Source of the DNA: Novosphingobium meiothermophilum
GTDB lineage: Bacteria; Pseudomonadota; Alphaproteobacteria; Sphingomonadales; Sphingomonadaceae
DNA length: 64,000 nucleotides
Reading direction: 5' to 3'
Assembly (NCBI RefSeq): GCF_003171715.1
Contig: NZ_QGHL01000012.1
Span: 62,001 to 126,000 of the forward strand
The position numbers and the translations under genes are program-made. Below, piece by piece: positions 1 to 64,000 of the stretch (the first letter of the stretch is position 1; the number at the start of each line of letters is the position of its first letter). The notes under the pieces were generated by a model. The model had not been told where the DNA came from. It made no database searches and was given only the letters and a program-made list of their open reading frames with translations.

Positions 1-399
1 ATGGCCCGGCATGTCTGCCATGGGGCCGGTTTGGCCCCAGCCGGTCATCCGGCCATAAACGAGCGAGGGATTGATCTGCATCAGGGCGTCGGGGCCGAGG
101 CCCAGCCGTTCCATCACCCCCGGCCTGAAGCCTTCGATCAGCCCGTCGGACCTCAAGGCGAGACGCTTCACGATCCCGACGGCGGCAGGAGACTTGAGAT
201 CGAGCGAGATGCTGCGCCGCGAACGCAGCATGACATCGCGGCCGCCATCGATAGGAACGCCCGCCTGCAATCCTCCGGCACGGTCGATGCGAATGACCTC
301 GGCGCCGTGATCGGCAAGCATCATGCCGCAGAATGGCCCCGGTCCCACACCGGCCATCTCGATGATCCTGATGCCGGCGAGGGGGAGGGCAGTGGACAT
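1..399 (-). CDS. CaiB/BaiF family (class III) CoA-transferase, N-terminal part, cut by window edge
   Basis: The reverse strand from 399 gives a protein beginning MSTALPLAGIRIIEMAG, typical of class III CoA-transferases and alpha-methylacyl-CoA racemases. Further on it has the family's ADHGAEVIRID, RSISLDLKS and GYGR-like (here VYGRMTGWGQ) segments. About 133 residues are visible; the catalytic Asp lies beyond the window. Such enzymes move CoA between acids or epimerise 2-methylacyl-CoA. It lies downstream of the TetR gene on the same strand (104-bp gap), so it may be the last gene of the catabolic operon. Family assignment is firm; the substrate is unknown. Confidence 0.85.
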   Translation of the reverse strand, partial: MSTALPLAGIRIIEMAGVGPGPFCGMMLADHGAEVIRIDRAGGLQAGVPIDGGRDVMLRSRRSISLDLKSPAAVGIVKRLALRSDGLIEGFRPGVMERLGLGPDALMQINPSLVYGRMTGWGQTGPMADMPGH

Positions 400-503
400 A
401 GGGCAGGCTCCGTTCTTTGCGGAATTTCAGATTGCTTTAGGCAAGGAAGAACTTGCCCGGCCACGACCGTGGCCAGTTGCTTTGCTTCTTCTGCCGGTCC
501 GGC

Positions 504-1151
504 TCAGGGGCGCAGCCGCTCCAGCGTGTTGTTGCGGTAATGCTGCATCACCGTATGCAGGTTGATCCCGGAAGGGCTGGCAAGCCATTGATAGACCAGT
601 CCGAAGATGAAGGCGCTGAACTCCACCGCGAAGCTGTCGGGGTCGATGCTGTCGCGCACTTCGCCCTTGGCGATACCTTGTGCGACCCAACGCGCCGTAT
701 CCCGCCGATAGGCGATATGGTTCGCTGCCAGCCGCCGCCGGACGACCGGGTAGCTGCTGATCGATTCAAACCAGAGAATGTACATGGCCTGCATCTGCGA
801 CGTGCGGTTGAGCAGGAAGAACTCCACCGCATCAAGCGCGCCCTCGATGGCGGCAAGACCATCGCTGCCACCCACGAACCGTCGCAGTTCGGCTGCCCAT
901 TTCTCGTTGAAGTCGCGCACCAGATGGCTGAACAGCGTTTCCTTCGATCCGAAGCGGTTACTGGCAAGTCCGCGGCTGTAACCGGCCTTTTCGCCCACCT
1001 CCTTAAGTGTGGTGTTGTGCGTGCCGCGCTCGACGATGAGCAGCATCGCCGCCTCGAACATACGGGCATCCGAAAGCGCCGTCCGCTCAACCTGAGTCAG
1101 CCTTGGCCGTTCGCTGGAAATCACCCGCGCCTGGGAAAGATTCGCACTCAA
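504..1151 (-). CDS. TetR/AcrR family transcriptional regulator
   Basis: This 215-residue protein has a TetR-type HTH at about residues 25-70 (ALSDARMFEAAMLLIVERG, then TLKEVGEKAGYSRGLASNRF, then GSKETLFSHL), followed by a variable ligand-binding helical domain. Its ATG overlaps the stop of the acyl-CoA ligase by 4 bp (ATGA at 1148-1151), so it is probably translated with the catabolic operon. TetR repressors in such clusters usually respond to an acyl-CoA or a pathway substrate. A candidate operator is the 21-bp palindrome at 6992-7012 in the divergent promoter region, but no sequence evidence ties the two together. Confidence 0.9.
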   Translation of the reverse strand: MSANLSQARVISSERPRLTQVERTALSDARMFEAAMLLIVERGTHNTTLKEVGEKAGYSRGLASNRFGSKETLFSHLVRDFNEKWAAELRRFVGGSDGLAAIEGALDAVEFFLLNRTSQMQAMYILWFESISSYPVVRRRLAANHIAYRRDTARWVAQGIAKGEVRDSIDPDSFAVEFSAFIFGLVYQWLASPSGINLHTVMQHYRNNTLERLRP

Positions 1152-2809
1152 CCTTCGTCTCCGGAGCCAAAACGCATTTCCGCCAGAACTGACAGTTCCT
1201 CCCCGTCGACTTTCCGTCTTATCGCCAGCTTGTCGTATTTGCCGACGCTGGTCTTGGGTATTGCATCAACGAATGCCCAATACTCAGGTATCATGAAACG
1301 CGCAAACCGCGAGAGGAGAGCCTGACGGAGAGCTGCCGGATCAGGCGCGCGGTCCTTTTCCAGCACCACCACCGCAAGCGGCCGCTCCTCCCAGCGCGGA
1401 TCGGGAACCGCCACGACGGCGGCCTCGATCACGCCCGGCAGTGCTGTCAGCCCGTTCTCCAGATCGACCGAGGAAATCCATTCGCCGCCCGACTTGATGA
1501 GATCCTTGGCCCGGTCGGTGATCTGGACATAGCCAAGCCGGTCAATCCGGCCGACATCGCCCGTGCGAAGCCAGCCATCGGGCGTAAGCGGCGATTCCTC
1601 CGGCGTTTGCCTGTGATAGCCCTGCGCCACCCATGGCCCGCGCAACTGGAGGTTGCCCACGGTCACGCCATCTTCGGGGAGGCGGTTTCCGGCATCGTCA
1701 ACGATGCGCACGCTCATGCCCGGAACGGGGCGGCCCGACTTGGCCCGCCACGCAATGGCATCGGATTCTGATGCGCCGCGCGGCGGGAACGAGAGCACGC
1801 ACATGGGGCTGGTCTCGGTCATGCCCCAGCCCTGCACGAGATCGACACCCCAGGCATCGCGCACCTTGCGGATCAGAGTTTCCGACACCGCCGATCCGCC
1901 CGAAACGATCGTGCGGAAGCAGCCGAGATCCAGCGGCTCGCGCGCGTGCAGTTGCAGCAGATCGTTGAGGATCGTCGGAACGGCGGCCATCAGGGTCGGC
2001 CGCTCCGATGCGATCAGCCGTGCCAGATGGTCCGGCTGGAGGTGCGGACCCGGCATGATCATGTCGCTGCCCGCTAGCCAGCCTGAAAACGGCATTCCCC
2101 AGGCATTGGCATGGAACATGGGCGGCACCATCAGGATGCGGTCCGCGTTCGATATGGCAAAGGCGTCTGCCGCCATCGATGCCAGACTGTGCAGGAAGAT
2201 GGAGCGATGGCTGTAGGCAACTCCCTTGGGCATTCCCGTGGTGCCTGAGGTGTAGCACAGCACTGCTGCTGCGTTTTCTGCTGTATCCGCCCAGTCCTCC
2301 ACCGGATCATGGCGGGCGATCAGCTCCTCGTAGGCGTGGATCCGCCCGGCAAAGCCCGGCGCTTCTGTGGCTCCATCGCCGATCACAACAAGGTCCGTCA
2401 CCCGGTCCAGCCCGCGCAGCACCGGGGTGATCGCAGGAAGAAGCGAAGCATCCACCAGCAGCACCCGGTCATCGGCATGGCGGATGACATAATCCAGATG
2501 CTCGTGCGGCAGCCTCACATTCAACGTATGCAGCACCCGGCCGCTGGCAGGAACCGCCAGATAGGCTTCGAGGTGGGCGCTGGTGTTCCAGCAATATGTT
2601 CCGATAACCTCGCCCGGCGCTGTGCCCAGCGCTGCCAGCGCAGCCGCGAGCGAGCGCGCCCGCCGGGCCACCTCGCGATAGGGTCTGCGCACGAGCGTCT
2701 CCCCACCATAGGTAGCAACTTCGCTATCGGCGAAAAGGCGCTCGCCGCGTTCGACGATCATCCTGACCGACAGGGCATGGTCCATCATCGTGCCGGGCAC
2801 CGGGATCAT
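1148..2809 (-). CDS. AMP-forming acyl-CoA synthetase (long/medium-chain fatty acid-CoA ligase type)
   Basis: This 553-residue member of the ANL adenylating superfamily activates a carboxylic acid to its acyl-AMP and then its CoA thioester. The P-loop-like motif [11 protein letters not shown] lies near residue 190, GWGMTETSP near 330, the hinge segment GWLRTGDVG near 415, and the C-terminal catalytic Lys segment [10 protein letters not shown] near 525. Length is normal. Start and stop overlap both neighbours by 4 bp (2806-2809 and 1148-1151), which indicates translational coupling. Context suggests it activates the hydroxy acid or alicyclic acid made by the monooxygenase/hydrolase branch encoded nearby; the substrate is inferred. 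Confidence 0.93.
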
Positions 2810-3825
2810 CCGACCTTGCCCCTCTCGATGATGGCAGCCGCCTCGCGCAGGAGCGCGGGCACATCGTGTTCAAGCCCGCGCGCATAAGGCGTGTCTTCCT
2901 TGCCCCGGTGGCACAGGACCCAGGCGCCCTCCACAATCGCGGCAAGCCGCCACGCGGCGAAGACGATGAAGTAGTCCAGCCCAGCATGGTCCATCCCGCT
3001 GGCTGCCGACCATCTTTCGGCAAGCCGTGCAGGCGGCATTACATCGGGTCGATTGGACAGGCCCTGCACGAAGGCGAAGCCGGGATTGTCGGCGGGATTG
3101 CGCTGCCAGAAGAACAGGCAAAGCCCCAGATCGATGCGCGGATCGCCAAGTGTCGCCATTTCCCAGTCAAGAATGACACGAAGTTTCGGTTCTGTCGGGG
3201 CGATCAGGCAATTGTCCAGATGAAAGTCGCAATGGATCAGGCTGGTTCGGCCGTGTCCGGGGTGATTTTCGCGCAGCCACGCGCCAATCTGCGCGATAAG
3301 CGGCAGTTCGCGAACGTAATCCGCTTCCCGAACCTTGAGCCAGCGGTCGATCTGGCGGGTGATGAAGCCTTCGGCCCGTCCGAAATCATCGGGCAGAAGC
3401 CCGGCCGGGTCCATTGCGTGAACCGCCGCAAGCCCTTCGATCATGGCAACGCCGAGCGCGTCGACGGTTGCGGCATCCTGCGGCCATTCGGGCGGCAGCC
3501 TATCGGTCAACGAAATGCCCTCGATCCATTCCGTGACGGCAAAGGGCTGGCCGATCACGGAGGTATCCGCACACCACGCCACCGGGCGAGGCACGGGCGC
3601 CTTGCCATGCAGAGCCGAGATGGCGCGATACTCGCGTTCGATACCGGCAGCGGCACGGTCGGATACGAGGTTGACCGGCGGATGGCGCAGCACCAGCCGC
3701 CCTTCGCGCGTTTCGATCAGGCGGGTAACATTGGAATTGCCGCCGGCAAGAACCGGGCCGAGGCGGATTTCGTGCCGCCCGGTGGCTTCACCCAGCCATT
3801 CCTCCAGCGTCCGCGCCGCAGTCAC
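2806..3825 (-). CDS. APH-family phosphotransferase, ACAD10/11 N-domain and LvaA type
   Basis: The protein (about 339 residues) is an aminoglycoside-phosphotransferase fold kinase. The catalytic loop reads LIHCDFHLDN and the metal-binding segment VILDWEMATLGDP. I chose the GTG at 3825 because it overlaps the upstream SDR stop as GTGA (3822-3825); the reading frame stays open further upstream but only into the SDR gene. A GTG at 3834 is the alternative. Relatives of this subgroup are fused to acyl-CoA dehydrogenase in human ACAD10/11 and are separate in the Pseudomonas levulinate operon (LvaA), where they phosphorylate hydroxyacyl-CoAs. An acyl-CoA dehydrogenase and a CoA ligase lie in the same cluster, which supports that role by inference. 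Confidence 0.88.
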   Translation of the reverse strand: MTAARTLEEWLGEATGRHEIRLGPVLAGGNSNVTRLIETREGRLVLRHPPVNLVSDRAAAGIEREYRAISALHGKAPVPRPVAWCADTSVIGQPFAVTEWIEGISLTDRLPPEWPQDAATVDALGVAMIEGLAAVHAMDPAGLLPDDFGRAEGFITRQIDRWLKVREADYVRELPLIAQIGAWLRENHPGHGRTSLIHCDFHLDNCLIAPTEPKLRVILDWEMATLGDPRIDLGLCLFFWQRNPADNPGFAFVQGLSNRPDVMPPARLAERWSAASGMDHAGLDYFIVFAAWRLAAIVEGAWVLCHRGKEDTPYARGLEHDVPALLREAAAIIERGKVG

Positions 3826-4565
3826 AGGTTGCACATCAACCCTCCGTCGGTGAAAATCACCGAGCCGGTCATGTAGGTGGAGCCTGCCACCCACCAGCAC
3901 ACATCCGCAATTTCTTCTGGCTTGCCCATGCGTTGCAGGGGAATGCGGTTGACGATTGCCTTGCGCGCGCGGTCCGAAATGGCCGAGGTCATCTCGGTCT
4001 GCACGAAGCCGGGCACCACCATGTTGACACGCAACCGCTTGCGGGCAAGCTCGGCTGCCAGCACCTGCGTGAGACCGGTAAGGCCGGCCTTCGACGCGCC
4101 ATAGCAACTGTCGCCGGGGAAGCCCCGGAAGCCGACGACCGCGCCGATGTTCACGATCGCGCCTCCCGGTTCCATGTGCGGAACCAGCGAACGGATAACT
4201 CGCATCGGGCCGCTGAGGTTGGTGGAAAGGGTGGCTTCCCAGTCCTCGTCCGAAACGCGCTCGATCGTTCCGCCCCGGTGCAGCCCGGCATTGTTCACAA
4301 GCACGTCGATCCCGCCCCAGCGCTCACCCACCTGCCGGGCGAGGTTGGCAAGCGATTCTGGCTGGCTGACATCGGCCGCGATGCCGATGGCATTCTTGCC
4401 AAGGGCCGAAGCAACCTCGGCAATTGCTGCATGCCGTCCGACCAGACACACCTTGTCGCCGCGTTCGCAGGCGAGGGCGGCGATCGCGTGGCCAATGCCA
4501 CGCGATGCACCCGTTATCAGCCAGCGACGCCCGGACGGGGCTGCTTGTGCTGTTTCCTTTGCCAT
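3822..4565 (-). CDS. SDR family NAD(P)-dependent oxidoreductase
   Basis: A classical short-chain dehydrogenase of 247 residues: cofactor motif TGASRGIG near residue 17, LVNNAG near 90, catalytic YGASK near 157, and PGFVQTEM after it. The ATG at 4565 is preceded by a good Shine-Dalgarno (AGGACAGG); longer in-frame starts would run into the TonB receptor gene and add an unrelated N-terminus. It starts 15 bp after the receptor stop and its own stop is fused to the phosphotransferase start. Likely role is oxidation of an alcohol or hydroxyacyl-CoA in the same pathway; substrate unknown. Confidence 0.9.
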   Translation of the reverse strand: MAKETAQAAPSGRRWLITGASRGIGHAIAALACERGDKVCLVGRHAAIAEVASALGKNAIGIAADVSQPESLANLARQVGERWGGIDVLVNNAGLHRGGTIERVSDEDWEATLSTNLSGPMRVIRSLVPHMEPGGAIVNIGAVVGFRGFPGDSCYGASKAGLTGLTQVLAAELARKRLRVNMVVPGFVQTEMTSAISDRARKAIVNRIPLQRMGKPEEIADVCWWVAGSTYMTGSVIFTDGGLMCNL

Positions 4566-4579
4566 CCTGTCCTGCCGGG

Positions 4580-6859
4580 TCAGAAGTTCTGCGTGATGGC
4601 AACGCCCCAGGCGCGCGGAGGGCGCGGCGCGGCATAGCTCCACACGTTCTGCACGTCGTAGCCGATCGTCCAACCATTCTGGTCAAGGATGTTGCGCCCG
4701 AACACGCTGATCATCGTCTTGTCGATCTTGTAGCTGATCGAGGCATCGAGCATGTTCTGTGCACCGTTGCGCACGTTCGGATTGTTCAGGAAGGTCAGTT
4801 CGTGTGCGCCAAGATGGTGAAGTTCGGCATTGAGCATCAGCGTGCCCGGCCCGATTTCGCGTTCATAGGAGGCGCGAATGTCGAAGGTCCAGCGCGGCGC
4901 GCGGCGCAGCCTGAGGAAAGTCGCGTCCACGGGGGTGCCGGTGCTGTAGATGTCGCCCACGAAGTTCTTGTAGCGTGCTTCAAGGTAGCCGACATTGCCC
5001 GCGATGGTGAACTCGCGCGTGATCTGCGCGGTCAGATCAATCTCGAAGCCCTTGAGTTCGGCCTGAGATGCATTGATGGTGCGGTTCTCGCGCCCTGTTG
5101 GCGTGCCCGGAGCGGGGACATCGAGATCCTGCTGCATGTCCTTGTATTTCATCAGATAGAGCGCGCCATTCAGGCGGACCCGGTTGTCGAGGAACTGGGT
5201 CTTGAAGCCCAGTTCGAAGTTGTCGAGCGTTTCGGGGTTGTAGGGGATGGTTGCAGCCCCGATCGTGGCAGGGCGGCCATTGAAGCCCCCGGCACGGTAG
5301 CCGCGCGACCACAGGCCGTAGGTCATGACATCATCGGTCCAGTTATAGCTGACGCTTACTTTGGGCGTGAACTCCGACCAGCTCTGCCGGGCGGGTGCAT
5401 TCATCACGATGGAACCGCCTGCCAGCGAGGGCGGGATTGCGAGGATCGGATTGGCCTCTTCCAGCGTGCCGTAGATGAATACGGTGCCGTCGTTGACGAT
5501 GGAGGTCTTGCGGTCGTGGGTATAGCGCCCGCCAAGCGTCAGCTTCAACTTGTCGGTGATCTTGTAGTCGCCTTCGAAGTAGGCCGCATAGGACTTGGTG
5601 GTCTGGGTCACGTCCTGTGCGCTGGTCAGCAGCGGCGCGCCTGCGAAGCCGATGTAGTTCTTCAGGTTGATGGTGTAGCGCGAATCCCAGTGGAAACCGC
5701 CAAGCACGAAGGTCAGCGGACCATCGCCGCCCTTGATGAGGCGCACTTCATTGGTGATCTGCCGCCAACGGGCCGGACGATCAGTGTGATAGAGAGTCTC
5801 CGGCGTGGAATCGAAGTCCTGATTGATCGATTCGTTCGTCTTCAGGTAGCCGAAGATGTATTGCAGTTCGAAATCGTTGCCGAAATCGTATTTGGCCTTG
5901 CCGATGGCCATGTCGAGTTCGAAGCGCGCGCTCTTGTCGACGGGGGCATTGCCCACGGTGACATAGCGATCCCCTGAGATGGGGACGCCCGGCGCGGGCG
6001 AGCAATAGTTGAAAGCGGCGCAGAACAGGTCGGTCGGCCGGGTAATCGCATGAAGCTGCGGCGGATCCTGCCGCGTCACCTGCCGGTCGTAGCTTGCGGT
6101 GAGTTCAAGGTTTTCCGTAGGTGTGATGAGCAACTGCGCGCTGATGGCGCGGAAGTCGGATTTCTGGCCAGGCTGGTTCTGTGTCCTGTTGAAGATATAG
6201 CCATCGGTCGTGTTGTAGGCGCCAGACACCTTCAGTGCGACATCCTGTGTGATGCCGAAGCTGACGACGCCCTGCAGGTCATAGGTCTCGAAGCTGCTGT
6301 AGGTGGCGCGAACCTTGCCGGTAAGTTCCTGGGTGGGACGCGAACGGGCAAGGTTGATGACACCGCCGGTGGCATTGCGGCCGAACAGCGTGCCCTGCGG
6401 CCCGCGGAGCACTTCGACGCGGTCGATGTCGATGGCGCGGATAAGGCTGCCCGAACTCTGGCCAAGGTAGATGTCGTCGATCACCACACCGACAGCGGGG
6501 TCGACAGACTTTTCAACATCGGCAACGCCGATGCCGCGGATGTAGATGGCGGCCACGCCGCCGGGGCCTTGCTGGGTATCGTCGATCACGACGTTGGGCG
6601 AGGCGCGCGCGAAATCACGCACGTCGGCATCGAAGCGCTTGGCCAGATCGGTCGCGCCCAGCGCGCTGATCGAGGCGGAGACGTTCTGAAGGTTTTCTGC
6701 ACGCCGACGGGCAGTGACGACGATGGCTTCAAGGCCGGTGCTGGCCTGGGTTTCGTTTTCAGCCTGGGCTTCCTGAGCATGAACCTGCGCTTCGCTGAGC
6801 GCCATGAGGGAAATGGCTGTGGCAAGGACTGCCCGCACGGATTTTGCCGTCGTGTTCAT
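4580..6859 (-). CDS. TonB-dependent outer-membrane receptor
   Basis: A 759-residue TonB-dependent transporter. A signal peptide (MNTTAKSVRAVLATAISLMA, ending near VHA at 28) is followed by the TonB-box-like segment IVVTARRR, a plug domain (IRGIGV, VLRGPQGTLFGRNATGG), and a long beta-barrel ending in an aromatic residue (ITQNF). The plug motif RGPQGTLFGRN and the VVTARRR motif are those of the large sphingomonad receptor family. It heads the minus-strand catabolic operon, so it probably imports the pathway's hydrophobic substrate across the outer membrane. The ligand cannot be read from sequence. Confidence 0.95.
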   Translation of the reverse strand: MNTTAKSVRAVLATAISLMALSEAQVHAQEAQAENETQASTGLEAIVVTARRRAENLQNVSASISALGATDLAKRFDADVRDFARASPNVVIDDTQQGPGGVAAIYIRGIGVADVEKSVDPAVGVVIDDIYLGQSSGSLIRAIDIDRVEVLRGPQGTLFGRNATGGVINLARSRPTQELTGKVRATYSSFETYDLQGVVSFGITQDVALKVSGAYNTTDGYIFNRTQNQPGQKSDFRAISAQLLITPTENLELTASYDRQVTRQDPPQLHAITRPTDLFCAAFNYCSPAPGVPISGDRYVTVGNAPVDKSARFELDMAIGKAKYDFGNDFELQYIFGYLKTNESINQDFDSTPETLYHTDRPARWRQITNEVRLIKGGDGPLTFVLGGFHWDSRYTINLKNYIGFAGAPLLTSAQDVTQTTKSYAAYFEGDYKITDKLKLTLGGRYTHDRKTSIVNDGTVFIYGTLEEANPILAIPPSLAGGSIVMNAPARQSWSEFTPKVSVSYNWTDDVMTYGLWSRGYRAGGFNGRPATIGAATIPYNPETLDNFELGFKTQFLDNRVRLNGALYLMKYKDMQQDLDVPAPGTPTGRENRTINASQAELKGFEIDLTAQITREFTIAGNVGYLEARYKNFVGDIYSTGTPVDATFLRLRRAPRWTFDIRASYEREIGPGTLMLNAELHHLGAHELTFLNNPNVRNGAQNMLDASISYKIDKTMISVFGRNILDQNGWTIGYDVQNVWSYAAPRPPRAWGVAITQNF

Positions 6860-6991
6860 TCTGGTCTCTCCCGTCTCTCACGTTCTTTCGACGTGACATT
6901 GTGGCGATCACTGCGCCGTGCCCCTGGCTGCTTCGCTGAGTCGTTTGCGTTACCGCGGGCAAGATCGGCCGATCGATGGGAGAGGTATCAA

Positions 6992-7012
6992 ACTTGCTAG
7001 CGACGAGCAAGT
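6992..7012. promoter_or_regulatory. Interrupted palindrome, candidate regulator operator
   Basis: Perfect 7-bp inverted arms ACTTGCT (6992-6998) and AGCAAGT (7006-7012) are separated by 7 bp, giving a 21-bp site. It is located midway between divergent catabolic operons, one of which encodes a TetR regulator. Size and symmetry fit a dimeric HTH repressor. The link to the TetR gene is inference. Confidence 0.45.
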
Positions 7013-7059
7013 AAATACGTCAAGCGCAGCGGGTGAATTTGCGCTGGCGCCATGTCTTT

Positions 7060-7093
7060 TTGGTGTCAAGTGGCGGTAAATAAGACATATAAT
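7060..7093 (+). promoter_or_regulatory. Candidate promoter of the SDR-ACAD operon
   Basis: A perfect TATAAT lies at 7088-7093, about 110 bp before the SDR start. The only TTG-type -35 candidate (TTGGTG, 7060-7065) is 22 bp away, longer than usual, so either the -35 is weak and activator-dependent or the -10 match is chance. Confidence 0.3.
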
Positions 7094-7205
7094 GCGCTCC
7101 AGACAGGCAGAGGGCGCCGGCCTTCCTATCTTTTTTGCTTGTCTCAAACTAGTAAATGTGGTCCAAACGAGTCGAGCCAGCGAGAATGGCAGGGAGCAGG
7201 ATGAG

Positions 7206-7958
7206 ATGGGAAAAAGGCTTGAGGGCAAGGTTGCGCTCATATCCGGCGGGGCCAGCGGTCTTGGCGAAGCGCAGGCCATTCTCTTTGCCCGCGAAGGCGC
7301 GTCGGTAGTTATCGGCGATCTCCAGGAGGAACTTGGCCGGGCTGTCGCGGCGCGCATCGTGGACGAGGGTGGCGATGCCCGGTTCGTCCGGCTTGACGTC
7401 ACCGACGTGAACAGTTGGCACGATGCAGTGTCTGCTGCGGTGCAGGCGCATGGCAAGCTGACGACGCTTGTCAACAATGCCGGGATATTTCACCCCGGCG
7501 GAGTCGAGAGCGAGACGATCGAGGGCTGGCAGCGCATGATTGCGGTGAACCAGACCGGGGTGTTTCTGGGGATGAAGGCTGCTGCTTCGGCGCTGCTGGC
7601 GTCGGGGAATGCGGCCGTAGTCAACATCTCCTCGCTTTATGGCCTGATCGGCAGCCCGGATGCGATCAGTTATCACGCATCGAAGGCGGCGGTGCGTGTG
7701 ATGGGCAAAGGGGCCGCACTGGAGTTTGCCAAGCGCGGCATCCGGGTGAACACGATTTTTCCCGGTCAGATCCGCACGCCGATCCTTGGCGACATTACCC
7801 CGGAACAGGATGCCGCGATCAAGGCTTCCATCCCGATGGGCATGGTTGGCGATCCCATGGACATTGCCCATGGCTCGCTGTTCCTCGCCTCGGACGAGGC
7901 GCGCTACGTGACCGGGGCAGAGCTGTGGATCGATGGCGGATGGTACGCCGGGTGCTGA
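7206..7958 (+). CDS. SDR family oxidoreductase (glucose 1-DH/3-oxoacyl reductase-like)
   Basis: This 250-residue classical SDR has SGGASGLGEA for cofactor binding near residue 12, NNAG near 88, catalytic YHASKAA near 155, and a C-terminal ELWIDGGWYAGC. The frame is open further upstream, but ATG 7206 (MGKRLEGKVAL) aligns with the family N-terminus and follows a purine-rich AGGGAGCAGG. It is the first gene of the plus-strand catabolic unit, 20 bp before the acyl-CoA dehydrogenase. A plausible role is oxidation of a cyclic alcohol to the ketone used by the monooxygenase; this is inferred from context. Confidence 0.92.
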   Translation: MGKRLEGKVALISGGASGLGEAQAILFAREGASVVIGDLQEELGRAVAARIVDEGGDARFVRLDVTDVNSWHDAVSAAVQAHGKLTTLVNNAGIFHPGGVESETIEGWQRMIAVNQTGVFLGMKAAASALLASGNAAVVNISSLYGLIGSPDAISYHASKAAVRVMGKGAALEFAKRGIRVNTIFPGQIRTPILGDITPEQDAAIKASIPMGMVGDPMDIAHGSLFLASDEARYVTGAELWIDGGWYAGC

Positions 7959-7978
7959 ACGCGCAGGAGCATTCTTGA

Positions 7979-9286
7979 ATGAGCTGGAACTTTGCTACCG
8001 AGCCTGAGTTCGAGGAAAAGCTGGCGTGGATGCGCGAATTCGTGGCTGCCGAGATCGAGCCGATGGATCTCGTCTTCCGCAAGCCGGGCGATCCCTTCGA
8101 TCCTCGCTCGCCTGCGCAGAAGGCCATGGCGCCTCTCAAGCAGATCGTGAAATCCAAGGGTCTGTGGGCCTGTCATCTGGGGCCTGAACTGGGTGGGCAG
8201 GGATATGGGCAGTTGCATCTTGGCCTGATGAACGAGATTCTCGGTCGCAGCCGCTTTGCTCCCACCGTTTTCGGGACGCAGGCGCCCGATACCGGCAATG
8301 CCGAAATCCTTGCCCGTTTCGGCACGGATGAACAGAAGGACCGCTATCTCAAGCCTTTGCTCGACGGCGAGATCGTATCCTGCTTCTCCATGACCGAGCC
8401 GCAGGCTGGCGCCGATCCGGGCGAGTTTTCCTGCACCGCGCGCGCTGATGGTGATGACTGGGTGATCGAGGGCGAAAAGTGGTTCGCCAGCCATGCCGAC
8501 ATGGCCGAGTTCCTCATCGTCATGTGCATCACCGATCCTGATGTTGCGGTTCATGCCGGATCAACCACGATCATCGTCCCGCGTGATGCGCCGGGGCTTG
8601 AGATCATTCGCAACACCGCCGTCGGTCCCAGGGACGAGATCGGCAGCGGGGTTCATGGCTATCTGCGTTTCAACCAGTGCCGGGTGCCGCGCAGGAACAC
8701 GCTCGGCGCGGTGGGTGAAGGATTCAAGGTGGCCCAGTCGCGCCTTGGCGGCGGGCGAATCCACCACGCAATGCGCACGGTCGGGATGCTCAACAAGGCC
8801 ATGGAGATGATGTGCGAGCGTGCCGTCTCGCGCATAACCAAGGGCGAGCGGCTGGCCGACAAGCAGATGGTGCAGGAACGCATCGCCGACAGCTACACCC
8901 AGATCACCCAGTTCCGCCTGCACGTGCTCTATGCAGCGTGGCTGATGGATCAGGACAAGGGTTACACCCACCGCGTGCGCCGCGAGATTTCGGCCATCAA
9001 GGCGGCCATGCCGGGCGTGCTGAAGGACGTGGTCTATCGCGCGCTGCACATTCATGGATCGCTGGGTATGTCGAACGAGATGCCGCTCATGGACATGTGG
9101 CAGTATGTGCCCGAAATGGGCATTGTCGATGGTCCGACCGAGGTTCACAAGGTCTCGGTGGCCAAGGATATCCTTCGCAACGTCGCGCCTGCCACGGGCA
9201 AGTGGCCCAGCTATTTCGTGCCTGATCGCCGGATTGAGGCCCAAGCCAAGTTCGCTTCGATCCTTGCCGGGGAGAACGCACAGTGA
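7979..9286 (+). CDS. Acyl-CoA dehydrogenase family protein
   Basis: A 435-residue FAD-dependent acyl-CoA dehydrogenase. It contains the FAD/substrate segment CFSMTEPQAGADP, GEKWFASHAD, a central RLGGGRIHHAMRTVG and the C-terminal IHGSLGMSNEMPL and GPTEVHKVSVAK segments. This pattern resembles the ACAD10/11-like subgroup more than short-chain ACADs. In ACAD10/11 and LvaC systems the partner APH kinase phosphorylates a hydroxyacyl-CoA and the ACAD-type enzyme then eliminates phosphate. An APH kinase is encoded in the divergent operon. The next gene starts inside its stop codon (GTGA, 9283-9286). Confidence 0.93.
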   Translation: MSWNFATEPEFEEKLAWMREFVAAEIEPMDLVFRKPGDPFDPRSPAQKAMAPLKQIVKSKGLWACHLGPELGGQGYGQLHLGLMNEILGRSRFAPTVFGTQAPDTGNAEILARFGTDEQKDRYLKPLLDGEIVSCFSMTEPQAGADPGEFSCTARADGDDWVIEGEKWFASHADMAEFLIVMCITDPDVAVHAGSTTIIVPRDAPGLEIIRNTAVGPRDEIGSGVHGYLRFNQCRVPRRNTLGAVGEGFKVAQSRLGGGRIHHAMRTVGMLNKAMEMMCERAVSRITKGERLADKQMVQERIADSYTQITQFRLHVLYAAWLMDQDKGYTHRVRREISAIKAAMPGVLKDVVYRALHIHGSLGMSNEMPLMDMWQYVPEMGIVDGPTEVHKVSVAKDILRNVAPATGKWPSYFVPDRRIEAQAKFASILAGENAQ

Positions 9287-9744
9287 CAGCCTCGCTTGAA
9301 CAGCGCATCGATGCCCTCGAAACCCGCATGGCGCTGATCGATCTGACCAGCGACTATTGCCACGGTTTCGACAAGCGCGACATTGATCGCTTCATGGCGA
9401 TCTGGTGGGAAGACGCCGTCTGGGAGATCGGCCCCCCTTTCGGCAATTTCGAGGGCCATGCCGGGGTGCGCCACGCGGTGCTCGACATCCTTTGGCCTGC
9501 CTGGGCCATGTCGACGCACTACACCACCAACCTGCGGCTGACCTCGGCATCGGCCGAGGCCATCGAGGGCGTAAGCGATGTCTATTGCATCGGCAATACC
9601 ACCGACGGGCAGGCGCAGACCGTGGCAGCAAGCTATTTCGACAGCTTTACCCGCCGTGACGGCACCTGGAAGATCGCACGACGGCGCGTGGTGATGCAGC
9701 ACTTCAGCCCGCTTGTCGGGATTACTCTTTCGGCACCGCAATAG
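9283..9744 (+). CDS. SnoaL/NTF2-like domain protein
   Basis: This 153-residue protein of the NTF2-like fold (SnoaL_4 type) starts IDALETRMALIDLTSDYCHGFDKRD and continues with VWEIGPPFGNFEGHAGV and the C-terminal WKIARRRVVMQHFSP. The start is GTG, overlapping the dehydrogenase stop by 4 bp. Such small cone-shaped proteins occur in many steroid, terpenoid and aromatic catabolic operons as isomerases, dehydratases or hydrolase-like enzymes. Which reaction it performs here is not predictable. Confidence 0.88.
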   Translation: MTASLEQRIDALETRMALIDLTSDYCHGFDKRDIDRFMAIWWEDAVWEIGPPFGNFEGHAGVRHAVLDILWPAWAMSTHYTTNLRLTSASAEAIEGVSDVYCIGNTTDGQAQTVAASYFDSFTRRDGTWKIARRRVVMQHFSPLVGITLSAPQ

Positions 9745-9801
9745 CGGGGCGGGCGGGCATGCGGAGCAAACACTAAGGCAATACGCTGGGAGAGCGGAAA
9801 A

Positions 9802-10605
9802 ATGGCGCGTTTCGATGTCGGAGATGGCCGCAGTGTATATTTCGAGCATCATCGCGGAGAAAAACTCCCGGTTGTCCTGATCCACGGCTGGGCGATGTCG
9901 GGTCGGATCTGGGCAGGCACGGTCGAGGCGCTCAAGGCCGATGGACATGCAGTCATCGTGGTCGATCATCGCGGATGCGGACAGTCCGACCGGGATTTCG
10001 ATGATCTGTCGGTGGGCGCCATCGCCAGCGATGTGGCCGGCATTGTCCGCGGATGCGGTGTGGGAGCCTGTGTTCTTAACGGGTGGTCGCTCGGTGGTGC
10101 AGTCGCGGTTGAGGCTGCGCGTATGCTGGGCGATCAGGCGGCCGGTGTGGTCCTGACCTGCGGTGCTTCGCCGCGCTTTGTCCGCTCTGATGACTTTCCC
10201 CATGGCGGGGAACCGGGCGCGCTCGATGCTACGGCGCAGGCCATGGCCGCCGACCGCGCCGGCTTCTTCAGGGGGCTGGCCGAGGGCGTTTGCGCAAGGC
10301 AAGTGAGCGCGGCCACCATCGACTGGATGTGGAACGCCTTTGTCGACAGCGGGCCGGATGCGCTCGATTCCCTGCGCAGCCTTGCCGCTGTCGATCAGCG
10401 CCAAACGCTTGCCGCGCTTGATGTTCCGCTTCTCTCGATCATCGGCAGCAACGATGCCATTCTTGATCCGGAAATCGGCCGGATTGCGGCGGGCCTTGCG
10501 CCAAAGGGGCAATGCGCCACGATGGAAGGCTGCGGCCACGCACCCTTCATCGAGGATGCCCCGGCCTATCTTGCAGCCCTGCGCGGCTTCCTTGCGAGCC
10601 TTTGA
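9802..10605 (+). CDS. Alpha/beta-fold hydrolase (candidate lactonase/esterase)
   Basis: A 267-residue hydrolase with an oxyanion segment LIHGWAMSG, nucleophile elbow GWSLGG (Ser near residue 97), an acidic residue in IIGSNDAILDPE and the catalytic His in GCGHAPFIEDAP. It is close to chloroperoxidase-type hydrolases in layout. The genes around it encode a Baeyer-Villiger monooxygenase and CoA-linked enzymes, so opening of the lactone or ester made by the monooxygenase is the natural role; this is inference. A 57-bp gap precedes it. Confidence 0.9.
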   Translation: MARFDVGDGRSVYFEHHRGEKLPVVLIHGWAMSGRIWAGTVEALKADGHAVIVVDHRGCGQSDRDFDDLSVGAIASDVAGIVRGCGVGACVLNGWSLGGAVAVEAARMLGDQAAGVVLTCGASPRFVRSDDFPHGGEPGALDATAQAMAADRAGFFRGLAEGVCARQVSAATIDWMWNAFVDSGPDALDSLRSLAAVDQRQTLAALDVPLLSIIGSNDAILDPEIGRIAAGLAPKGQCATMEGCGHAPFIEDAPAYLAALRGFLASL

Positions 10606-10633
10606 GCGCTCCCCACTTGGAACCAGATCAACC

Positions 10634-11746
10634 ATGAGCCTTCTTGATCCTTTCTTCACGCCGTTCGAATGCAAGACGCTGAAGCTGGCCAACCGCTTCC
10701 TCATGGCGCCGATGTCTCGCTATTTCGCGCCGGGCGGAGTGCTCACGCAGGAATCGGTCGACTACTACCGCCGCCGCATTGAAGGCGGGGTAGGGGGGGT
10801 CATTACCGAGGCTGTCGCCATCGACCGGCCTGGATCGGTTGCGGCAGATACGGTCCCCAGCTTTTATGGAGAAGAAGCGCTGGCCGCCTGGGACCGGGCG
10901 CGCATCGACGTGCAGGGGGCTGGCGGTGCCATCATTCCGCAGCTCTGGCACGTGGGCGGCTGCACTGATTTCAATTTCCCGGATTCGCCGCATCCGCCGC
11001 TGGAAAGCCCCTCCGGCCTTGTCGGGCCGGGTATCGAGGGCGGCCGCGTCATGACGGCGCAGGATGTGGACGAAGTCATTGCCTCGTTTGTGCGCGGCGC
11101 GCTCGATGCGCAGCGGCTGGGGTTTGATGCCATCGAACTGCACGGAGCCCACGGCTACCTCTTCGACCAGTTCTTCTGGGACGTGACCAACAAGCGCGAA
11201 GATTCCTATGGCGGCAGTGATATTGCCTCGCGCGTGCGCTTTGCAGCGGAAACCGTGGCCGCCATCCGTGCAGCTGCCGGCCCTGATTTCACCATCATCT
11301 TCCGCGTTTCGCAGTGGAAGACCTACATGTACGAAGCGAAGATCGCGACAACCCCTGCCGAACTTGAGCAGTGGCTTGCCCCGCTTGCTGATGCCGGGGT
11401 CGACATTTTCCACTGTTCGGAAAGGCGGTTCTGGGAAGCGGCCTTCCCGGACGAGGATGACCGCAACCTCGCCGGCTGGACCAAGCGGATCATCGGCAAG
11501 CCGACGATTACCGTCGGGTCGGTCGGGCTGGACCGCGATCTCATGCAGGACTTCGTCGAGGGCCAGTCCGTGCCCACGCTCAAGTCGCTGGATGAACTGG
11601 CGCGGCGCTTCGACCGCGGTGATTTCGATCTTGTCGCGCTGGGCCGCGTGTTGCTGGCCGATCCCAACTGGCTGACAAAGGTGCGCAGCGGCGCGACCGA
11701 CCAGCTCAAGCCCTATTCGCGCGAATGCATGGACACACTTTACTGA
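10634..11746 (+). CDS. NADH:flavin oxidoreductase, Old Yellow Enzyme family
   Basis: About 370 residues, starting MSLLDPFFTPFECKTLKLANR at ATG 10634. The OYE landmarks are NRFLMAPMSR, QLWHVGG near residue 103, IELHGAHGYLFDQF near 170, and the DSYGGS segment. C-terminal FMN-phosphate motifs follow (ITVGSVG, DLVALGRVLLADPNW). These FMN enzymes reduce activated C=C bonds in enones. In this cluster it could saturate a cyclic enone before Baeyer-Villiger oxidation. It is in line with the hydrolase (28-bp gap) and the monooxygenase genes. Confidence 0.93.
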   Translation: MSLLDPFFTPFECKTLKLANRFLMAPMSRYFAPGGVLTQESVDYYRRRIEGGVGGVITEAVAIDRPGSVAADTVPSFYGEEALAAWDRARIDVQGAGGAIIPQLWHVGGCTDFNFPDSPHPPLESPSGLVGPGIEGGRVMTAQDVDEVIASFVRGALDAQRLGFDAIELHGAHGYLFDQFFWDVTNKREDSYGGSDIASRVRFAAETVAAIRAAAGPDFTIIFRVSQWKTYMYEAKIATTPAELEQWLAPLADAGVDIFHCSERRFWEAAFPDEDDRNLAGWTKRIIGKPTITVGSVGLDRDLMQDFVEGQSVPTLKSLDELARRFDRGDFDLVALGRVLLADPNWLTKVRSGATDQLKPYSRECMDTLY

Positions 11747-11828
11747 CCGCGACACCGCACTGGCGGACAACCGCAAGAATGCAAGGCACCCCGCTCACGG
11801 GCGGAGGTAGCCAAAGAGAGGATGAGCC

Positions 11829-13493
11829 ATGAACACCACTCTGACCAGCGCCACCGAGGCGCAAGCATCCAGAACCAAGGTCGATTTCGACGCCATTGGC
11901 ATCGGGGCCGGTTTTGCCGGCCTTGCCCTGATCCATTACCTGCGCGAGGCCGGGCTTTCCGTCCGCATCTTCGATCGTGCCTCTGAAGTGGGCGGAACGT
12001 GGGCATGGAACTGCTATCCCGGAGCCGCGACCGACAGCGAAAGCTATTACTACTGCCTGACCTTCTCCAACGAGATCCTGCAGGAATGGAAATGGACCAA
12101 GCGCTACCCCGGCCAGCAGGAGACGCAGGATTACCTCAAGTTCGTTGCCGAGAAGTGCGACATGATGCCGCACATCCAGCTGAACACCGAGATCACCGAG
12201 GCACGCTATCTGGAAGACAGCGGGATATGGCAGGTCACCACTTCGACCGGTGAACACTATACCTGCAAATATTTCATCAGCGGCATGGGCATGATCTCCG
12301 AGCCGCAGATACCCCGCATTCCCGGCATGAGCAGCTTCAAGGGGCCGCTGTTCCATTCCTCGCGCTGGCCCAGGGATCTGGACTATGCTGGCAAGCGCAT
12401 TGGCATCATCGGAGCAGGGGCCACGACCGTGCAGATGGTCCCCGTTCTGGCCAAGACGGCCAAGAGTGTGACCGTGTTCCAGCGCACCCCGAATTACATC
12501 CTGCCGGCCATGCAGAAGGACATGACGCCGGAGTGGGAGCGCGAGATCAAGGCCAACTACGATGCCGTGATCGCCAAGTGCCGCAATCACGTATTCGGCA
12601 TGGCGTTCGACAGTCCGGTTGGGCGCAATGCGGTCGATACTCCGCCTGAAGAGCGCCAGCGCATTTTCGAGGAGAACTGGACCGGCAGCTTCCGCTGGGT
12701 GTTCGAGACCTTCGACGATCTTCTGGCCAGCCCCGAAGCCAACCGCATGGCGGCCGATTTCATCGGCGCGAAGATGCGCGAGCGCATCAAGGACCAGCGC
12801 ATCGCCGATCTGCTGATCCCCACGTTCGATGACTATCCGCTTTTCGCCAAGCGTCCTCCGCTCGATCACGGTTATCTTGAAGCCTACAACGAGGATCACG
12901 TGCATCTGGTCGATATCAAGAACGACCAGCCCATAGTCGAGATCACGGAAACCGGCGTTCGCACCACCAAGGAGCACTACGAGTTCGACATCATCGTGCT
13001 GGCAACCGGCTTCAAGGCCTATACCGGGGCGCTCGAAGCATTCCCGATCGTGGGTGAAGGCGGTGTGACACTCAGCGATAAGTGGAAGGCGAAATCCGAA
13101 TGCGTCATGGGCGTGTGCGTGGCGGGCTTTCCCAACATGTTCATCGTCACCGGGCCGCAGGCACCCTTCGCCAATCTGCCCACCTCGATCGAACAGAATG
13201 CCATCTGGATTTCGAAGTGCATCAGGAAGATGGAGGCCGAAGGTCTTGCCCTGTGCCGTCCGCGCCGCGAGGCGGAAGAGGCATGGACCGCGCAGACGGC
13301 CGACATCCACGGACAGACGCTGATGGCCGAAGGCCACAAGGTCAATTCATGGATGATGGGCGCCAACCGCGAGGACAAGCCGCCACGGGTGCTCATCTAT
13401 TTCGGCGGGGCCAACTTCTATTACGATGCGCTTGATGAATCGGCCGCCAAGGGCTTTCCCGAACTGGAGTTCTCAGGCGCTGCTGCTGGCTGA
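11829..13493 (+). CDS. Type I Baeyer-Villiger monooxygenase (cyclohexanone monooxygenase-like)
   Basis: This 554-residue flavoprotein converts ketones to esters or lactones with NADPH and O2. The FAD Rossmann motif GIGAGFAG is at residues 24-31 with EVGGTWAWNCYPGAATD after it. The type I BVMO fingerprint F-x-G-x3-H-x3-W-P is present at about residue 170 (FKGPLFHSSRWP), and a second Rossmann motif GIIGAGATTVQ follows for NADPH. ATG 11829 is preceded by AGAGAGGATG. It is the last gene of the plus-strand catabolic unit and defines its chemistry. Confidence 0.96.
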   Translation: MNTTLTSATEAQASRTKVDFDAIGIGAGFAGLALIHYLREAGLSVRIFDRASEVGGTWAWNCYPGAATDSESYYYCLTFSNEILQEWKWTKRYPGQQETQDYLKFVAEKCDMMPHIQLNTEITEARYLEDSGIWQVTTSTGEHYTCKYFISGMGMISEPQIPRIPGMSSFKGPLFHSSRWPRDLDYAGKRIGIIGAGATTVQMVPVLAKTAKSVTVFQRTPNYILPAMQKDMTPEWEREIKANYDAVIAKCRNHVFGMAFDSPVGRNAVDTPPEERQRIFEENWTGSFRWVFETFDDLLASPEANRMAADFIGAKMRERIKDQRIADLLIPTFDDYPLFAKRPPLDHGYLEAYNEDHVHLVDIKNDQPIVEITETGVRTTKEHYEFDIIVLATGFKAYTGALEAFPIVGEGGVTLSDKWKAKSECVMGVCVAGFPNMFIVTGPQAPFANLPTSIEQNAIWISKCIRKMEAEGLALCRPRREAEEAWTAQTADIHGQTLMAEGHKVNSWMMGANREDKPPRVLIYFGGANFYYDALDESAAKGFPELEFSGAAAG

Positions 13494-13514
13494 GCGGCGG
13501 GCGAAGGGCGGATG

Positions 13515-13538
13515 GCCTTCGGACAAGGTGCCGAAGGC
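13515..13538. terminator. Hairpin between convergent genes, possible bidirectional terminator
   Basis: An 8-bp perfect stem, GCCTTCGG (13515-13522) and CCGAAGGC (13531-13538), with an 8-nt loop lies in the 74-bp gap between the convergent monooxygenase and ABC-F genes. There is no clear T-run, so termination efficiency is uncertain. Confidence 0.4.
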
Positions 13539-13567
13539 TTCCCGGTCATCTGGCCACCATCGCGCTG

Positions 13568-15445
13568 TCATTGAGCCGCTTCCAGAGCCTCTCCGGCCTC
13601 AAGCCATGCCATCTCGGCCTCTTCGAGCTGCTGGGCGAGTTTTGCGCGCCTTTGCGCCAAGTCGCCCATGGTCAGCTTGGCCAGCGCGGGTGCGGCGCTT
13701 GATGGTTCGAACATGGCGCGGTCGATCTGGGCGATCTCGGCCTGCAACCGGTTCATCCGCGCTTCGGCTTCGGCCTGTGTCTTCTTCAGCGCGCGCAGTT
13801 CCTCGCGGGCGGCGGCCCTTGCCTTGCGATCCTGCGCTGCCCCCTTGGCTTGCGGTTCGGTTCCGGCATCCGCTTTGGGCTGGTTGCGGCCAAGGATGAA
13901 GTCGATGTAGTCCTCGATGCTCCCGTCGAACGGGCGTGCGGTTCCTCCATCCACCAGAACGAGGCGGTCGGCGACCAGTTCAGCCATGTGCCGGTCATGG
14001 CTGATAAGGATGACTGCGCCCTTGTAGGCGTTGAGTGCCTGCACCAGCGCCTCGCGCGCATCGATATCAAGGTGGTTGGTCGGCTCGTCGAGCACGAGCA
14101 GGTGCGGCGCGTCGCGGGTCACGAGGGCGAGGGCAAGGCGCGCGCGCTCTCCGCCGGAAAGCGTCCCTACCGCGCTGGTCGCCCGGTTGCCGGAAAAGCC
14201 GAAGCGGCCCAGTTGCGCCCGCACGGCGGCGGGGCTTTTCCCGTCCATCGCGCGGGTCATGAGTTCAAGCGGCGTGGCGCCGCCCGCAATCTCTTCGACC
14301 TGATACTGCGTGAAGTATCCAACCTGCATTTTCGCCGATGCGGTCATGTCCCCTTCCATCGGGGCAAGCTGCGCGGCGAGCAGGCGGGCAAGCGTGGTCT
14401 TGCCGTTGCCATTGCGGCCCAGAAGGGCGATGCGGTCGTCAGGGTCGATGCGCAGGTTCAACCGGCGCAGCACCGGCTTGCCCGGTTCGTAACCGACACT
14501 GGCGAGATCGAGCGTGATGAGCGGCGGGCGCAGCTCGTCCGGGTCGGGGAAGTCGAACCTCAGCGAAGGGTCTTCCACAACGGCCGCGATAGGCTGCATT
14601 TTTGCCAGCATCTTGGCGCGTGACTGGGCCTGCTTGGCGGTGGAAGCGCGGGCACTGTTGCGGGCGATATAGTCGCGAAGGCGCTCGGCCTGCGCTTCCT
14701 GCGCGGCGCGGGCGGCGGCCTGCTGGGCCAGACGTTCGTTGCGCTGGCGCTCGAAGCTGTCGTAGCCGCCCGGATAGAGCGCGAGCTTCCCGGCATGAAG
14801 GTGCACGATATGGTCGGCCACGTTGTTGAGCAGATCGCGCTCGTGGCTGATGAGAAGCAGTGTGCCGGGATAGCTTTTCAGGAAGTTTTCGAGCCAGAGC
14901 GTCGCCTCAAGGTCGAGGTGGTTCGAAGGTTCGTCGAGCAGCAGGACGTCGGGCGCGGAAAAGAGCAGGGCCGCCAGCGCCACACGAATGCGCCAGCCAC
15001 CGGAGAAGCTGTCCAGCGGACGCGCCTGCATTTCCTCGTCGAAACCAAGGCCGATGAGGATCCGCGCCGCGCGGGCAGGGGCGGTATAGGCATCGATCGC
15101 CAGCAGGCGTTCGTGCACGTCGCCCAGCCGATCGGGATCGGTGCAGGTCTCTGACTCTTCAAGCAGGCGCATGCGTTCGCCATCGGCGGCAAGCACCGTA
15201 TCGAAAGGCGTTGCAGCACCTGCTGGCGCTTCCTGTGCAAGATAGCCCAGACGCGTGCGGCGGGGCATCTCGATCGCGCCTTCATCAGGCTCGATCTCGC
15301 CGATGATCGCCTTGACGAGGGTCGATTTGCCCGCGCCATTGCGGCCGACAAGCCCCACCCGCGCGCGAGGGGGAATGGCGACCGAGGCACCGGAAATGAT
15401 GTCGCGTCCGCCAAGGCGCACAGTGATGCCGTTGATGATAAGCAT
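13568..15445 (-). CDS. ABC-F family ATP-binding protein (Uup/YheS-like)
   Basis: About 625 residues with two ABC ATPase domains and no membrane segments. Domain 1 has GRNGAGKST near residue 34, signature SFSGGWRIRVALA and LLLDEPSNHLD. Domain 2 has GRNGNGKTT, TLSGGERARLALAL and LVLDEPTNHLD. The linker is charged, and the C-terminal 80 residues form a probable coiled coil. ABC-F proteins act on the ribosome or nucleic acids rather than in transport. ATG 15445 (MLIINGITVRLGG) was chosen because domain 1 begins there; upstream in-frame codons would add an unrelated tail. Confidence 0.93.
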   Translation of the reverse strand: MLIINGITVRLGGRDIISGASVAIPPRARVGLVGRNGAGKSTLVKAIIGEIEPDEGAIEMPRRTRLGYLAQEAPAGAATPFDTVLAADGERMRLLEESETCTDPDRLGDVHERLLAIDAYTAPARAARILIGLGFDEEMQARPLDSFSGGWRIRVALAALLFSAPDVLLLDEPSNHLDLEATLWLENFLKSYPGTLLLISHERDLLNNVADHIVHLHAGKLALYPGGYDSFERQRNERLAQQAAARAAQEAQAERLRDYIARNSARASTAKQAQSRAKMLAKMQPIAAVVEDPSLRFDFPDPDELRPPLITLDLASVGYEPGKPVLRRLNLRIDPDDRIALLGRNGNGKTTLARLLAAQLAPMEGDMTASAKMQVGYFTQYQVEEIAGGATPLELMTRAMDGKSPAAVRAQLGRFGFSGNRATSAVGTLSGGERARLALALVTRDAPHLLVLDEPTNHLDIDAREALVQALNAYKGAVILISHDRHMAELVADRLVLVDGGTARPFDGSIEDYIDFILGRNQPKADAGTEPQAKGAAQDRKARAAAREELRALKKTQAEAEARMNRLQAEIAQIDRAMFEPSSAAPALAKLTMGDLAQRRAKLAQQLEEAEMAWLEAGEALEAAQ

Positions 15446-15551
15446 GAAAGAGCGGCGCGTCCGGTTGGGGAAAGACTGGAATGATCGGGCGCGCGGAGCA
15501 GTGTCACAACCACTGCGAGGTGGCAAGCACAGTCAGCCTTGGCGCTATCTC

Positions 15552-15857
15552 TCAGGCGCGACGGTATTCGTGCGCTGGCGGGGGAACCAGCGGCAGATCC
15601 TCGTAGGCGGGCTGAAAGCCGAGCAGGCGGTAGAGATCGGGGCGCAGGTAAGGGAAGGCATCCCCCGCATCTTCGTGGACACGGGCGCATTCGCCCAGAA
15701 AGCTGTCAAAGGTGCGAAATAGGCCGCGTTTCATGGTCTGCCGGTCAGTGCGTGTGGGCACGATCTTTCCCTTGCGCTGCCGGTCAGCGATTCGGCCAAT
15801 CCATTCGTCTTTCGTCAAAAATCCGCCACAACCTGCAACGATGGCCCGCATCTCCAT
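15552..15857 (-). CDS. Small hypothetical protein, 101 residues
   Basis: I do not recognise the family. The protein is soluble-looking and moderately charged, with segments GGFLTKDEWIGRIADRQRKG, FDSFLGECARVHE and YLRPDLYRLLGFQPAYEDLP. It reads along the strand of the flanking genes, 37 bp below the phosphodiesterase stop, and nothing better covers the interval. Good amino-acid balance supports it being real, but the homologue check is missing. Confidence 0.55.
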   Translation of the reverse strand: MEMRAIVAGCGGFLTKDEWIGRIADRQRKGKIVPTRTDRQTMKRGLFRTFDSFLGECARVHEDAGDAFPYLRPDLYRLLGFQPAYEDLPLVPPPAHEYRRA

Positions 15858-15893
15858 GTCATTGATTTGCCGTGAAGATGCGGGCCATCAGGA

Positions 15894-17261
15894 TCAATCG
15901 GCCAGCTTCAGCGGGGCAACTTCCGCGTTTGGCAGGCTTGCCCCCATGCGGCGCGCAAGAGTCGGCGCGATCGCGCGCATGTCGATCTCGCCAAGGTTGC
16001 GCGACTTTGCCACGCCCTTGCCCATGACCAGGAAGGTCGAGCGCATTTCCGGCAGGGTGGGGAAATACCCGTGCATCCCCTTGGTGCGCGAGGGACGTGC
16101 CAGCGGTGCATTGGCGGCAAAACCCCCGGCCAGCGCGCCGGGCTTCAGATCCACGAAGAAGCTGGCCTGCGGATTGCCGCCCATGCGCGCGATTTCCGCA
16201 CGATCGGCAATTTTCGCGATCCGGGCAGCCGGATCGGCGGCGAGCTTTTCAAGCAGCGCGCCGACCATGCCTGAAAGCGCGGCATCATCCGGCCGCGCCA
16301 GCACCACCGCGATGGAACCACCCGAAGGCCAAGGCATGGCATCCCACGATGCCACTTTGCCATCATCGCCCAGCCGGATCAGCCCGGCATCGATGAAGGG
16401 TCGGAAAAGGTTCACCTCGGTGTCGGTCGGAACAAAGCCGTGATCGCTGACCACTGCAATCGTGGCATCGGGATGCGCGGCAAGTTCGGCTGACACGAGC
16501 TTGCCCACGGCCGCATCCAGCCGTTCAAGAATGGCGTTGGCCTCCGCAGAGCCGGGACCATGGACATGCTCTTCATGATCGAGCGCGGCCAGATAGACGG
16601 TGAGGAAGCCGGGCTTTTTCGTTTCGATCAGCCGCACGGCAAACTTCGTGCGGGTCTCGTCGGCTGAAACCCCTTCGTCGATCCCATCGGCATAGGGGCC
16701 GCAGTCGTGCTCTAGCGCCGTGTAAAGGCCATCGGTGGCCAGCGCTTTGAGCATCTTGCGATCATCGGCATGGCCCGAACGCCAGATCTGGGGCATGTTG
16801 TATGTCAGTGACGATACGCCCACACTGACCGGCCAGTGGATGTTGCCGGTGGTAAGCCCGGCCTTGCGCGCCGCGTCCCACAAGGTGGGGGCGGTGATGT
16901 CGTCGGCAAACCAGAACCAGCCGCCATAGTTGATCTGCTTCGGATCGAAGGTGGTGTTCGAAACAATGCCATGGCGCGCCGGTGCCACTCCGGTGATCAG
17001 TGTGGTGTGGCTGGGATAAGTCACGGTGGGCAGATTGCCCGAAACTCCGGTGGCATAGGCGCCTTCCTTCAGGAAACGGCGCAGGTTGGGGATATTGAGG
17101 CCGCGCTTGTCGGCTTCCAGCACGTCGCCGGGGCGCAGTCCGTCGATAGAGATGAGCAGGACCGGCGAGCGGCTTTCCCCGGCCCGAACGGCGACGGGCG
17201 CCGTGCTGCCAAGCAGCACGACGCCCGCGACGAGGGCCTTTGCGAATGAAAGGCGCGGCAC
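15894..17261 (-). CDS. Secreted alkaline phosphatase-superfamily nucleotide pyrophosphatase/phosphodiesterase (ENPP-like)
   Basis: This 455-residue protein has a Sec signal peptide (cleavage near VRA, residue 27). A metal site at SIDG (Asp40), the Thr nucleophile in TYPSH (Thr81) and a later VSDHGF metal motif place it in the type I phosphodiesterase/NPP group. It would act in the periplasm on phosphodiesters or nucleotide pyrophosphates. It starts 2 bp below the TonB receptor stop, so receptor and enzyme are one operon. The predicted Pho box upstream of the receptor suggests induction by phosphate starvation. Confidence 0.9.
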   Translation of the reverse strand: MPRLSFAKALVAGVVLLGSTAPVAVRAGESRSPVLLISIDGLRPGDVLEADKRGLNIPNLRRFLKEGAYATGVSGNLPTVTYPSHTTLITGVAPARHGIVSNTTFDPKQINYGGWFWFADDITAPTLWDAARKAGLTTGNIHWPVSVGVSSLTYNMPQIWRSGHADDRKMLKALATDGLYTALEHDCGPYADGIDEGVSADETRTKFAVRLIETKKPGFLTVYLAALDHEEHVHGPGSAEANAILERLDAAVGKLVSAELAAHPDATIAVVSDHGFVPTDTEVNLFRPFIDAGLIRLGDDGKVASWDAMPWPSGGSIAVVLARPDDAALSGMVGALLEKLAADPAARIAKIADRAEIARMGGNPQASFFVDLKPGALAGGFAANAPLARPSRTKGMHGYFPTLPEMRSTFLVMGKGVAKSRNLGEIDMRAIAPTLARRMGASLPNAEVAPLKLAD

Positions 17262-17263
17262 TG

Positions 17264-19573
17264 TCAGAACCCGACCTTGACCGTGGCGAAGATTTGCCGC
17301 GGTGCACCTGCAAGCAGGGTCTGGTTGTCACCGCTGAAGCCGAAGCCGTTCGACCCGATCGTTGCGACATAGCGCTTGTCGGTGAGGTTGACGGCGTTGA
17401 GCTGGAACTCGACCGGCTGACGCTGGCCTATGTCGAGGCGGTAGCCGATGGTGGCGTCCACCAGCGCCCGGCCCGGCACGGACTGATCGTTCAGGTAGGT
17501 GAAGAACCGCTTCGACATGTAGTTGACGCCGACACGGCCGAAGAAGGTCGGGCTGTCATAGGACAGTTCGCCATGCAGCAGATGCTTGGGCGTATCGACC
17601 ACGGTCTTGCCCGCGGTGGGCCGGATCGTGGTGGTGCCGCCGGTCGTGATGACTACGTCGTCCCGGTAGGTCGTGTCGTTGTAGCTGTAGGAGGCAAAGG
17701 CCCCGAAGCCGCCGGGCAGCCGCACATCGACAGCCGCCTCGATGCCGAGAGCGCGGACCGAGCCGACATTCTGCAACGCGTTCGTGGCGCCCACGATGCC
17801 GACCGAGGTCGGGATCACCAGCAGGCGGTTCTTGAAGTTGACATAGTAGCCCGCGAGCGAAGCGTTGACGACACCCGTGGTGTAGCGAAGACCGGCTTCG
17901 TAGGTGTCCGAGGTTTCCGGCTTGATCGTGTTGCGGATCGCATCGAAGCCCTGCTGGGTCGACGAGAACGGTCCGGTCGTGGTCGAAGCCTGGAAGGCGC
18001 GCGTTACCTGGGTGAAGCCGGCGAAGGCTTCCAGCGCATTGTCGAACTTGTAGTTCAGGCCGACATGCGGCTGGAACCAGTCCTCTACCTTGAGGCTGCC
18101 GGTGGCGCGGTTGTTGGTGTTCACCAGCGAGAAGGCGGTGGTATCGACCGAGTAGCCCTTCCAGCCCACGTTCACCTTCAGCGCGCCCAGATCGATGTCG
18201 TCGGCAACGTAATACTGGATCGTGTCGGTCTCAAACGCGATCGACCACTGCGTGAAGAAGGGGTTGCGCTGGAACTTGCTGTGATCGCGGCCCGGATTGG
18301 TGCGGCTTTCATAGGCATAGAACCGGCGCGACTGGATGAAGTCGTTCTTTTCGTACCAGCCGCCAATCAGGAGATTGTTGATGCCGTAAGTTGCCGAATA
18401 CGATGCGAAAACGCCCTTGCGCTTGATGTCGTATTCGGTCGTGCGGATCGACATGGGAACGCCGGTCGGGCTGTTGAGATAGGGCGTGCCCCAGGTGCCC
18501 TGACCATCGTTCTCGTGGTAGTAGCCCTTGATCGCGAACTTGCCCGTGTCGCCCACGGCCGCCGTCAGGCCGAGCGAGGCCAGCGTATCGCGGCGCAGGC
18601 CCGATGCTTCGTAATAGGCATCGTCAATGCTGGTGATCGGTGCGGGATAGACCGTGCCGGCCGTAGGGTTGAGCGGCGTCGTGCCGGTATCGCCCCGGTT
18701 CGCGCCGATATCGGCCACGCGGATGGCTTCGGCATAGCGCGAGCGGCCGAAGTTGTCCCAGTCGTAGCCGAGACGGTTGATCATCGCGAGGCTGAGATCC
18801 TGATAGTCGCTTTCCGCGCGATCCGAGTAGCTGATCGATCCGTCGAGATCGACACCGCCACCCAGCGGCAGCACGCCCTTGGCATTGACCATGAAGGTGC
18901 GCTGCTTGCCTTCGCCCTTCCACTTGTCGCCGTTCTGGTATTGCACCGAGGCATAGGCGCGCGCGCCGTCGCGTGTGCCAACCCCGATGCGGGCAAAGCC
19001 GCGCCAGGTATTTTCCGAGCCGTAGGAGCCGCTGGCCGTCACGCCCAGCGCATCCTTGGGATCGATCGAGAAGAACTCAAGCGTGCCGCCAAGATTGTTG
19101 GTCGATTGCGCAGCGATGGAACCGGAACCCTGGCTGACGCGGGTCACGCCGATGTTTTCGGGGCTGATCGCACGGCTGATGTGCAGGCCGTTGTTGTTGC
19201 CATACGACATGTCGCCCAGCGGAATGCCGTCGAGGTTGAAGCCAAGCTGGTTCTGGCTGAACCCGCGGATGGTGATGCGGGTGGACCATTCATAGTTGCC
19301 GAAGGCATCGGCCGACTGGAAGTTGACCGAAGGCAGCTTTTCGATTGCCTTCAGCGGGCTGGTGCCGGAAGCAAGGATCGTCAGTTCGGCGGTCGAAAGT
19401 TCCTGCACCTGACGGGTTTGACCCGCGCCAAGTACGACGATTTCGGCATTGGCCGAATCAGTGGCGGCAGGGGCCTCTGCGGCGGGGGCGGCCTGATCTT
19501 CGGGAAGATCGGCGGCAAATGCCGGGGCGGCGAAAAGCGAAGTGCTGGCCAGCAGCACGGCGGCGATACGCAT
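17264..19573 (-). CDS. TonB-dependent receptor, probable phosphoester-uptake partner
   Basis: About 769 residues: signal peptide MRIAAVLLASTSLFAAPAFA, an acidic linker with the TonB-box-like IVVLGAGQTR, a plug domain (IRGFSQNQLGFNLDGIPLGD), a beta-barrel and a C-terminal aromatic residue (VKVGF). ATG 19573 is preferred over ATG 19588 and GTG 19597 because GAGGGAC sits 7 bp upstream and the signal peptide begins there. Its operon partner is a secreted phosphodiesterase, and four Pho-box-like repeats lie 79-118 bp upstream of the start. Substrate specificity is inferred from this setting. Confidence 0.92.
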   Translation of the reverse strand: MRIAAVLLASTSLFAAPAFAADLPEDQAAPAAEAPAATDSANAEIVVLGAGQTRQVQELSTAELTILASGTSPLKAIEKLPSVNFQSADAFGNYEWSTRITIRGFSQNQLGFNLDGIPLGDMSYGNNNGLHISRAISPENIGVTRVSQGSGSIAAQSTNNLGGTLEFFSIDPKDALGVTASGSYGSENTWRGFARIGVGTRDGARAYASVQYQNGDKWKGEGKQRTFMVNAKGVLPLGGGVDLDGSISYSDRAESDYQDLSLAMINRLGYDWDNFGRSRYAEAIRVADIGANRGDTGTTPLNPTAGTVYPAPITSIDDAYYEASGLRRDTLASLGLTAAVGDTGKFAIKGYYHENDGQGTWGTPYLNSPTGVPMSIRTTEYDIKRKGVFASYSATYGINNLLIGGWYEKNDFIQSRRFYAYESRTNPGRDHSKFQRNPFFTQWSIAFETDTIQYYVADDIDLGALKVNVGWKGYSVDTTAFSLVNTNNRATGSLKVEDWFQPHVGLNYKFDNALEAFAGFTQVTRAFQASTTTGPFSSTQQGFDAIRNTIKPETSDTYEAGLRYTTGVVNASLAGYYVNFKNRLLVIPTSVGIVGATNALQNVGSVRALGIEAAVDVRLPGGFGAFASYSYNDTTYRDDVVITTGGTTTIRPTAGKTVVDTPKHLLHGELSYDSPTFFGRVGVNYMSKRFFTYLNDQSVPGRALVDATIGYRLDIGQRQPVEFQLNAVNLTDKRYVATIGSNGFGFSGDNQTLLAGAPRQIFATVKVGF

Positions 19574-19651
19574 GATTTTGTCCCTCATAGACCACACTGG
19601 CGTGGCGAGCTGCCAGCTAGGCCCGTGCTGTTTCAGGATCGTGCAATTTCA

Positions 19652-19691
19652 GGGACAGATCAGCGACATGAGTGTGACAGCCAGTTGACGG
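19652..19691 (-). promoter_or_regulatory. Predicted tandem Pho box (four 11-bp-spaced repeats)
   Basis: On the plus strand four 7-mers follow with exact 4-bp spacers: GGGACAG (19652), GCGACAT (19663), GTGACAG (19674), TTGACGG (19685). Read on the minus strand they match the CTGTCAN PhoB repeat, with the third repeat an exact CTGTCAC. The orientation points to the TonB receptor-phosphodiesterase operon, and a weak -10 candidate (GATCCT, minus strand, about 19640-19635) lies 11 bp downstream. The site also lies 99-138 bp before ppk. PhoB boxes are known as such 11-bp direct repeats; the match is visual. Confidence 0.6.
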
Positions 19692-19789
19692 TGATGCCCG
19701 AAGACTTCCTTGCCGCGCTGCTTTAACGAGGTAGCATGATGCGCCTTTGATCGCATCGGTTCGCGATGCCCTGCCGGGAGATCGATATC

Positions 19790-21928
19790 TTGAGTACCGA
19801 AAGCCTGCCGCCATTGCAGGAGCGCTTCTTCAACCGGGAACTGAGCTGGCTGGCGTTCAACCGCCGCGTTCTGGCCGAAGCGGTGAACCCCGATTATCCG
19901 CTGCTTGAACGGCTGCGCTTCCTGTCTATCAGCGGCAGCAACCTTGACGAGTTCATGATGGTGCGTGTGGCCGGGATCGCGGGGCAGGTGCGCCGGCAGA
20001 TCGACGAGCTTTCCATTGATGGCCAGACGCCGCAGCAGCAGCTTGGCGCGCTGCTTGAAGCGGTAAAAGACCTTGTCGATTCGCAGCAGGACGTGCTGGC
20101 CGACCTCAAGGAGGAACTGGCCGAAGCCGGGATCAGGCTGATTGACAACGACGTTCTGGGCAAGGGCGAGGCCGACTGGCTGCGCGAATATTTCGAGGAG
20201 CACGTTGTCCCCGTGCTCACGCCGCAGGCGATCGATCCGGCGCATCCTTTCCCGTTCATCGCCAATCAGGGCACTGGCATCCTGTTCCAGCTTCTGCGCA
20301 CCGCCGATGGCGCACCGGTGACGGAGATGATCCTCATTCCGCCCGCGTTGCCGCGCTTCGTGCGCCTGCCCGGCAAGAAGGCCATGTGGATCGGCATCGA
20401 GGAACTGGTGCGGCGCCATGCCACGCTCCTCTTCCCCGGCTTTCGCATTCTGGGCCACGGCACGTTCCGCGTGCTGCGCGACAGCGACATCGAGATCGAG
20501 GAAGATGCCGAGGATCTGGTGCGCTACTACCGCACCGCGATCCAGCGGCGGCGGCGCGGCAAGGTGATCCTGCTGCACCTTCAGGAAAACTTCGATGTTG
20601 ATGCCGAACGCCTGCTGCGCCAGCAGTTGCGGCTCGATCATGCGCTGGTCATCAAGAGCCGGGGCCTGCTGGCGGTCAACGGACTTTCGGCCGTGATCGA
20701 GGAGGATCGGCAGGATCTGAAGTTCGATCCCTACAACCCGCGCTATCCCGAACGCATCCTTGAGCATGATGGCGATTGCTTTTCCGCCATCCGCGAAAAG
20801 GATCTGGTGATCCACCACCCTTACGAAAGCTTCGAGGTGGTGATCGATTTCCTGCGGCAGGCTGCGGCCGATCCCGATGTCGTGGCAATCAAGCAAACGC
20901 TCTATCGCGCCGGCAAGCAATCGGCGGTCATCGCCGCGCTGATCGCGGCGGCCGAAGCGGGCAAGTCCGTCACGGCCGTGGTCGAACTGAAGGCACGCTT
21001 CGACGAGGAGCAGAACCTGCTCTGGGCCGCGCAGCTCGAACGGGCAGGCGTTCAGGTTATCTACGGCTTCGTTGACTGGAAGACCCACGCCAAGGTCAGC
21101 ATGGTGGTGCGGCGCGAGGGCGGGGGCTATCGCACCTACTGCCACTTCGGCACGGGCAACTACCACCCCGTTACCGCGCGCATATACACCGATCTGTCGT
21201 TCTTTACCGCCGATCCGCGCATGGGCCGCGATGCCGGGCAACTGTTCAACTTCGTGACGGGCTATGTCGAGCCGAAGCACACCGAGCTTCTGGCCATTTC
21301 CCCGATCAACCTGCGTGAACGGCTTTACGAATGCATCGACCGCGAGACCGCGCTGGCCAAGGCGGGGCGCCCGGCCACGATCTGGGCCAAGCTCAACCAG
21401 CTTACCGATCCCGACCTGATCGACCGTCTCTATCTGGCCAGCAGGGCCGGTGTGGAGATCCGGCTGGTTGTGCGCGGCATCTGTTGCCTGAAACCCGGCG
21501 TTCCGGGCCTGTCCGAAACGATCGAGGTGAAGTCGATCATCGGCCGCTTCCTTGAACACAGCCGCATCTGGGCCTTCGGCAACGGTTCGCGCATGCCCAA
21601 CAAGCGGGCGCGCGTGTTCATTTCCTCGGCCGACGGCATGAGCCGCAACATGGGCCGCCGCGTGGAAGTGCTGGTGCCTGTGCGCAATCCCACCGTGCAC
21701 GATCAGGTGCTCGATCAGGTGATGATGGCCAACCTGCTCGATACCGAGCAAAGCTGGAGGCTTGGCGCGGACGGCGAATACGAGCGCTTCGCCAAGGGCG
21801 ATCCTTCGTTCAACCTGCACAGCTACTTCATGACCAATCCTTCGCTGTCGGGGCGAGGGGCCGCACTTTCCCGTGGAAGAAAGGTTCCCAAACTTGCGCT
21901 TCGGCGCGGGGCGGCTAACCGTGACTGA
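19790..21928 (+). CDS. ppk: Polyphosphate kinase 1
   Basis: About 712 residues; polymerises the gamma phosphate of ATP into polyphosphate. PPK1 landmarks: RFFNRELSWLAFNRRVL at the N-terminus, SGSNLDEFMMVRVAG, VVAIKQTLYRAG, KARFDEEQN, the active-site His segment YCHFGTGNYHP, and FISSADGMSRNMGRRVEV. The TTG at 19790 has GGGAG 9 bp upstream (19776-19780) and gives the usual short N-terminus; the ATG at 19766 in the same frame lacks a ribosome site and adds 8 residues. The next gene begins directly after the stop, giving a ppk-ppx operon. Confidence 0.96.
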   Translation: MSTESLPPLQERFFNRELSWLAFNRRVLAEAVNPDYPLLERLRFLSISGSNLDEFMMVRVAGIAGQVRRQIDELSIDGQTPQQQLGALLEAVKDLVDSQQDVLADLKEELAEAGIRLIDNDVLGKGEADWLREYFEEHVVPVLTPQAIDPAHPFPFIANQGTGILFQLLRTADGAPVTEMILIPPALPRFVRLPGKKAMWIGIEELVRRHATLLFPGFRILGHGTFRVLRDSDIEIEEDAEDLVRYYRTAIQRRRRGKVILLHLQENFDVDAERLLRQQLRLDHALVIKSRGLLAVNGLSAVIEEDRQDLKFDPYNPRYPERILEHDGDCFSAIREKDLVIHHPYESFEVVIDFLRQAAADPDVVAIKQTLYRAGKQSAVIAALIAAAEAGKSVTAVVELKARFDEEQNLLWAAQLERAGVQVIYGFVDWKTHAKVSMVVRREGGGYRTYCHFGTGNYHPVTARIYTDLSFFTADPRMGRDAGQLFNFVTGYVEPKHTELLAISPINLRERLYECIDRETALAKAGRPATIWAKLNQLTDPDLIDRLYLASRAGVEIRLVVRGICCLKPGVPGLSETIEVKSIIGRFLEHSRIWAFGNGSRMPNKRARVFISSADGMSRNMGRRVEVLVPVRNPTVHDQVLDQVMMANLLDTEQSWRLGADGEYERFAKGDPSFNLHSYFMTNPSLSGRGAALSRGRKVPKLALRRGAANRD

Positions 21929-23413
21929 GTGACTGGCAAGAGCGAATCCGTGCGTCATGCAGGTGGCGTTTTCGCGTGGGAGCAATCCCGCGCGATCATC
22001 GACATTGGCTCGAACACCGTTCGCCTTGTCGTTTACGGCGGCCCGCCACGCGCCCCGGTCACGCTCCTGAACGAGAAGGTCACGGCGCGACTTGGCAAGC
22101 ACGTTGCCGAAACCGGGAGGCTTTCGGAGAAAGCGGCAGGCGGGGTGCTGCGGGCGCTGTCGCGCTACAAGGCGCTGCTTGATCTTGCCGGTGTCGGGCG
22201 GGTCGATGTGGTGGCCACCGCCGCGGTGCGCGATGCCACCAACGGCGCGGACTTTCTTGAAAGGGTGCGCGAAATCGGCCTGAAACCCCGCCTTCTTTCG
22301 GGGGTGGAGGAGGCCGAGACCAGCGCAACCGGCGTGCTGGGCGCCTTTCCCGATGCGCGCGGGATCGTGGGCGATCTGGGCGGGGGCAGCCTCGAACTTG
22401 TCGATCTGGTCGACGGCAGCACCAGCCACGGGGTCAGCCTGCCGTTGGGTTCGCTGCGCCTGCCCGCCATGCGCGCCAAGGGGGACCGCGCCTTCGTGCG
22501 CACCATCGGCAAGATGCTTGCCGGGGCGGACTGGGTGGCCGAACCGGGCGTGACGCTATACCTCGTCGGCGGGTCGATGCGCGCGCTCGCCCGCGCCATG
22601 ATGGTCCGCCTGAACTGGCCGCTGGAGGATACGCACGGCTTCACGCTGCCCGCTGAAAAGGCGATGGCACTTTCCCGATTGCTGGCCCGACGCGGACAGC
22701 CGCTGAAGCCCATCGAGGGCGTCTCGGCGAACCGGCTTGCCAGCATTCCCGATGCAGCGGCCCTTCTGGGCGTGCTGTTGCAGCAGTTGCAGCCGGGGCG
22801 CGTGGTCTTTTCCTCATGGGGCTTGCGCGAAGGCGTGCTCTTCGGCTCGCTGGATGCGGCGGTCCAGCGAGAAGATCCGCTGCTGGCCGGGGTGCTTGCA
22901 TTTACCGGGCCAATGGCTGTGGATACGGCACTGCTGGATGCGGCGGTGCGCTGGATGGCAGATGTCGTGCCGCTTGCCGCAACCCCTCTGGGCCGCGCCG
23001 CGCTTGCCCTGTGCCTTGCCGCAGGCCGGGTGGAGCCGAACCTGCGCCGCGATCTTGCCAGCGACTGGGGCTTGCGCAAACGCTGGGTGGGCGTGGATGA
23101 TGCGGGCCGCGCCGTGCTTGCCGCAGCGTTGCGCGCCAGCGCGGGCAAGGGGCAGACACCCGCTGCCGGGGCCGATCCCTGGGTGCGTCTGGCGCCGCCC
23201 GAAGCCCTGGCCGAGGCGCGCGGCCTCGGTCTTGCCGCACGGCTTTGCCGCCGGTTGAGCGCGGGTGCGCTTGCCGTCATCGAACAGACCCGGTTGAGCC
23301 GGGAGGACGACAGGCTGAGCCTTTCCAGCCCCGTGCTGCATCTCGTCGGCGAAGGCTCCTCGCGGGATCTGAGGGAACTTGCCCAGCATCTTGGCCTTGG
23401 CATTTCGGGTTGA
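21929..23413 (+). CDS. ppx: Ppx/GppA family exopolyphosphatase
   Basis: This 494-residue ASKHA-fold phosphatase has IIDIGSNTVRLVVYGG near residue 25, ATAAVRDATNG near 93, the phosphate-binding GDLGGGSLELVD near 150, and a helical C-terminal region. It starts at a GTG immediately after the ppk stop, so the two are co-translated. It degrades polyphosphate from the end or hydrolyses pppGpp. Pairing with ppk favours the polyphosphatase role, though GppA activity is possible. Confidence 0.93.
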   Translation: MTGKSESVRHAGGVFAWEQSRAIIDIGSNTVRLVVYGGPPRAPVTLLNEKVTARLGKHVAETGRLSEKAAGGVLRALSRYKALLDLAGVGRVDVVATAAVRDATNGADFLERVREIGLKPRLLSGVEEAETSATGVLGAFPDARGIVGDLGGGSLELVDLVDGSTSHGVSLPLGSLRLPAMRAKGDRAFVRTIGKMLAGADWVAEPGVTLYLVGGSMRALARAMMVRLNWPLEDTHGFTLPAEKAMALSRLLARRGQPLKPIEGVSANRLASIPDAAALLGVLLQQLQPGRVVFSSWGLREGVLFGSLDAAVQREDPLLAGVLAFTGPMAVDTALLDAAVRWMADVVPLAATPLGRAALALCLAAGRVEPNLRRDLASDWGLRKRWVGVDDAGRAVLAAALRASAGKGQTPAAGADPWVRLAPPEALAEARGLGLAARLCRRLSAGALAVIEQTRLSREDDRLSLSSPVLHLVGEGSSRDLRELAQHLGLGISG

Positions 23414-23516
23414 TGCAGCGACGCTGGACCCTGAGCACCCTGCCGCACTGAGCAGCGCGAGAGACAAGCAGGGGTTTGGCCTGACAGCGCTTTGGCGCCC
23501 GGCAACCCGGTGGTGA

Positions 23517-23592
23517 TGGTGGGCCCGGCAGGATTCGAACCCGCGACCTAGCCGTTATGAGCGGCCAGCTCTAACCGCTGAGCTACAGGCCC
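23517..23592 (-). tRNA. tRNA with CAT anticodon, probably tRNA-Ile2 (lysidine type)
   Basis: The reverse strand folds into a 76-nt tRNA including an encoded CCA (23517-23519). The acceptor stem is GGGCCTG with CGGGCCC, the anticodon loop CTCATAA, and the T loop TTCGAAT. The CAT anticodon fits initiator Met, elongator Met or Ile2. The short D arm (AGCTCAGCGGTTAGAGC) and overall sequence resemble bacterial tRNA-Ile2, read with lysidine added by TilS. Elongator Met is the alternative. Confidence 0.9.
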
Positions 23593-23640
23593 ATCGCGCA
23601 TCCCGCTACAGATGGGGCAGCCACTTGGCAAGGTGGTGCA

Positions 23641-24663
23641 TCACACTTGCGCGGCGGCAATGACCTCGGCCACCGATGCGGGACGGACGCCGCTTTCGGC
23701 AAGATGCTCGAACACGCCGCGCCACCAGTCGTAGAACCGGTCCAGATCATCTTCCGAATGGACATAGGGCGTATGGCCCGGCCGCAGAGAGGGGCTGTGG
23801 AACGAGAAGGTCAGCACCGGCAGGCCCAGATCGAGCGCAATGTCGATGCCCCGGCGTGCTTCGTCGAGGGTTATGCCCTCCGGGGTCAGCGGGATGCGTT
23901 CAAGCAGGCCAAGGCGGGCCAGCGCACCGCGCATTCTGGGCACGCGCCACAGAAGCGGATAAAGCGCTTGGCCCCATTTGCGCAGGCTTCCGGCAAAGAC
24001 CGTGGTCAGCGGCATTTCCATCAGCCCGTTGCGCTTGTCGATCCACCATGGGCGCAGCGGGAAGCCGGTGAAATCGGGGCCGCCCGTGGCGCTGTAATCG
24101 AAATGCGGCCGCACCGAGGTGTCGATGGCGATGGCGGCTTCGGACAGGATTGCGGCGGTGTTCGGGCCAACGCCGTAGCGCCCTGCGCGGTAGATCAACG
24201 GACCCGCGCCGAAAGCCCGCTCTACGGTTTCGCGCAGCTTGCGAAACTTCGCGCGCTCAAGTTCTGCGGGAAGATTGCCGGCAAAGCTGTTGTGCACATT
24301 CAGCTCTTCGGTGAACGGCGGGCTGACCCAGGGGTGAAGCTGCACTCCGATTTCGGCTTTGCGCGCCGCCACCGCCTCGGCCAGAATCTCGGCGGCGTTG
24401 GGATCGTTGGCAATCGGAAAATCCACCAGATAGATGGGAACCACGCCCATGCCTTCGCAGAACTGCTGAAACTTGCCGAGCCGCGGCACATGGGCAAGCC
24501 CGTGGCTGGTGCGGTCAAGCGGCTTGGCCCAGTCAAACTCTTCTTCGGTATCGACCGTCAGAATGAAGCGGGTGCCGAAATCGGGGGCGAAGCTGACGAA
24601 ATCGTCCGGGCGGGGAGGGCGCAGGATGCCCGGCACGCCCGATGAACTGAGGTTCTGCGTCAT
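23641..24663 (-). CDS. Polysaccharide deacetylase-like protein (WalW-type)
   Basis: This 340-residue protein has a NodB-like layout: ILTVDTEEEFDW with the first acidic metal-site residues near residue 37, then VQLHPWVSPP with a conserved His, YRAGRYGVG, and the late FSFHSPSLRPG with another His. No signal peptide is visible. It resembles the WalW-like deacetylase group seen in sphingomonads and is likely involved in glycan modification. Its start overlaps the stop of the histidine kinase by 4 bp (24660-24663), so the two genes are functionally coupled. Confidence 0.75.
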   Translation of the reverse strand: MTQNLSSSGVPGILRPPRPDDFVSFAPDFGTRFILTVDTEEEFDWAKPLDRTSHGLAHVPRLGKFQQFCEGMGVVPIYLVDFPIANDPNAAEILAEAVAARKAEIGVQLHPWVSPPFTEELNVHNSFAGNLPAELERAKFRKLRETVERAFGAGPLIYRAGRYGVGPNTAAILSEAAIAIDTSVRPHFDYSATGGPDFTGFPLRPWWIDKRNGLMEMPLTTVFAGSLRKWGQALYPLLWRVPRMRGALARLGLLERIPLTPEGITLDEARRGIDIALDLGLPVLTFSFHSPSLRPGHTPYVHSEDDLDRFYDWWRGVFEHLAESGVRPASVAEVIAAAQV

Positions 24664-26600
24664 CCGCCAGCCGCTTCGGTCTGGGGGGCAGCGGCCCCTA
24701 TCGGTCCCTGGGCCGCTGCCAGAGGCAGGGTGAGGAGCAGCCGGTTGCCATCGCGCTTGAGGGTGCCGCCCCCGGCGGTGATCTCGGCTCGCGCAAGCCG
24801 CAAGGCAAAACCGTTGCCAAGCATGGCAGGCGCCACGAGCGAGGCGGCAGGCGCATTGGCATCGGGGGCAAACAGCGCATCGTCATCAAGCATGGCAAGC
24901 GATGCAGGCAGCGGCAGGACGAGCATGGCAGCTGGATAAGGGGCGGTGCTCTGTTGCAGCGAAAGCGCAAGCCGCTCGCCCGGCGCAACGCTGGCGGCGA
25001 TCACCGCAAGCACTCGCCATACGCTCCGCTCCAGTTCCTCGGACGCCATGCCGACCATCAGGGGGGCGGGAGAAGCGAAGGGCGCCGGGGCAGGCTCGGC
25101 GGCCGCTTCCGGATGATGCTGCATGAGTTCGACGGAAAGCCTGACATTGCGTGCGGCAAGCACGGGCATGACCTGCCCGATCAGGCGGGCGGTGATCGCG
25201 GCGATGTCGGCCTCGCCTGGATCGAAGCCGATCGCCCGGCTTTCCAGCTTCACCAGCCGTTCCACTTCCTCGAACCCGGCGAGGATCTGGGCGGCATCGG
25301 CTGCGATGCTGGCCGCCATGGCGCGATACTGGTGCGGGGTCGCGCCCAGCGCCTGAGACTGGATCATCTCGGCAAAGCCCTGGATCGCGTTGATCGGCGT
25401 GCGCAGTTCATGCAGCAACTGGCGCAGCCGGTCAGCTTCAGCGGCGGCGGGCGGATTGCCTGCGTCGGCAGGGGCAGCGAAATGCCCGGTTGCCGCCATC
25501 TGCCGACGCAGGCGCAGGACATAGCCCGCAAATCGGCCGCCATCGGGTGCAAACAATGGCGTTCCATCGGCCTGCCAGCGCCCGGAAACCGGTGCGGCGC
25601 CTTCAATCTCCAGCGTTCCCGCACAAACCGGCTGCCGATGACGGAAGGCGCGCGCCATGGCCGCATCGCAATGCACTGGCGCTGCCTGATCGGCGGTGAA
25701 GGGACGGCTGCCGATGAGCATTCCCGGTGGATCGATTGCCGCCGATGTCACGATGCCATCGGCATCGGTGCGCAGATCGATCATCTCTGGCGCGGGGCGT
25801 TCGGGTGCGGGATCCTCGGCAAAGGGCAGACGCGGCGCAAGACCATCGCGGCCGGAGTGGCCCGATCCCGAAAGGCCCTGCACAGGTCCGCGTCCGTCGG
25901 CTTCGCCCGCGCGCGAAGCATTTTCGCGATCCTCGCGTCTGCGCCGGAAAGCCTCGATTCGCTTGACGATGGCTCCGATGCCTTCGGTCGCTGGCGGAAG
26001 CGGCGCATCAAGGATGATCGCTGTTTCGGCCGTAGCGGGGGCGGGAACTTCGGTTGCCGGGGAAGGAGTGGCCACACTTTCCGTGGTCTGTTGCGCCTCG
26101 TCATCCGGTATTGCCGCGCCCGTCGCCTGAGCGGGCTGGCTGAACGCCGGTTTTGCCGCCATTTCCGGTTCCGGCAGAAGAAAGTCGTTCACGCCAAGAC
26201 GGGAGAGCAGATCACGCACCGGCTGGCCAAGATCACCGCGATGCCGCACGAAGCCGCGCGCTGCGGTGGGCAGGCGGGGAATCAGCGCCAGCCAGTCCTC
26301 ATCAGGCAGGCGGGCCGCGGCAACGGCGGCTGCGGCGGTGCGGGGCGCACCTTGCGCGAAGTGATAGACCAGCACGGCCGAACGGTGCGGCACAGCCCGC
26401 AGCACGGCGGCGCATTCCTCGTCGCTCAGCATGGCGACGAGCGAATCGGCACGTTGCAGCGCCGCCGCGTGCTGCCGATTCCACGCGCTCAGCGGCACCG
26501 AGCCGAGCAGATCGACCAGTTGCCGCAACTGGGTGCGGGCGGCCGTCTTGCCGGCCACGCTGGTGCGCAGCACGGTATCAAGGCGGTCATCAACGATCAT
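24660..26600 (-). CDS. Sensor histidine kinase with atypical ATPase domain
   Basis: The 646-residue protein has a helical N-terminal 160 residues of unknown type, a low-complexity Pro/Ala linker (about 160-290), a PAS-like region, and a HisKA domain with an H box LLHELRTPINAIQG (phospho-acceptor His397). The following domain has a weak G2-like stretch (ITAGGGTLKRDGNRLLL) but no canonical N box or clear DxGxG G1 box. It may be a degenerate kinase or part of a branched relay. No transmembrane segment is evident, so it is probably cytosolic. It is coupled to the deacetylase gene; no response regulator is adjacent. Confidence 0.8.
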   Translation of the reverse strand: MIVDDRLDTVLRTSVAGKTAARTQLRQLVDLLGSVPLSAWNRQHAAALQRADSLVAMLSDEECAAVLRAVPHRSAVLVYHFAQGAPRTAAAAVAAARLPDEDWLALIPRLPTAARGFVRHRGDLGQPVRDLLSRLGVNDFLLPEPEMAAKPAFSQPAQATGAAIPDDEAQQTTESVATPSPATEVPAPATAETAIILDAPLPPATEGIGAIVKRIEAFRRRREDRENASRAGEADGRGPVQGLSGSGHSGRDGLAPRLPFAEDPAPERPAPEMIDLRTDADGIVTSAAIDPPGMLIGSRPFTADQAAPVHCDAAMARAFRHRQPVCAGTLEIEGAAPVSGRWQADGTPLFAPDGGRFAGYVLRLRRQMAATGHFAAPADAGNPPAAAEADRLRQLLHELRTPINAIQGFAEMIQSQALGATPHQYRAMAASIAADAAQILAGFEEVERLVKLESRAIGFDPGEADIAAITARLIGQVMPVLAARNVRLSVELMQHHPEAAAEPAPAPFASPAPLMVGMASEELERSVWRVLAVIAASVAPGERLALSLQQSTAPYPAAMLVLPLPASLAMLDDDALFAPDANAPAASLVAPAMLGNGFALRLARAEITAGGGTLKRDGNRLLLTLPLAAAQGPIGAAAPQTEAAGG

Positions 26601-26779
26601 TCAGTCTCGCTTTCGGCGCGTTGGGCGGGGTTTTGCATGCACGTATCAAGGGCGATGAGGCTTTGCTTGCCGGTCATCGCCATGCCCCCATTACCGCAAG
26701 CAAGGCTAACAAAGTGTGGCCAAACGTGAAAGTCGGGTGTCCACCGCGTTGCAATGTGGCGATCTTGCGATATGACACA

Positions 26780-26808
26780 ACAAAATTATCCGGGACGATG
26801 GATTTTGT
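26780..26808. promoter_or_regulatory. Inverted repeat in the Lrp-family gene promoter region
   Basis: Arms ACAAAAT (26780-26786) and ATTTTGT (26802-26808) with a 15-bp spacer lie 74 bp before the Lrp-type gene, in an unusually AT-rich stretch. Lrp/AsnC regulators often repress their own gene at such sites. Assignment is tentative. Confidence 0.35.
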
Positions 26809-26881
26809 GCCGAAAGTTGCGATTCCCGCTTCTTTCCTGACTTGCCTTCATCCCTGACAGGCTGCTGCCCGCCCGCCGGGC

Positions 26882-27376
26882 ATGACGAGAACGGACGAAC
26901 GACCGAGCATGGCAACCCTTGATGCAATCGACCGGCGGCTTCTGGCCGAATTGCAGGCCGAAGGCCGCGTGACCAATGTCGAACTGGCCCAGCGCGTCGG
27001 GCTGACCGCGCCGCCGTGCCTGCGCCGGGTGCGCGCGCTTGAGGATGCGGGCGTGATCCGCGGCTATCATGCCGATCTCGATGCGTCGAAGCTCGGCTTT
27101 GCGATCACGGTTTTCGCGCTCGTCAGCCTCAAGAGTCAGGCGGAGGAATCGCTGCGCCAGTTCGAAGACCACATGCGCACCCTGCCCGAAGTGCGCGAAT
27201 GCCACATGCTGAACGGCGAAATCGACTTCATCCTGAAGATCGTCAGCCGCGATCTGCAAAGTTTTCAGGAGTTCCTGACCAGCAAGCTGACGCCTGCGCC
27301 CAACGTGGCCAGCGTCAAGACCTCGCTGACGATCCGCACGGCCAAGCAGGTTCCCGGCGTGCCGCTGGAAGAGTGA
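26882..27376 (+). CDS. Lrp/AsnC family transcriptional regulator
   Basis: The 164-residue protein has an N-terminal winged HTH (LDAIDRRLLAELQAEGRVTN, VELAQRVGLTAPPCLRRVRA) and a C-terminal RAM/AsnC ligand domain (LPEVRECHMLNGEIDFILKI). This is close to the global Lrp layout. ATG 26882 and ATG 26909 (MATLDAIDRR) are both possible; neither has a strong ribosome site, and the second matches family length better. It is divergent from the histidine kinase gene across 281 bp. Confidence 0.93.
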   Translation: MTRTDERPSMATLDAIDRRLLAELQAEGRVTNVELAQRVGLTAPPCLRRVRALEDAGVIRGYHADLDASKLGFAITVFALVSLKSQAEESLRQFEDHMRTLPEVRECHMLNGEIDFILKIVSRDLQSFQEFLTSKLTPAPNVASVKTSLTIRTAKQVPGVPLEE

Positions 27377-27450
27377 TCGTTGCCCGCGCCCGCCAAGGAA
27401 GGCTGGCACAAGACCGGATCAGGCCAGCCAGTTCCTGATGACGGTCCCGG

Positions 27451-27738
27451 TCAGGACGATGACGCCGCGCGTTCGTGGTGGCGAATTACTTCCTGAATGA
27501 TGAAGCGCAGGAACTTTTCGGAAAACTCCGGATCCAGACGCGCTTCTTCGGCAAGGCGGCGCAGCCGGGCGATCTGGCGCTCCTCGCGTCCGGGATCGGA
27601 TGCGGGCAGCTTCTTCTCGGCCTTGTAGGCGCCGACTGCCTGGGTAATGCGGAAGCGTTCGGCCAGGATGTGGATCATGGCCGCATCGATATTGTCGATC
27701 GACTGGCGATAGCCTGCCAGAACCGGATCTTCGCTCAT
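27451..27738 (-). CDS. Chorismate mutase, AroQ class
   Basis: A 95-residue all-helical chorismate mutase: IDNIDAAMIHILAERFRITQ, then VGAYKAEKKLPASDPGREE, then ARLRRLAEE. The conserved Arg, Lys and Glu positions of the AroQ active site are present. It converts chorismate to prephenate for Phe/Tyr synthesis. It stands alone and is divergent from the polyprenyl synthase gene (124-bp gap). Confidence 0.9.
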   Translation of the reverse strand: MSEDPVLAGYRQSIDNIDAAMIHILAERFRITQAVGAYKAEKKLPASDPGREERQIARLRRLAEEARLDPEFSEKFLRFIIQEVIRHHERAASSS

Positions 27739-27862
27739 TCGCTTCGGGTCCTTCCGTTGCCCTTGCTGCCCGCCCTTTGGTCTGCCTTCGGGCCGTAATG
27801 GCCGCTACAGTGCAAGTTGCGTCTTGCCAAGCGCTGCCCTTGTCGCCAAGCGGGCAGGCACG

Positions 27863-28876
27863 ATGACTGCAACCGTCCATACCCTGCCGCGCAAGTCCGA
27901 ACCCTCGCTGGCGCCGATGATGGCGCTGGTGGCCGAAGGCATGAACAGCGTCAATGCCGTGATCCTTGACCGGATGCAGTCGCGCATCCCGCTGATTCCC
28001 ACGCTTGCCGGACACCTGATCGCGGGCGGCGGCAAGCGGATGCGCCCCATGCTCACGCTCGCCAGTGCGGCTCTGCTGGGTTACGGCGGCAGCCGCCACT
28101 ACAAGCTGGCCGCCGCGGTCGAGTTCATCCATACCGCCACCCTGCTGCACGATGACGTGGTCGATGGTTCCGACATGCGCCGCGGAAAGAAGACGGCGAA
28201 CATCGTCTATGGCAATCCCGCCACGGTGCTTGTGGGCGATTTCCTTTTCAGCCGCAGCTTCGAACTGATGGTCGAGGATGGCTCGCTCAAGGTTCTGCGC
28301 ATCCTGTCCAATGCCTCGGCAGTGATCTCCGAAGGCGAGGTCGATCAACTTGTCGCCCAGCGCCAGATCGACACGACCGAGGAAATGTATCTCGATATCA
28401 TCGCTGCCAAGACGGCCGCGCTGTTTTCCGCTGCATGCCGCATTGCCGCCGTGGTGGCAGAGCGCGAGGAAGCCGATGAACTGGCGCTTGATGCCTATGG
28501 CCGCAATCTTGGCATTGCCTTCCAGCTTGCCGACGATGCCATCGATTACGATTCCGATGCCGCCGAGATGGGCAAGGACAAGGGCGACGATTTCCGCGAT
28601 GGCAAGATGACGTTGCCGGTGATCCTTGCCTATGCGCGCGGATCGGACGAGGAGCGCGCCTTCTGGCAGGCGGCAATCGCGGGGGACCGCACCTCAGACG
28701 CCGATCTGGCCCATGCGGTTGAACTGATCCGCCGCCACGATGCAGTCAACGCCACGCGCGAACGCGCCCGCATGTATGCCCAGCGCGCGATTGACGCCAT
28801 CGCCGGTTTCCCCGCCAGCGCGGCCAAGACCGCAATGACCGAGGCCGCCCTGTTCGCGGTGGCGCGCCGCTTCTGA
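27863..28876 (+). CDS. ispB: Polyprenyl (octaprenyl/decaprenyl) diphosphate synthase
   Basis: About 337 residues. The two aspartate-rich motifs are LLHDDVVDGSDMRRG (near residue 90) and LADDAIDYDSD (near 221), with GGGKRMRPML before the first. It makes the quinone side chain; alphaproteobacteria usually carry Q10, so decaprenyl is likely. ATG 27863 (MTATVHTLPRK) was preferred over an upstream in-frame start at 27824 that would add an unrelated tail near the divergent gene. Confidence 0.94.
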   Translation: MTATVHTLPRKSEPSLAPMMALVAEGMNSVNAVILDRMQSRIPLIPTLAGHLIAGGGKRMRPMLTLASAALLGYGGSRHYKLAAAVEFIHTATLLHDDVVDGSDMRRGKKTANIVYGNPATVLVGDFLFSRSFELMVEDGSLKVLRILSNASAVISEGEVDQLVAQRQIDTTEEMYLDIIAAKTAALFSAACRIAAVVAEREEADELALDAYGRNLGIAFQLADDAIDYDSDAAEMGKDKGDDFRDGKMTLPVILAYARGSDEERAFWQAAIAGDRTSDADLAHAVELIRRHDAVNATRERARMYAQRAIDAIAGFPASAAKTAMTEAALFAVARRF

Positions 28877-28895
28877 CCCAGCCGGAGAACACCTG

Positions 28896-29912
28896 ATGCA
28901 GCATCGTCGTCTTGGCCGTTCGGCCATTGTCGTTTCCGATATCTGCATGGGAACCATGACCTTCGGCAGTCAGGTCGACGAGGCCGAGGCGCTGCGCGTG
29001 CTCGACCGGTCGTTCGATGCCGGGATCAACTTCTTCGACACGGCCGAAGGCTATCCGGTGCCACCGGACGTGAAGTGGGTTGGCCGGACAGAGGAGATCG
29101 TTGGCAAGTGGCTGAAAACCAAGCCGCGCGATGCGATCATCCTTGCCACCAAGGTTTCCGGGCCAAGCCATGTCTGGTTCCGCTCGCCCTGCCGCAGCGG
29201 GATGACCGCGCTGGACCGGCGCAATATCAAGACGGCGATCGACGCCAGCCTCAGGAAGCTTGGCACCGATTACATCGATCTCTACCAGACCCACTGGCCG
29301 GATCATGACACCCCCTATGACGAAACCATGGCGGTGCTCGATGAACTGGTGCGCGCAGGCAAGGTGCGGATCACCGGCTGCTCGAACGAGACAAGCTGGG
29401 GGCTGATGAAGTCCATCGCCGCGGCAGAGCGCCTGGGCACCGTGCGGTATCAGACCATCCAGAACAATTTCAGCCTCAACAACCGCCGGTTCGAGGATGA
29501 ACTGGCGCAGGTCTGCCGCAAGGAAGGCGTCAGCCTGATACCCTATTCCCCCATCGCGGGCGGCGTGCTTTCGGGCAAGTATCAGGGCGGAGCCTTGCCT
29601 GAAGGCGCGCGCTTCTCGCGCTATCTCGCCATGGAAGGGCGGCAGGCCCAGATGGGCAGGCGCTTTGTGAACGAGCGCTCGCTGGCGTCAACCGAGCGGT
29701 TCATGGCCATTGCCGCCGAGGCAGGGCTAGATCCGGTGACAATGGCGGTTGCATGGTCGAAGCAGCACGATTTCGTGGCATCGACCATTGTTGGCGTGGG
29801 GGCGGAAGGCCAGCTCGATGCCATCCTTGCCGCGGCCGATCTGGTGCTGCCGCACGATGTGATGAAGGCAATCGACCGGGTCAGCCGCGAGATTCCCTAT
29901 CCCATGGGCTGA
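28896..29912 (+). CDS. Aldo/keto reductase
   Basis: A 338-residue NADPH-dependent aldo/keto reductase of the Tas/YghZ-like group. It shows GTMTFGSQVDEAEA, the catalytic Asp/Tyr segment FFDTAEGYPV, then IILATKVSG, TDYIDLYQTHWPD and the C-terminal cofactor segment STIVGVGAEGQLDA. It lies 19 bp downstream of the prenyl synthase gene and may be co-transcribed. Natural substrate unknown. Confidence 0.93.
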   Translation: MQHRRLGRSAIVVSDICMGTMTFGSQVDEAEALRVLDRSFDAGINFFDTAEGYPVPPDVKWVGRTEEIVGKWLKTKPRDAIILATKVSGPSHVWFRSPCRSGMTALDRRNIKTAIDASLRKLGTDYIDLYQTHWPDHDTPYDETMAVLDELVRAGKVRITGCSNETSWGLMKSIAAAERLGTVRYQTIQNNFSLNNRRFEDELAQVCRKEGVSLIPYSPIAGGVLSGKYQGGALPEGARFSRYLAMEGRQAQMGRRFVNERSLASTERFMAIAAEAGLDPVTMAVAWSKQHDFVASTIVGVGAEGQLDAILAAADLVLPHDVMKAIDRVSREIPYPMG

Positions 29913-29930
29913 GAGGCTGCCCTCACGTTT

Positions 29931-30077
29931 CTATCGGCGGCCCCGATGCTTGCGCCACAGCCACCAGCAGCTCGTGCCGAAGGCTGCGCACAGCGCCAGA
30001 AATGCCCCGCCGATCATCGCACCGCCAAGCAGAAGACCGGTGGTCAGCGCCACCACGAAGTCGAGCGTGGTCCTCAT
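29931..30077 (-). CDS. Small predicted membrane protein, 48 residues
   Basis: Starts MRTTLDFVVALTTG and is dominated by one hydrophobic span (LLLGGAMIGGAFLALCAAFG) before a basic tail WRKHRGRR, as expected for a single-pass inner-membrane microprotein with a cytosolic C-terminus. The reading frame remains open upstream but becomes Arg/Pro-rich there, so ATG 30077 was chosen. Family unknown. Confidence 0.5.
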   Translation of the reverse strand: MRTTLDFVVALTTGLLLGGAMIGGAFLALCAAFGTSCWWLWRKHRGRR

Positions 30078-30190
30078 CCACAGGCGTCTAGCGTTTGGCA
30101 GCCGATCTGGCCACCGGAATGCGCAGAAGCGTATGCAGGGCAAGGGCGCGCCATTGCCAGCGCGCCGCCGGTGCCGGTAAAGGGCGCGGG

Positions 30191-32638
30191 GTGAACGATC
30201 TTCCCATTCATGCCGTCCTGCCCGATCTTCTGGCCGCCCTGCAGGCTGGTTCGTCGGCCGTGCTGGTCGCGCCGCCGGGAGCGGGCAAGACGACCGCCGT
30301 TGCCCCGGCCCTGCTGAGCGAGCCATGGTGTTCCGGGCAGGTCATCGTGCTGTCCCCCCGGCGCGTGGCGGCACGGGCGGCAGCCGAACGCATGGCCGAA
30401 ATGCTGGGGGAACAGGCGGGCGAGACCATCGGCTATGTCACCCGGCTTGATGCGAAGCGCTCGGCACGCACGCGCATTATCGTGATGACCGAGGCGATCT
30501 TCGTTTCCACGATCCTGCGCGATCCCGAATTGCAGGGCGTCTCGGCGGTCCTGTTCGACGAGGCGCATGAACGCCATCTCGACAGCGATCTGGGTCTTGC
30601 GCTGGCGATAGAGGCGCAAGGCGTGCTGCGCGAGGATCTGCGGCTGGTGGTCATGTCGGCCACGATCGATGGATCACGCTTTGCCGCATTGATGGGCGAC
30701 GCGCCGGTGATCGAGAGCGAGGGCAAGGCGCATCCGCTGACCGTCAAGTGGCTGGGCGAGCGGCCTGATGTGAAGATCGAGGCCGCCATGGCTTCGGCTA
30801 TCCAGACCGCGTGGCGCGAGGAGGAGGGTGACATCCTCGCCTTTCTGCCGGGCGTTGCGCAGATCGAGCGAACGGCGGACCTGCTGGCCGGGCGGCTGCC
30901 GCAGGCGCTGGTCCTGCCATTGCACGGACAGGTGGAGCCTGCCGGACAGCGGGCAGCCATCCGGCGCGACTCCGCAGGAAAGCGCCGCATCGTGCTGGCC
31001 ACGAGCATTGCCGAAACCTCGCTCACGCTGGATGGTGTTTCGGTGGTCGTGGATTCGGGGCTTTCCCGCCGGGCCGAGTTCGACAAGGCCGCCGGGGTTA
31101 CGCGGCTGGTCACCACGCGCGCCAGCCAGGCATCGGCGGCGCAGCGCGCGGGCCGTGCCGCGCGGCAGGGACCGGGCGTTGCCTACAGGCTGTGGGAAGA
31201 GGCTGGCCATGCCGGGCGTCCGGCCTTCGATCCGCCGGAAATGGCCACAAGCGATCTGGCGCCGCTGGCGCTCACACTGGCACAGTGGGGTGCGGGCGAT
31301 CCTGCGGGCATGGCATGGCTCGATCCGCCGCCGGCAGCGTCAATGGCAGCGGCGCAAGGCGCGCTGCGTGCGCTGGGCGCGCTGGACGGCGATGGGCGCA
31401 TCACGCCGCATGGCAGGGACATGGCGCGCCTGCCGATGGAGCCTGCGCTGGCACACATGCTCCTGTTTGCCGCCGAACGCGGACAGGCGCGCGAAGCGGC
31501 CGGTCTTGCGCTTCTCCTTCAGGAGCGCGGCCTTGGCGGCAGGGGCGAGGATCTGGCGCGCAGGCTTGAGCGCTGGTCTGCCGAGCGCGGCGGCAGGGCC
31601 GATGCTTCGCGCAAGCTTGCCGAGCGCTGGGCGACTATGGCCAAAAGGATCGTTGAAGTGCGCGCGGCGCCGGTTCCGGCGGGCGTGCTGCTGGCCGAAG
31701 CCTTTCCCGACCGGATTGCGCGCGCGCGGACCGCATCGGGAGAGGACTGGCTGGCGGCAGGCGGACGCGGCTATCGGCTTGATCCGGCATCACCACTTGC
31801 CGCTGCAAAGTGGCTGGTGATCGGGGATGCGCAGGGCGAAGCACGCGGTGCGCGCATCACAGCGGCCATTGCGGTGGAGGAAGATGACATTGCCCGCCAC
31901 CTGACGCACCGGATCGAGGAACGCCATGCCCTATCGTGGAATGCGCCGGAAGCGCGGGTGGAAGCGCGGCTTGAGCGTCGTCTGGGGGCGATCGTGCTGG
32001 CGCGGGTGCCCGACCCCCGGCCCGATCCCGATGCGGTTGCGGCCTGCCTGATTGCCGCTGTGCGCGAAGGCGGGCTTGGTCTGCTGCCGCTGGGCGCGGC
32101 GGCAAGGGCGCTGCTCGTGCGGGCAGACTATGCCGGACTGGAGGCTCTGTCGCCAAGCGCCCTTCTGGCATCGCTGGAGGACTGGCTCGGCCCCTTGCTG
32201 GCGGGAAGGCGCGATCTTGCTATCGGTGCGGGCAGGTTGCACGAGGCCTTGCTGAACCGGCTTGGCTGGAACGAGCGGCAGCTGCTTGACCGGGTGGCTC
32301 CGGCGGAGTTTCGTTCACCCGCAGGCACCAGCCATGCCATCGACTATGGCCACGAAGGTGGACCGTGCGTGGAAGTGCGGGTGCAGGCGTTGTTCGGGCT
32401 TGAAGCGCACCCTTGCGTGGGCCAGCCGCCACGCCCCCTGCTGCTCAGCCTGACCAGTCCCGGCGGAAAGCCCATTCAGACCACGGCCGATCTTCCGGGT
32501 TTCTGGCGCGGATCGTGGCGGGATGTGGTGAAGGACATGAAGGGCCGCTATCCGAAACACCGCTGGCCGGATGAGCCTTGGGCCGAAGACCCCAGTCTCA
32601 AGACCAAAAACGCCTTCAACGCGGCAAAGCGGGCTTGA
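30191..32638 (+). CDS. hrpB: ATP-dependent helicase HrpB
   Basis: About 815 residues: a DEAH-box RNA helicase-like protein with Walker A GAGKTT near residue 24, DEAH as LFDEAHERHLD, motif III SATIDG, and later AGRAARQGPG (motif VI), plus the C-terminal HrpB domain (GRYPKHRWPDEPW). The GTG at 30191 gives the family start (NDLPIHAVLPDLL); the open frame upstream adds an Arg-rich stretch not typical of HrpB. The cellular role is still poorly defined. Confidence 0.93.
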   Translation: MNDLPIHAVLPDLLAALQAGSSAVLVAPPGAGKTTAVAPALLSEPWCSGQVIVLSPRRVAARAAAERMAEMLGEQAGETIGYVTRLDAKRSARTRIIVMTEAIFVSTILRDPELQGVSAVLFDEAHERHLDSDLGLALAIEAQGVLREDLRLVVMSATIDGSRFAALMGDAPVIESEGKAHPLTVKWLGERPDVKIEAAMASAIQTAWREEEGDILAFLPGVAQIERTADLLAGRLPQALVLPLHGQVEPAGQRAAIRRDSAGKRRIVLATSIAETSLTLDGVSVVVDSGLSRRAEFDKAAGVTRLVTTRASQASAAQRAGRAARQGPGVAYRLWEEAGHAGRPAFDPPEMATSDLAPLALTLAQWGAGDPAGMAWLDPPPAASMAAAQGALRALGALDGDGRITPHGRDMARLPMEPALAHMLLFAAERGQAREAAGLALLLQERGLGGRGEDLARRLERWSAERGGRADASRKLAERWATMAKRIVEVRAAPVPAGVLLAEAFPDRIARARTASGEDWLAAGGRGYRLDPASPLAAAKWLVIGDAQGEARGARITAAIAVEEDDIARHLTHRIEERHALSWNAPEARVEARLERRLGAIVLARVPDPRPDPDAVAACLIAAVREGGLGLLPLGAAARALLVRADYAGLEALSPSALLASLEDWLGPLLAGRRDLAIGAGRLHEALLNRLGWNERQLLDRVAPAEFRSPAGTSHAIDYGHEGGPCVEVRVQALFGLEAHPCVGQPPRPLLLSLTSPGGKPIQTTADLPGFWRGSWRDVVKDMKGRYPKHRWPDEPWAEDPSLKTKNAFNAAKRA

Positions 32639-32671
32639 TTTGCGGCCTGATTCGTGTGCAAGCGCAGCATC

Positions 32672-32950
32672 ATGTCAGCACGCATCTACCAGCGCCCGAA
32701 GAACGCCATGCAGTCCGGCAAGGCCCGGACCAGCGACTGGCTGCTTGAGTTCGAACCTAGCGAGGCCCGGCGCCCCGATCCGCTGATGGGCTGGGCCGGT
32801 TCAGGCGATACGCAGGCACAGGTCGTTCTTGCCTTTGCCTCGCAGGCAGAAGCGCAGGCCTACGCCGAACGCTATGGCATTGAGGCGCGGGTGATCCCCA
32901 CCCCGCCGCGCAGGCTGAAGCTGCAAAGTTACGCCGACAATTTCCGCTGA
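32672..32950 (+). CDS. NDUFS4-like complex I subunit (ETC complex I conserved region)
   Basis: A 92-residue protein: SARIYQRPKNAMQSGKARTS, W-L-L-E-F, DPLMGWAGSGDTQAQV, FASQAEAQAYAERYGI and KLQSYADNF. This is the small NDUFS4/18-kDa-type protein found in alphaproteobacteria and mitochondria, associated with NADH:ubiquinone oxidoreductase assembly or stability. ATG 32672 begins the conserved region. Confidence 0.9.
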   Translation: MSARIYQRPKNAMQSGKARTSDWLLEFEPSEARRPDPLMGWAGSGDTQAQVVLAFASQAEAQAYAERYGIEARVIPTPPRRLKLQSYADNFR

Positions 32951-33003
32951 GCCAAGCCGGGGCAGGGCTGGACAAACCCGCGCTTCCTCTCCATATGGCG
33001 CGC

Positions 33004-33095
33004 CGGGAGTCGGTCGGACGCTTGCGTCCGCCAACCTGGTCAGGTCCGGAAGGAAGCAGCCACAACGGGTTGCGGCGGGTCGGCCGGCTCCTTTT
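33004..33095 (+). ncRNA. ffs: Signal recognition particle RNA, small 4.5S type
   Basis: The universal SRP domain IV sequence GGTCAGGTCCGGAAGGAAGC is present at 33038-33057. The ends pair as GGAGTCGG (33006-33013) with CCGGCTCC (33084-33091), followed by TTTT. The length of about 90 nt matches the Alu-less 4.5S RNA of proteobacteria. It binds Ffh to target membrane proteins. Position directly upstream of dnaX is common. End points are estimated from the stem. Confidence 0.93.
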
Positions 33096-33155
33096 CCACC
33101 CCATAACGCGCGATGCCTTTCGACATTGGCGCCGCAAGTTCCTAGATAGGGAACG

Positions 33156-35087
33156 ATGGGCGATTCACCTGACATGTTTGGCGACGGGCCGGAGGACGAG
33201 GAAGCCGGTCCAAGTGCGCAGGAGCTTGAAGCTGCCGGGCAGGTCTCGCTGTTCGGCGATCCTGAGCCGGCACCGGCCCCGGCTCCAGCCACAGTTCCAG
33301 CCCTGGCCCCGGCGCAAGCGCCAGCGGCGGACCTTGCCAGCCCGCAGGAACGGCCGGTCCCGTCTGTTGCCGCCGAACCTGCCCCTGCCGTGGCAGCGCC
33401 GCCATCGGCACCAGCCGCGTTGCAGCCCTACCGCGTGCTGGCGCGCAAGTATCGTTCGCAGACCTTCGCCGAACTGATCGGTCAGGATGCGATGGTCCAG
33501 ACGCTGGCCAACGCGATCAAGCGGGATCGGCTGGCCCATGCCTTCCTGATGACCGGCGTGCGCGGGGTGGGAAAGACCTCTACCGCCCGCCTCATCGCCA
33601 AGGCGCTCAATTGCATCGGCCCTGACGGGCAGGGCGGCCCGACGATCGATCCGTGCGGCGTGTGCGAGCCTTGCGTGGCGATTGCCGAGGGCCGCCATAT
33701 CGACGTGATCGAGATGGACGCGGCGTCGCACACGGGCGTCGATGATGTGCGCGAGATCATCGAGGCGGTGCGCTATGCCGCCGTTTCGGCGCGCTACAAG
33801 ATATATATCATCGACGAAGTCCACATGCTCACGCGCAATGCCTTCAACGCGCTGCTCAAGACGCTTGAAGAACCGCCCGCGCACGTGAAGTTCCTGTTCG
33901 CCACGACGGAAGTGGACAAGCTGCCGGTCACGGTGCTCTCGCGCTGCCAGCGGTTTGATCTCAGGCGCATTCCCGCCCCGCTGCTGGCCAGCCATTTCGC
34001 CATGATCTGCGGCAAGGAAGGCGTCGAGGCCGAGGACGAGGCGCTGGCAATGATCGCTGCTGCTGCCGAAGGCTCGGTCCGCGATGGCCTGTCGATCCTC
34101 GATCAGGCGATCAGCCACGCCGATCTTGTCGGCAGCGACGATGGCGCGACGCGCGTCACCGCCGAACAGGTCCGGCAGATGCTTGGTCTTGCCGACAAGA
34201 CAATGCAGCGCCGCCTGCTGGAGGCGGTGCTTTCGGGCAAGGGCGATCAGGTTCTTGCGGAAGTGGCGCAGCAATATGCACTGGGCATCGAACCCATTGC
34301 CATGATGCGCGCGCAGATGGACGTGGTGCACCGCGTCACAGTGGCGCAGGTCGGTGGTATCGGTCCCGATGTGCGGTCGAGCGAAGAGCGCGAGACTCTG
34401 GAAAAGTGGGCAGGCACCTTGTCTGCCGGGCAGTTGCACCGCCTGTGGCAGTTGCTCCTCAAGGGCTACGAGGAAGTGAAGATCGCGCCCGATCCGCTGG
34501 TGGCGGCGCAGATGGCATTGCTGCGGGTGATGCACGCGGCCGATCTTCCCGATCCGGGCGGACTGGTGAAGAAGCTGGAAGAGCTGGCCCAGCGCCCCGC
34601 GCTTGCCGCACCGGCGGCCGGTCATTCCCATGGCGCGGACAGCGGTGCGCCCGAAGCGGGCCATGCTGCGCCTCAGGCAGCTCCTTCGGCAGCGCGTGTC
34701 AGCGCCGATTGGGAGGCACTGGTCGAGCAGGTCGAACAACATGCGCCGCTTGTCGGTTCCACCATGCGCCTTGGCGTGCGGGTGGTGGAACTGCGTACCG
34801 GCCTCTTGCGCTATCAGCTTGCACCGGGCTTGCCGGGCGATCCTGCGGCCGATATCCGCCGCGCTCTGGCGCAGGCTACCGGCGAGGCATGGACTGTCGA
34901 GCGGGGCGAGGGAGAGGCCTTGCCCAGCCTTGAGGAGGCGCGGGCGGCAAAGGCAGCGGCGGAAGAAGCCGCGATGAAGGCCGATCCGCTGGTCAAGGCC
35001 GCGCTGGAAGCCTTTCCGGGTGCGGTCATCATCGATGAGGACAGCTCGCAAGAGCACGAGAAAAGACCCTGGAGCAAACGCGCATGA
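33156..35087 (+). CDS. dnaX: DNA polymerase III subunit gamma/tau
   Basis: This 643-residue clamp-loader ATPase begins with an acidic, Pro/Ala-rich extension (about residues 1-85) before the AAA+ domain (YRVLARKYRSQTFAELIGQD). Walker A is GVRGVGKTS, the zinc-binding segment CGVCEPC, Walker B IYIIDEVHML and sensor FATTEVDKLP. The C-terminal tau region is less conserved. The N-terminal extension of roughly 85 residues before the AAA+ domain is longer than in E. coli DnaX. The ybaB gene overlaps its stop by 4 bp. Confidence 0.95.
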   Translation: MGDSPDMFGDGPEDEEAGPSAQELEAAGQVSLFGDPEPAPAPAPATVPALAPAQAPAADLASPQERPVPSVAAEPAPAVAAPPSAPAALQPYRVLARKYRSQTFAELIGQDAMVQTLANAIKRDRLAHAFLMTGVRGVGKTSTARLIAKALNCIGPDGQGGPTIDPCGVCEPCVAIAEGRHIDVIEMDAASHTGVDDVREIIEAVRYAAVSARYKIYIIDEVHMLTRNAFNALLKTLEEPPAHVKFLFATTEVDKLPVTVLSRCQRFDLRRIPAPLLASHFAMICGKEGVEAEDEALAMIAAAAEGSVRDGLSILDQAISHADLVGSDDGATRVTAEQVRQMLGLADKTMQRRLLEAVLSGKGDQVLAEVAQQYALGIEPIAMMRAQMDVVHRVTVAQVGGIGPDVRSSEERETLEKWAGTLSAGQLHRLWQLLLKGYEEVKIAPDPLVAAQMALLRVMHAADLPDPGGLVKKLEELAQRPALAAPAAGHSHGADSGAPEAGHAAPQAAPSAARVSADWEALVEQVEQHAPLVGSTMRLGVRVVELRTGLLRYQLAPGLPGDPAADIRRALAQATGEAWTVERGEGEALPSLEEARAAKAAAEEAAMKADPLVKAALEAFPGAVIIDEDSSQEHEKRPWSKRA

Positions 35088-35419
35088 AGTCGATGGAAGA
35101 GATGATCCAGGCTGCCCAGAAGGCAGCGCAGACCATCCAGAAGCAGATGGAAGATGCCCAGTCGAAGCTCGACGCAATCGAGGTCGAAGGTGCCGCCGGT
35201 GGCGGTCTGGTCAAGATCCGCGCTTCGGCCAAGGGCCGGGTCATCGGAGTGGCGATCGACGAAAGCCTTCTGGCGCCATCGGAAAAGGGCATTCTGGAAG
35301 ATCTCGTAGCGGCGGCCTTCAACGATGCCCGGACCAAGGCCGATGCGGCAGCCGCCGAGGAAATGCAGAAAGTGCAGATGGCCGCAGGCATTCCGCCGGG
35401 CTTCAAGCTGCCGTTCTGA
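35084..35419 (+). CDS. ybaB: YbaB/EbfC family nucleoid-associated protein
   Basis: A 111-residue homodimeric DNA-binding protein: MKSMEEMIQAAQKAAQTIQK, a central beta segment (VEGAAGGGLVKIRASAKGRV), then LLAPSEKGILEDLVAAAFND. It starts within the dnaX stop codon (ATGA). The usual third gene recR does not follow; an mlaA homologue comes next. Confidence 0.93.
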   Translation: MKSMEEMIQAAQKAAQTIQKQMEDAQSKLDAIEVEGAAGGGLVKIRASAKGRVIGVAIDESLLAPSEKGILEDLVAAAFNDARTKADAAAAEEMQKVQMAAGIPPGFKLPF

Positions 35420-35525
35420 CCTGCGCGTTCTGTCAGGCAGGTGTCGCAATTCATCGCGCGGGTCTTGCCGGAAATGCAATCGCTTGCCATGTGGTGCGCT
35501 GCATGACGGCTGATCCCTGCCGCCC

Positions 35526-36578
35526 GTGCCGCAGTGGATTGTCCGTTTGAGCATTACCCTTCTTGCCAGTGCCGCCATGCTTGCCGCGCCCGGCGCCATG
35601 GCGGATCTTCCCGGAGCTGATGCGGCAGAGCAGGGTATCTCTGCTCCGTCCCCCGATGAAGCGGCTGTTCCTCCGGTTTCCTCGCGCATTGCCCTGCCTC
35701 CGGTCGATCCGGCGGGTGCCGCGCCGTCCGCGCCGTCACTCGACGAGATCGAGCAGGACGAGGCGGCCATCGTGGTTTCCGGCCAGCGCGCGCCCCGGCA
35801 GGATCCGATGCAGGCCATCAATCAGGCATCCTATGATGCCGTGCAGGCGGTGGATGATGCGGTGATCGCGCCGCTTGCCACCGGCTATCGCAAGGCGCTG
35901 CCCGGTCCGGTCCGCACGGGGCTGCGCAATGTCCTGCGCAATCTGACCGAGCCTGTCATTGCCCTGAACTTTCTGCTCCAGCTTAAACCGGGCAAGGCGG
36001 CCGAAACCGTGGGGCGCTTTGCCGTCAACTCCACCGTGGGCATCGCCGGCCTGCTTGATGTCGCTGTCGGCAAGCCGATAAACCTTCCCTATCGGCGCAA
36101 TGGCTTCGCCTATACGCTGGGGTATTACGGCGTGGGGCCGGGGCCATACATGTTTCTGCCGCTGGTGGGGCCAACCACCGTGCGCGATGTCTTCGGGCTG
36201 ACGCTCGACCGCTTTCTGCTGCCCTTCGCCGTGGGCGGCCCCTTGCAGCATCCTGCCTATGTCATCGGCAGCTTCACCATCCGCTCGCTCGACGAGCGTG
36301 TGGAAAACGATGCGCTTTTCCGCAAGATACGCGAAGAATCAAACCCCTACGCCAGTTACCGCGAGCTTTACCTGAAGACTCGGCAGGCCGAAATCGATGC
36401 GCTGAAGGGAAAGCCCGTGGTGCTTCAGGACGAAGCGCTGCTGCCTGCGATCGTGCCAACACCGCCGCCCTTCGTGGATGCGCCGCCCCCTGCGCCGCCT
36501 GCACCGGCACACAGCGCGGCCGTGCCGGATATCGTGTTTGTTGCCGAACCCGTGGTGCAGCCGCTGCCTGAGGGCTGA
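35526..36578 (+). CDS. mlaA: MlaA (VacJ) family phospholipid-retention protein, no lipobox
   Basis: A 350-residue protein with a Sec signal peptide ending near AMA (residue 26) and the MlaA core (AINQASYDAVQAVDDAVIAP, then NFLLQLKPGKAAETVGRFAV, then LPYRRNGFAYTLGYYGVGPG). MlaA normally sits in the outer membrane as a lipoprotein, but no Cys occurs near the cleavage site. The start GTG at 35526 is only 5 codons after an in-frame stop, so a missed lipobox upstream is excluded. An IVVSGQR segment before the core looks like sphingomonad TonB boxes. The tail is Pro-rich. Confidence 0.88.
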   Translation: MPQWIVRLSITLLASAAMLAAPGAMADLPGADAAEQGISAPSPDEAAVPPVSSRIALPPVDPAGAAPSAPSLDEIEQDEAAIVVSGQRAPRQDPMQAINQASYDAVQAVDDAVIAPLATGYRKALPGPVRTGLRNVLRNLTEPVIALNFLLQLKPGKAAETVGRFAVNSTVGIAGLLDVAVGKPINLPYRRNGFAYTLGYYGVGPGPYMFLPLVGPTTVRDVFGLTLDRFLLPFAVGGPLQHPAYVIGSFTIRSLDERVENDALFRKIREESNPYASYRELYLKTRQAEIDALKGKPVVLQDEALLPAIVPTPPPFVDAPPPAPPAPAHSAAVPDIVFVAEPVVQPLPEG

Positions 36579-36665
36579 TCCACAGCCTAACGTGCGCAAG
36601 GCCATTGCGAGGCGGGCACCGGCCCCCCATATCGGATCAAAGCGCCGGGCGGCGGGCCGGGCGTG

Positions 36666-39086
<2,421 letters not shown>

Positions 39087-39216
39087 TCTGGCTGCACCGC
39101 GAAGGACAAGGCTTGCGAAAAGGTGCGACGGGGGCGGCGCGGGTGCGCTGCCCCCATCTTGTTGCACAAGGTGACAAAAGGAGCGCGCAAATGGTGGTGC
39201 TGCGCTGCTTTAACCT

Positions 39217-39246
39217 TTGACAGGGCCTTGTTTCTCGGCTCTCTTT
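39217..39246 (+). promoter_or_regulatory. Candidate promoter of the HU gene
   Basis: A perfect TTGACA at 39217-39222 is followed after 17-18 bp by a weak -10 (CTCTTT at about 39241-39246). It lies about 90 bp before the start codon. Only the -35 is convincing. Confidence 0.3.
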
Positions 39247-39334
39247 CGCGCCTCTCAAAACCCGATTCCGTCAGGTTCATTCAACGTGGCCTGGCTGCTT
39301 GAAGACGACACATAAGAACCAGGGGATTTCCGCA

Positions 39335-39607
39335 ATGAACAAGAACGATCTGATCGGCGCGGTCGCCGACATCAGCGGGCTGTCGAAAGGTGATGCCACC
39401 AAGGCTGTTGAGGCGGTTTTCGAATCGATCTCCGGCGCGCTGGCCAAGGGCGACGAAGTGCGCCTTGTCGGCTTCGGCACCTTTTCCGTGGCGAAGCGCA
39501 AGGCTTCCACCGGCCGCAACCCGCGCACGGGCGAGCCGATGGCAATCAAGGCTTCGGCCCAGCCCAAGTTCAAGGCGGGCAAGGGCCTGAAGGACGCGGT
39601 CAACTGA
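39335..39607 (+). CDS. hup: HU family DNA-binding protein
   Basis: A 90-residue HU-type nucleoid protein: MNKNDLIGAVADISGLSKGD, then GDEVRLVGFGTFSVAKRKAS, the DNA-arm segment GRNPRTGEPMAIKASAQPKF and the final KAGKGLKDAVN. ATG 39335 gives the standard N-terminus; the frame is open 12 codons further upstream but no conserved residues lie there. It is monocistronic, between lon and a clear terminator. Confidence 0.95.
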   Translation: MNKNDLIGAVADISGLSKGDATKAVEAVFESISGALAKGDEVRLVGFGTFSVAKRKASTGRNPRTGEPMAIKASAQPKFKAGKGLKDAVN

Positions 39608-39651
39608 TTGCGTGAAGGCCGCGCGTTCGCGGCACGAACAGCAAAAAGCAG

Positions 39652-39687
39652 CGGCGCCGGTCATGCAGACTGGCGCCGTGTTTTTTT
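39652..39687 (+). terminator. Rho-independent terminator after the HU gene
   Basis: A 10-bp GC-rich stem (CGGCGCCGGT at 39652-39661 with ACTGGCGCCG at 39669-39678, one G-T pair), a 7-nt loop, and a T-tract at 39681-39687. Position is 45 bp after the HU stop. Confidence 0.9.
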
Positions 39688-39731
39688 GCTGAAACCCGCC
39701 CCGGCCGATGCAGCGGTTTTTCAGGGCTACA

Positions 39732-40604
39732 TCAGGGGGTGATGCGGATCAGCGCTGTCGGCGCTTCCCTGGTCCGCGCGTTCACCTTCCAGACCAGTGC
39801 CCTGGCATTGGCCATCCCATTGGGCACAGCTGTCGGGCCTTCGTCGGTATTGTTCGCCAGAATCTCGCCATCCGTTACGATTGTCAGCACGCCGTCAAGG
39901 ACCGGCATTCCCTCACCTCCGGCCTTGGTGCTCTTCTCGTCGGCAACGGCTGTTGCCGCACCCATGAAGGGATTGCCGTTTGAGGCCGGGGTCATTGCCG
40001 GAGCCTCGATGCGCACACCGCCATCGGCGCGGCGGATCATGGTGATGAAGGGCGTTACCATCGGCAGCTTCTCCACCAGGGGGAAGCTGAAATCATGGTC
40101 GAGGCGGCCGGATACCGCATATTCCACCTCGAACCGGCCATCGCCCCTGTCGACCACCGATTTCCAGCCCTTCTGGCGGCGCAGCCGGTCGGCAAACTCG
40201 GCCGCCGCGCGCGGATCGGCCGGGTCGATGCCGCCCAGCATGGCCTTCATCATCTGGTCGTCGGACTTCTTCTTTTCGGCCGCCGCTGCCCGACTTGCGG
40301 CGATGTCCTGCTCCCACGCGCGGCGCTGTTCGGCCAGTTCCTCCTTCGAGCACTTGCGCTTTTCGCCGCTATCATCGTCGTAGCAGGGCGCCGGTTCGAA
40401 CATCTCGTTTTCACTCTTGCGACGGCCTTCCTCCTCGGCCGCCTTCGACAGGGCCAGCACGTGGATTTCGCCCTTGTAGGCAAAGCTGAAGCTGCCATCC
40501 CGGCGCAGGTCGATCTGCGACGTGAACCGACCCGGCATCAGCAGGCAGCCTGCCAGAAGCATCGTTGCCGCCACGGCGGCAGCCAGTGTGATCGAGCGCT
40601 TCAT
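39732..40604 (-). CDS. Hypothetical lipoprotein, 290 residues
   Basis: A lipoprotein signal peptide with lipobox LAGC (Cys near residue 19) is followed by an unrecognised soluble domain: SQIDLRRDGSFSFAYKGEIH, a charged, probably coiled region (EELAEQRRAWEQDIAASRAA), then DFSFPLVEKLPMVTPFITMI. The early beta segment resembles proteins that report on or bind to the envelope, but no function can be assigned. It ends next to the HU terminator and lies 32 bp below rlmB. Confidence 0.8.
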   Translation of the reverse strand: MKRSITLAAAVAATMLLAGCLLMPGRFTSQIDLRRDGSFSFAYKGEIHVLALSKAAEEEGRRKSENEMFEPAPCYDDDSGEKRKCSKEELAEQRRAWEQDIAASRAAAAEKKKSDDQMMKAMLGGIDPADPRAAAEFADRLRRQKGWKSVVDRGDGRFEVEYAVSGRLDHDFSFPLVEKLPMVTPFITMIRRADGGVRIEAPAMTPASNGNPFMGAATAVADEKSTKAGGEGMPVLDGVLTIVTDGEILANNTDEGPTAVPNGMANARALVWKVNARTREAPTALIRITP

Positions 40605-40636
40605 CGCATCCTCCCGCCTGACCCTGTCCGGGCGTG

Positions 40637-41464
40637 TCAGTTGCCGCGGGTTGCCACCGCATAGAGCGCAATCGCCGCCGCGTTCGAGACGTTAAGGCTT
40701 TCGATGGCCGAAGCAATGGGAAGCCGTGCAATCGCATCGCAGTGCTGCGCCACGTTGTGGCGCAGCCCTTCGCCCTCCGCGCCAAGCACCAGCACCACCG
40801 GGCCTGCGGGAACGGCGGAAGGAAATACGGCCTTGCCATCGCCATCAAGGCCGATGCGCCAGTAGCCTTCCTCGCTCATCCTTTCGAGCGCGCGTGCAAG
40901 GTTCACCACACGCACCCAGGGCACGATCTCCAGCGCGCCCGATGCCGATTTGGCCAGCGTTCCCGATTCCGGCGGGGCATGACGATCCTGCGTGACCAGC
41001 GCGGCGACGCCGAATGCCGCGCATGACCGCAGGATCGCGCCCACGTTGTGCGGATCGGTTACAGAATCGAGCACCACGATCGTGCGGCCGTCGGCCTCGT
41101 CCAGAATGTCGTCGAGCGCAACGTCGTCGAGCGGCGCGCAATCGAGCACCAGCCCCTGATGCGGCGCGTCCCTTGCCACCAGACGCGCAAGATCGGCGGC
41201 CTGTGCATATTCGACGGGAAGAGTGGGGGGCAGTTCGGCGTCATGATCGTCGAGCATCGCCTGAATGGCCTCGCGCGTGCCCCAAAGCTTCTTCGCATCG
41301 CGGTTGGGATTGGTGAGCGCAGCCTCCACCGCATGACGCCCCCACAGGCGCACCGATCCGGCGCTGCCCCGGCCAGAGCCGCGCCCGCCCTTGTTGCGGC
41401 CTGCGCGCCCGCGCAAGGCACGGCCTCTGGGGTTGTCGTCGTGACGGTTGCCGTTGCTGGGCAT
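40637..41464 (-). CDS. rlmB: 23S rRNA 2'-O-methyltransferase RlmB-like (TrmH/SpoU family)
   Basis: A 275-residue SPOUT methyltransferase with a basic N-terminal extension (about 35 residues, Arg/Gly-rich), the substrate-binding domain (LWGRHAVEAALTNPNRDAKK), and the knotted domain motifs DSVTDPHNVGAILRSCAAFG, VLGAEGEGLR and SLNVSNAAAIALY. It probably methylates G2251 of 23S rRNA. It is divergent from tRNA-Tyr. Confidence 0.92.
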   Translation of the reverse strand: MPSNGNRHDDNPRGRALRGRAGRNKGGRGSGRGSAGSVRLWGRHAVEAALTNPNRDAKKLWGTREAIQAMLDDHDAELPPTLPVEYAQAADLARLVARDAPHQGLVLDCAPLDDVALDDILDEADGRTIVVLDSVTDPHNVGAILRSCAAFGVAALVTQDRHAPPESGTLAKSASGALEIVPWVRVVNLARALERMSEEGYWRIGLDGDGKAVFPSAVPAGPVVLVLGAEGEGLRHNVAQHCDAIARLPIASAIESLNVSNAAAIALYAVATRGN

Positions 41465-41641
41465 GGGATTACCTTCTTTCCGGGAAGAGCGTTCAAAAAA
41501 TCATGCCGCGAATGCCAGCCTGCCCATTGACAGGCAAGCCTCCCTTCGCCAAAGGGGCCGCCACTCGGCCGGACAGTCTCGCTTGAGACTTTGAAAATCG
41601 GTTCTTTCCTTCGGGAAGACCGACACCGGCAGCACTGGTGT

Positions 41642-41727
41642 GGACAGGTGGCCGAGTGGTTAAAGGCAGCAGACTGTAAATCTGCCCGCGCAAGCGTACG
41701 CTAGTTCGAATCTAGCCCTGTCCACCA
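41642..41727 (+). tRNA. tRNA-Tyr (GTA)
   Basis: A class II tRNA with acceptor GGACAGG/CCTGTCC, anticodon GTA in the ACTGTAAAT loop, a long variable arm (CCGCGCAAGCGTACG region), T loop TTCGAAT and an encoded CCA (41725-41727). A P4-type integrase begins 197 bp downstream in the same orientation, so its 3' end is the likely attachment site of the island. Confidence 0.95.
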
Positions 41728-41840
41728 CCCCCTTATCCGCAAGCATCCACGAATGACCGTGGAAATCCCAGAAAACCTAGGGTATTCTGCACTTCTTGGC
41801 CCGCATTTGTCCGCTGCTGTTTGCATGCAGCCGGAGGCTA

Positions 41841-41920
41841 GTGTGGGAGGGATGTGGGAGTAAGTTGGCTTACTCCCACACTGCACCCCTCCCAAGGTGG
41901 GCTTGAAAGTGTGGGAGGAA
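41841..41920 (+). promoter_or_regulatory. Structured leader of the integrase gene with repeats of the ribosome site
   Basis: GTGTGGGAGG occurs at 41841-41850 and again at 41909-41918, where it forms the integrase Shine-Dalgarno. Between them a perfect 12-bp stem, TGTGGGAGTAAG (41853-41864) and CTTACTCCCACA (41869-41880), has a 4-nt loop, and CCCCTCCCA follows near 41886. The CTCCCACA arm can pair with any of the three TGTGGGAG copies including the ribosome site. This layout fits a translational switch, or arm sites for the recombinase. Confidence 0.5.
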
Positions 41921-41923
41921 GAA

Positions 41924-43135
41924 ATGGGCAAGCTCACGGCGGTAGCGGTCAAGGCAGCGATGGCGAATCCTGGCACCTATCAGGATGGCGATGGATTGGT
42001 GCTCAGGGTCGATAAGCGTGGTGGAGCCTATTGGGTCCTAAGGCTCCAGCGAGACGGCAAGCGACAGGATATCGGCTTGGGTAGCGCCAAGCAGATGACA
42101 CTCGCAGAAGCGCGGCAAAAAGCCACGGTCTTGCGTAAGGCGGTTAAGGTCGACCACCGCGATGTTCTGGCCGAGAAAAAAGACGAGGCCGCTGCCAAGG
42201 TGACGTTCCGCGCTGCCGCGACTCAGTACCACAGCGAAAACGAGGCGGGCTGGAAAAGCACGGTCTATGCGCGCCAGTGGCTCGCCAGTCTCGAAAACTA
42301 TGCCTTTCCGAAGCTGGGTGACATGCCGACGGGTAGCATCAGCAGTGCTGATATCATCGCTGTGCTGACCCCGATCTGGCAGGAAATCCCCGATACCGCC
42401 CGCCAGGTCCGCAACCGGATTTGCGCCGTGCTGGATTATTCCCACGCGAAGGGCTGGCGCTCCCGCGAGGCTCCATCGGGCAATGGCAGTCTGAAGGCGG
42501 GTCGCGGTCTGCCACGGCAAGTGAAGGTACGTGAGAATCGCAAAGCGATGCCCTATGTCGCGCTGCCCGGATTCCTCACCGCCTTACGGCGTAAGCCATC
42601 CTTCGGGCGGCTTGCGCTGGAGTTGCTCATCCTGACTGGAGTGCGCAGTCAGGAGGTCCGCCTGGCGACATGGTCTGAATTTGACCTGGAGAGCCGGTTG
42701 TGGACCATCCCCGCCGAGCACATGAAGCGAAACAAGGCGCATATCGTGCCGCTGTCTGACGAGGCTCTGGCCGTGCTTGCAAAAGCCGATGCCCTGCGGA
42801 TGTCTGAGAGCGATGTCGTGTTCCCCGGCGTGGCTGGTAAGCCTATGTCTGACATGACGCTGCTCAAGGTGCTGCGGGACATGAGCGAACCATACCACGT
42901 CCACGGCTTCCGCTCTGCGTTCACCGATTGGGCAGCAAATGAGGGCATCCCCGATGCCGTGGTAGAAGCTGCTCTCGCGCACAAGACGCCCGACGCTGTC
43001 CAGGCTGCCTATCGCCGCACAACCTATCTCGGCACACCCGACCAGCCGGGCGCCCGCGTGAAGTTGATGGCAGCTTGGGGGCGTTACTGCCTAGGGGTGG
43101 CGACGGGCGCGGACAGGGCAGCCCCGCCGGCTTGA
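41924..43135 (+). CDS. Tyrosine recombinase/integrase, P4 type
   Basis: About 403 residues: N-terminal DUF4102-like arm-binding domain (YQDGDGLVLRVDKRGGAYWV), a core-binding domain, and a catalytic domain with Arg in LTGVRSQEVRLATW, HGFRSAFTDWA (HxxR), the later His in ALAHKTPDAVQ, and the Tyr nucleophile in YRRTTYLG. ATG 41924 has a strong GGGAGGA 5 bp upstream. It mediates integration and excision at tRNA-Tyr. Confidence 0.95.
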   Translation: MGKLTAVAVKAAMANPGTYQDGDGLVLRVDKRGGAYWVLRLQRDGKRQDIGLGSAKQMTLAEARQKATVLRKAVKVDHRDVLAEKKDEAAAKVTFRAAATQYHSENEAGWKSTVYARQWLASLENYAFPKLGDMPTGSISSADIIAVLTPIWQEIPDTARQVRNRICAVLDYSHAKGWRSREAPSGNGSLKAGRGLPRQVKVRENRKAMPYVALPGFLTALRRKPSFGRLALELLILTGVRSQEVRLATWSEFDLESRLWTIPAEHMKRNKAHIVPLSDEALAVLAKADALRMSESDVVFPGVAGKPMSDMTLLKVLRDMSEPYHVHGFRSAFTDWAANEGIPDAVVEAALAHKTPDAVQAAYRRTTYLGTPDQPGARVKLMAAWGRYCLGVATGADRAAPPA

Positions 43136-43227
43136 GTGTGGGATCAGCTTACCGATGCTCTCGCGCAGCAACTGAGACGAGAGGCAAACTCTCACCTTGA
43201 GCGTCGCTCTACAATTCGGAGCGACCG

Positions 43228-43884
43228 CTAAAAGCGCCAATGGCGAAGCACTTCGCGGACATAGCCAGGAGTCTCACCATTGCGGGGAATGCCGCCTGCA
43301 CGCTCAACGGCGCCGGGACCTGCATTGTAGGCAGCTACCGCGAGGTGGACCACGCCAAACCTGTCGAGCATCTGCCGCAGGTATCGCGCTGCGCCGAAGA
43401 TGTTGGCCATTGGATCGAAGCGATTGAAGACCCCAAGCTCTTTTGCCGTAGCGGGCATCAGCTGCCCAAGGCCCGCGGCACCCGCCGGGCTGACAGCCAA
43501 AGGGTTGTAACGAGATTCTGTCCATACGAGCGCATCAAGCAGGCCCGCAGGCAATGAGTACTTCGCCTCAGCGGCATAGATGTGAGGCAAGTAGCTCGCT
43601 CGCCGAAACCCGGATGGGGCCGGCTTGGCATTGGGTTCGTATCTATATGGCAGGTTGACCCGGCTATCGTCCGCCACTGACAGGCGCGGTGCTGGGGCGG
43701 TCTGCGCGGAACGCCAGAGTCCATGCTCGACCAGTTGGAAGCCGTTTGATGCTTCCGCAATCCGAATGCCTTCGGATGGGATCGCCGCAGCGCCGTTCGT
43801 GGCTGGCGCTGCTATGTCCTGAGCACCGGCCGGGATAGCAGAAGTGATCGCGATGCTCGCGATCAAGAGAGTTCTGATTGTCAT
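43228..43884 (-). CDS. Lytic transglycosylase, SLT domain, secreted
   Basis: About 218 residues: signal peptide [20 protein letters not shown] ending near GAQ, a disordered linker, and an SLT domain with catalytic Glu in [29 protein letters not shown] and [19 protein letters not shown] 43884 has AAGGATCGAG just upstream. Such enzymes open peptidoglycan for conjugation machinery on mobile elements (VirB1-like role). Here it is transcribed against the backbone and lies between integrase and primase genes. Confidence 0.9.
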
Positions 43885-44009
43885 TTCTCGATCCTTGTCT
43901 AGTCGAATCGAGTGAGAACATATAAAGAACAAGTGATGTAGGAAAACTGGATTGGCGCGAGTGCAGAGCGGAGGCTGCGCGGGGAAGGCACCTCAACCGG
44001 AGAAGGTCG

Positions 44010-44906
44010 ATGCCCCCGTTAGACAAAGTTCATCAACTCGAACGCCGCGCCCGCACGATCGTCGAAAGCCTTCAGGGTAGATGGAGTCGCGGCAAAGGCA
44101 TGTGCTGCTGCCCCGCACACGACGACCGTACCCCCTCGCTGAGTGTGACACTGGGTCGGAAAGCGATCCTGTTTCATTGCTTTGCGGGATGCTCGAATGA
44201 GGAGGTCATTGCGGCACTAGACCGCCAGGGTGTTCGCAGCTGTGACCTGTTCGATAGCTCTGGCGCCGTGGCCGCTGATCGACCGGAAAAAAGGGCCTTC
44301 AATTCCAACGCGCGGCGTTTGTGGCATTCGGCGACGGCGATCTCGGGCAGCTCTGCCGAAGGATACCTCGCGCAGCGCGGGATTCTGCGTGCCTCTGATC
44401 AGCTCCGTTATCTCGAGCGTACGCCGCTCGGACCACGCGGTGCAGTACAGTACCTCCCTGCAATGTTGGCGGCCGTCACGACTGACATCGGCATAATCGC
44501 GATACACAGGACATTTCTCGACGCGCCGAGCGCAAGGCTCGCCGCTTTCGATCGGCCGAAGCGTGCATTGGGAAGCCTCGGCTGTGGTGCAGTCAGACTT
44601 GCCCCGCCGGCCGCAGGCCGGTTGGGCCTTGCCGAAGGTATCGAAAGCGCCCTGTCAGCCATGCAGTTGTCCGGGATTCCTTGCTGGGCAACGCTCGGGA
44701 ACGAGCGGTTCGGCCTCGTCGCGATCCCGGAGAGTGTGCGCGAGCTCCACTTGTTCATCGACAATGATCCGGGAGGCGAACTCGCGGATCAGCGCGCGCG
44801 GAAGGCTTATTCTGCATCGGGCCGGGTGATCCGCTCGCGAGCGCCAGCATTGACCGGTTTCGACTGGAACGATGAACTCAAGGCGAGGCTCGCTCGGAAA
44901 ACCTGA
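44010..44906 (+). CDS. CHC2 zinc-finger/Toprim domain protein (primase-like)
   Basis: A 298-residue protein. The zinc finger uses Cys34 and His37 (CCCPAHDDRTPSLSV) with Cys57 and Cys61 (FHCFAGC). The Toprim domain has the acidic Glu in LAEGIESALSAM and the DxD in LFIDNDPGG. It is a common neighbour of the strawberry-notch gene on alphaproteobacterial integrative elements and probably functions in replication or transfer DNA processing. The polymerase core of DnaG is not recognisable. Confidence 0.88.
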   Translation: MPPLDKVHQLERRARTIVESLQGRWSRGKGMCCCPAHDDRTPSLSVTLGRKAILFHCFAGCSNEEVIAALDRQGVRSCDLFDSSGAVAADRPEKRAFNSNARRLWHSATAISGSSAEGYLAQRGILRASDQLRYLERTPLGPRGAVQYLPAMLAAVTTDIGIIAIHRTFLDAPSARLAAFDRPKRALGSLGCGAVRLAPPAAGRLGLAEGIESALSAMQLSGIPCWATLGNERFGLVAIPESVRELHLFIDNDPGGELADQRARKAYSASGRVIRSRAPALTGFDWNDELKARLARKT

Positions 44907-44915
44907 TCAGCGAGC

Positions 44916-44945
44916 CAGAGGGGAGGGGGCCTTCGGCTGATTGAG
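44916..44945 (+). promoter_or_regulatory. Purine-rich leader motif, copy A (before the methyltransferase-helicase gene)
   Basis: CAGAGGGGAGGGGGC at 44916-44930 followed by CTTCGGCTGATTGAG. The 15-mer recurs exactly at 60461-60475 before the ParB-like gene, with CTGATTGAG after it too. A small GCC/GGC hairpin is possible directly after the G-run. The distance to the start codon is 66 bp. Confidence 0.5.
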
Positions 44946-44981
44946 GCCTGCGAGACGCAGGACCTCGTCAGGAGGTTTCCC

Positions 44982-47900
44982 ATGTCCAACTCTCCCCTCG
45001 CCTTCGCATTCGATCCACCATCTCCGCCGCTTGTCGTGACGGCAGCCAACGCAATGGCGTTGCAATTGGCAGCAGGCAGCGCGCTTTCGCGCAGCGACAT
45101 CAACCGCATCATGACGGACCACTTCGGCGGAACCGATGCACTCGGGGCATGGTCAATCCGTGATGCTCACGCTGCGCTCGAGCTGGCGCAGGTTCAATAC
45201 CTGCAAGCGTTCCATCAGATCCAGCTCTCAACCCCGATCGACGAGGCGGATCAGTTCTTCTGCTGCCTCGATGACCGAATTCCGACCCAAACCAATCGCA
45301 GCGACGAGCAGATCGAATGGCAGCAATTCGCAACGCCGCCGCGCCTCGCCTGGCTCGCTGCCCGAGCTTGCGCGCTGGGTGCCGATGAGCTCGCGCTTGA
45401 ACCTTCGGCCGGTACCGGCATGCTCGCAGTCTGGGCGGCCAAAGCCGGTACGCGCCTTGCCTTGAACGAAATCTCGCCGCTGCGCCGCGACTGCCTGACA
45501 GCTGTGTTCCCGGCTGCCCGCGTGACCGGACATGATGCCGAGTTGATCGACGAATTGCTCGATCCGGCCGTTGTCCCAAGCGCCGTGCTCATGAACCCGC
45601 CCTATTCTCACGGGATCGAGCGGGGCCACAATGGCCGCACCGGCGCGAGGCATCTACGATCGGCCTGGAACCGCCTTGCCCCCGGCGGACGGCTTGTCGC
45701 GATCATGCCTGAATGGTTCGATTGCGCGCGGTTTCTGGCCGGGGCGAAGGGGCCAGTGTCGTTGCGGCTCAATGCCGCGGTCGAACGTGCCTTCTTCAAG
45801 AATGGCACCGGGATCACCACGCGACTGCTGGTTCTCGATAAGGTGGAAGGCGCGAACGAGCCCGTCGCTATTCGCACGAACGCGTTCCGCCAGCTGGTCG
45901 ATCTTGTCGATGCTTTGCCGGCTCGCGCCAGCTTGGAGGCTGTTACTGAGCAATCAAGCCTTCCGGCTCGTGCGCCGTTTCGCCTGGTGGCGGTGCCGCG
46001 TAGGCCGCTGCCGACACCAGCCAGGGTCACGCCTGCAGCATCCGCCATCGGGAGGCTCACCTACCAGTCACTCGAAGTACCTGCACCGCTTGCGCCCCAG
46101 GTCGGGCACTATCTGCCCTATCGTCCCAGCAGGATCGTGATCGACGGTGCGGCCGAGCATCCGACACCACTCGTTGAGTCCGTCGCCATGGGCTCGATCG
46201 CTGCACCGATGCCCGAAGCTGTGCCGCAGCTACCCGAAGGGTTGGTCGCCAAGGGCCTGCTGTCTGCTGCCCAGGCAGAGACGCTCATCTACGCTTCAAG
46301 CGCCCATGCGCGCGATCTTCCCGGGCGGTTCGAGCCGGAGGATAAAGGCTGCTCGTTCAAGGCATCGGCGGAGGGCCAGGTCTATCGCCAGGGCTATTTT
46401 CTTGGCGATGGCACAGGCGCCGGCAAGGGCCGTCAGGTTGCGAGCGTCATTCTCGATCGCTGGGTGCGCGGTGAACGCTGCCATATCTGGATTTCGAAGA
46501 ACGAGGCGCTGCTAGAAGATGCCCGGCGTGACTGGGCTGCGCTTGGTGGTCTGCCGATCGACATCCAGCCTCTGGCTTCCTGGAAACTCGGCAGCCCCAT
46601 CGCCATGCGAGAGGGCATTCTCTTCGTGACCTACCCGACCCTGCGTTCGGGCCGAAACGATGCAACCCGCCTCGATCAGATCCTGGCATGGGCGGGCGAC
46701 GACTTCGACGGTGTCATCGTGTTCGACGAGGCGCACGCCATGGCCAATGCCGCTGGCGGGGAAGGATCGCGCGGCAAGGTCAAGGGATCGGAGCAGGGTA
46801 TCGCTGGAGTGCGCCTGCAAAACCTCCTGCCCCGCGCACGGGTGCTATATGCCTCGGCAACAGGCGCGTCCGACGTCAACAATTTGGCATATGCGACGCG
46901 CCTTGGGCTGTGGGGGCCGGAAACCGCCTTCGCCAATCGCGAGGCCTTCGTCGCCGACATTCGTGACGGCGGAATCGCAGCGATGGAGCTGGTCGCACGG
47001 GACCTCAAGTCGCTCGGTCTCTACACCGCGCGCGCATTGTCCTTCGCCGGCGTCGAATACGAGATCCTCGAGCATAGCCTGACCGAGGATCAGATCGCGG
47101 TCTATGATGCCTATGCTGAGGCCTGGGCGATCATCCATGCCAACCTGAGCGACGCGCTGGAGGCCACGCGGATCGTCGACAGCGAAACCGGCGGGACGCT
47201 CAACTCCGGTGCCAAGTCCGCAGCGCTCTCGATCTTCGAGGGAACCAAGCAGCGCTTCTTCGCGCAGCTGCTTCTGTCGATGAAGCTGCCCAGCCTGTTA
47301 CCAGCTATCGACGCTGCGATTGCTGACGGGCACGCGGTAGTCGTCCAGTTGGTCTCAACGGCAGAAGCCATGCTCAACCGCCGGCTTGCCGAACTTTCGG
47401 ACGAGGAACGCGAAGCGCCGGAGATCGACCTGTCCCCGCGGGAATATGTGATCGACTACCTCGGCAAGAGCTTTCCTGTCCGGCTGATGGCCGTCTTCAC
47501 CGATGAAAACGGCAATCCTCGCTCAGAGCCGATGAGCGACGAGCAAGGCGCGCCGGTGCTGTGCCGATCAGCACTCGCTGCGCGCGACCGGATGATCGAG
47601 CAGCTCTGCGCCTTACCGCCGATTGCCACCGCGCTCGATGCCATCATCGAACGCTTCGGCGTCGATCAGGTGGCGGAAGTCACTGGTCGCACGCGCCGGC
47701 TTATTCTCGGGCATGAGGGTCGTCAGAAACTTCAATCGCGCTCGCCGCGAGCCAATGTGGCCGAAACCCAGGCATTCATGGACGGGGCCAAGCGCATCCT
47801 TGTCTTTTCCGACGCCGGGGGAACCGGACGCAGCTACCATGCCGATCTCGCTGCGAAGAACCAGGCCCGCCGCGTCCATTTTCTGCTCGAGCCAGGATGG

Positions 47901-49223
47901 CGGGCTGATGCGGCAATCCAAGGGCTTGGCCGCACCAATCGAACCAATCAGGCTTCGGCCCCGCTGTTCAGACCGGTAACGACCGATGTGCGCGGCGAGC
48001 GCCGCTTCATCTCGACGATCGCACGGCGCCTCGACAGCCTCGGTGCCTTGACGCGTGGGCAGCGCCAGACCGGCGGGCAAAACCTGTTCGATCCGGCTGA
48101 CAACCTCGAGAGCATCTATGCCAAGGGGGCGCTCCATCGCTGGTTCGGCCTCTTGTTCACCGGCAAGCTCGAAGCGGTCAGCCTCGGGCGCTTCCAGGAG
48201 CTGACAGGCCTGCGGATCGAGGCGCCTGACGGGTCGATGGTCGATGATCTGCCGTCGATCCAGCGCTGGCTCAACCGCATCCTGGCGCTTCCCATAGCCT
48301 TGCAGAACGCGATCTTCGATGAGTTCATGGGGCTGGTCGAAGCGCGTATCGATGCCGCCCGGCAGGCTGGCACGCTCGATCTCGGCCTCGAGACGATTGC
48401 AGTCGAGGAGTTCACGGTCCTATCGGACACGCTGCTACGCACCGATCCGGCATCGGGCGCGACGACCCATCTCCTCGAACTGGAGATCGCCAGGGCCCTG
48501 AAGCCGCTCACGCTGACGCGGCTCGAGGAGACTCACGGCATCACGGGGCAACGGCAGCGACCGGTTCGGAACGCCCGTTCAGGTCGGGTCGCCCTGCTGG
48601 TCCCCGCGCGTAGCATTCTTGCCGATGACGGCACGCGCGTGGTCCGCTTCGAATTGCTGCGTCCGCTGGGGCGCAGTCATATCACCGAAGATCAATTGGC
48701 TGAGAGCAGCTGGGAGGACATTGCCATCGGCGCATTCCGCGAGGCGTGGGCCGCCGAGGTGGAAGAGGCGAGGACCAGCCACAAGCGCGAGCGCCTCTAT
48801 CTTGCGACGGGCCTCCTGCTGCCGGTCTGGGACAAGCTGCCTTCGGATTTCGTGAGGGTGAACCGCATCTCGGCTGCGGATGGCCGGTCGCTCCTTGGCC
48901 GGGAGGTTCCCGTCCACTGCGTGCCCGAACTGTGCCGAGCGCTGGGTCTGGAACGCGAGCAAACTCTTTCCGCCGACGACGTTGTAAAGACCGTCTTGGC
49001 AACGGGCAGGGCCATCGAGTTCGCGGGCCGCGAGCTGCTCATGGTCAAGCGCAGCTTGGTCAATGGCTCACAGCGAATTGAGCTTACGGGATGGAGTGCT
49101 GCTCGGCTCGACTGGTACAAGGCCCAAGGCTGCTTTACCGAGATCGTCCGCTATCAGACCCGGCTGTTCGTGCCGATCGAGGGCGCGGCGAGCGTGATTG
49201 CCAGACTGGCATCATCGGTATAG
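44982..49223 (+). CDS. N6-methyltransferase-strawberry notch helicase fusion protein
   Basis: A 1413-residue protein. The N-terminal methyltransferase region has a SAM motif LEPSAGTGMLAVWAAKAG near residue 139 and NPPYSHG at about 206. The central helicase has GDGTGAGKGRQ near 475, DEAH near 582 and SATGASD, with the strawberry-notch Helicase_C_4-like region later (GGTGRSYHADL, IQGLGRTNRTNQ). Such fusions are hallmarks of large mobile elements; they may modify and remodel DNA during transfer or counter restriction. AGGAGG precedes ATG 44982. The activity of this protein is unknown. Confidence 0.9.
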   Translation: MSNSPLAFAFDPPSPPLVVTAANAMALQLAAGSALSRSDINRIMTDHFGGTDALGAWSIRDAHAALELAQVQYLQAFHQIQLSTPIDEADQFFCCLDDRIPTQTNRSDEQIEWQQFATPPRLAWLAARACALGADELALEPSAGTGMLAVWAAKAGTRLALNEISPLRRDCLTAVFPAARVTGHDAELIDELLDPAVVPSAVLMNPPYSHGIERGHNGRTGARHLRSAWNRLAPGGRLVAIMPEWFDCARFLAGAKGPVSLRLNAAVERAFFKNGTGITTRLLVLDKVEGANEPVAIRTNAFRQLVDLVDALPARASLEAVTEQSSLPARAPFRLVAVPRRPLPTPARVTPAASAIGRLTYQSLEVPAPLAPQVGHYLPYRPSRIVIDGAAEHPTPLVESVAMGSIAAPMPEAVPQLPEGLVAKGLLSAAQAETLIYASSAHARDLPGRFEPEDKGCSFKASAEGQVYRQGYFLGDGTGAGKGRQVASVILDRWVRGERCHIWISKNEALLEDARRDWAALGGLPIDIQPLASWKLGSPIAMREGILFVTYPTLRSGRNDATRLDQILAWAGDDFDGVIVFDEAHAMANAAGGEGSRGKVKGSEQGIAGVRLQNLLPRARVLYASATGASDVNNLAYATRLGLWGPETAFANREAFVADIRDGGIAAMELVARDLKSLGLYTARALSFAGVEYEILEHSLTEDQIAVYDAYAEAWAIIHANLSDALEATRIVDSETGGTLNSGAKSAALSIFEGTKQRFFAQLLLSMKLPSLLPAIDAAIADGHAVVVQLVSTAEAMLNRRLAELSDEEREAPEIDLSPREYVIDYLGKSFPVRLMAVFTDENGNPRSEPMSDEQGAPVLCRSALAARDRMIEQLCALPPIATALDAIIERFGVDQVAEVTGRTRRLILGHEGRQKLQSRSPRANVAETQAFMDGAKRILVFSDAGGTGRSYHADLAAKNQARRVHFLLEPGWRADAAIQGLGRTNRTNQASAPLFRPVTTDVRGERRFISTIARRLDSLGALTRGQRQTGGQNLFDPADNLESIYAKGALHRWFGLLFTGKLEAVSLGRFQELTGLRIEAPDGSMVDDLPSIQRWLNRILALPIALQNAIFDEFMGLVEARIDAARQAGTLDLGLETIAVEEFTVLSDTLLRTDPASGATTHLLELEIARALKPLTLTRLEETHGITGQRQRPVRNARSGRVALLVPARSILADDGTRVVRFELLRPLGRSHITEDQLAESSWEDIAIGAFREAWAAEVEEARTSHKRERLYLATGLLLPVWDKLPSDFVRVNRISAADGRSLLGREVPVHCVPELCRALGLEREQTLSADDVVKTVLATGRAIEFAGRELLMVKRSLVNGSQRIELTGWSAARLDWYKAQGCFTEIVRYQTRLFVPIEGAASVIARLASSV

Positions 49224-49230
49224 CTCCTTG

Positions 49231-49267
49231 CCAAATGGCATTGTTCGGCGTACATGATGCCATATGG
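49231..49267. promoter_or_regulatory. Operator-like palindrome of the Xre-RES toxin-antitoxin operon
   Basis: Arms CCAAATGGCAT (49231-49241) and ATGCCATATGG (49257-49267) are inverted repeats with one mismatch and a 15-bp spacer, ending 9 bp before the antitoxin ATG. TGGCAT occurs again at 49207. Autoregulation by the antitoxin or complex is the usual mode for such operons. Confidence 0.6.
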
Positions 49268-49276
49268 AGAACTGCC

Positions 49277-49690
49277 ATGCTGGCGCTGCAACCCGTTGAT
49301 ACTGCCGTTACTGCTTTCCGTCCCGATCCGATAACCCAGGACGAGGCATCTGCCATGTTCCGGGCAGTCCTCAATCTGTTCGGCAAATGGGAACTGACCG
49401 ACGAGCAGGCTGCAACCCTGCTCGACATGCCGGTGCGCTCCTATCGCCGATGGAAGGCAGAAGGCCCCGGGCGTATTTCGCGTGATGGGCGTGCGCGCCT
49501 GTCCAACCTCATGGGGATCCACAAGGCGCTCCGGATCATCTTCTCCGAAGCGACCCGCGGGTATTCTTGGATCAGAGCAGCTAATGAAGCGTTCGGCGGA
49601 GCCAGTGCGCTCGACGTGATGCTGGGAGGCGAGCTGACCGACATCATGCGGGTGCGTCGCTACCTCGACGCCGAGCGCGGTGGCTGGTGA
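49277..49690 (+). CDS. Xre/MbcA/ParS family antitoxin
   Basis: A 137-residue protein with an Xre-like HTH (LFGKWELTDEQAATLLDMPV, SYRRWKAEG) and the C-terminal toxin-binding domain (LMGIHKALRIIFSEATRGYS, FGGASALDVMLGGELTDIMR, VRRYLDAERGGW). ATG 49277 follows GGAGA and lies just after the palindrome. The stop overlaps the toxin start by 4 bp (GTGA). It is expected to block its partner toxin and repress the operon. Confidence 0.92.
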   Translation: MLALQPVDTAVTAFRPDPITQDEASAMFRAVLNLFGKWELTDEQAATLLDMPVRSYRRWKAEGPGRISRDGRARLSNLMGIHKALRIIFSEATRGYSWIRAANEAFGGASALDVMLGGELTDIMRVRRYLDAERGGW

Positions 49691-50421
49691 GCGAAGCACC
49701 AGAAATCCCCGTTTCTAGAGTTGAGTGGAAGGGCGCTGTCAGGATCATCCGCAGTGCCTTTCCGCCGATCGACCTGTTCGAAGACATCGCCGATCCCGCA
49801 GACTGGCCGCTGCTGATCTTGGCCGAGCAGAAGACCAATCCTCGCATCATGGCGAAGATTGGTAATCTCGACCTCGTTCCGGTTGACCGCCGCGTTGGCG
49901 GCAACGGCGCCTCCTACCTCATGGCGCCGTTCACCCATGTCAGCATTGACCGGCCAAGCCGTTTTACCGACGGAAGTTATGGCGTGCTCTATGTCGGCGA
50001 CCGGTTCGAGACCGCGCTGTTCGAGACGATCCACCACCATGCCCGATTCATGGCACGAACCCACGAAGCGCCTGGCTGGACCTCGCAGTTCCGGGAGATC
50101 GTCATGACGGTCGATGCAGACCTGCATGATCTCCGGCCTCAGGCGGGGAAGCCGGATTCGGCGCTCGATCCCGACAGCTATGCCGCGTCTCAAGCGCTCG
50201 CGCGGCACCTTTGGGGTGCGGGATCGGACGGGATTGCTTACCCGAGCATCCGGCACCCCGGCGGGGAATGCGTCGCGCTATTCTACCCGGATTGCGCATC
50301 AAATCCGCTTCAGGGGCGGCACCTCGACTATCACTGGGATGGCGCGCGGGTTGATCTGTTTCGTGATGCGGGATCGGGCGCTGTCTTCCGGATTGTCGAT
50401 TTGCCGCCCGATCTCGTCTGA
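49687..50421 (+). CDS. RES domain toxin
   Basis: A 244-residue RES-family toxin (GTG start). The family's Arg/Glu/Ser active-site pattern is suggested by RFTDGSYGVLYVGDRFETAL, where YVGDRFETALFET holds the Glu, and by the later ALARHLWGAGSDGIAYPS. RES toxins such as MbcT break down NAD+ by an ADP-ribosyltransferase-like fold. The protein is somewhat longer than typical RES toxins (about 150-230 residues). It is coupled to the Xre-type antitoxin and may protect or stabilise the island. Confidence 0.9.
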   Translation: MSEAPEIPVSRVEWKGAVRIIRSAFPPIDLFEDIADPADWPLLILAEQKTNPRIMAKIGNLDLVPVDRRVGGNGASYLMAPFTHVSIDRPSRFTDGSYGVLYVGDRFETALFETIHHHARFMARTHEAPGWTSQFREIVMTVDADLHDLRPQAGKPDSALDPDSYAASQALARHLWGAGSDGIAYPSIRHPGGECVALFYPDCASNPLQGRHLDYHWDGARVDLFRDAGSGAVFRIVDLPPDLV

Positions 50422-50485
50422 CCGAACCAGCTGGGTTTCCAGACAGGTGCTGTAGGATCTCCGAGCGCAGTTGACGGCCGCTGGC

Positions 50486-50998
50486 TCATGCCTGCGAACC
50501 AGCCTTAACGAGTTCATGAAGGGCTTTGTCCGGCGACACCGGGCCCTTATACAGCGGGCTACATGGTGTCTCCGCTAACTTGGCGGAAATCGCCAGGAGG
50601 TCGTCATCATCACCCTTCTCATAGGCATAGGCGGCCAGCCAGAACTCGGCCTGCTTAACGAACTCATTGAGGATGCCTACGACGCTCCGGTTCGCCGTCT
50701 TAGCGTACTGGACCTTGTCCATTCGCCAGACTTCCTGTGCGATGAATTCAGATGAGACGCCGTGCTCCTTCAGAACCAGCGCCAGTTGTGCGGGAAAGCG
50801 TCGAGCAAGAGTGGCCGCTGGGGCTAGCGGCATTAGCACGGGAAGCAGCGTGCGCTCAGAAACCAGCACAGCGACTTGCGGCTTCCAGAATATGGCCGTG
50901 GCATACCAGCTGCCCAGTGCTGTGTCGCTTGGCCCAGACGCAACGATTTCCGGCTTAATGCGATCAAGCAGCTTCTTGGTGCAATGGAGTTGGAACAT
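50486..50998 (-). CDS. DUF6933-like hypothetical protein
   Basis: About 170 residues, starting MFQLHCTKKLLDRIKPEIVA. The opening LHCTKKLLD, the segment LGSWYATAIFW, and LLPVLMPL match the DUF6933 pattern as I remember it. An upstream ATG at 51094 in the same frame would add 32 residues without this signature. It is transcribed against its neighbours, between the toxin pair and the TIR gene. Function unknown; mobile-element location suggests a defence or accessory role. Confidence 0.75.
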   Translation of the reverse strand: MFQLHCTKKLLDRIKPEIVASGPSDTALGSWYATAIFWKPQVAVLVSERTLLPVLMPLAPAATLARRFPAQLALVLKEHGVSSEFIAQEVWRMDKVQYAKTANRSVVGILNEFVKQAEFWLAAYAYEKGDDDDLLAISAKLAETPCSPLYKGPVSPDKALHELVKAGSQA

Positions 50999-51347
50999 CA
51001 CGGCGCAGGATAGGGTTTGGCTTCCAGCGCGTCCACTGAAGCTGCCGACCTTGCTGCCGAAATGGCAAGAACCGCCGACATAGCCGCCGTTCACCAGCTG
51101 GGGATCACTGCTGAAACCCGCCCTTCATTCAGTACCGAGGATTGACTGCTCTCAGGCCTCGCCCGTGGCCCGCTTAGCGGCCAAATTATCGTGGAAAGCG
51201 GACGCTAAGGCGGCGACATTCCTTCGAACTCCCAGCGATTTCAAGCAGCAAGCTTCGTAGCGACTGAAAACTAATCAGGCCCTTCCATCAGCTCGGTCGC
51301 GCCTGGCGACGTTGAGCGTAGTCGGCGGTGGCGGGGAAAAAGCCATA

Positions 51348-52691
51348 GTGAGCACACTCAAAAGGGAACAAAAAGAGATCGAATATCATCGGCGCTTATG
51401 GCATAGCGATTATGACGGTTTGCGAATTCAACTTGCTGGCGGGGGCATCATGGCGATCGAGTTCCGGCGTGGCGGCCGCAAGGTATCCAGCGGAGAATTC
51501 TTCAAGGGCATGATGGATGATGCTTTCGACGAGGTAATGAACAGCTATGCCGAAGAGGTGCATGGCAAGGCGGCTTCGGTCGTCGATCCAGCGACCGGCA
51601 AACACGCACCGGTCTTCGTGCGACGTATCGGGAAACAGGGCTGGACCGTCTTCACCAGCGGGTCGCCTGCCTTCGCGCGAGCGCTGGAACAAAGATTGGG
51701 GCTCGACAGGGGAGAAGTCCACGGCATGAATGAACCGGCAGATCGTGAACGCCTAGTCTATCTCGCGCACGCATCAGAAGACAAGCCAATCGTGAAGCCT
51801 CTGGCCGAAGGCCTGCTGCAGCGCGGTATCAATGTCTGGTATGATAATTGGGAAATCGGATATGGCGACAGCCTGCGTCGCAAGATGGAGGAAGGCCTCG
51901 GCAACTGCACGCATTTCGTCGTCCTGCTAACCCGGACTTCGATTGCCAAGCCGTGGGTCAATGAAGAAATCGACGCCGGGCTGATGAGCGCGGTCGAAGG
52001 GACGGCAAAGTTCATCGGCCTGCGCCATGACCTGCCATTGTCGTCTGTATCGCGGTTTCTCAAGACCCGGCTCACTCCCGAATATAGCCCGGGAGAAGAC
52101 GGCATCGAAGCGCTGGCTGCTGAGATTTTCGGCGTTAGTAAAAAGCCTCCGCTCGGTCAGACACCCCGGTATGTGCAACAGCACGAGGCTGGCTCCACCT
52201 GGTCGTCGTCTGCGCGCGTCGTCGCCGAATATTTCGTGCGGAACAGTGAGTTGGGCCATTCGATGGATCCGCAGGCTAATTATGCAGAGATCCAGGAGGC
52301 GACCGGACTGCCTATGCCTGATGTGCGGATCGGGGTGCTCGATCTTGTCGGCGCCGGACTTCTGGAAAAGGAAGATTATATCGGCGGAGAATCGCATATC
52401 TGGCCGAAGGGCGACCTTTTCGCGACATTCGATGGCGTATTCATGGACTGGAATCCCGAGATTGACGCCCGCGATCTCGCGGTCCGGCTCATCAATCTCG
52501 ACACCGACCAAGCGGATGCCGAGGAGGTGGATCAGGCGCTTGGCTGGGGGGCCCGCCGCTTCAACGCGGCGGCCGCCTATCTGGTCTCAGCGCGGATAGT
52601 CCAGCCCATCGAACACTCGGGTGGCAATGGCTATTGGCCCTGTGGCTTCTTGATGGGTGATGAACTGCTGCGTTTCGTGAGAAGTCTCTGA
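51348..52691 (+). CDS. TIR domain protein with probable winged-helix C-terminus
   Basis: About 447 residues. An N-terminal 130-residue region of unknown type is followed by a TIR domain (about 133-240): RLVYLAHASEDKPIVKPLAE, then INVWYDNWEIGYGDSLRRKM, and KPWVNEEIDAG, in which the Glu four residues after Trp203 fits the NADase catalytic position. The last 160 residues look like one or two winged helices (EIQEATGLPMPDVRIGVLDL, GAGLLEKEDY). Starts at TTG 51312, GTG 51348 and ATG 51450 are all possible; none has a strong ribosome site. It lies directly before the Qat operon and is a probable antiphage effector. Confidence 0.85.
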   Translation: MSTLKREQKEIEYHRRLWHSDYDGLRIQLAGGGIMAIEFRRGGRKVSSGEFFKGMMDDAFDEVMNSYAEEVHGKAASVVDPATGKHAPVFVRRIGKQGWTVFTSGSPAFARALEQRLGLDRGEVHGMNEPADRERLVYLAHASEDKPIVKPLAEGLLQRGINVWYDNWEIGYGDSLRRKMEEGLGNCTHFVVLLTRTSIAKPWVNEEIDAGLMSAVEGTAKFIGLRHDLPLSSVSRFLKTRLTPEYSPGEDGIEALAAEIFGVSKKPPLGQTPRYVQQHEAGSTWSSSARVVAEYFVRNSELGHSMDPQANYAEIQEATGLPMPDVRIGVLDLVGAGLLEKEDYIGGESHIWPKGDLFATFDGVFMDWNPEIDARDLAVRLINLDTDQADAEEVDQALGWGARRFNAAAAYLVSARIVQPIEHSGGNGYWPCGFLMGDELLRFVRSL

Positions 52692-52953
52692 CCCTGCCCG
52701 GCAACACAGCCGTCGTTCGAGGCGGCAAATGGCACCCCTAAAAGCTGCCCTACTTTCACAGGCAGCGTTGGCGACCCCGATCAACCGGCATGGGACGGTT
52801 ACGACGGTTGGCTTTCAGGAGAGAGATAACACAGCTGCCGGTCAGTAATATCCACGCGTAACCCACAGAAACCTCTCAGATTTTGATGAAGTTCCGGCTT
52901 GACGTCAGCAATCAACGTGGAACATGCTGCGAATATTCGGGGGTGAGGCTTAG

Positions 52954-54873
52954 ATGTGGTCAGATAACGAGACTATCCGTGACTTGGTCAACTTCTCTCA
53001 TGTTGCAGATATCGCTGCCGAACGGATAGTCGGCGCAATGGGCGAGCCGCTATCGGTCGGCATTTCAGGTGACTGGGGCGTTGGCAAATCGTCGATGATG
53101 AAGCTGTTGCGTACCTCGCTCGGCAAGCACACGGACGTCGAGTTCCGCTTCGTGGAATTCAACGCCTGGCTCTATCAGAATTACGATGACGCCCGTGCCG
53201 CCCTGATGGAGGCAATCGCCGCTGCCGTGGTCGAACAGGCCGTTGCGAAGAAGGACTCGCTTTCGGAAACGGCGCTGAAGCACGCCCGTAGTCTGTTCGG
53301 TCGCGTGAAGAAGCTCAGACTGCTGGGTCTCATCGGCTCTACGGCGATTGACATCTACTCAGGCGGTCATCTTACGCCATTCCTCGCGGCGGGGATGGGG
53401 ACGGTAACCGGCTTGCTCGACGGTGAAGTTACTGGCGAAGACCTAAAGAAGGCCGAGAAACTCGCTACGGACACCTACGAGGGCGGGAAAAAGCTGGTCG
53501 GCGACAAGAAGCCGGACGCGGCGCCCGAACCGGAAGAGGCTGATAGTCCGCGCAAAGCCATCCAGGCCTTTCGTGATGATTTGGAAGCGACGCTGACCGA
53601 ACTTGGCGTAACCCTCGTGGTGCTAATTGACGATCTGGACCGCTGTCTGCCCAAGACCGCAATCGCGACGCTCGAATCGATGCGTTTGTTTCTCTTCCTG
53701 AAGCACACCGCCTTCGTCATTGCCGCTGACGAGGGCATGATCCGGCAGGCCGTGCGCTCGCATTTCGAGAACGCGACGCTCGATGACGATCTCGTCACCA
53801 ACTATTTCGACAAGCTAATCCAGCTGCCCATCCGCGTGCCCGCGCTCGGCACCCAGGAAGTGCGGGCATATCTGATGATGCTGTTCGTAGATGCCGAGCC
53901 GGATCTCGACGGTACGGTGAAGGACAGTGTCCGCGAGGCCGTCTGCAAGCGCCTGGCTCAATCTTGGACCGGAGCTCGGGTCGATAAGGCATTCGTATCG
54001 GACGCGATCAAGAACTGCCCACCGAACGCCGAATGCCCATCGGGCTTGCTGAACCGCCTCGCGCTTGCTGAGCGGATCGCTCCTATTCTGACGACATCGC
54101 CCAAGATTCGTGGCAATCCCCGCCTCATCAAGCGCTTCCTCAACACCCTATCAATGCGCACCTCCATGGCGCGAATCCAGTCAGTAACTGTGGACGAGGA
54201 AGTGCTGGTCAAGCTTCTGCTGTTCGAACGCTGCGGCGACAAGGATGCCTATGCCGAACTGCTTCGCGCGGTGAACGAATCCGAGGACGGCTACGCTGCA
54301 TTTCTTGGGGACATGGAGCGGCGCGCTCGCGGCGATGACACCGCGCCAGAGCTGGAAAAGCCATGGAACGAAGCGTTCCATATGAACTGGCTCACGCTGG
54401 ACCCCCCGCTTGCTGATAAGGATCTGCGCGGCGCGCTCTACGTCGGTCGAGAAAGCCATCCAATCATTTCCCGTGCGGACGAATTGTCGTCCGAGGCGAT
54501 GGAGGTGCTCGACATGCTCCTGAAGCTGAATTCGGCGAGTCCGATTGTCAGCGACGAGATCGCGAAATTGTCGAATCCGGAAATCGGCCGAATCACCGAC
54601 AAGATCATCGTGAGGGCAAGGAACGAGGTATCTTGGGGGACACCCCCGATCCTCAACGCCTTGCAGGCGCTCGCTGCCGCTTCAACGACTTCTGCCCGTG
54701 CAGTCGTCGCCTTCTTCAGTGAGGTGCCGTCCAGTCAGATCAAGGCATCCATCGTACCGCGTCTCGCAGCGCTTGTCTGGGGGCAAGAGGTGCTCACCGC
54801 TTTCCACAAGCGAGGTGACTTGGCCGTTCCGGCAAAGAATGCCGTCACGAAATCAATGAAGGGGGAGAAATGA
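52954..54873 (+). CDS. qatA: QatA: KAP family P-loop ATPase of the Qat antiphage system
   Basis: A 639-residue KAP NTPase: Walker A GDWGVGKS at residues 39-46, Walker B LVVLIDDLDRCLP near 226, and the KAP insert between them with possible membrane-associated segments (LLGLIGSTAIDIYSGGH, LTPFLAAGMGTVTGLL). A later helical region follows (NPRLIKRFLNTLS). With the three following genes it reproduces the described QatABCD gene order. GGGGGTGAGG precedes ATG 52954. Its stop overlaps qatB by 4 bp. Confidence 0.92.
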   Translation: MWSDNETIRDLVNFSHVADIAAERIVGAMGEPLSVGISGDWGVGKSSMMKLLRTSLGKHTDVEFRFVEFNAWLYQNYDDARAALMEAIAAAVVEQAVAKKDSLSETALKHARSLFGRVKKLRLLGLIGSTAIDIYSGGHLTPFLAAGMGTVTGLLDGEVTGEDLKKAEKLATDTYEGGKKLVGDKKPDAAPEPEEADSPRKAIQAFRDDLEATLTELGVTLVVLIDDLDRCLPKTAIATLESMRLFLFLKHTAFVIAADEGMIRQAVRSHFENATLDDDLVTNYFDKLIQLPIRVPALGTQEVRAYLMMLFVDAEPDLDGTVKDSVREAVCKRLAQSWTGARVDKAFVSDAIKNCPPNAECPSGLLNRLALAERIAPILTTSPKIRGNPRLIKRFLNTLSMRTSMARIQSVTVDEEVLVKLLLFERCGDKDAYAELLRAVNESEDGYAAFLGDMERRARGDDTAPELEKPWNEAFHMNWLTLDPPLADKDLRGALYVGRESHPIISRADELSSEAMEVLDMLLKLNSASPIVSDEIAKLSNPEIGRITDKIIVRARNEVSWGTPPILNALQALAAASTTSARAVVAFFSEVPSSQIKASIVPRLAALVWGQEVLTAFHKRGDLAVPAKNAVTKSMKGEK

Positions 54874-55775
54874 TGGGCACGTCCGCCTCTAGCCGCGGCC
54901 CGGGATCTGGCCCCGACATTCCGATTGTACCCCCGTGGGTCGACAGTCCGCCACAGCAGCCCGCGCCCCAACCTCCGCAGCCAATACCCACACCGGGGCA
55001 AACGCCGACGTCCCCCTCTCCGCAGGCGCCTCAGTCGCCAAATCCTCAGGTTCTCCCGCCACCAAACCCCCAGCCGCAGCCTCAGCCCGAACCCTCGCCA
55101 CCTGGCCGGTGGCGCGGGGTAAGGACGTCGCTCGGCAAATTCGGAGGCGGGGGCGACGACCGCGGCAGGCACTTGCGCCGTGGACTCGGCCACTATTCGC
55201 GGAGCGGCATGGGAGGCAGCGGCAATGCTGCGCGCCGGATGGGTGGTTCGGCCAGAACAGCCAGCGTCCTGCACAGCGCTCTGACCGCGCTGGCGAATGG
55301 AGAACCTCTTCCTCAGGAACTGGGGATTGACCCGCAGGCCCTGGTCGGGCTGTCACCATCAGAGTTTGCTGACGCTCTCGTGGATGCTATCCGCCCGATC
55401 GACGGAACGCAAGACGCCGAGGCAACACGTGATTCGGTGGCGCGAGCGCTATCCGACATGCTGGACCAGAATGCCGATATCACCAGCTTGACGCCGCAAC
55501 AGGTCGATCAGGTCACAGCCTCGACCCTTGGATATGACGTCGCCCTGCGCATCGAGCTGGATGTCGGAAAAGCGATCATCGCCAAGGCCCCCACGAAGGG
55601 TGACGGATTGGAGCGGCTCCAGGAAATGAAGGACTATGTGCGCGAGATCGTAGCTGCTGAATACGCAGAGGAGCGCTCCAGCGTTGGGACCGTCGGTCGC
55701 GCAGCTATTGAGCGGATTTCGCGCAACGCGATTCAACAGGCATTCGAAGTGTTTGAGGAGGATGGCGAGCTGTGA
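54870..55775 (+). CDS. qatB: QatB: uncharacterised Qat component with Pro-rich N-terminus
   Basis: A 301-residue protein. Residues about 10-80 are a Pro/Gln-rich low-complexity region, then a Gly/Arg-rich stretch (GGGGDDRGRHLRRGLGHYSR), then a predicted helical domain (LTALANGEPLPQELGIDPQA, then LSPSEFADALVDAIRP). Identity as QatB rests on position between the KAP ATPase and the QueC-like gene and on the general description of QatB as an uncharacterised protein. Both ends overlap neighbours by 4 bp. Confidence 0.85.
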   Translation: MMGTSASSRGPGSGPDIPIVPPWVDSPPQQPAPQPPQPIPTPGQTPTSPSPQAPQSPNPQVLPPPNPQPQPQPEPSPPGRWRGVRTSLGKFGGGGDDRGRHLRRGLGHYSRSGMGGSGNAARRMGGSARTASVLHSALTALANGEPLPQELGIDPQALVGLSPSEFADALVDAIRPIDGTQDAEATRDSVARALSDMLDQNADITSLTPQQVDQVTASTLGYDVALRIELDVGKAIIAKAPTKGDGLERLQEMKDYVREIVAAEYAEERSSVGTVGRAAIERISRNAIQQAFEVFEEDGEL

Positions 55776-57052
55776 TCAGAGTCGCATGCCTTCCCGAGAA
55801 TCTCCCGGACCAAGCCGGGACTGATCTGCGGTTCGACATTTATTCCCGATCGCGTCTCGCAGGACGCGGGCGGGTCGGCAACTTGGTTCCCGGCCGTGTC
55901 CGTCGGTTTGGCCTCCGGCCATCGGTCGATGCCTGGGATTTCACGTCGTTCGCGATGGCCGTGGTTGCTGCCGACGAGGCGGTATCACGCGAGCGTAGCC
56001 CAGATGGATGGACACGTGAGATCGGGCTGACGGTTGCCGTCTCCTTGCCAGATTTCTGGAACTCGCAGCGCGCCCGCCTGACCCAGGCGCTCCGCTTCCT
56101 GTCTGGAGACATCTGGGAACTGGATTTCATCGGAGACGGTGCTGCTCCCACGACCAGCGATCCCTCGCGACTGCGCAACGAGGACATGGTCTGTTTGCTA
56201 TCAGGCGGCATGGACAGCCTAATCGGAGCAATCGACGTCGTTGGTGAAGGGCGCAGTCCGCTTTTCGTAAGCCAGATGGCCAAAGGCGACACTGCGGACC
56301 AAAAGATGTTCGCTCACGCCATCGCGCCCCATAGCCTGCATCTTCAACTCAACCATCATGCCCGTCCACCCGGGCCATCAGAACGATCTCAGCGTGCTCG
56401 CTCGATCGCCTTCCTCGGCTTCGGAGTGTTGGCAGCGACCTGCCTGCGGCGGCATCATGATGGCTATGAGGTGGAACTCCGCATCCCTGAAAACGGCTTT
56501 ATCAGCCAGAACGTGCCGCTGACCCCGCTGCGCACCGGAAGCCTCAGTACGCGCACGACGCACCCATATTTCCTGCGCCTCATTCAAGAGACCCTCGACG
56601 CGGCCGGCTTGCGGGTCCGCTTGAATAACCCCTATGAGCACAGCACGAAGGGCGAGATGCTCTCGGGTTGTACGGACCAAGCCCTTCTGGCTCAGCTGGT
56701 CGCCGATTCGACCAGCTGCGGGCGTTATTCTAGAACAGGCTTCCAGCATTGTGGTCGCTGTGTGCCCTGCCAAGTGCGGCGTGGCGCCTATCTCGCGTGG
56801 GGGCAGAACGACGAAACCACCGACGGCTACAAATACGGACCATTGGGCCAAGATGACGTGCGGCATGCCCGGTTCGATGACGTTCGGTCTGTCGCCATGG
56901 CCGTTGAAACAGTGCGCCGATATGGCATCGACGAGCTGATTGGCGGTGCGATGAATGCGCGTATGCTCGGCGACGTTACCCCCTATCGTGAGGTCGTCCG
57001 GCGTGGCATCGCGGAATTGGCCGCGCTCCATGCTCATCTCGGTGTCACTTGA
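55772..57052 (+). CDS. qatC: QatC: QueC-like PP-loop ATPase of the Qat system
   Basis: A 426-residue protein related to 7-cyano-7-deazaguanine synthase QueC. The PP-loop SGGMDS is at about 144-149 and zinc-type cysteines HCGRCVPC at 327-333, with another Cys in the region before. The N-terminal 130 residues are an added domain absent from QueC. In Qat, it may modify a nucleotide or nucleobase; its substrate is not established. Overlaps with both neighbours by 4 bp. Confidence 0.92.
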   Translation: MIRVACLPENLPDQAGTDLRFDIYSRSRLAGRGRVGNLVPGRVRRFGLRPSVDAWDFTSFAMAVVAADEAVSRERSPDGWTREIGLTVAVSLPDFWNSQRARLTQALRFLSGDIWELDFIGDGAAPTTSDPSRLRNEDMVCLLSGGMDSLIGAIDVVGEGRSPLFVSQMAKGDTADQKMFAHAIAPHSLHLQLNHHARPPGPSERSQRARSIAFLGFGVLAATCLRRHHDGYEVELRIPENGFISQNVPLTPLRTGSLSTRTTHPYFLRLIQETLDAAGLRVRLNNPYEHSTKGEMLSGCTDQALLAQLVADSTSCGRYSRTGFQHCGRCVPCQVRRGAYLAWGQNDETTDGYKYGPLGQDDVRHARFDDVRSVAMAVETVRRYGIDELIGGAMNARMLGDVTPYREVVRRGIAELAALHAHLGVT

Positions 57053-57819
57053 TCGACTTCCACTGCCATATTGATCTGTATCCCGACCCTCTGGCCGTCC
57101 TTGACGAAGTCGATGCAAGAGGGACCTATGTATTGGCGGTCACGACGACGCCGAAGGCTTGGCGTGGGACAAAAAAGCTGGTCGGAGATCGCCAGCGGGT
57201 TCGCGTTGCTCTTGGTCTGCATCCCGAGCTGGTCGCACAGCGCTATCAGGAAGTTCCCCTGCTATGCGGCCTACTCCCAGAAGCTCCATATGTCGGGGAA
57301 ATCGGGATCGACGGAAGCCCGCCGCACCGGGGTTCGCTCGATCTACAGAAATCTGTCTTCGATCGCATACTTGCCGAATGTGCGACGCACGGCGGGCGGG
57401 TCATGACGATCCATTCTCGCGGAGCTGCAACTGCAGTGCTGGATGCACTTGAGCGCCAGCCCGATGCCGGGGTGCCTATCCTTCATTGGTTCAGCGGCAC
57501 AATGAGAGAGTTGGAACGGGCAGTTCAACTCGGTTGCTGGTTCTCCATAGGACCTGCGATGCTCCGCTCCCGGAAGGGCCGCGAGTTGGCGGCAGCCATG
57601 CCGCTGGATCGGCTGTTGACGGAAACGGATGCACCTTTCGCACGAGATGGCGAAAACCCTTTGATGCCGTGGCAGGCTTACGATTGCTTGGGTGAACTGG
57701 AAACGATCAGTAACCTAGGCATGGGGGCACTCGCCTTGCAGATTAAAAGAAATTTGAAGCGACTTGGACAATACAAACAGTCACCCCGCTTAACGAAATC
57801 GGCGCCGCTGAGCGGTTGA
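57049..57819 (+). CDS. qatD: QatD: TatD-family metal-dependent nuclease of the Qat system
   Basis: A 256-residue TatD/PHP-like amidohydrolase-fold protein. Metal ligands: HCH at residues 5-7 (FHCHIDLYPDP), Glu in VGEIGIDGSP, His in TIHSRGAA, His in LHWFSGT, and Asp in LLTETDAPF. The start is TTG, overlapping the qatC stop (TTGA, 57049-57052). TatD relatives are DNases. It completes the operon. Confidence 0.92.
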   Translation: MIDFHCHIDLYPDPLAVLDEVDARGTYVLAVTTTPKAWRGTKKLVGDRQRVRVALGLHPELVAQRYQEVPLLCGLLPEAPYVGEIGIDGSPPHRGSLDLQKSVFDRILAECATHGGRVMTIHSRGAATAVLDALERQPDAGVPILHWFSGTMRELERAVQLGCWFSIGPAMLRSRKGRELAAAMPLDRLLTETDAPFARDGENPLMPWQAYDCLGELETISNLGMGALALQIKRNLKRLGQYKQSPRLTKSAPLSG

Positions 57820-57964
57820 CGGCGGCCATGCGCCATTGCCGTTCGTTTCCCGCCATTCTCGCTCGTCTGAAACCGAACACCATCATGGCCGTCTTTCGAG
57901 TCGGGCTCTTGGGCTTAGTCGGCTAACGGGTCCAGTGCGGCGAAGAATGGAAAGGGCGGATCGA

Positions 57965-58426
57965 TCATCCTTTCTTCTTGGCGACCATCAGGCGGCAGGC
58001 GAGCTCTCGCTCTCCCCACCGCGTCGAGAATGCGTCTGAGACCTCAAACCAACTACCGTCACTGCCAGCACCGTGATGCACACCGATACAAGAACATTGG
58101 CACTCATGACCCTTGGCGTTCTGGCAGGACGGCGAGCATATCTCCTGCTCGCGAAAAGGCTGGATGACGTAAATGCAACCGTATCTTTCTAGTGCGCGGT
58201 TTACGAGATCGTCGAACCAAGCTTTCGGAATCTCCCAGAACTTCCTTGATGCTTTCCAGCATGGTGTGTTGCGACGCTCATTCTGCAACCACCGCCGGTT
58301 GTCCGGATCGAACGGCAGCCGGACCCGAAGAAGCTCGCCCTTTCCCGATCGTCTCAAGACGACGGGGATTTTCTCTTGATTCCATATGGCTTGGATCGAC
58401 CGTTCCATTGGCGACTGACATAGCAT
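57965..58426 (-). CDS. Cys-rich hypothetical protein, 153 residues
   Basis: I do not recognise the family. The N-terminal part is basic (VLRRSGKGELLRVRLPF), the middle has WEIPKAWFDDLVNRALERYG, and a Cys cluster of form Cx3Cx7CxCxC (EICSPSCQNAKGHECQCSC) precedes IGVHHGAGSDGSWFEVSDAF. This suggests a metal-binding, nucleic-acid-associated protein. AAGGA 8 bp upstream supports ATG 58426. It is convergent with qatD and divergent from the cyclotransferase fusion gene (105-bp gap). Confidence 0.75.
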   Translation of the reverse strand: MLCQSPMERSIQAIWNQEKIPVVLRRSGKGELLRVRLPFDPDNRRWLQNERRNTPCWKASRKFWEIPKAWFDDLVNRALERYGCIYVIQPFREQEICSPSCQNAKGHECQCSCIGVHHGAGSDGSWFEVSDAFSTRWGERELACRLMVAKKKG

Positions 58427-58531
58427 TTTCGCATTCCTTCGCGAATGCTAGTAACCAAGTAATCCTTGGCAATTTCTGCGCATGCGCAATTTTGTGCGGA
58501 GTGGCGCCATAAGTCATCGTAGGGGGCGACC

Positions 58532-60052
58532 ATGCTGAAAGCGACAGAAGCCGAAACCGAGGAAGTACGGGAATATTTCGAGTGGCAGGCACCCGATCTC
58601 CAGGTCACTTTCCTGCAGAAGGTCTATTCCGAAGCCGTCCTGAACACCCGCCATGACGTTTGGGACGTTCACACCAACAAAGATCGCTGGTGGATCATTA
58701 CGGGCGGCACGAACCTTTACTCGCAGGCGCAGTTTCCGAACATGGATCTAGCGCTCACATTCCACATCGGCCTGATGCTGCGAATCCCGCGAACGGAAAA
58801 GCAGCAGGTGAATGATCTCCGCATTCTCCAGTTCGAGCCCGTCCTTGAGAAGATGGAAGACGTCGGCGCCGCGATGACACAGGCACACAATCTCGCGGAT
58901 TACCAGACCGTCGGAGTACGGTGCCGCGAGACCCTGCTTGCACTAATTGGCGCGGCGCAAGATGCAGCGGTCTGGACCGAGGCACCGCCGCAACGCGCAA
59001 ATTTTCGCGCTTGGGTCGACATCATCATTAACGACCTCCTTCCGAGCGAGACGAACAAGGAGCGTCGGGGCGCGATCAAGCAGACGCTTGAATCCGCCTG
59101 GACCTTCACAAACTGGCTGACACACGCCAAATCGGCGACATGGCTCGACGCGGATATGGCGCATGCGTTGACGCAGCAGGCCGTGACCATGGCGATGACG
59201 CAGATTCTGCGAGCGCTGCGAGGAGTGCCCGAGGAATGTCCGAAATGTGGATCGCCTCATCTCGAGCCCGAGCAAGGCGAGAATAGTGCCGCGCCCGGCA
59301 CCCTCTGGGAGCGGCCGACCTGTACTGGGTGCGACTGGACCGGCAGGCCTGTCCCGATCCTCGACTCAGAAGCTGCGCGTCCGATCATCATGCGAGAGGG
59401 CAGATACACGCACGAGCACAGCATTATGACGGTGCCGCTGCGAACGATCATGAAGGCGGGTGATCCACCGATCAAGCCGCTGCCGGAAGCGGAGTCTGGG
59501 CCGCCGGAACCCGTCGTCTATTTCGCATACGGGTCCAACATGTTGACCGCCCGACTGCGCGAGCGGATGCCGAGTTGCAAGCCGCTTGGCATAGCGAAGC
59601 TGCCGGGCCACGCGCTACGCTTCCATAAGCGGAGCAAGGACCAGTCGGGGAAGTGCAACGCTTTTGCCACCGACGATGACCAGGGCGTGATGGGGGTCCT
59701 TTTTGCCTTTGACCCCGCCGAACGCCCGACACTCGACAAGGCCGAGGGTGTCGGCAACGGCTATGAGCATGCGACGGTCACGGTCATCAATGACCAAGGC
59801 CGGCGGCAGAAGGTTCTGACGTACCTCGCCAGCCCGAACGCGATCGACGACAGCCTCGCGCCCTATACTTGGTATAAGGACTTCGTTCTGGCTGGTTGCG
59901 CCGAGCATGGGCTGCCGGCCGACTATGTCGCGGTCTATGTTCAATCTGTCGAGGCGACGGAAGATCTCAATAGGGCGCGGGACGCCAAGGAGCGGGCGAA
60001 GCTCGTTGCCGCCGTCCCGTCAAAGCCCGAACCGCAAGACCTTCCTACCTAA
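58532..60052 (+). CDS. Helical domain-zinc ribbon-gamma-glutamylcyclotransferase-like fusion protein
   Basis: A 506-residue protein. Residues 1-120 hold a beta-type domain (DKDRWW-like, here NKDRWWIITGGTNLYSQ); about 125-225 are helical with CRETLLALIGAAQDAAVW and NWLTHAKSATW (His198), reminiscent of HEPN-type domains; a zinc ribbon uses Cys236/239 and Cys264/267 (CPKC, CTGC). The C-terminal 330-470 is a GGCT/AIG2-like domain starting YFAYGSNMLTARL, with FDPAERPTLDKAEGVG, where the Glu fits the catalytic position. The gene lies next to Qat. Domain calls besides GGCT and the ribbon are tentative. Confidence 0.85.
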   Translation: MLKATEAETEEVREYFEWQAPDLQVTFLQKVYSEAVLNTRHDVWDVHTNKDRWWIITGGTNLYSQAQFPNMDLALTFHIGLMLRIPRTEKQQVNDLRILQFEPVLEKMEDVGAAMTQAHNLADYQTVGVRCRETLLALIGAAQDAAVWTEAPPQRANFRAWVDIIINDLLPSETNKERRGAIKQTLESAWTFTNWLTHAKSATWLDADMAHALTQQAVTMAMTQILRALRGVPEECPKCGSPHLEPEQGENSAAPGTLWERPTCTGCDWTGRPVPILDSEAARPIIMREGRYTHEHSIMTVPLRTIMKAGDPPIKPLPEAESGPPEPVVYFAYGSNMLTARLRERMPSCKPLGIAKLPGHALRFHKRSKDQSGKCNAFATDDDQGVMGVLFAFDPAERPTLDKAEGVGNGYEHATVTVINDQGRRQKVLTYLASPNAIDDSLAPYTWYKDFVLAGCAEHGLPADYVAVYVQSVEATEDLNRARDAKERAKLVAAVPSKPEPQDLPT

Positions 60053-60373
60053 TCACGCTGACGGCTTCTGGGATCGGTTGCCCGTGCGGTATCAAGTGCG
60101 TTTGCGCGTGATCGCTAGATCGTCGCGGCGTCCCGGACAGCGCAGATATAGACCTCACCACGCGTCTGTAAGATGGCAAGTCGCGCGATCAAAGTCAGCT
60201 TCGCTGGCGTTGCGCCCTGAAAACTGTCGGTCAATTAGTGGACATTCGGGGGCCTGCCGCTCGATAGCCGACGGTCTGCGCTTGGGGCTGCAATATCGGC
60301 GACTTAATGCCTAGGAAGGGTCGCCCCCGAAAGCCAGCGACGACGCGTCCCAACGTCAGTTGTTCCATTTCTG

Positions 60374-60400
60374 CAGCTAGAAGCTGCCTGTCCGGACAGT
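60374..60400. repeat. Two adjacent perfect palindromes upstream of the ParB-like gene
   Basis: GCAGCT-AGA-AGCTGC (60374-60388) is followed directly by CTGTCCGGACAG (60389-60400). Two perfect palindromes side by side in a noncoding region suggest a dimer-binding operator, a parS-like site or an oriT component. Confidence 0.5.
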
Positions 60401-60460
60401 CCGCAAGCATAGTCGTCCGTCATTGGCCAGCGCATATAAGCAGATCTGCTACGAACGCAT

Positions 60461-60490
60461 CAGAGGGGAGGGGGCTTTGCCCTGATTGAG
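60461..60490 (+). promoter_or_regulatory. Purine-rich leader motif, copy B (before the ParB-like gene)
   Basis: CAGAGGGGAGGGGGC at 60461-60475, identical to copy A, then TTTGCCCTGATTGAG. GGGC-TTT-GCCC can form a small hairpin in place of the GCC/GGC hairpin of copy A. Distance to the start codon is 83 bp. Confidence 0.5.
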
Positions 60491-60543
60491 CCAAATGGGC
60501 GTCGATGGTCGATGCACCTGGCTCACAGTCAGGAGTGTGTCCC

Positions 60544-62532
60544 ATGATCAAGTCGATCCCGCTGAACAAGCTCGTCCAGTCTCCCCGCAATGTCCGCCGT
60601 CACAGTGACCCCGCTGCCGATGCCGAGCTCAAGGCCAGCATCGCAGCCCATGGGCTGCTGCAGAACCTGATCGTCTGGCCGGCCGCGAAGGGTAAGTTCG
60701 AGGTCGAAGCCGGCGAACGCCGCCGCCGCGCGATGCTGGCGCTCGCTTACGACAAGATCCTCGCCCGCGATCACGAAGTCACGTGCCTCGTGCTCGAGGA
60801 CAGCGCCGAAGTCGCGGTCGAGACCAGCCTCGCAGAAAACTTTCATCGCCTCGCCATGAACCCAGCCGATGAGGCCCAGGCCTTTGCCGCGCTCGTGGCA
60901 GGCGGTGCGACTGTTGAGGATGTTGCGCACCGCTTCGGCCTGACCGTCCGCTTCGTCGAGGGCCGGCTGCGTCTCGCGACGCTTGCGCCGGTCGTGTTCG
61001 AGGCTCTTGCCTCAGGCCAGATCACTCTCGACATCGCCAAAGCCTTTGGCGCGACCTCGGACCAGGAGATCCAGACCCGCGTATTTGAGCAGGTTTCATC
61101 GGCCTACTATGCGCCCAATCCCGACAGCATTCGGCGAATGGTCCTATCCGGGACCGTCCGGGGCAGCGATCCCCGTGCCCGCCTTGTCGGCCGCGACTCC
61201 TACATTGCCGCCGGCGGCCGAATCGAGCGCGAACTGTTCGACGACGATAACAGCGAATCCTGGGTCGATGTCGCCTTGCTCGAGAGCCTCGCGGCGGCGA
61301 AGATGGAAGAACAGGCGAAGGTGCTCGCAGCCGAACAGGGTCTCGCCTGGGTCAAGCCCACGCTCGATCCCTATGCCAGCCATGATCTGGTCGAAGGGCT
61401 GGTCCGGCTTCCTGCCGAACCGGCGCCGCTGACCGAAGCGGAATTGGCGAGGCTCGACGAACTCGATGCTTCCTATGACGAGCATGCGGCGATCCTCGAA
61501 GACGAGGACAGCGCCGCGGAGGCTGTGGCTGCGGCCGAAGCGGCCATCGAAGCGATCGAACACGAATGCCAGGAAATCCGCGCCCGCCCGCCAGTCATAG
61601 CGGCTGACCTCAAGGCCGAGGCGGGGATGATCCTGGTCCTCTCGCGCGATGGCACGCCGGTTCTCCAACCCGTGTTCTACGGCGAGCGAAAGACTGAACC
61701 TGCCGAAGCCGATAGCGGGATCGAAGTCGTTCCGACGGAAGATGGGTCGGACAAGCGCCGGACCACCTTGTCCAAGCGCCTGGTGGACGAGCTGGCCATG
61801 CAGCGCCGTGATGTCCTGGCACTGCATGTTGCCTCTGACCCCGGGCTTGCGCTCGACATTATGGTCTTCAGTCTGGCGGATGCCGACACGCACGACTGGC
61901 GGACGCGGGCTGCCACCACGCTGCGCGCGCCTGTTCCGGCAGGGCCGATCATCGGCTTCGAAGCCAAGGATGCTCCGGCGAGCAGCGCGCTTGCCGAGCT
62001 CAGGTCCAGTCTCGACGAAAGCTGGCGTGCGGGCACCGATGCGACTGCCCGCTTCGACCTGTTTCGCGCGCTGTCCGATGACAGCCGCGCCGCATGGCTT
62101 GGCTATGTCGTCGCCCGGTCGCTCGAGGCGAGCCTCAACATGACGGGCGAGCGTCAGTTGCCGTTCCAGGATTACCTTGGCAGCCTGATCGGCATCGACA
62201 TGGCGCAATGGTGGAGACCGACTGCGGCCAACTACTTTGACCGGGTGCCGAAGCAGGTGATCCTCGACGCGCTGACCGATGTTGGCGGTCTCGAGCTTTC
62301 CTCGCGCTTTGCCTCGGTCAAGAAGGGTGATCTCGCGATGAGCGCCGAGCGTGTCTTCGCCGGCACCTACATCACCGAAGTCGAAGTACGCGAGAAGGCT
62401 CTGGCCTGGGTGCCTGAGGTCATGCGCTTCACTTCCGCTGCGCCAGAGGCTGGCGAGCCGGAGATTGACGCCACTGACGCCGAGCCAGGTTTCGACAACG
62501 AACATCAGCCCCCCCGCGAGCTGGCCGCCTGA
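60544..62532 (+). CDS. Large ParB/RepB/Spo0J family protein of the mobile element
   Basis: About 662 residues. The N-terminal ParB domain shows IPLNKLVQSPRNVRRHSDPA, HGLLQNLIVWPA, the CTP/DNA-box segment EAGERRRRAMLAL and LAENFHRLAMNPADE, followed by an HTH (TVEDVAHRFGLTVRFVEGRL). The remaining ~440 residues are an extension specific to element-borne ParB-like proteins (C-terminal coil EAVAAAEAAIEAIEHECQE). No ParA is next to it. CAGGAG precedes ATG 60544. It may function in element regulation or stability rather than classical partition. Confidence 0.9.
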   Translation: MIKSIPLNKLVQSPRNVRRHSDPAADAELKASIAAHGLLQNLIVWPAAKGKFEVEAGERRRRAMLALAYDKILARDHEVTCLVLEDSAEVAVETSLAENFHRLAMNPADEAQAFAALVAGGATVEDVAHRFGLTVRFVEGRLRLATLAPVVFEALASGQITLDIAKAFGATSDQEIQTRVFEQVSSAYYAPNPDSIRRMVLSGTVRGSDPRARLVGRDSYIAAGGRIERELFDDDNSESWVDVALLESLAAAKMEEQAKVLAAEQGLAWVKPTLDPYASHDLVEGLVRLPAEPAPLTEAELARLDELDASYDEHAAILEDEDSAAEAVAAAEAAIEAIEHECQEIRARPPVIAADLKAEAGMILVLSRDGTPVLQPVFYGERKTEPAEADSGIEVVPTEDGSDKRRTTLSKRLVDELAMQRRDVLALHVASDPGLALDIMVFSLADADTHDWRTRAATTLRAPVPAGPIIGFEAKDAPASSALAELRSSLDESWRAGTDATARFDLFRALSDDSRAAWLGYVVARSLEASLNMTGERQLPFQDYLGSLIGIDMAQWWRPTAANYFDRVPKQVILDALTDVGGLELSSRFASVKKGDLAMSAERVFAGTYITEVEVREKALAWVPEVMRFTSAAPEAGEPEIDATDAEPGFDNEHQPPRELAA

Positions 62533-62570
62533 CCTCCTCCTGACAGGCAAGGCTACTCGTGACCCAAGAG

Positions 62571-62611
62571 AAGCGGTCCTTCGGCTCACGCCGGAGGGCC
62601 GCTTCCTTTTT
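62571..62611 (+). terminator. Rho-independent terminator after the ParB-like gene
   Basis: A 15-bp stem (AAGCGGTCCTTCGGC at 62571-62585; GCCGGAGGGCCGCTT at 62590-62604, two G-T pairs), 4-nt loop TCAC and CCTTTTT (62605-62611). Confidence 0.85.
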
Positions 62612-62620
62612 GGAAGAAGA

Positions 62621-62645
62621 GCAGAGGGGGCTCGGGACCCTGTGG
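62621..62645 (+). promoter_or_regulatory. Shortened purine-rich leader motif, copy C (before ardC)
   Basis: GCAGAGGGGGCTCGGGACCCTG begins at 62621; it matches copies A and B if their AGGGG insert is removed, and has a possible GGG/CCC hairpin. Distance to the ardC start is about 80 bp, similar to the others. Weaker than A and B. Confidence 0.35.
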
Positions 62646-62701
62646 CACTGACCGGCGAACCCGTCGCCGATTGTCCAGATGCCGCAATCAGGAGAACCAT
62701 C

Positions 62702-63643
62702 ATGGCCTATCGCAAGGAGCAGGGCGGCGGCCTGTCGCCCGCCACCCGTATCACCCAGGAAATCATCGCCCGTCTGGAAGCGGGCACGAAGCCGTGGATC
62801 AAGCCGTGGCGCGGTGTCCCGGTCTCCCGGCCCTTGCGGGCCTGCGGGATCCCGTACCGCGGCATGAATGTCTTCTGGCTCTGGATGGTCGCCGACATCT
62901 GCGGCTACGCCTCGCCATTCTGGATGACCTACAACCAGGCAAAATCGCTCGGAGCCCAGGTCCGCAAGGGCGAGAAGTCGACCATCGCGATCTTCTACAA
63001 GAGCTACACCAAGGAGGTTGAAACGCCTGATACCGGCGAAAAAGCCGATGAAGCCCGCAGGGTGCTGAAGGCCTATCCAGTCTTCAACGCCGATCAGGTC
63101 GACGGTCTGCCCGAGCGCTTCCATCCGGCTGCAACGCTTGAGCTCGTCGAGCCTGAAGGACGCGAGGCCGAGCTCGACGCCTTCTTCGCCGCCATCCCCG
63201 TCAACCTGCGCCACCAGGGCTGCGAGGCTTACTACGAACCGACTGCGGATCGTGTCACGATGCCGCCGACGAGCCTGTTTTCCGGCTTCGACCACTATTA
63301 TGCCACGCTCGCCCACGAGCTGTCGCACTGGACCGGCCATGCAAGCCGGTTGGGACGTGATCTCAAGAACCGCTTCGGCACGGCGGCCTATGCCGCCGAA
63401 GAACTGGTCGCCGAACTATCTAGCGCCATGCTCGGCGCCGAGCTGGGTCTGCCGGTCACGCATCTCGACAATCACGCCAGCTATATCGAGCACTGGCTCA
63501 AGCTGCTGAAGGACGATGACCGCGCCATCCTAACCGCTGCAGCCAAGGCCGAAGAAGCCGCGAGCCTGCTGCTCAAGCTCGGCGGGAGGGTCACCCCTGG
63601 CCAGTTTGACGACGCGTCAGACGACGCGGCGCTCGCGGCCTGA
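62702..63643 (+). CDS. ardC: ArdC-type antirestriction protein, ssDNA-binding/zincin domains
   Basis: A 313-residue protein with the N-terminal ArdC ssDNA-binding domain (ITQEIIARLEAGTKPWIKPW, then YRGMNVFWLW and PFWMTYNQAKSLGAQVRKGE) and a C-terminal zincin-like metallopeptidase domain with HELSHWTGH (HExxH) and a downstream Glu in EELVAELSSAML. ArdC proteins protect incoming plasmid DNA from restriction. CAGGAGAACC precedes ATG 62702. Confidence 0.94.
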   Translation: MAYRKEQGGGLSPATRITQEIIARLEAGTKPWIKPWRGVPVSRPLRACGIPYRGMNVFWLWMVADICGYASPFWMTYNQAKSLGAQVRKGEKSTIAIFYKSYTKEVETPDTGEKADEARRVLKAYPVFNADQVDGLPERFHPAATLELVEPEGREAELDAFFAAIPVNLRHQGCEAYYEPTADRVTMPPTSLFSGFDHYYATLAHELSHWTGHASRLGRDLKNRFGTAAYAAEELVAELSSAMLGAELGLPVTHLDNHASYIEHWLKLLKDDDRAILTAAAKAEEAASLLLKLGGRVTPGQFDDASDDAALAA

Positions 63644-63654
63644 GGGAGGATGCC

Positions 63655-64000
63655 ATGGGCCGATCGGTCAGCTATCCCAGCGGCGCAATCGTCGCATTCA
63701 CGGTTCTCGAGGTCGAAGCCGAGGACGACTGGGAATTCGAGTATGAATGGCTGCGTAACGATCTGTGCGAACGGGCCGCCAAAGCCTTCCCGTCGCTGAT
63801 CCCGCATGATGGCTGGCGCGGACGGGAGGACCGGATCCTCATGCGCAATGCCTATGCGGATTTCGGTGTGTCGGTCTATGGTGGGCTGGTTGCCGTCTGG
63901 ATCGTCGAACGCGATGACGGGGCCTATTGGGACGCCGATTGGCGCACGGCCCGGTCACCGCGGGCACAGTGCTGGCTGTCACAGATCGCATCCCGCTTCG
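63655..64000 (+). CDS. Hypothetical protein of the mobile-element backbone, cut by window edge
   Basis: 115 residues are visible, starting MGRSVSYPSGAIVAFTVLEV, with EDDWEFEYEWLRNDLCERAA, then FPSLIPHDGWRGREDRIL and GGLVAVWIVERDDGAYWDAD. GGGAGGA lies just before ATG 63655, 11 bp after ardC. Such small acidic proteins commonly follow ardC on alphaproteobacterial elements; no function is assigned. Confidence 0.8.
   Translation, partial: MGRSVSYPSGAIVAFTVLEVEAEDDWEFEYEWLRNDLCERAAKAFPSLIPHDGWRGREDRILMRNAYADFGVSVYGGLVAVWIVERDDGAYWDADWRTARSPRAQCWLSQIASRF

What the first reader, a model, noticed from the sequence alone, without database searches (positions are those of the whole stretch)
52954..57819. 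Complete QatABCD antiphage operon on a tRNA-Tyr island
Four genes with 4-bp overlaps throughout: KAP ATPase, Pro-rich unknown, QueC-like PP-loop protein with an added N-terminal domain, and a TatD-family nuclease. This is the described Qat defence order. All key motifs (Walker A/B, SGGMDS, CxxCxxC, TatD metal ligands) are intact, so it is probably functional. It is a sphingomonad example, located between the backbone blocks of a mobile element.
Basis: partly seen in the sequence, partly recalled or inferred. Interest (0 to 1): 0.8.

Follow-up and report, generated by a model that had tools for sequence, protein, structure and literature searches.

The report
Complete Qat antiphage operon in sphingomonad
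A bacterium carries, on a mobile DNA island, a complete copy of a known four-gene system that protects bacteria from viruses; it is an ordinary member of that system, but its relatives give a hint about which molecule the system's key enzyme uses.

Summary
The finding is right in substance: window 52954-57819 (+) is a complete qatABCD operon. All four proteins hit Qat profiles, QatB and QatC match chains of solved QatBC structures, and the order A-B-C-D recurs in relatives. One detail is wrong: qatA and qatB overlap by 1 bp, not 4. The likely qatB start is ATG 54873, giving the MGTS N-terminus that the published model needs; 17 of 17 aligned QatB proteins can begin MGTS. The QatC ATP loop, Thr-x-Thr pocket and four zinc cysteines are kept. 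Island: tRNA-Tyr and integrase are there; no second att copy was found up to the contig end.

Published work (PMC13279940) leaves the QatC substrate open. Two of 14 genomes with a complete Qat operon lack detectable QueE and QueC, which argues weakly against host-made CDG as the donor. Two other QatC-like families also sit beside small proteins with conserved N-termini (MGH.., M[ST]DGP), so Qat may be one of several QueC-fold systems that act on partner N-termini. The locus itself is a new member of a known kind.

The parts
52954..54873 (+). qatA, KAP-family P-loop ATPase, 639 aa (Walker A aa 39-46, Walker B aa 222-230)
   Evidence: PADLOC QatA 7.9e-138; Pfam KAP_NTPase 7.1e-54; NCBIfam QatA 392 bits, below its 600-bit cut-off; motifs
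54873..55775 (+). qatB, 300 aa, likely start at the second ATG; N-terminus MGTS, Pro-rich tail with PPW (aa 20-22), then the QatB core
   Evidence: PADLOC QatB 3.2e-35; NCBIfam QatB 140.8 bits over cut-off 100; PDB 9vll_A and 9zee_A; start by comparison with relatives
54870..54875 (+). qatA stop / qatB start: ATG at 54870 (4-bp overlap, would give Met-Met-Gly) and ATG at 54873 (1-bp overlap TGATG, gives Met-Gly-Thr-Ser)
   Evidence: sequence; in the 17 aligned loci the MGTS Met is ATG, and in 14 of 17 it overlaps the qatA stop by 1 bp
55772..57052 (+). qatC, QueC-like PP-loop protein, 426 aa, GTG start: SGGMDS aa 144-149, TRTTHP aa 260-265, zinc cysteines in STSC and CGRCVPC
   Evidence: PADLOC QatC 1.5e-98; NCBIfam QatC 331 over 280; PDB QatC 9vlk 4.9e-55, 9zee 1.6e-52; motifs
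57049..57819 (+). qatD, TatD-family metal-dependent nuclease, 256 aa, TTG start
   Evidence: PADLOC QatD 1.1e-89; NCBIfam QatD 324.6 over 230; Pfam TatD_DNase 1.2e-43
41642..41727 (+). tRNA-Tyr (GTA), presumed attachment site of the island
   Evidence: ARAGORN
41897..43135 (+). tyrosine recombinase (presumed island integrase)
   Evidence: Pfam Phage_integrase, Phage_int_M, Arm-DNA-bind_3
44010..49223 (+). element backbone, left: Toprim/DUF7146 gene (44010-44906) and strawberry-notch helicase (44982-49223)
   Evidence: Pfam
60505..63643 (+). element backbone, right: ParB-like gene and ArdC-like antirestriction gene
   Evidence: Pfam

Best explanation
This is a complete, probably working qatABCD antiphage operon carried as cargo of an integrative element. 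Inferred working, after the published P. aeruginosa system: QatB is translated from ATG 54873, its initiator Met is removed and Gly2 is exposed. QatB docks on QatC, and its Pro-rich tail reaches the QatC active site. QatC activates a carboxylate donor with ATP through its SGGxDS loop and joins it to Gly2 of QatB. Modified QatB-QatC blocks phage growth, and QatA (DNA-binding ATPase) and QatD (TatD nuclease) widen the range of phages stopped. Shown here: gene content, order, likely starts, conservation of catalytic and substrate-pocket residues. Taken from PMC13279940: the QatBC complex, the need for Gly2, for the ATP loop and for the two Thr. Not shown in the papers I could read: the chemical group added. 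My reading is that it is probably not CDG made by the host.
For: Profiles and solved relatives. Same gene order in the 17 aligned loci, of which 14 have all four genes at full length; L071 has no detected qatD, the qatA match of L075 begins only at residue 105, and the qatC frame of L077 breaks near its end. MGTS possible in 17 of 17 aligned QatB and seen upstream of qatC in three plasmids from Enterococcus, Deinococcus and Rhodococcus. T-R-T in the substrate pocket in 17 of 17 QatC. Published mutants for Gly2, SGGxDS, the Thr pair and QatA/QatD (PMC13279940). Against CDG: Thr-x-Thr replaces the Tyr-x-Asp that reads CDG, and 2 of 14 genomes with a complete operon (G394, G860) have no QueE match and no QueC over cut-off, while 12 of 14 have a QueE match.
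Against: No experiment on this operon. QatA falls under NCBIfam's QatA cut-off. The MGTS starts were picked by looking for the motif in frame. The QueE argument rests on two genomes of one family (f14), in which absence of QueE looks common: of 18 f14 genomes searched, all picked for carrying Qat or a QatC relative, 17 have no match. The systems might be idle there. Most QueE matches in the other genomes are under curated cut-offs. A related family with a canonical-looking Tyr-x-Asp (M[ST]DGP family) also occurs in two QueE-less genomes (G714, G937), so absence of QueE is not a clean test.
Confidence: 0.8

Rival explanations
1. Same operon, but QatC joins host-made CDG (7-carboxy-7-deazaguanine) to Gly2 of QatB, as Cap9 does to its CD-NTase in type IV CBASS.
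For: QueC fold, and MGTS like the MGGS of CBASS CD-NTases (PMC13279940). PMC13329287 writes of carboxydeazaguanylation as the proposed reaction. The window's own genome has QueC over cut-off (6.5e-58) and a QueE-like protein, under every QueE cut-off; 12 of 14 genomes with a complete operon have a QueE match.
Against: CDG-reading Tyr/Asp replaced by invariant Thr/Thr, no CDG in the crystal, activity not reconstituted in vitro (PMC13279940). Two complete Qat operons in genomes without detectable QueE and QueC.
Confidence: 0.3
2. The operon is silent or degenerate cargo: complete in sequence, not active in this host.
For: No promoter-like site found just upstream of qatA by a sigma-70 scan, which covers only one promoter type. 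Lower G+C than the element backbone (0.605 against 0.64). Broken Qat loci exist in relatives (G428 in pieces; G920 with truncated qatC; G676 with a broken end of qatC).
Against: All four frames open, the motifs looked for are kept. The two nearest named relatives, at 84% and 80% DNA identity, keep the whole operon in frame.
Confidence: 0.12
3. The four genes are housekeeping: a queC, a tatD and unrelated neighbours.
For: QatC hits Pfam QueC weakly and QatD hits Pfam TatD.
Against: The genome has a separate canonical QueC over cut-off at G000:C8:531804-532412. Qat-specific profiles win by a wide margin. Overlapping genes and recurring order.
Confidence: 0.01

Closest known systems
qatABCD with solved QatBC structures (P. 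aeruginosa 9zee/9zef; 9vlk/9vll)
   Same: Gene families and order, MGTS N-terminus, SGGxDS, Thr-x-Thr, four zinc cysteines
   Different: Only distantly related in QatB (phmmer 2.5e-10 and 1.3e-14); QatA below NCBIfam's QatA cut-off; long Pro-rich QatB tail; no phage assay
Qat operons of Sphingomonas sp. 67-36 (L005) and Novosphingobium panipatense (L006)
   Same: DNA 84% and 80% identical over the operon; QatC 93% and 91%
   Different: DNA match covers only 52940-57711 (L005) and 52951-57690 (L006); of the window's twelve other tested genes only a distant integrase, 28%, hits L005 and none hits L006: same cassette, other neighbourhood
Type IV CBASS Cap9 with its CD-NTase
   Same: QueC-fold enzyme acting on a partner with an N-terminal Gly motif (from PMC13279940)
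   Different: Cap9 keeps the CDG-reading Tyr/Asp; Qat has Thr/Thr, a different partner and added QatA and QatD
[quoted passage not shown]
   Same: PP-loop and zinc fold
   Different: QatC has N- and C-terminal additions and lacks the CDG motif; E. coli QatC does not replace QueC in vivo (PMC13329287)

Membership tests
Qat (qatABCD) antiphage system | Four genes in order KAP ATPase, QatB, QueC-like, TatD | tested here: met
   same order in relatives
Qat (qatABCD) antiphage system | QatB profile match | tested here: met
   PADLOC 3.2e-35; NCBIfam 140.8 over 100
Qat (qatABCD) antiphage system | QatC profile match | tested here: met
   PADLOC 1.5e-98; NCBIfam 331 over 280
Qat (qatABCD) antiphage system | QatD profile match | tested here: met
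   PADLOC 1.1e-89; NCBIfam 324.6 over 230
Qat (qatABCD) antiphage system | QatA profile match | tested here: inconclusive
   PADLOC 7.9e-138, but NCBIfam QatA 392 bits under its 600-bit cut-off
Qat (qatABCD) antiphage system | QatB N-terminal MGTS | tested here: met
   met with start ATG 54873; 17 of 17 aligned QatB
Qat (qatABCD) antiphage system | QatC SGGxDS, Thr-x-Thr, four zinc Cys | tested here: met
   alignment to 9zee_B
Qat (qatABCD) antiphage system | QatB-QatC complex and antiphage activity | not testable with these tools
   needs plaque assay and pull-down
Type IV CBASS | CD-NTase, Cap9 and Cap10 in one operon | tested here: not met
   no such hit among the ten window proteins from 49091 to 60052 scanned with PADLOC
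Integrative element at tRNA-Tyr | Integrase beside the tRNA 3' end, with transfer genes | tested here: met
   tRNA, integrase, TrwB-type coupling protein and TrwC relaxase downstream in L002
Integrative element at tRNA-Tyr | Direct repeat of the tRNA 3' end at the far end | tested here: inconclusive
   none in the window or on to the contig end at 154632 of C14; the rest of the genome was not searched

The most novel reading that the evidence does not exclude
QatC joins something other than host-made CDG to Gly2 of QatB, so Qat can work in cells without the queuosine-precursor pathway; and Qat is one of at least three QueC-fold systems (Qat with MGTS partners, a two-gene MGH type, a four-gene M[ST]DGP type) that each act on the freed N-terminus of a small partner protein.
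Probability: 0.35. Interest if true: 0.65.

Novelty: new member of a known kind. Interest (0 to 1): 0.33.

Why it matters
The operon adds a sphingomonad member to a system whose central reaction is unsolved in the papers I could read. The corrected qatB start matters in practice: the longer reading frame would give Met-Met-Gly, from which Gly would not be expected to be freed. Carriage of complete Qat operons by genomes with no detectable QueE and QueC turns the open question of the QatC donor into a simple test in laboratory E. coli. The QatC-like families beside Qat are ready candidates for the same kind of chemistry.

Tried and rejected
Island end: searched for a second copy of the tRNA-Tyr 3' end in the window and on to the contig end; none. 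The rest of the genome was not searched because the genome searches went to the QueE question.

QueD (PF01242) as a test of CDG synthesis: dropped. It finds nothing even in the window's own genome, which has QueC and a QueE-like protein.

Shared ancestry of QatB with the partners of the two QatC-like families: not supported. Profile comparison gives probability 4.5% and 0.2%.

Rows dropped before counts: G920, because its qatC is truncated and no qatA or qatB was found upstream; G428, because qatA, qatB and qatC are in pieces; L007, cut by its contig; L004 and L078, one locus and nearly the window's own sequence, left out of the QatB alignment (it also has MGTS) though its genome G200 is in the QueE count. 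Three genomes with an aligned locus are left out of the count of complete operons: G594 (no qatD found), G331 (qatA match begins at residue 105) and G676 (qatC frame breaks near its end); all three have QueE and QueC matches. In one search further in-frame MGS matches deep inside qatB of L065, L066, L067, L068 and L077 were set aside. L100 showed no MGH start in its partner region; L079 is at a contig edge and its partner cannot be judged; L109 and L113 were left out of the enzyme tree (a stop in L109's frame; no clean frame in my L113 listing).

The draft also counted 17 'intact' Qat genomes; 14 are complete.

Papers: PMC13279940 read in parts 1-3 of 6 plus passages; PMC13329287 section 7 plus passages; PMC7699616 one passage; the rest search listings only. 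Two further QatBC studies cited there (10.1038/s41467-026-73101-4; bioRxiv 10.1101/2025.11.03.686418) were not seen and may already answer the donor question. That Qat in QueE-less genomes, or the MGH and M[ST]DGP operons, are not in print is claimed only for the searches.
Full report
OBSERVATION. PADLOC gives QatA 7.9e-138, QatB 3.2e-35, QatC 1.5e-98, QatD 1.1e-89. NCBIfam puts QatB, QatC and QatD over their curated cut-offs and QatA under its own (392 against 600 bits). Pfam gives KAP_NTPase, QueC (weakly), TatD_DNase, and nothing for QatB. The only PDB sequences matched by QatC at E up to 0.01 are two QatC sequences (9vlk, 9zee). QatB matches 9vll_A, named 'DUF5610 domain-containing protein' and solved together with QatC, and 9zee_A, named QatB.

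THE qatB START. The longest frame begins at ATG 54870 and would give Met-Met-Gly-Thr-Ser with a 4-bp overlap. In 17 of 17 aligned loci, the window included, an ATG opens the frame MGTS, and in 14 of 17 this ATG overlaps the qatA stop by 1 bp, as TGATG or TAATG. I picked these starts by looking for the motif in frame, so the count is not blind; their place at the qatA stop is independent support. Several relatives have longer frames with start codons further upstream inside qatA; an ATG directly before the MGTS codon is seen only in the window and its near-copy L004 (L071 has GTG there). So qatB most likely starts at 54873, and the overlap is 1 bp. Three plasmid Qat loci outside Pseudomonadota (Enterococcus, Deinococcus radiodurans CP1, Rhodococcus) also show MGTS ahead of qatC, the Rhodococcus one with a GTG start. 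In CP1 the listed qatB begins 248 bp downstream of it.

QatC RESIDUES. Read by eye against 9zee_B, whose chain numbers agree with the residue numbers in PMC13279940: S156, D160 and S161 (SGGMDS), R233 and F237 (adenine pocket), T278 and T280 (STRTTHP), C334, C354, C357 and C360 (zinc) are all kept in the window. T-R-T is kept in 17 of 17 QatC; three read STRTAHP.

SURROUNDINGS. tRNA-Tyr ends at 41727 and a tyrosine recombinase frame follows at 41897. A strawberry-notch helicase lies to the left and ParB and ArdC genes to the right; a TrwB-type coupling protein and a TrwC relaxase lie beyond the window in L002. No second tRNA end was found. Qat and its neighbours have G+C 0.59-0.605 against 0.64 for the backbone genes. 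In Sphingomonas sp. 67-36 and Novosphingobium panipatense the DNA match covers 52940-57711 and 52951-57690 only, within flanks of up to 10 kb: the operon travels as a cassette. A MAG placed in another genus (G200/L004) shares 13,025 bp at 98.9%; recent transfer or a binning error cannot be told apart.

FREQUENCY. QatC over cut-off: 6 of 298 genomes of the window's family, 9 of 398 of the phylum draw, 3 of 295 of family f14; the draws overlap. In plasmids 132 of 72,556 records match at tblastn E 1e-5, not all of them Qat. In phages 2 of 50,697 records match, both weakly.

MECHANISM. PMC13279940 reports that QatB and QatC form a 1:1 complex, that QatBC alone stops lambda-vir, that Gly2 of QatB, the QatC ATP loop and the two Thr are needed, and that the reaction is unresolved. 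The window keeps the features listed above, so it most likely works the same way.

DOES QatC NEED CDG? I asked whether genomes with Qat can make CDG. Seventeen genomes with an aligned locus, or with L004, were looked at: G000, G200, G160, G273, G114, G048, G513, G594, G394, G447, G444, G331, G421, G676, G678 (L005), G679 (L006), G860. Fourteen have all four genes at full length; G594, G331 and G676 do not. QueE (TIGR03365, E up to 1e-3): 15 of 17, or 12 of the 14 complete. None of the 15 is over TIGR03365's cut-off; 7 are over that of TIGR04508. The two without, G394 and G860, are also negative with TIGR04508 and have no canonical QueC over cut-off. QueC over cut-off: 14 of 17, or 11 of the 14 complete; G200 has QueE but no QueC over cut-off. 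G394 and G860 keep Tgt, so they may salvage later queuosine precursors; by the pathway given in PMC13329287 CDG lies upstream of preQ0. The two Qat loci are in different genera and far apart in the QatC tree, so two acquisitions are likely. Limits: two genomes only; one family in which 17 of 18 searched genomes, all chosen for carrying Qat or a QatC relative, lack a QueE match; QueE was sought by two profiles only; and the M[ST]DGP relatives, which keep a Tyr-x-Asp, also occur in two QueE-less genomes (G714, G937). I rate 'donor is not host-made CDG' at about 0.6.

QatC-LIKE FAMILIES BESIDE QAT. The same searches returned two further groups. MGH type, 612-681 aa: SGGxDS in 13 of 13, TR[TS]THP in 13 of 13 (12 with TRTTHP), a C-terminal addition, and upstream a gene for a ~260-aa protein beginning MGH in 13 of 14 loci, one of these with a TTG start. 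M[ST]DGP type, 455-461 aa: S[ED]GxDS in 10 of 10, Y.DYR.HP near where Qat has STRTTHP in 9 of 10, a ~190-aa partner that can begin M[ST]DGP in 11 of 11 loci, a downstream helix-turn-helix gene (peptidase-M78 domain in the one scanned) seen in 10 of 11, and a ~200-230-aa gene after it in 11 of 11. These partner starts too were picked by motif. PADLOC calls the three enzymes scanned QatC and knows none of the four partners scanned. A tree separates the three enzyme groups with support 100/98 or better. The partners show no sequence kinship with QatB. PMC13329287 finds qatA beside only 34.3% of its QatC cluster; such families may be part of the rest (my inference).

VERDICT. An ordinary, complete Qat operon, correctly recognised, with one start codon to correct. 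What goes beyond it, carriage by QueE-less genomes and the two sister families, is suggestive and testable.

Noticed in passing
L080-L084, L088-L090, L094 (plasmid), L112, L113: Operon around a ~460-aa QatC-like enzyme: ~190-aa partner that can begin M[ST]DGP (11 of 11), QatC-like with S[ED]GxDS and Y.DYR.HP, helix-turn-helix regulator (seen in 10 of 11), ~200-230-aa protein. The two partners scanned are unknown to PADLOC and Pfam.
   Followed up: partly
L085, L087, L100-L111 (L079 at contig edge): Two-gene unit: ~260-aa protein beginning MGH (13 of 14) and a 612-681-aa QatC-like enzyme with SGGxDS and, in 12 of 13, TRTTHP. The two partners scanned are unknown to PADLOC and Pfam. No QueE match in 12 of 13 f14 genomes that carry it (G649 has one), nor in G615; G878 has a QueC-like hit under cut-off.
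   Followed up: partly
L002:12674-17788 and L003:11-5396 (downstream of the window, same contig): BREX-like cluster: WYL regulator, BrxC/PglY (DUF6079), part of a PglX, BrxHI helicase, PglZ.
   Followed up: partly
window 49091-50421: RES toxin with Xre/MbcA/ParS-type antitoxin pair at the end of the strawberry-notch helicase gene.
   Followed up: no
window 51312-52691: TIR-domain protein of 459 aa just upstream of qatA; hits candidate defence family PDC-S66 (7e-23) and Thoeris ThsB (1.4e-12); possible separate defence gene.
   Followed up: no
window 50486-51094 (-): DUF6933 protein with a match to candidate defence family PDC-S63, 7.9e-12.
   Followed up: no
window 58532-60052: Gamma-glutamylcyclotransferase/AIG2-like domain in the C-terminal part of a 506-aa protein, between Qat and ParB.
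   Followed up: no
L071 (G594), L075 (G331), L077 (G676): Incomplete Qat loci: no detected qatD in L071; qatA match beginning at residue 105 in L075; qatC frame broken near its end in L077.
   Followed up: partly
L086 (G428) and L099 (G920): Decayed Qat: pieces of qatA, qatB and qatC with a full-length qatD in G428; truncated qatC plus qatD in G920.
   Followed up: no
L082 (G105): The same kind of element backbone (strawberry-notch 71%, ParB 61%, ArdC 71% identical) carries the M[ST]DGP QatC-like operon between ParB and ArdC.
   Followed up: partly
window 57690-57819: DNA similarity to L005 and L006 stops 108 and 129 bases before the qatD stop codon, though protein similarity runs on to residue 247 (L005) or 241 (L006) of 256.
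   Followed up: no
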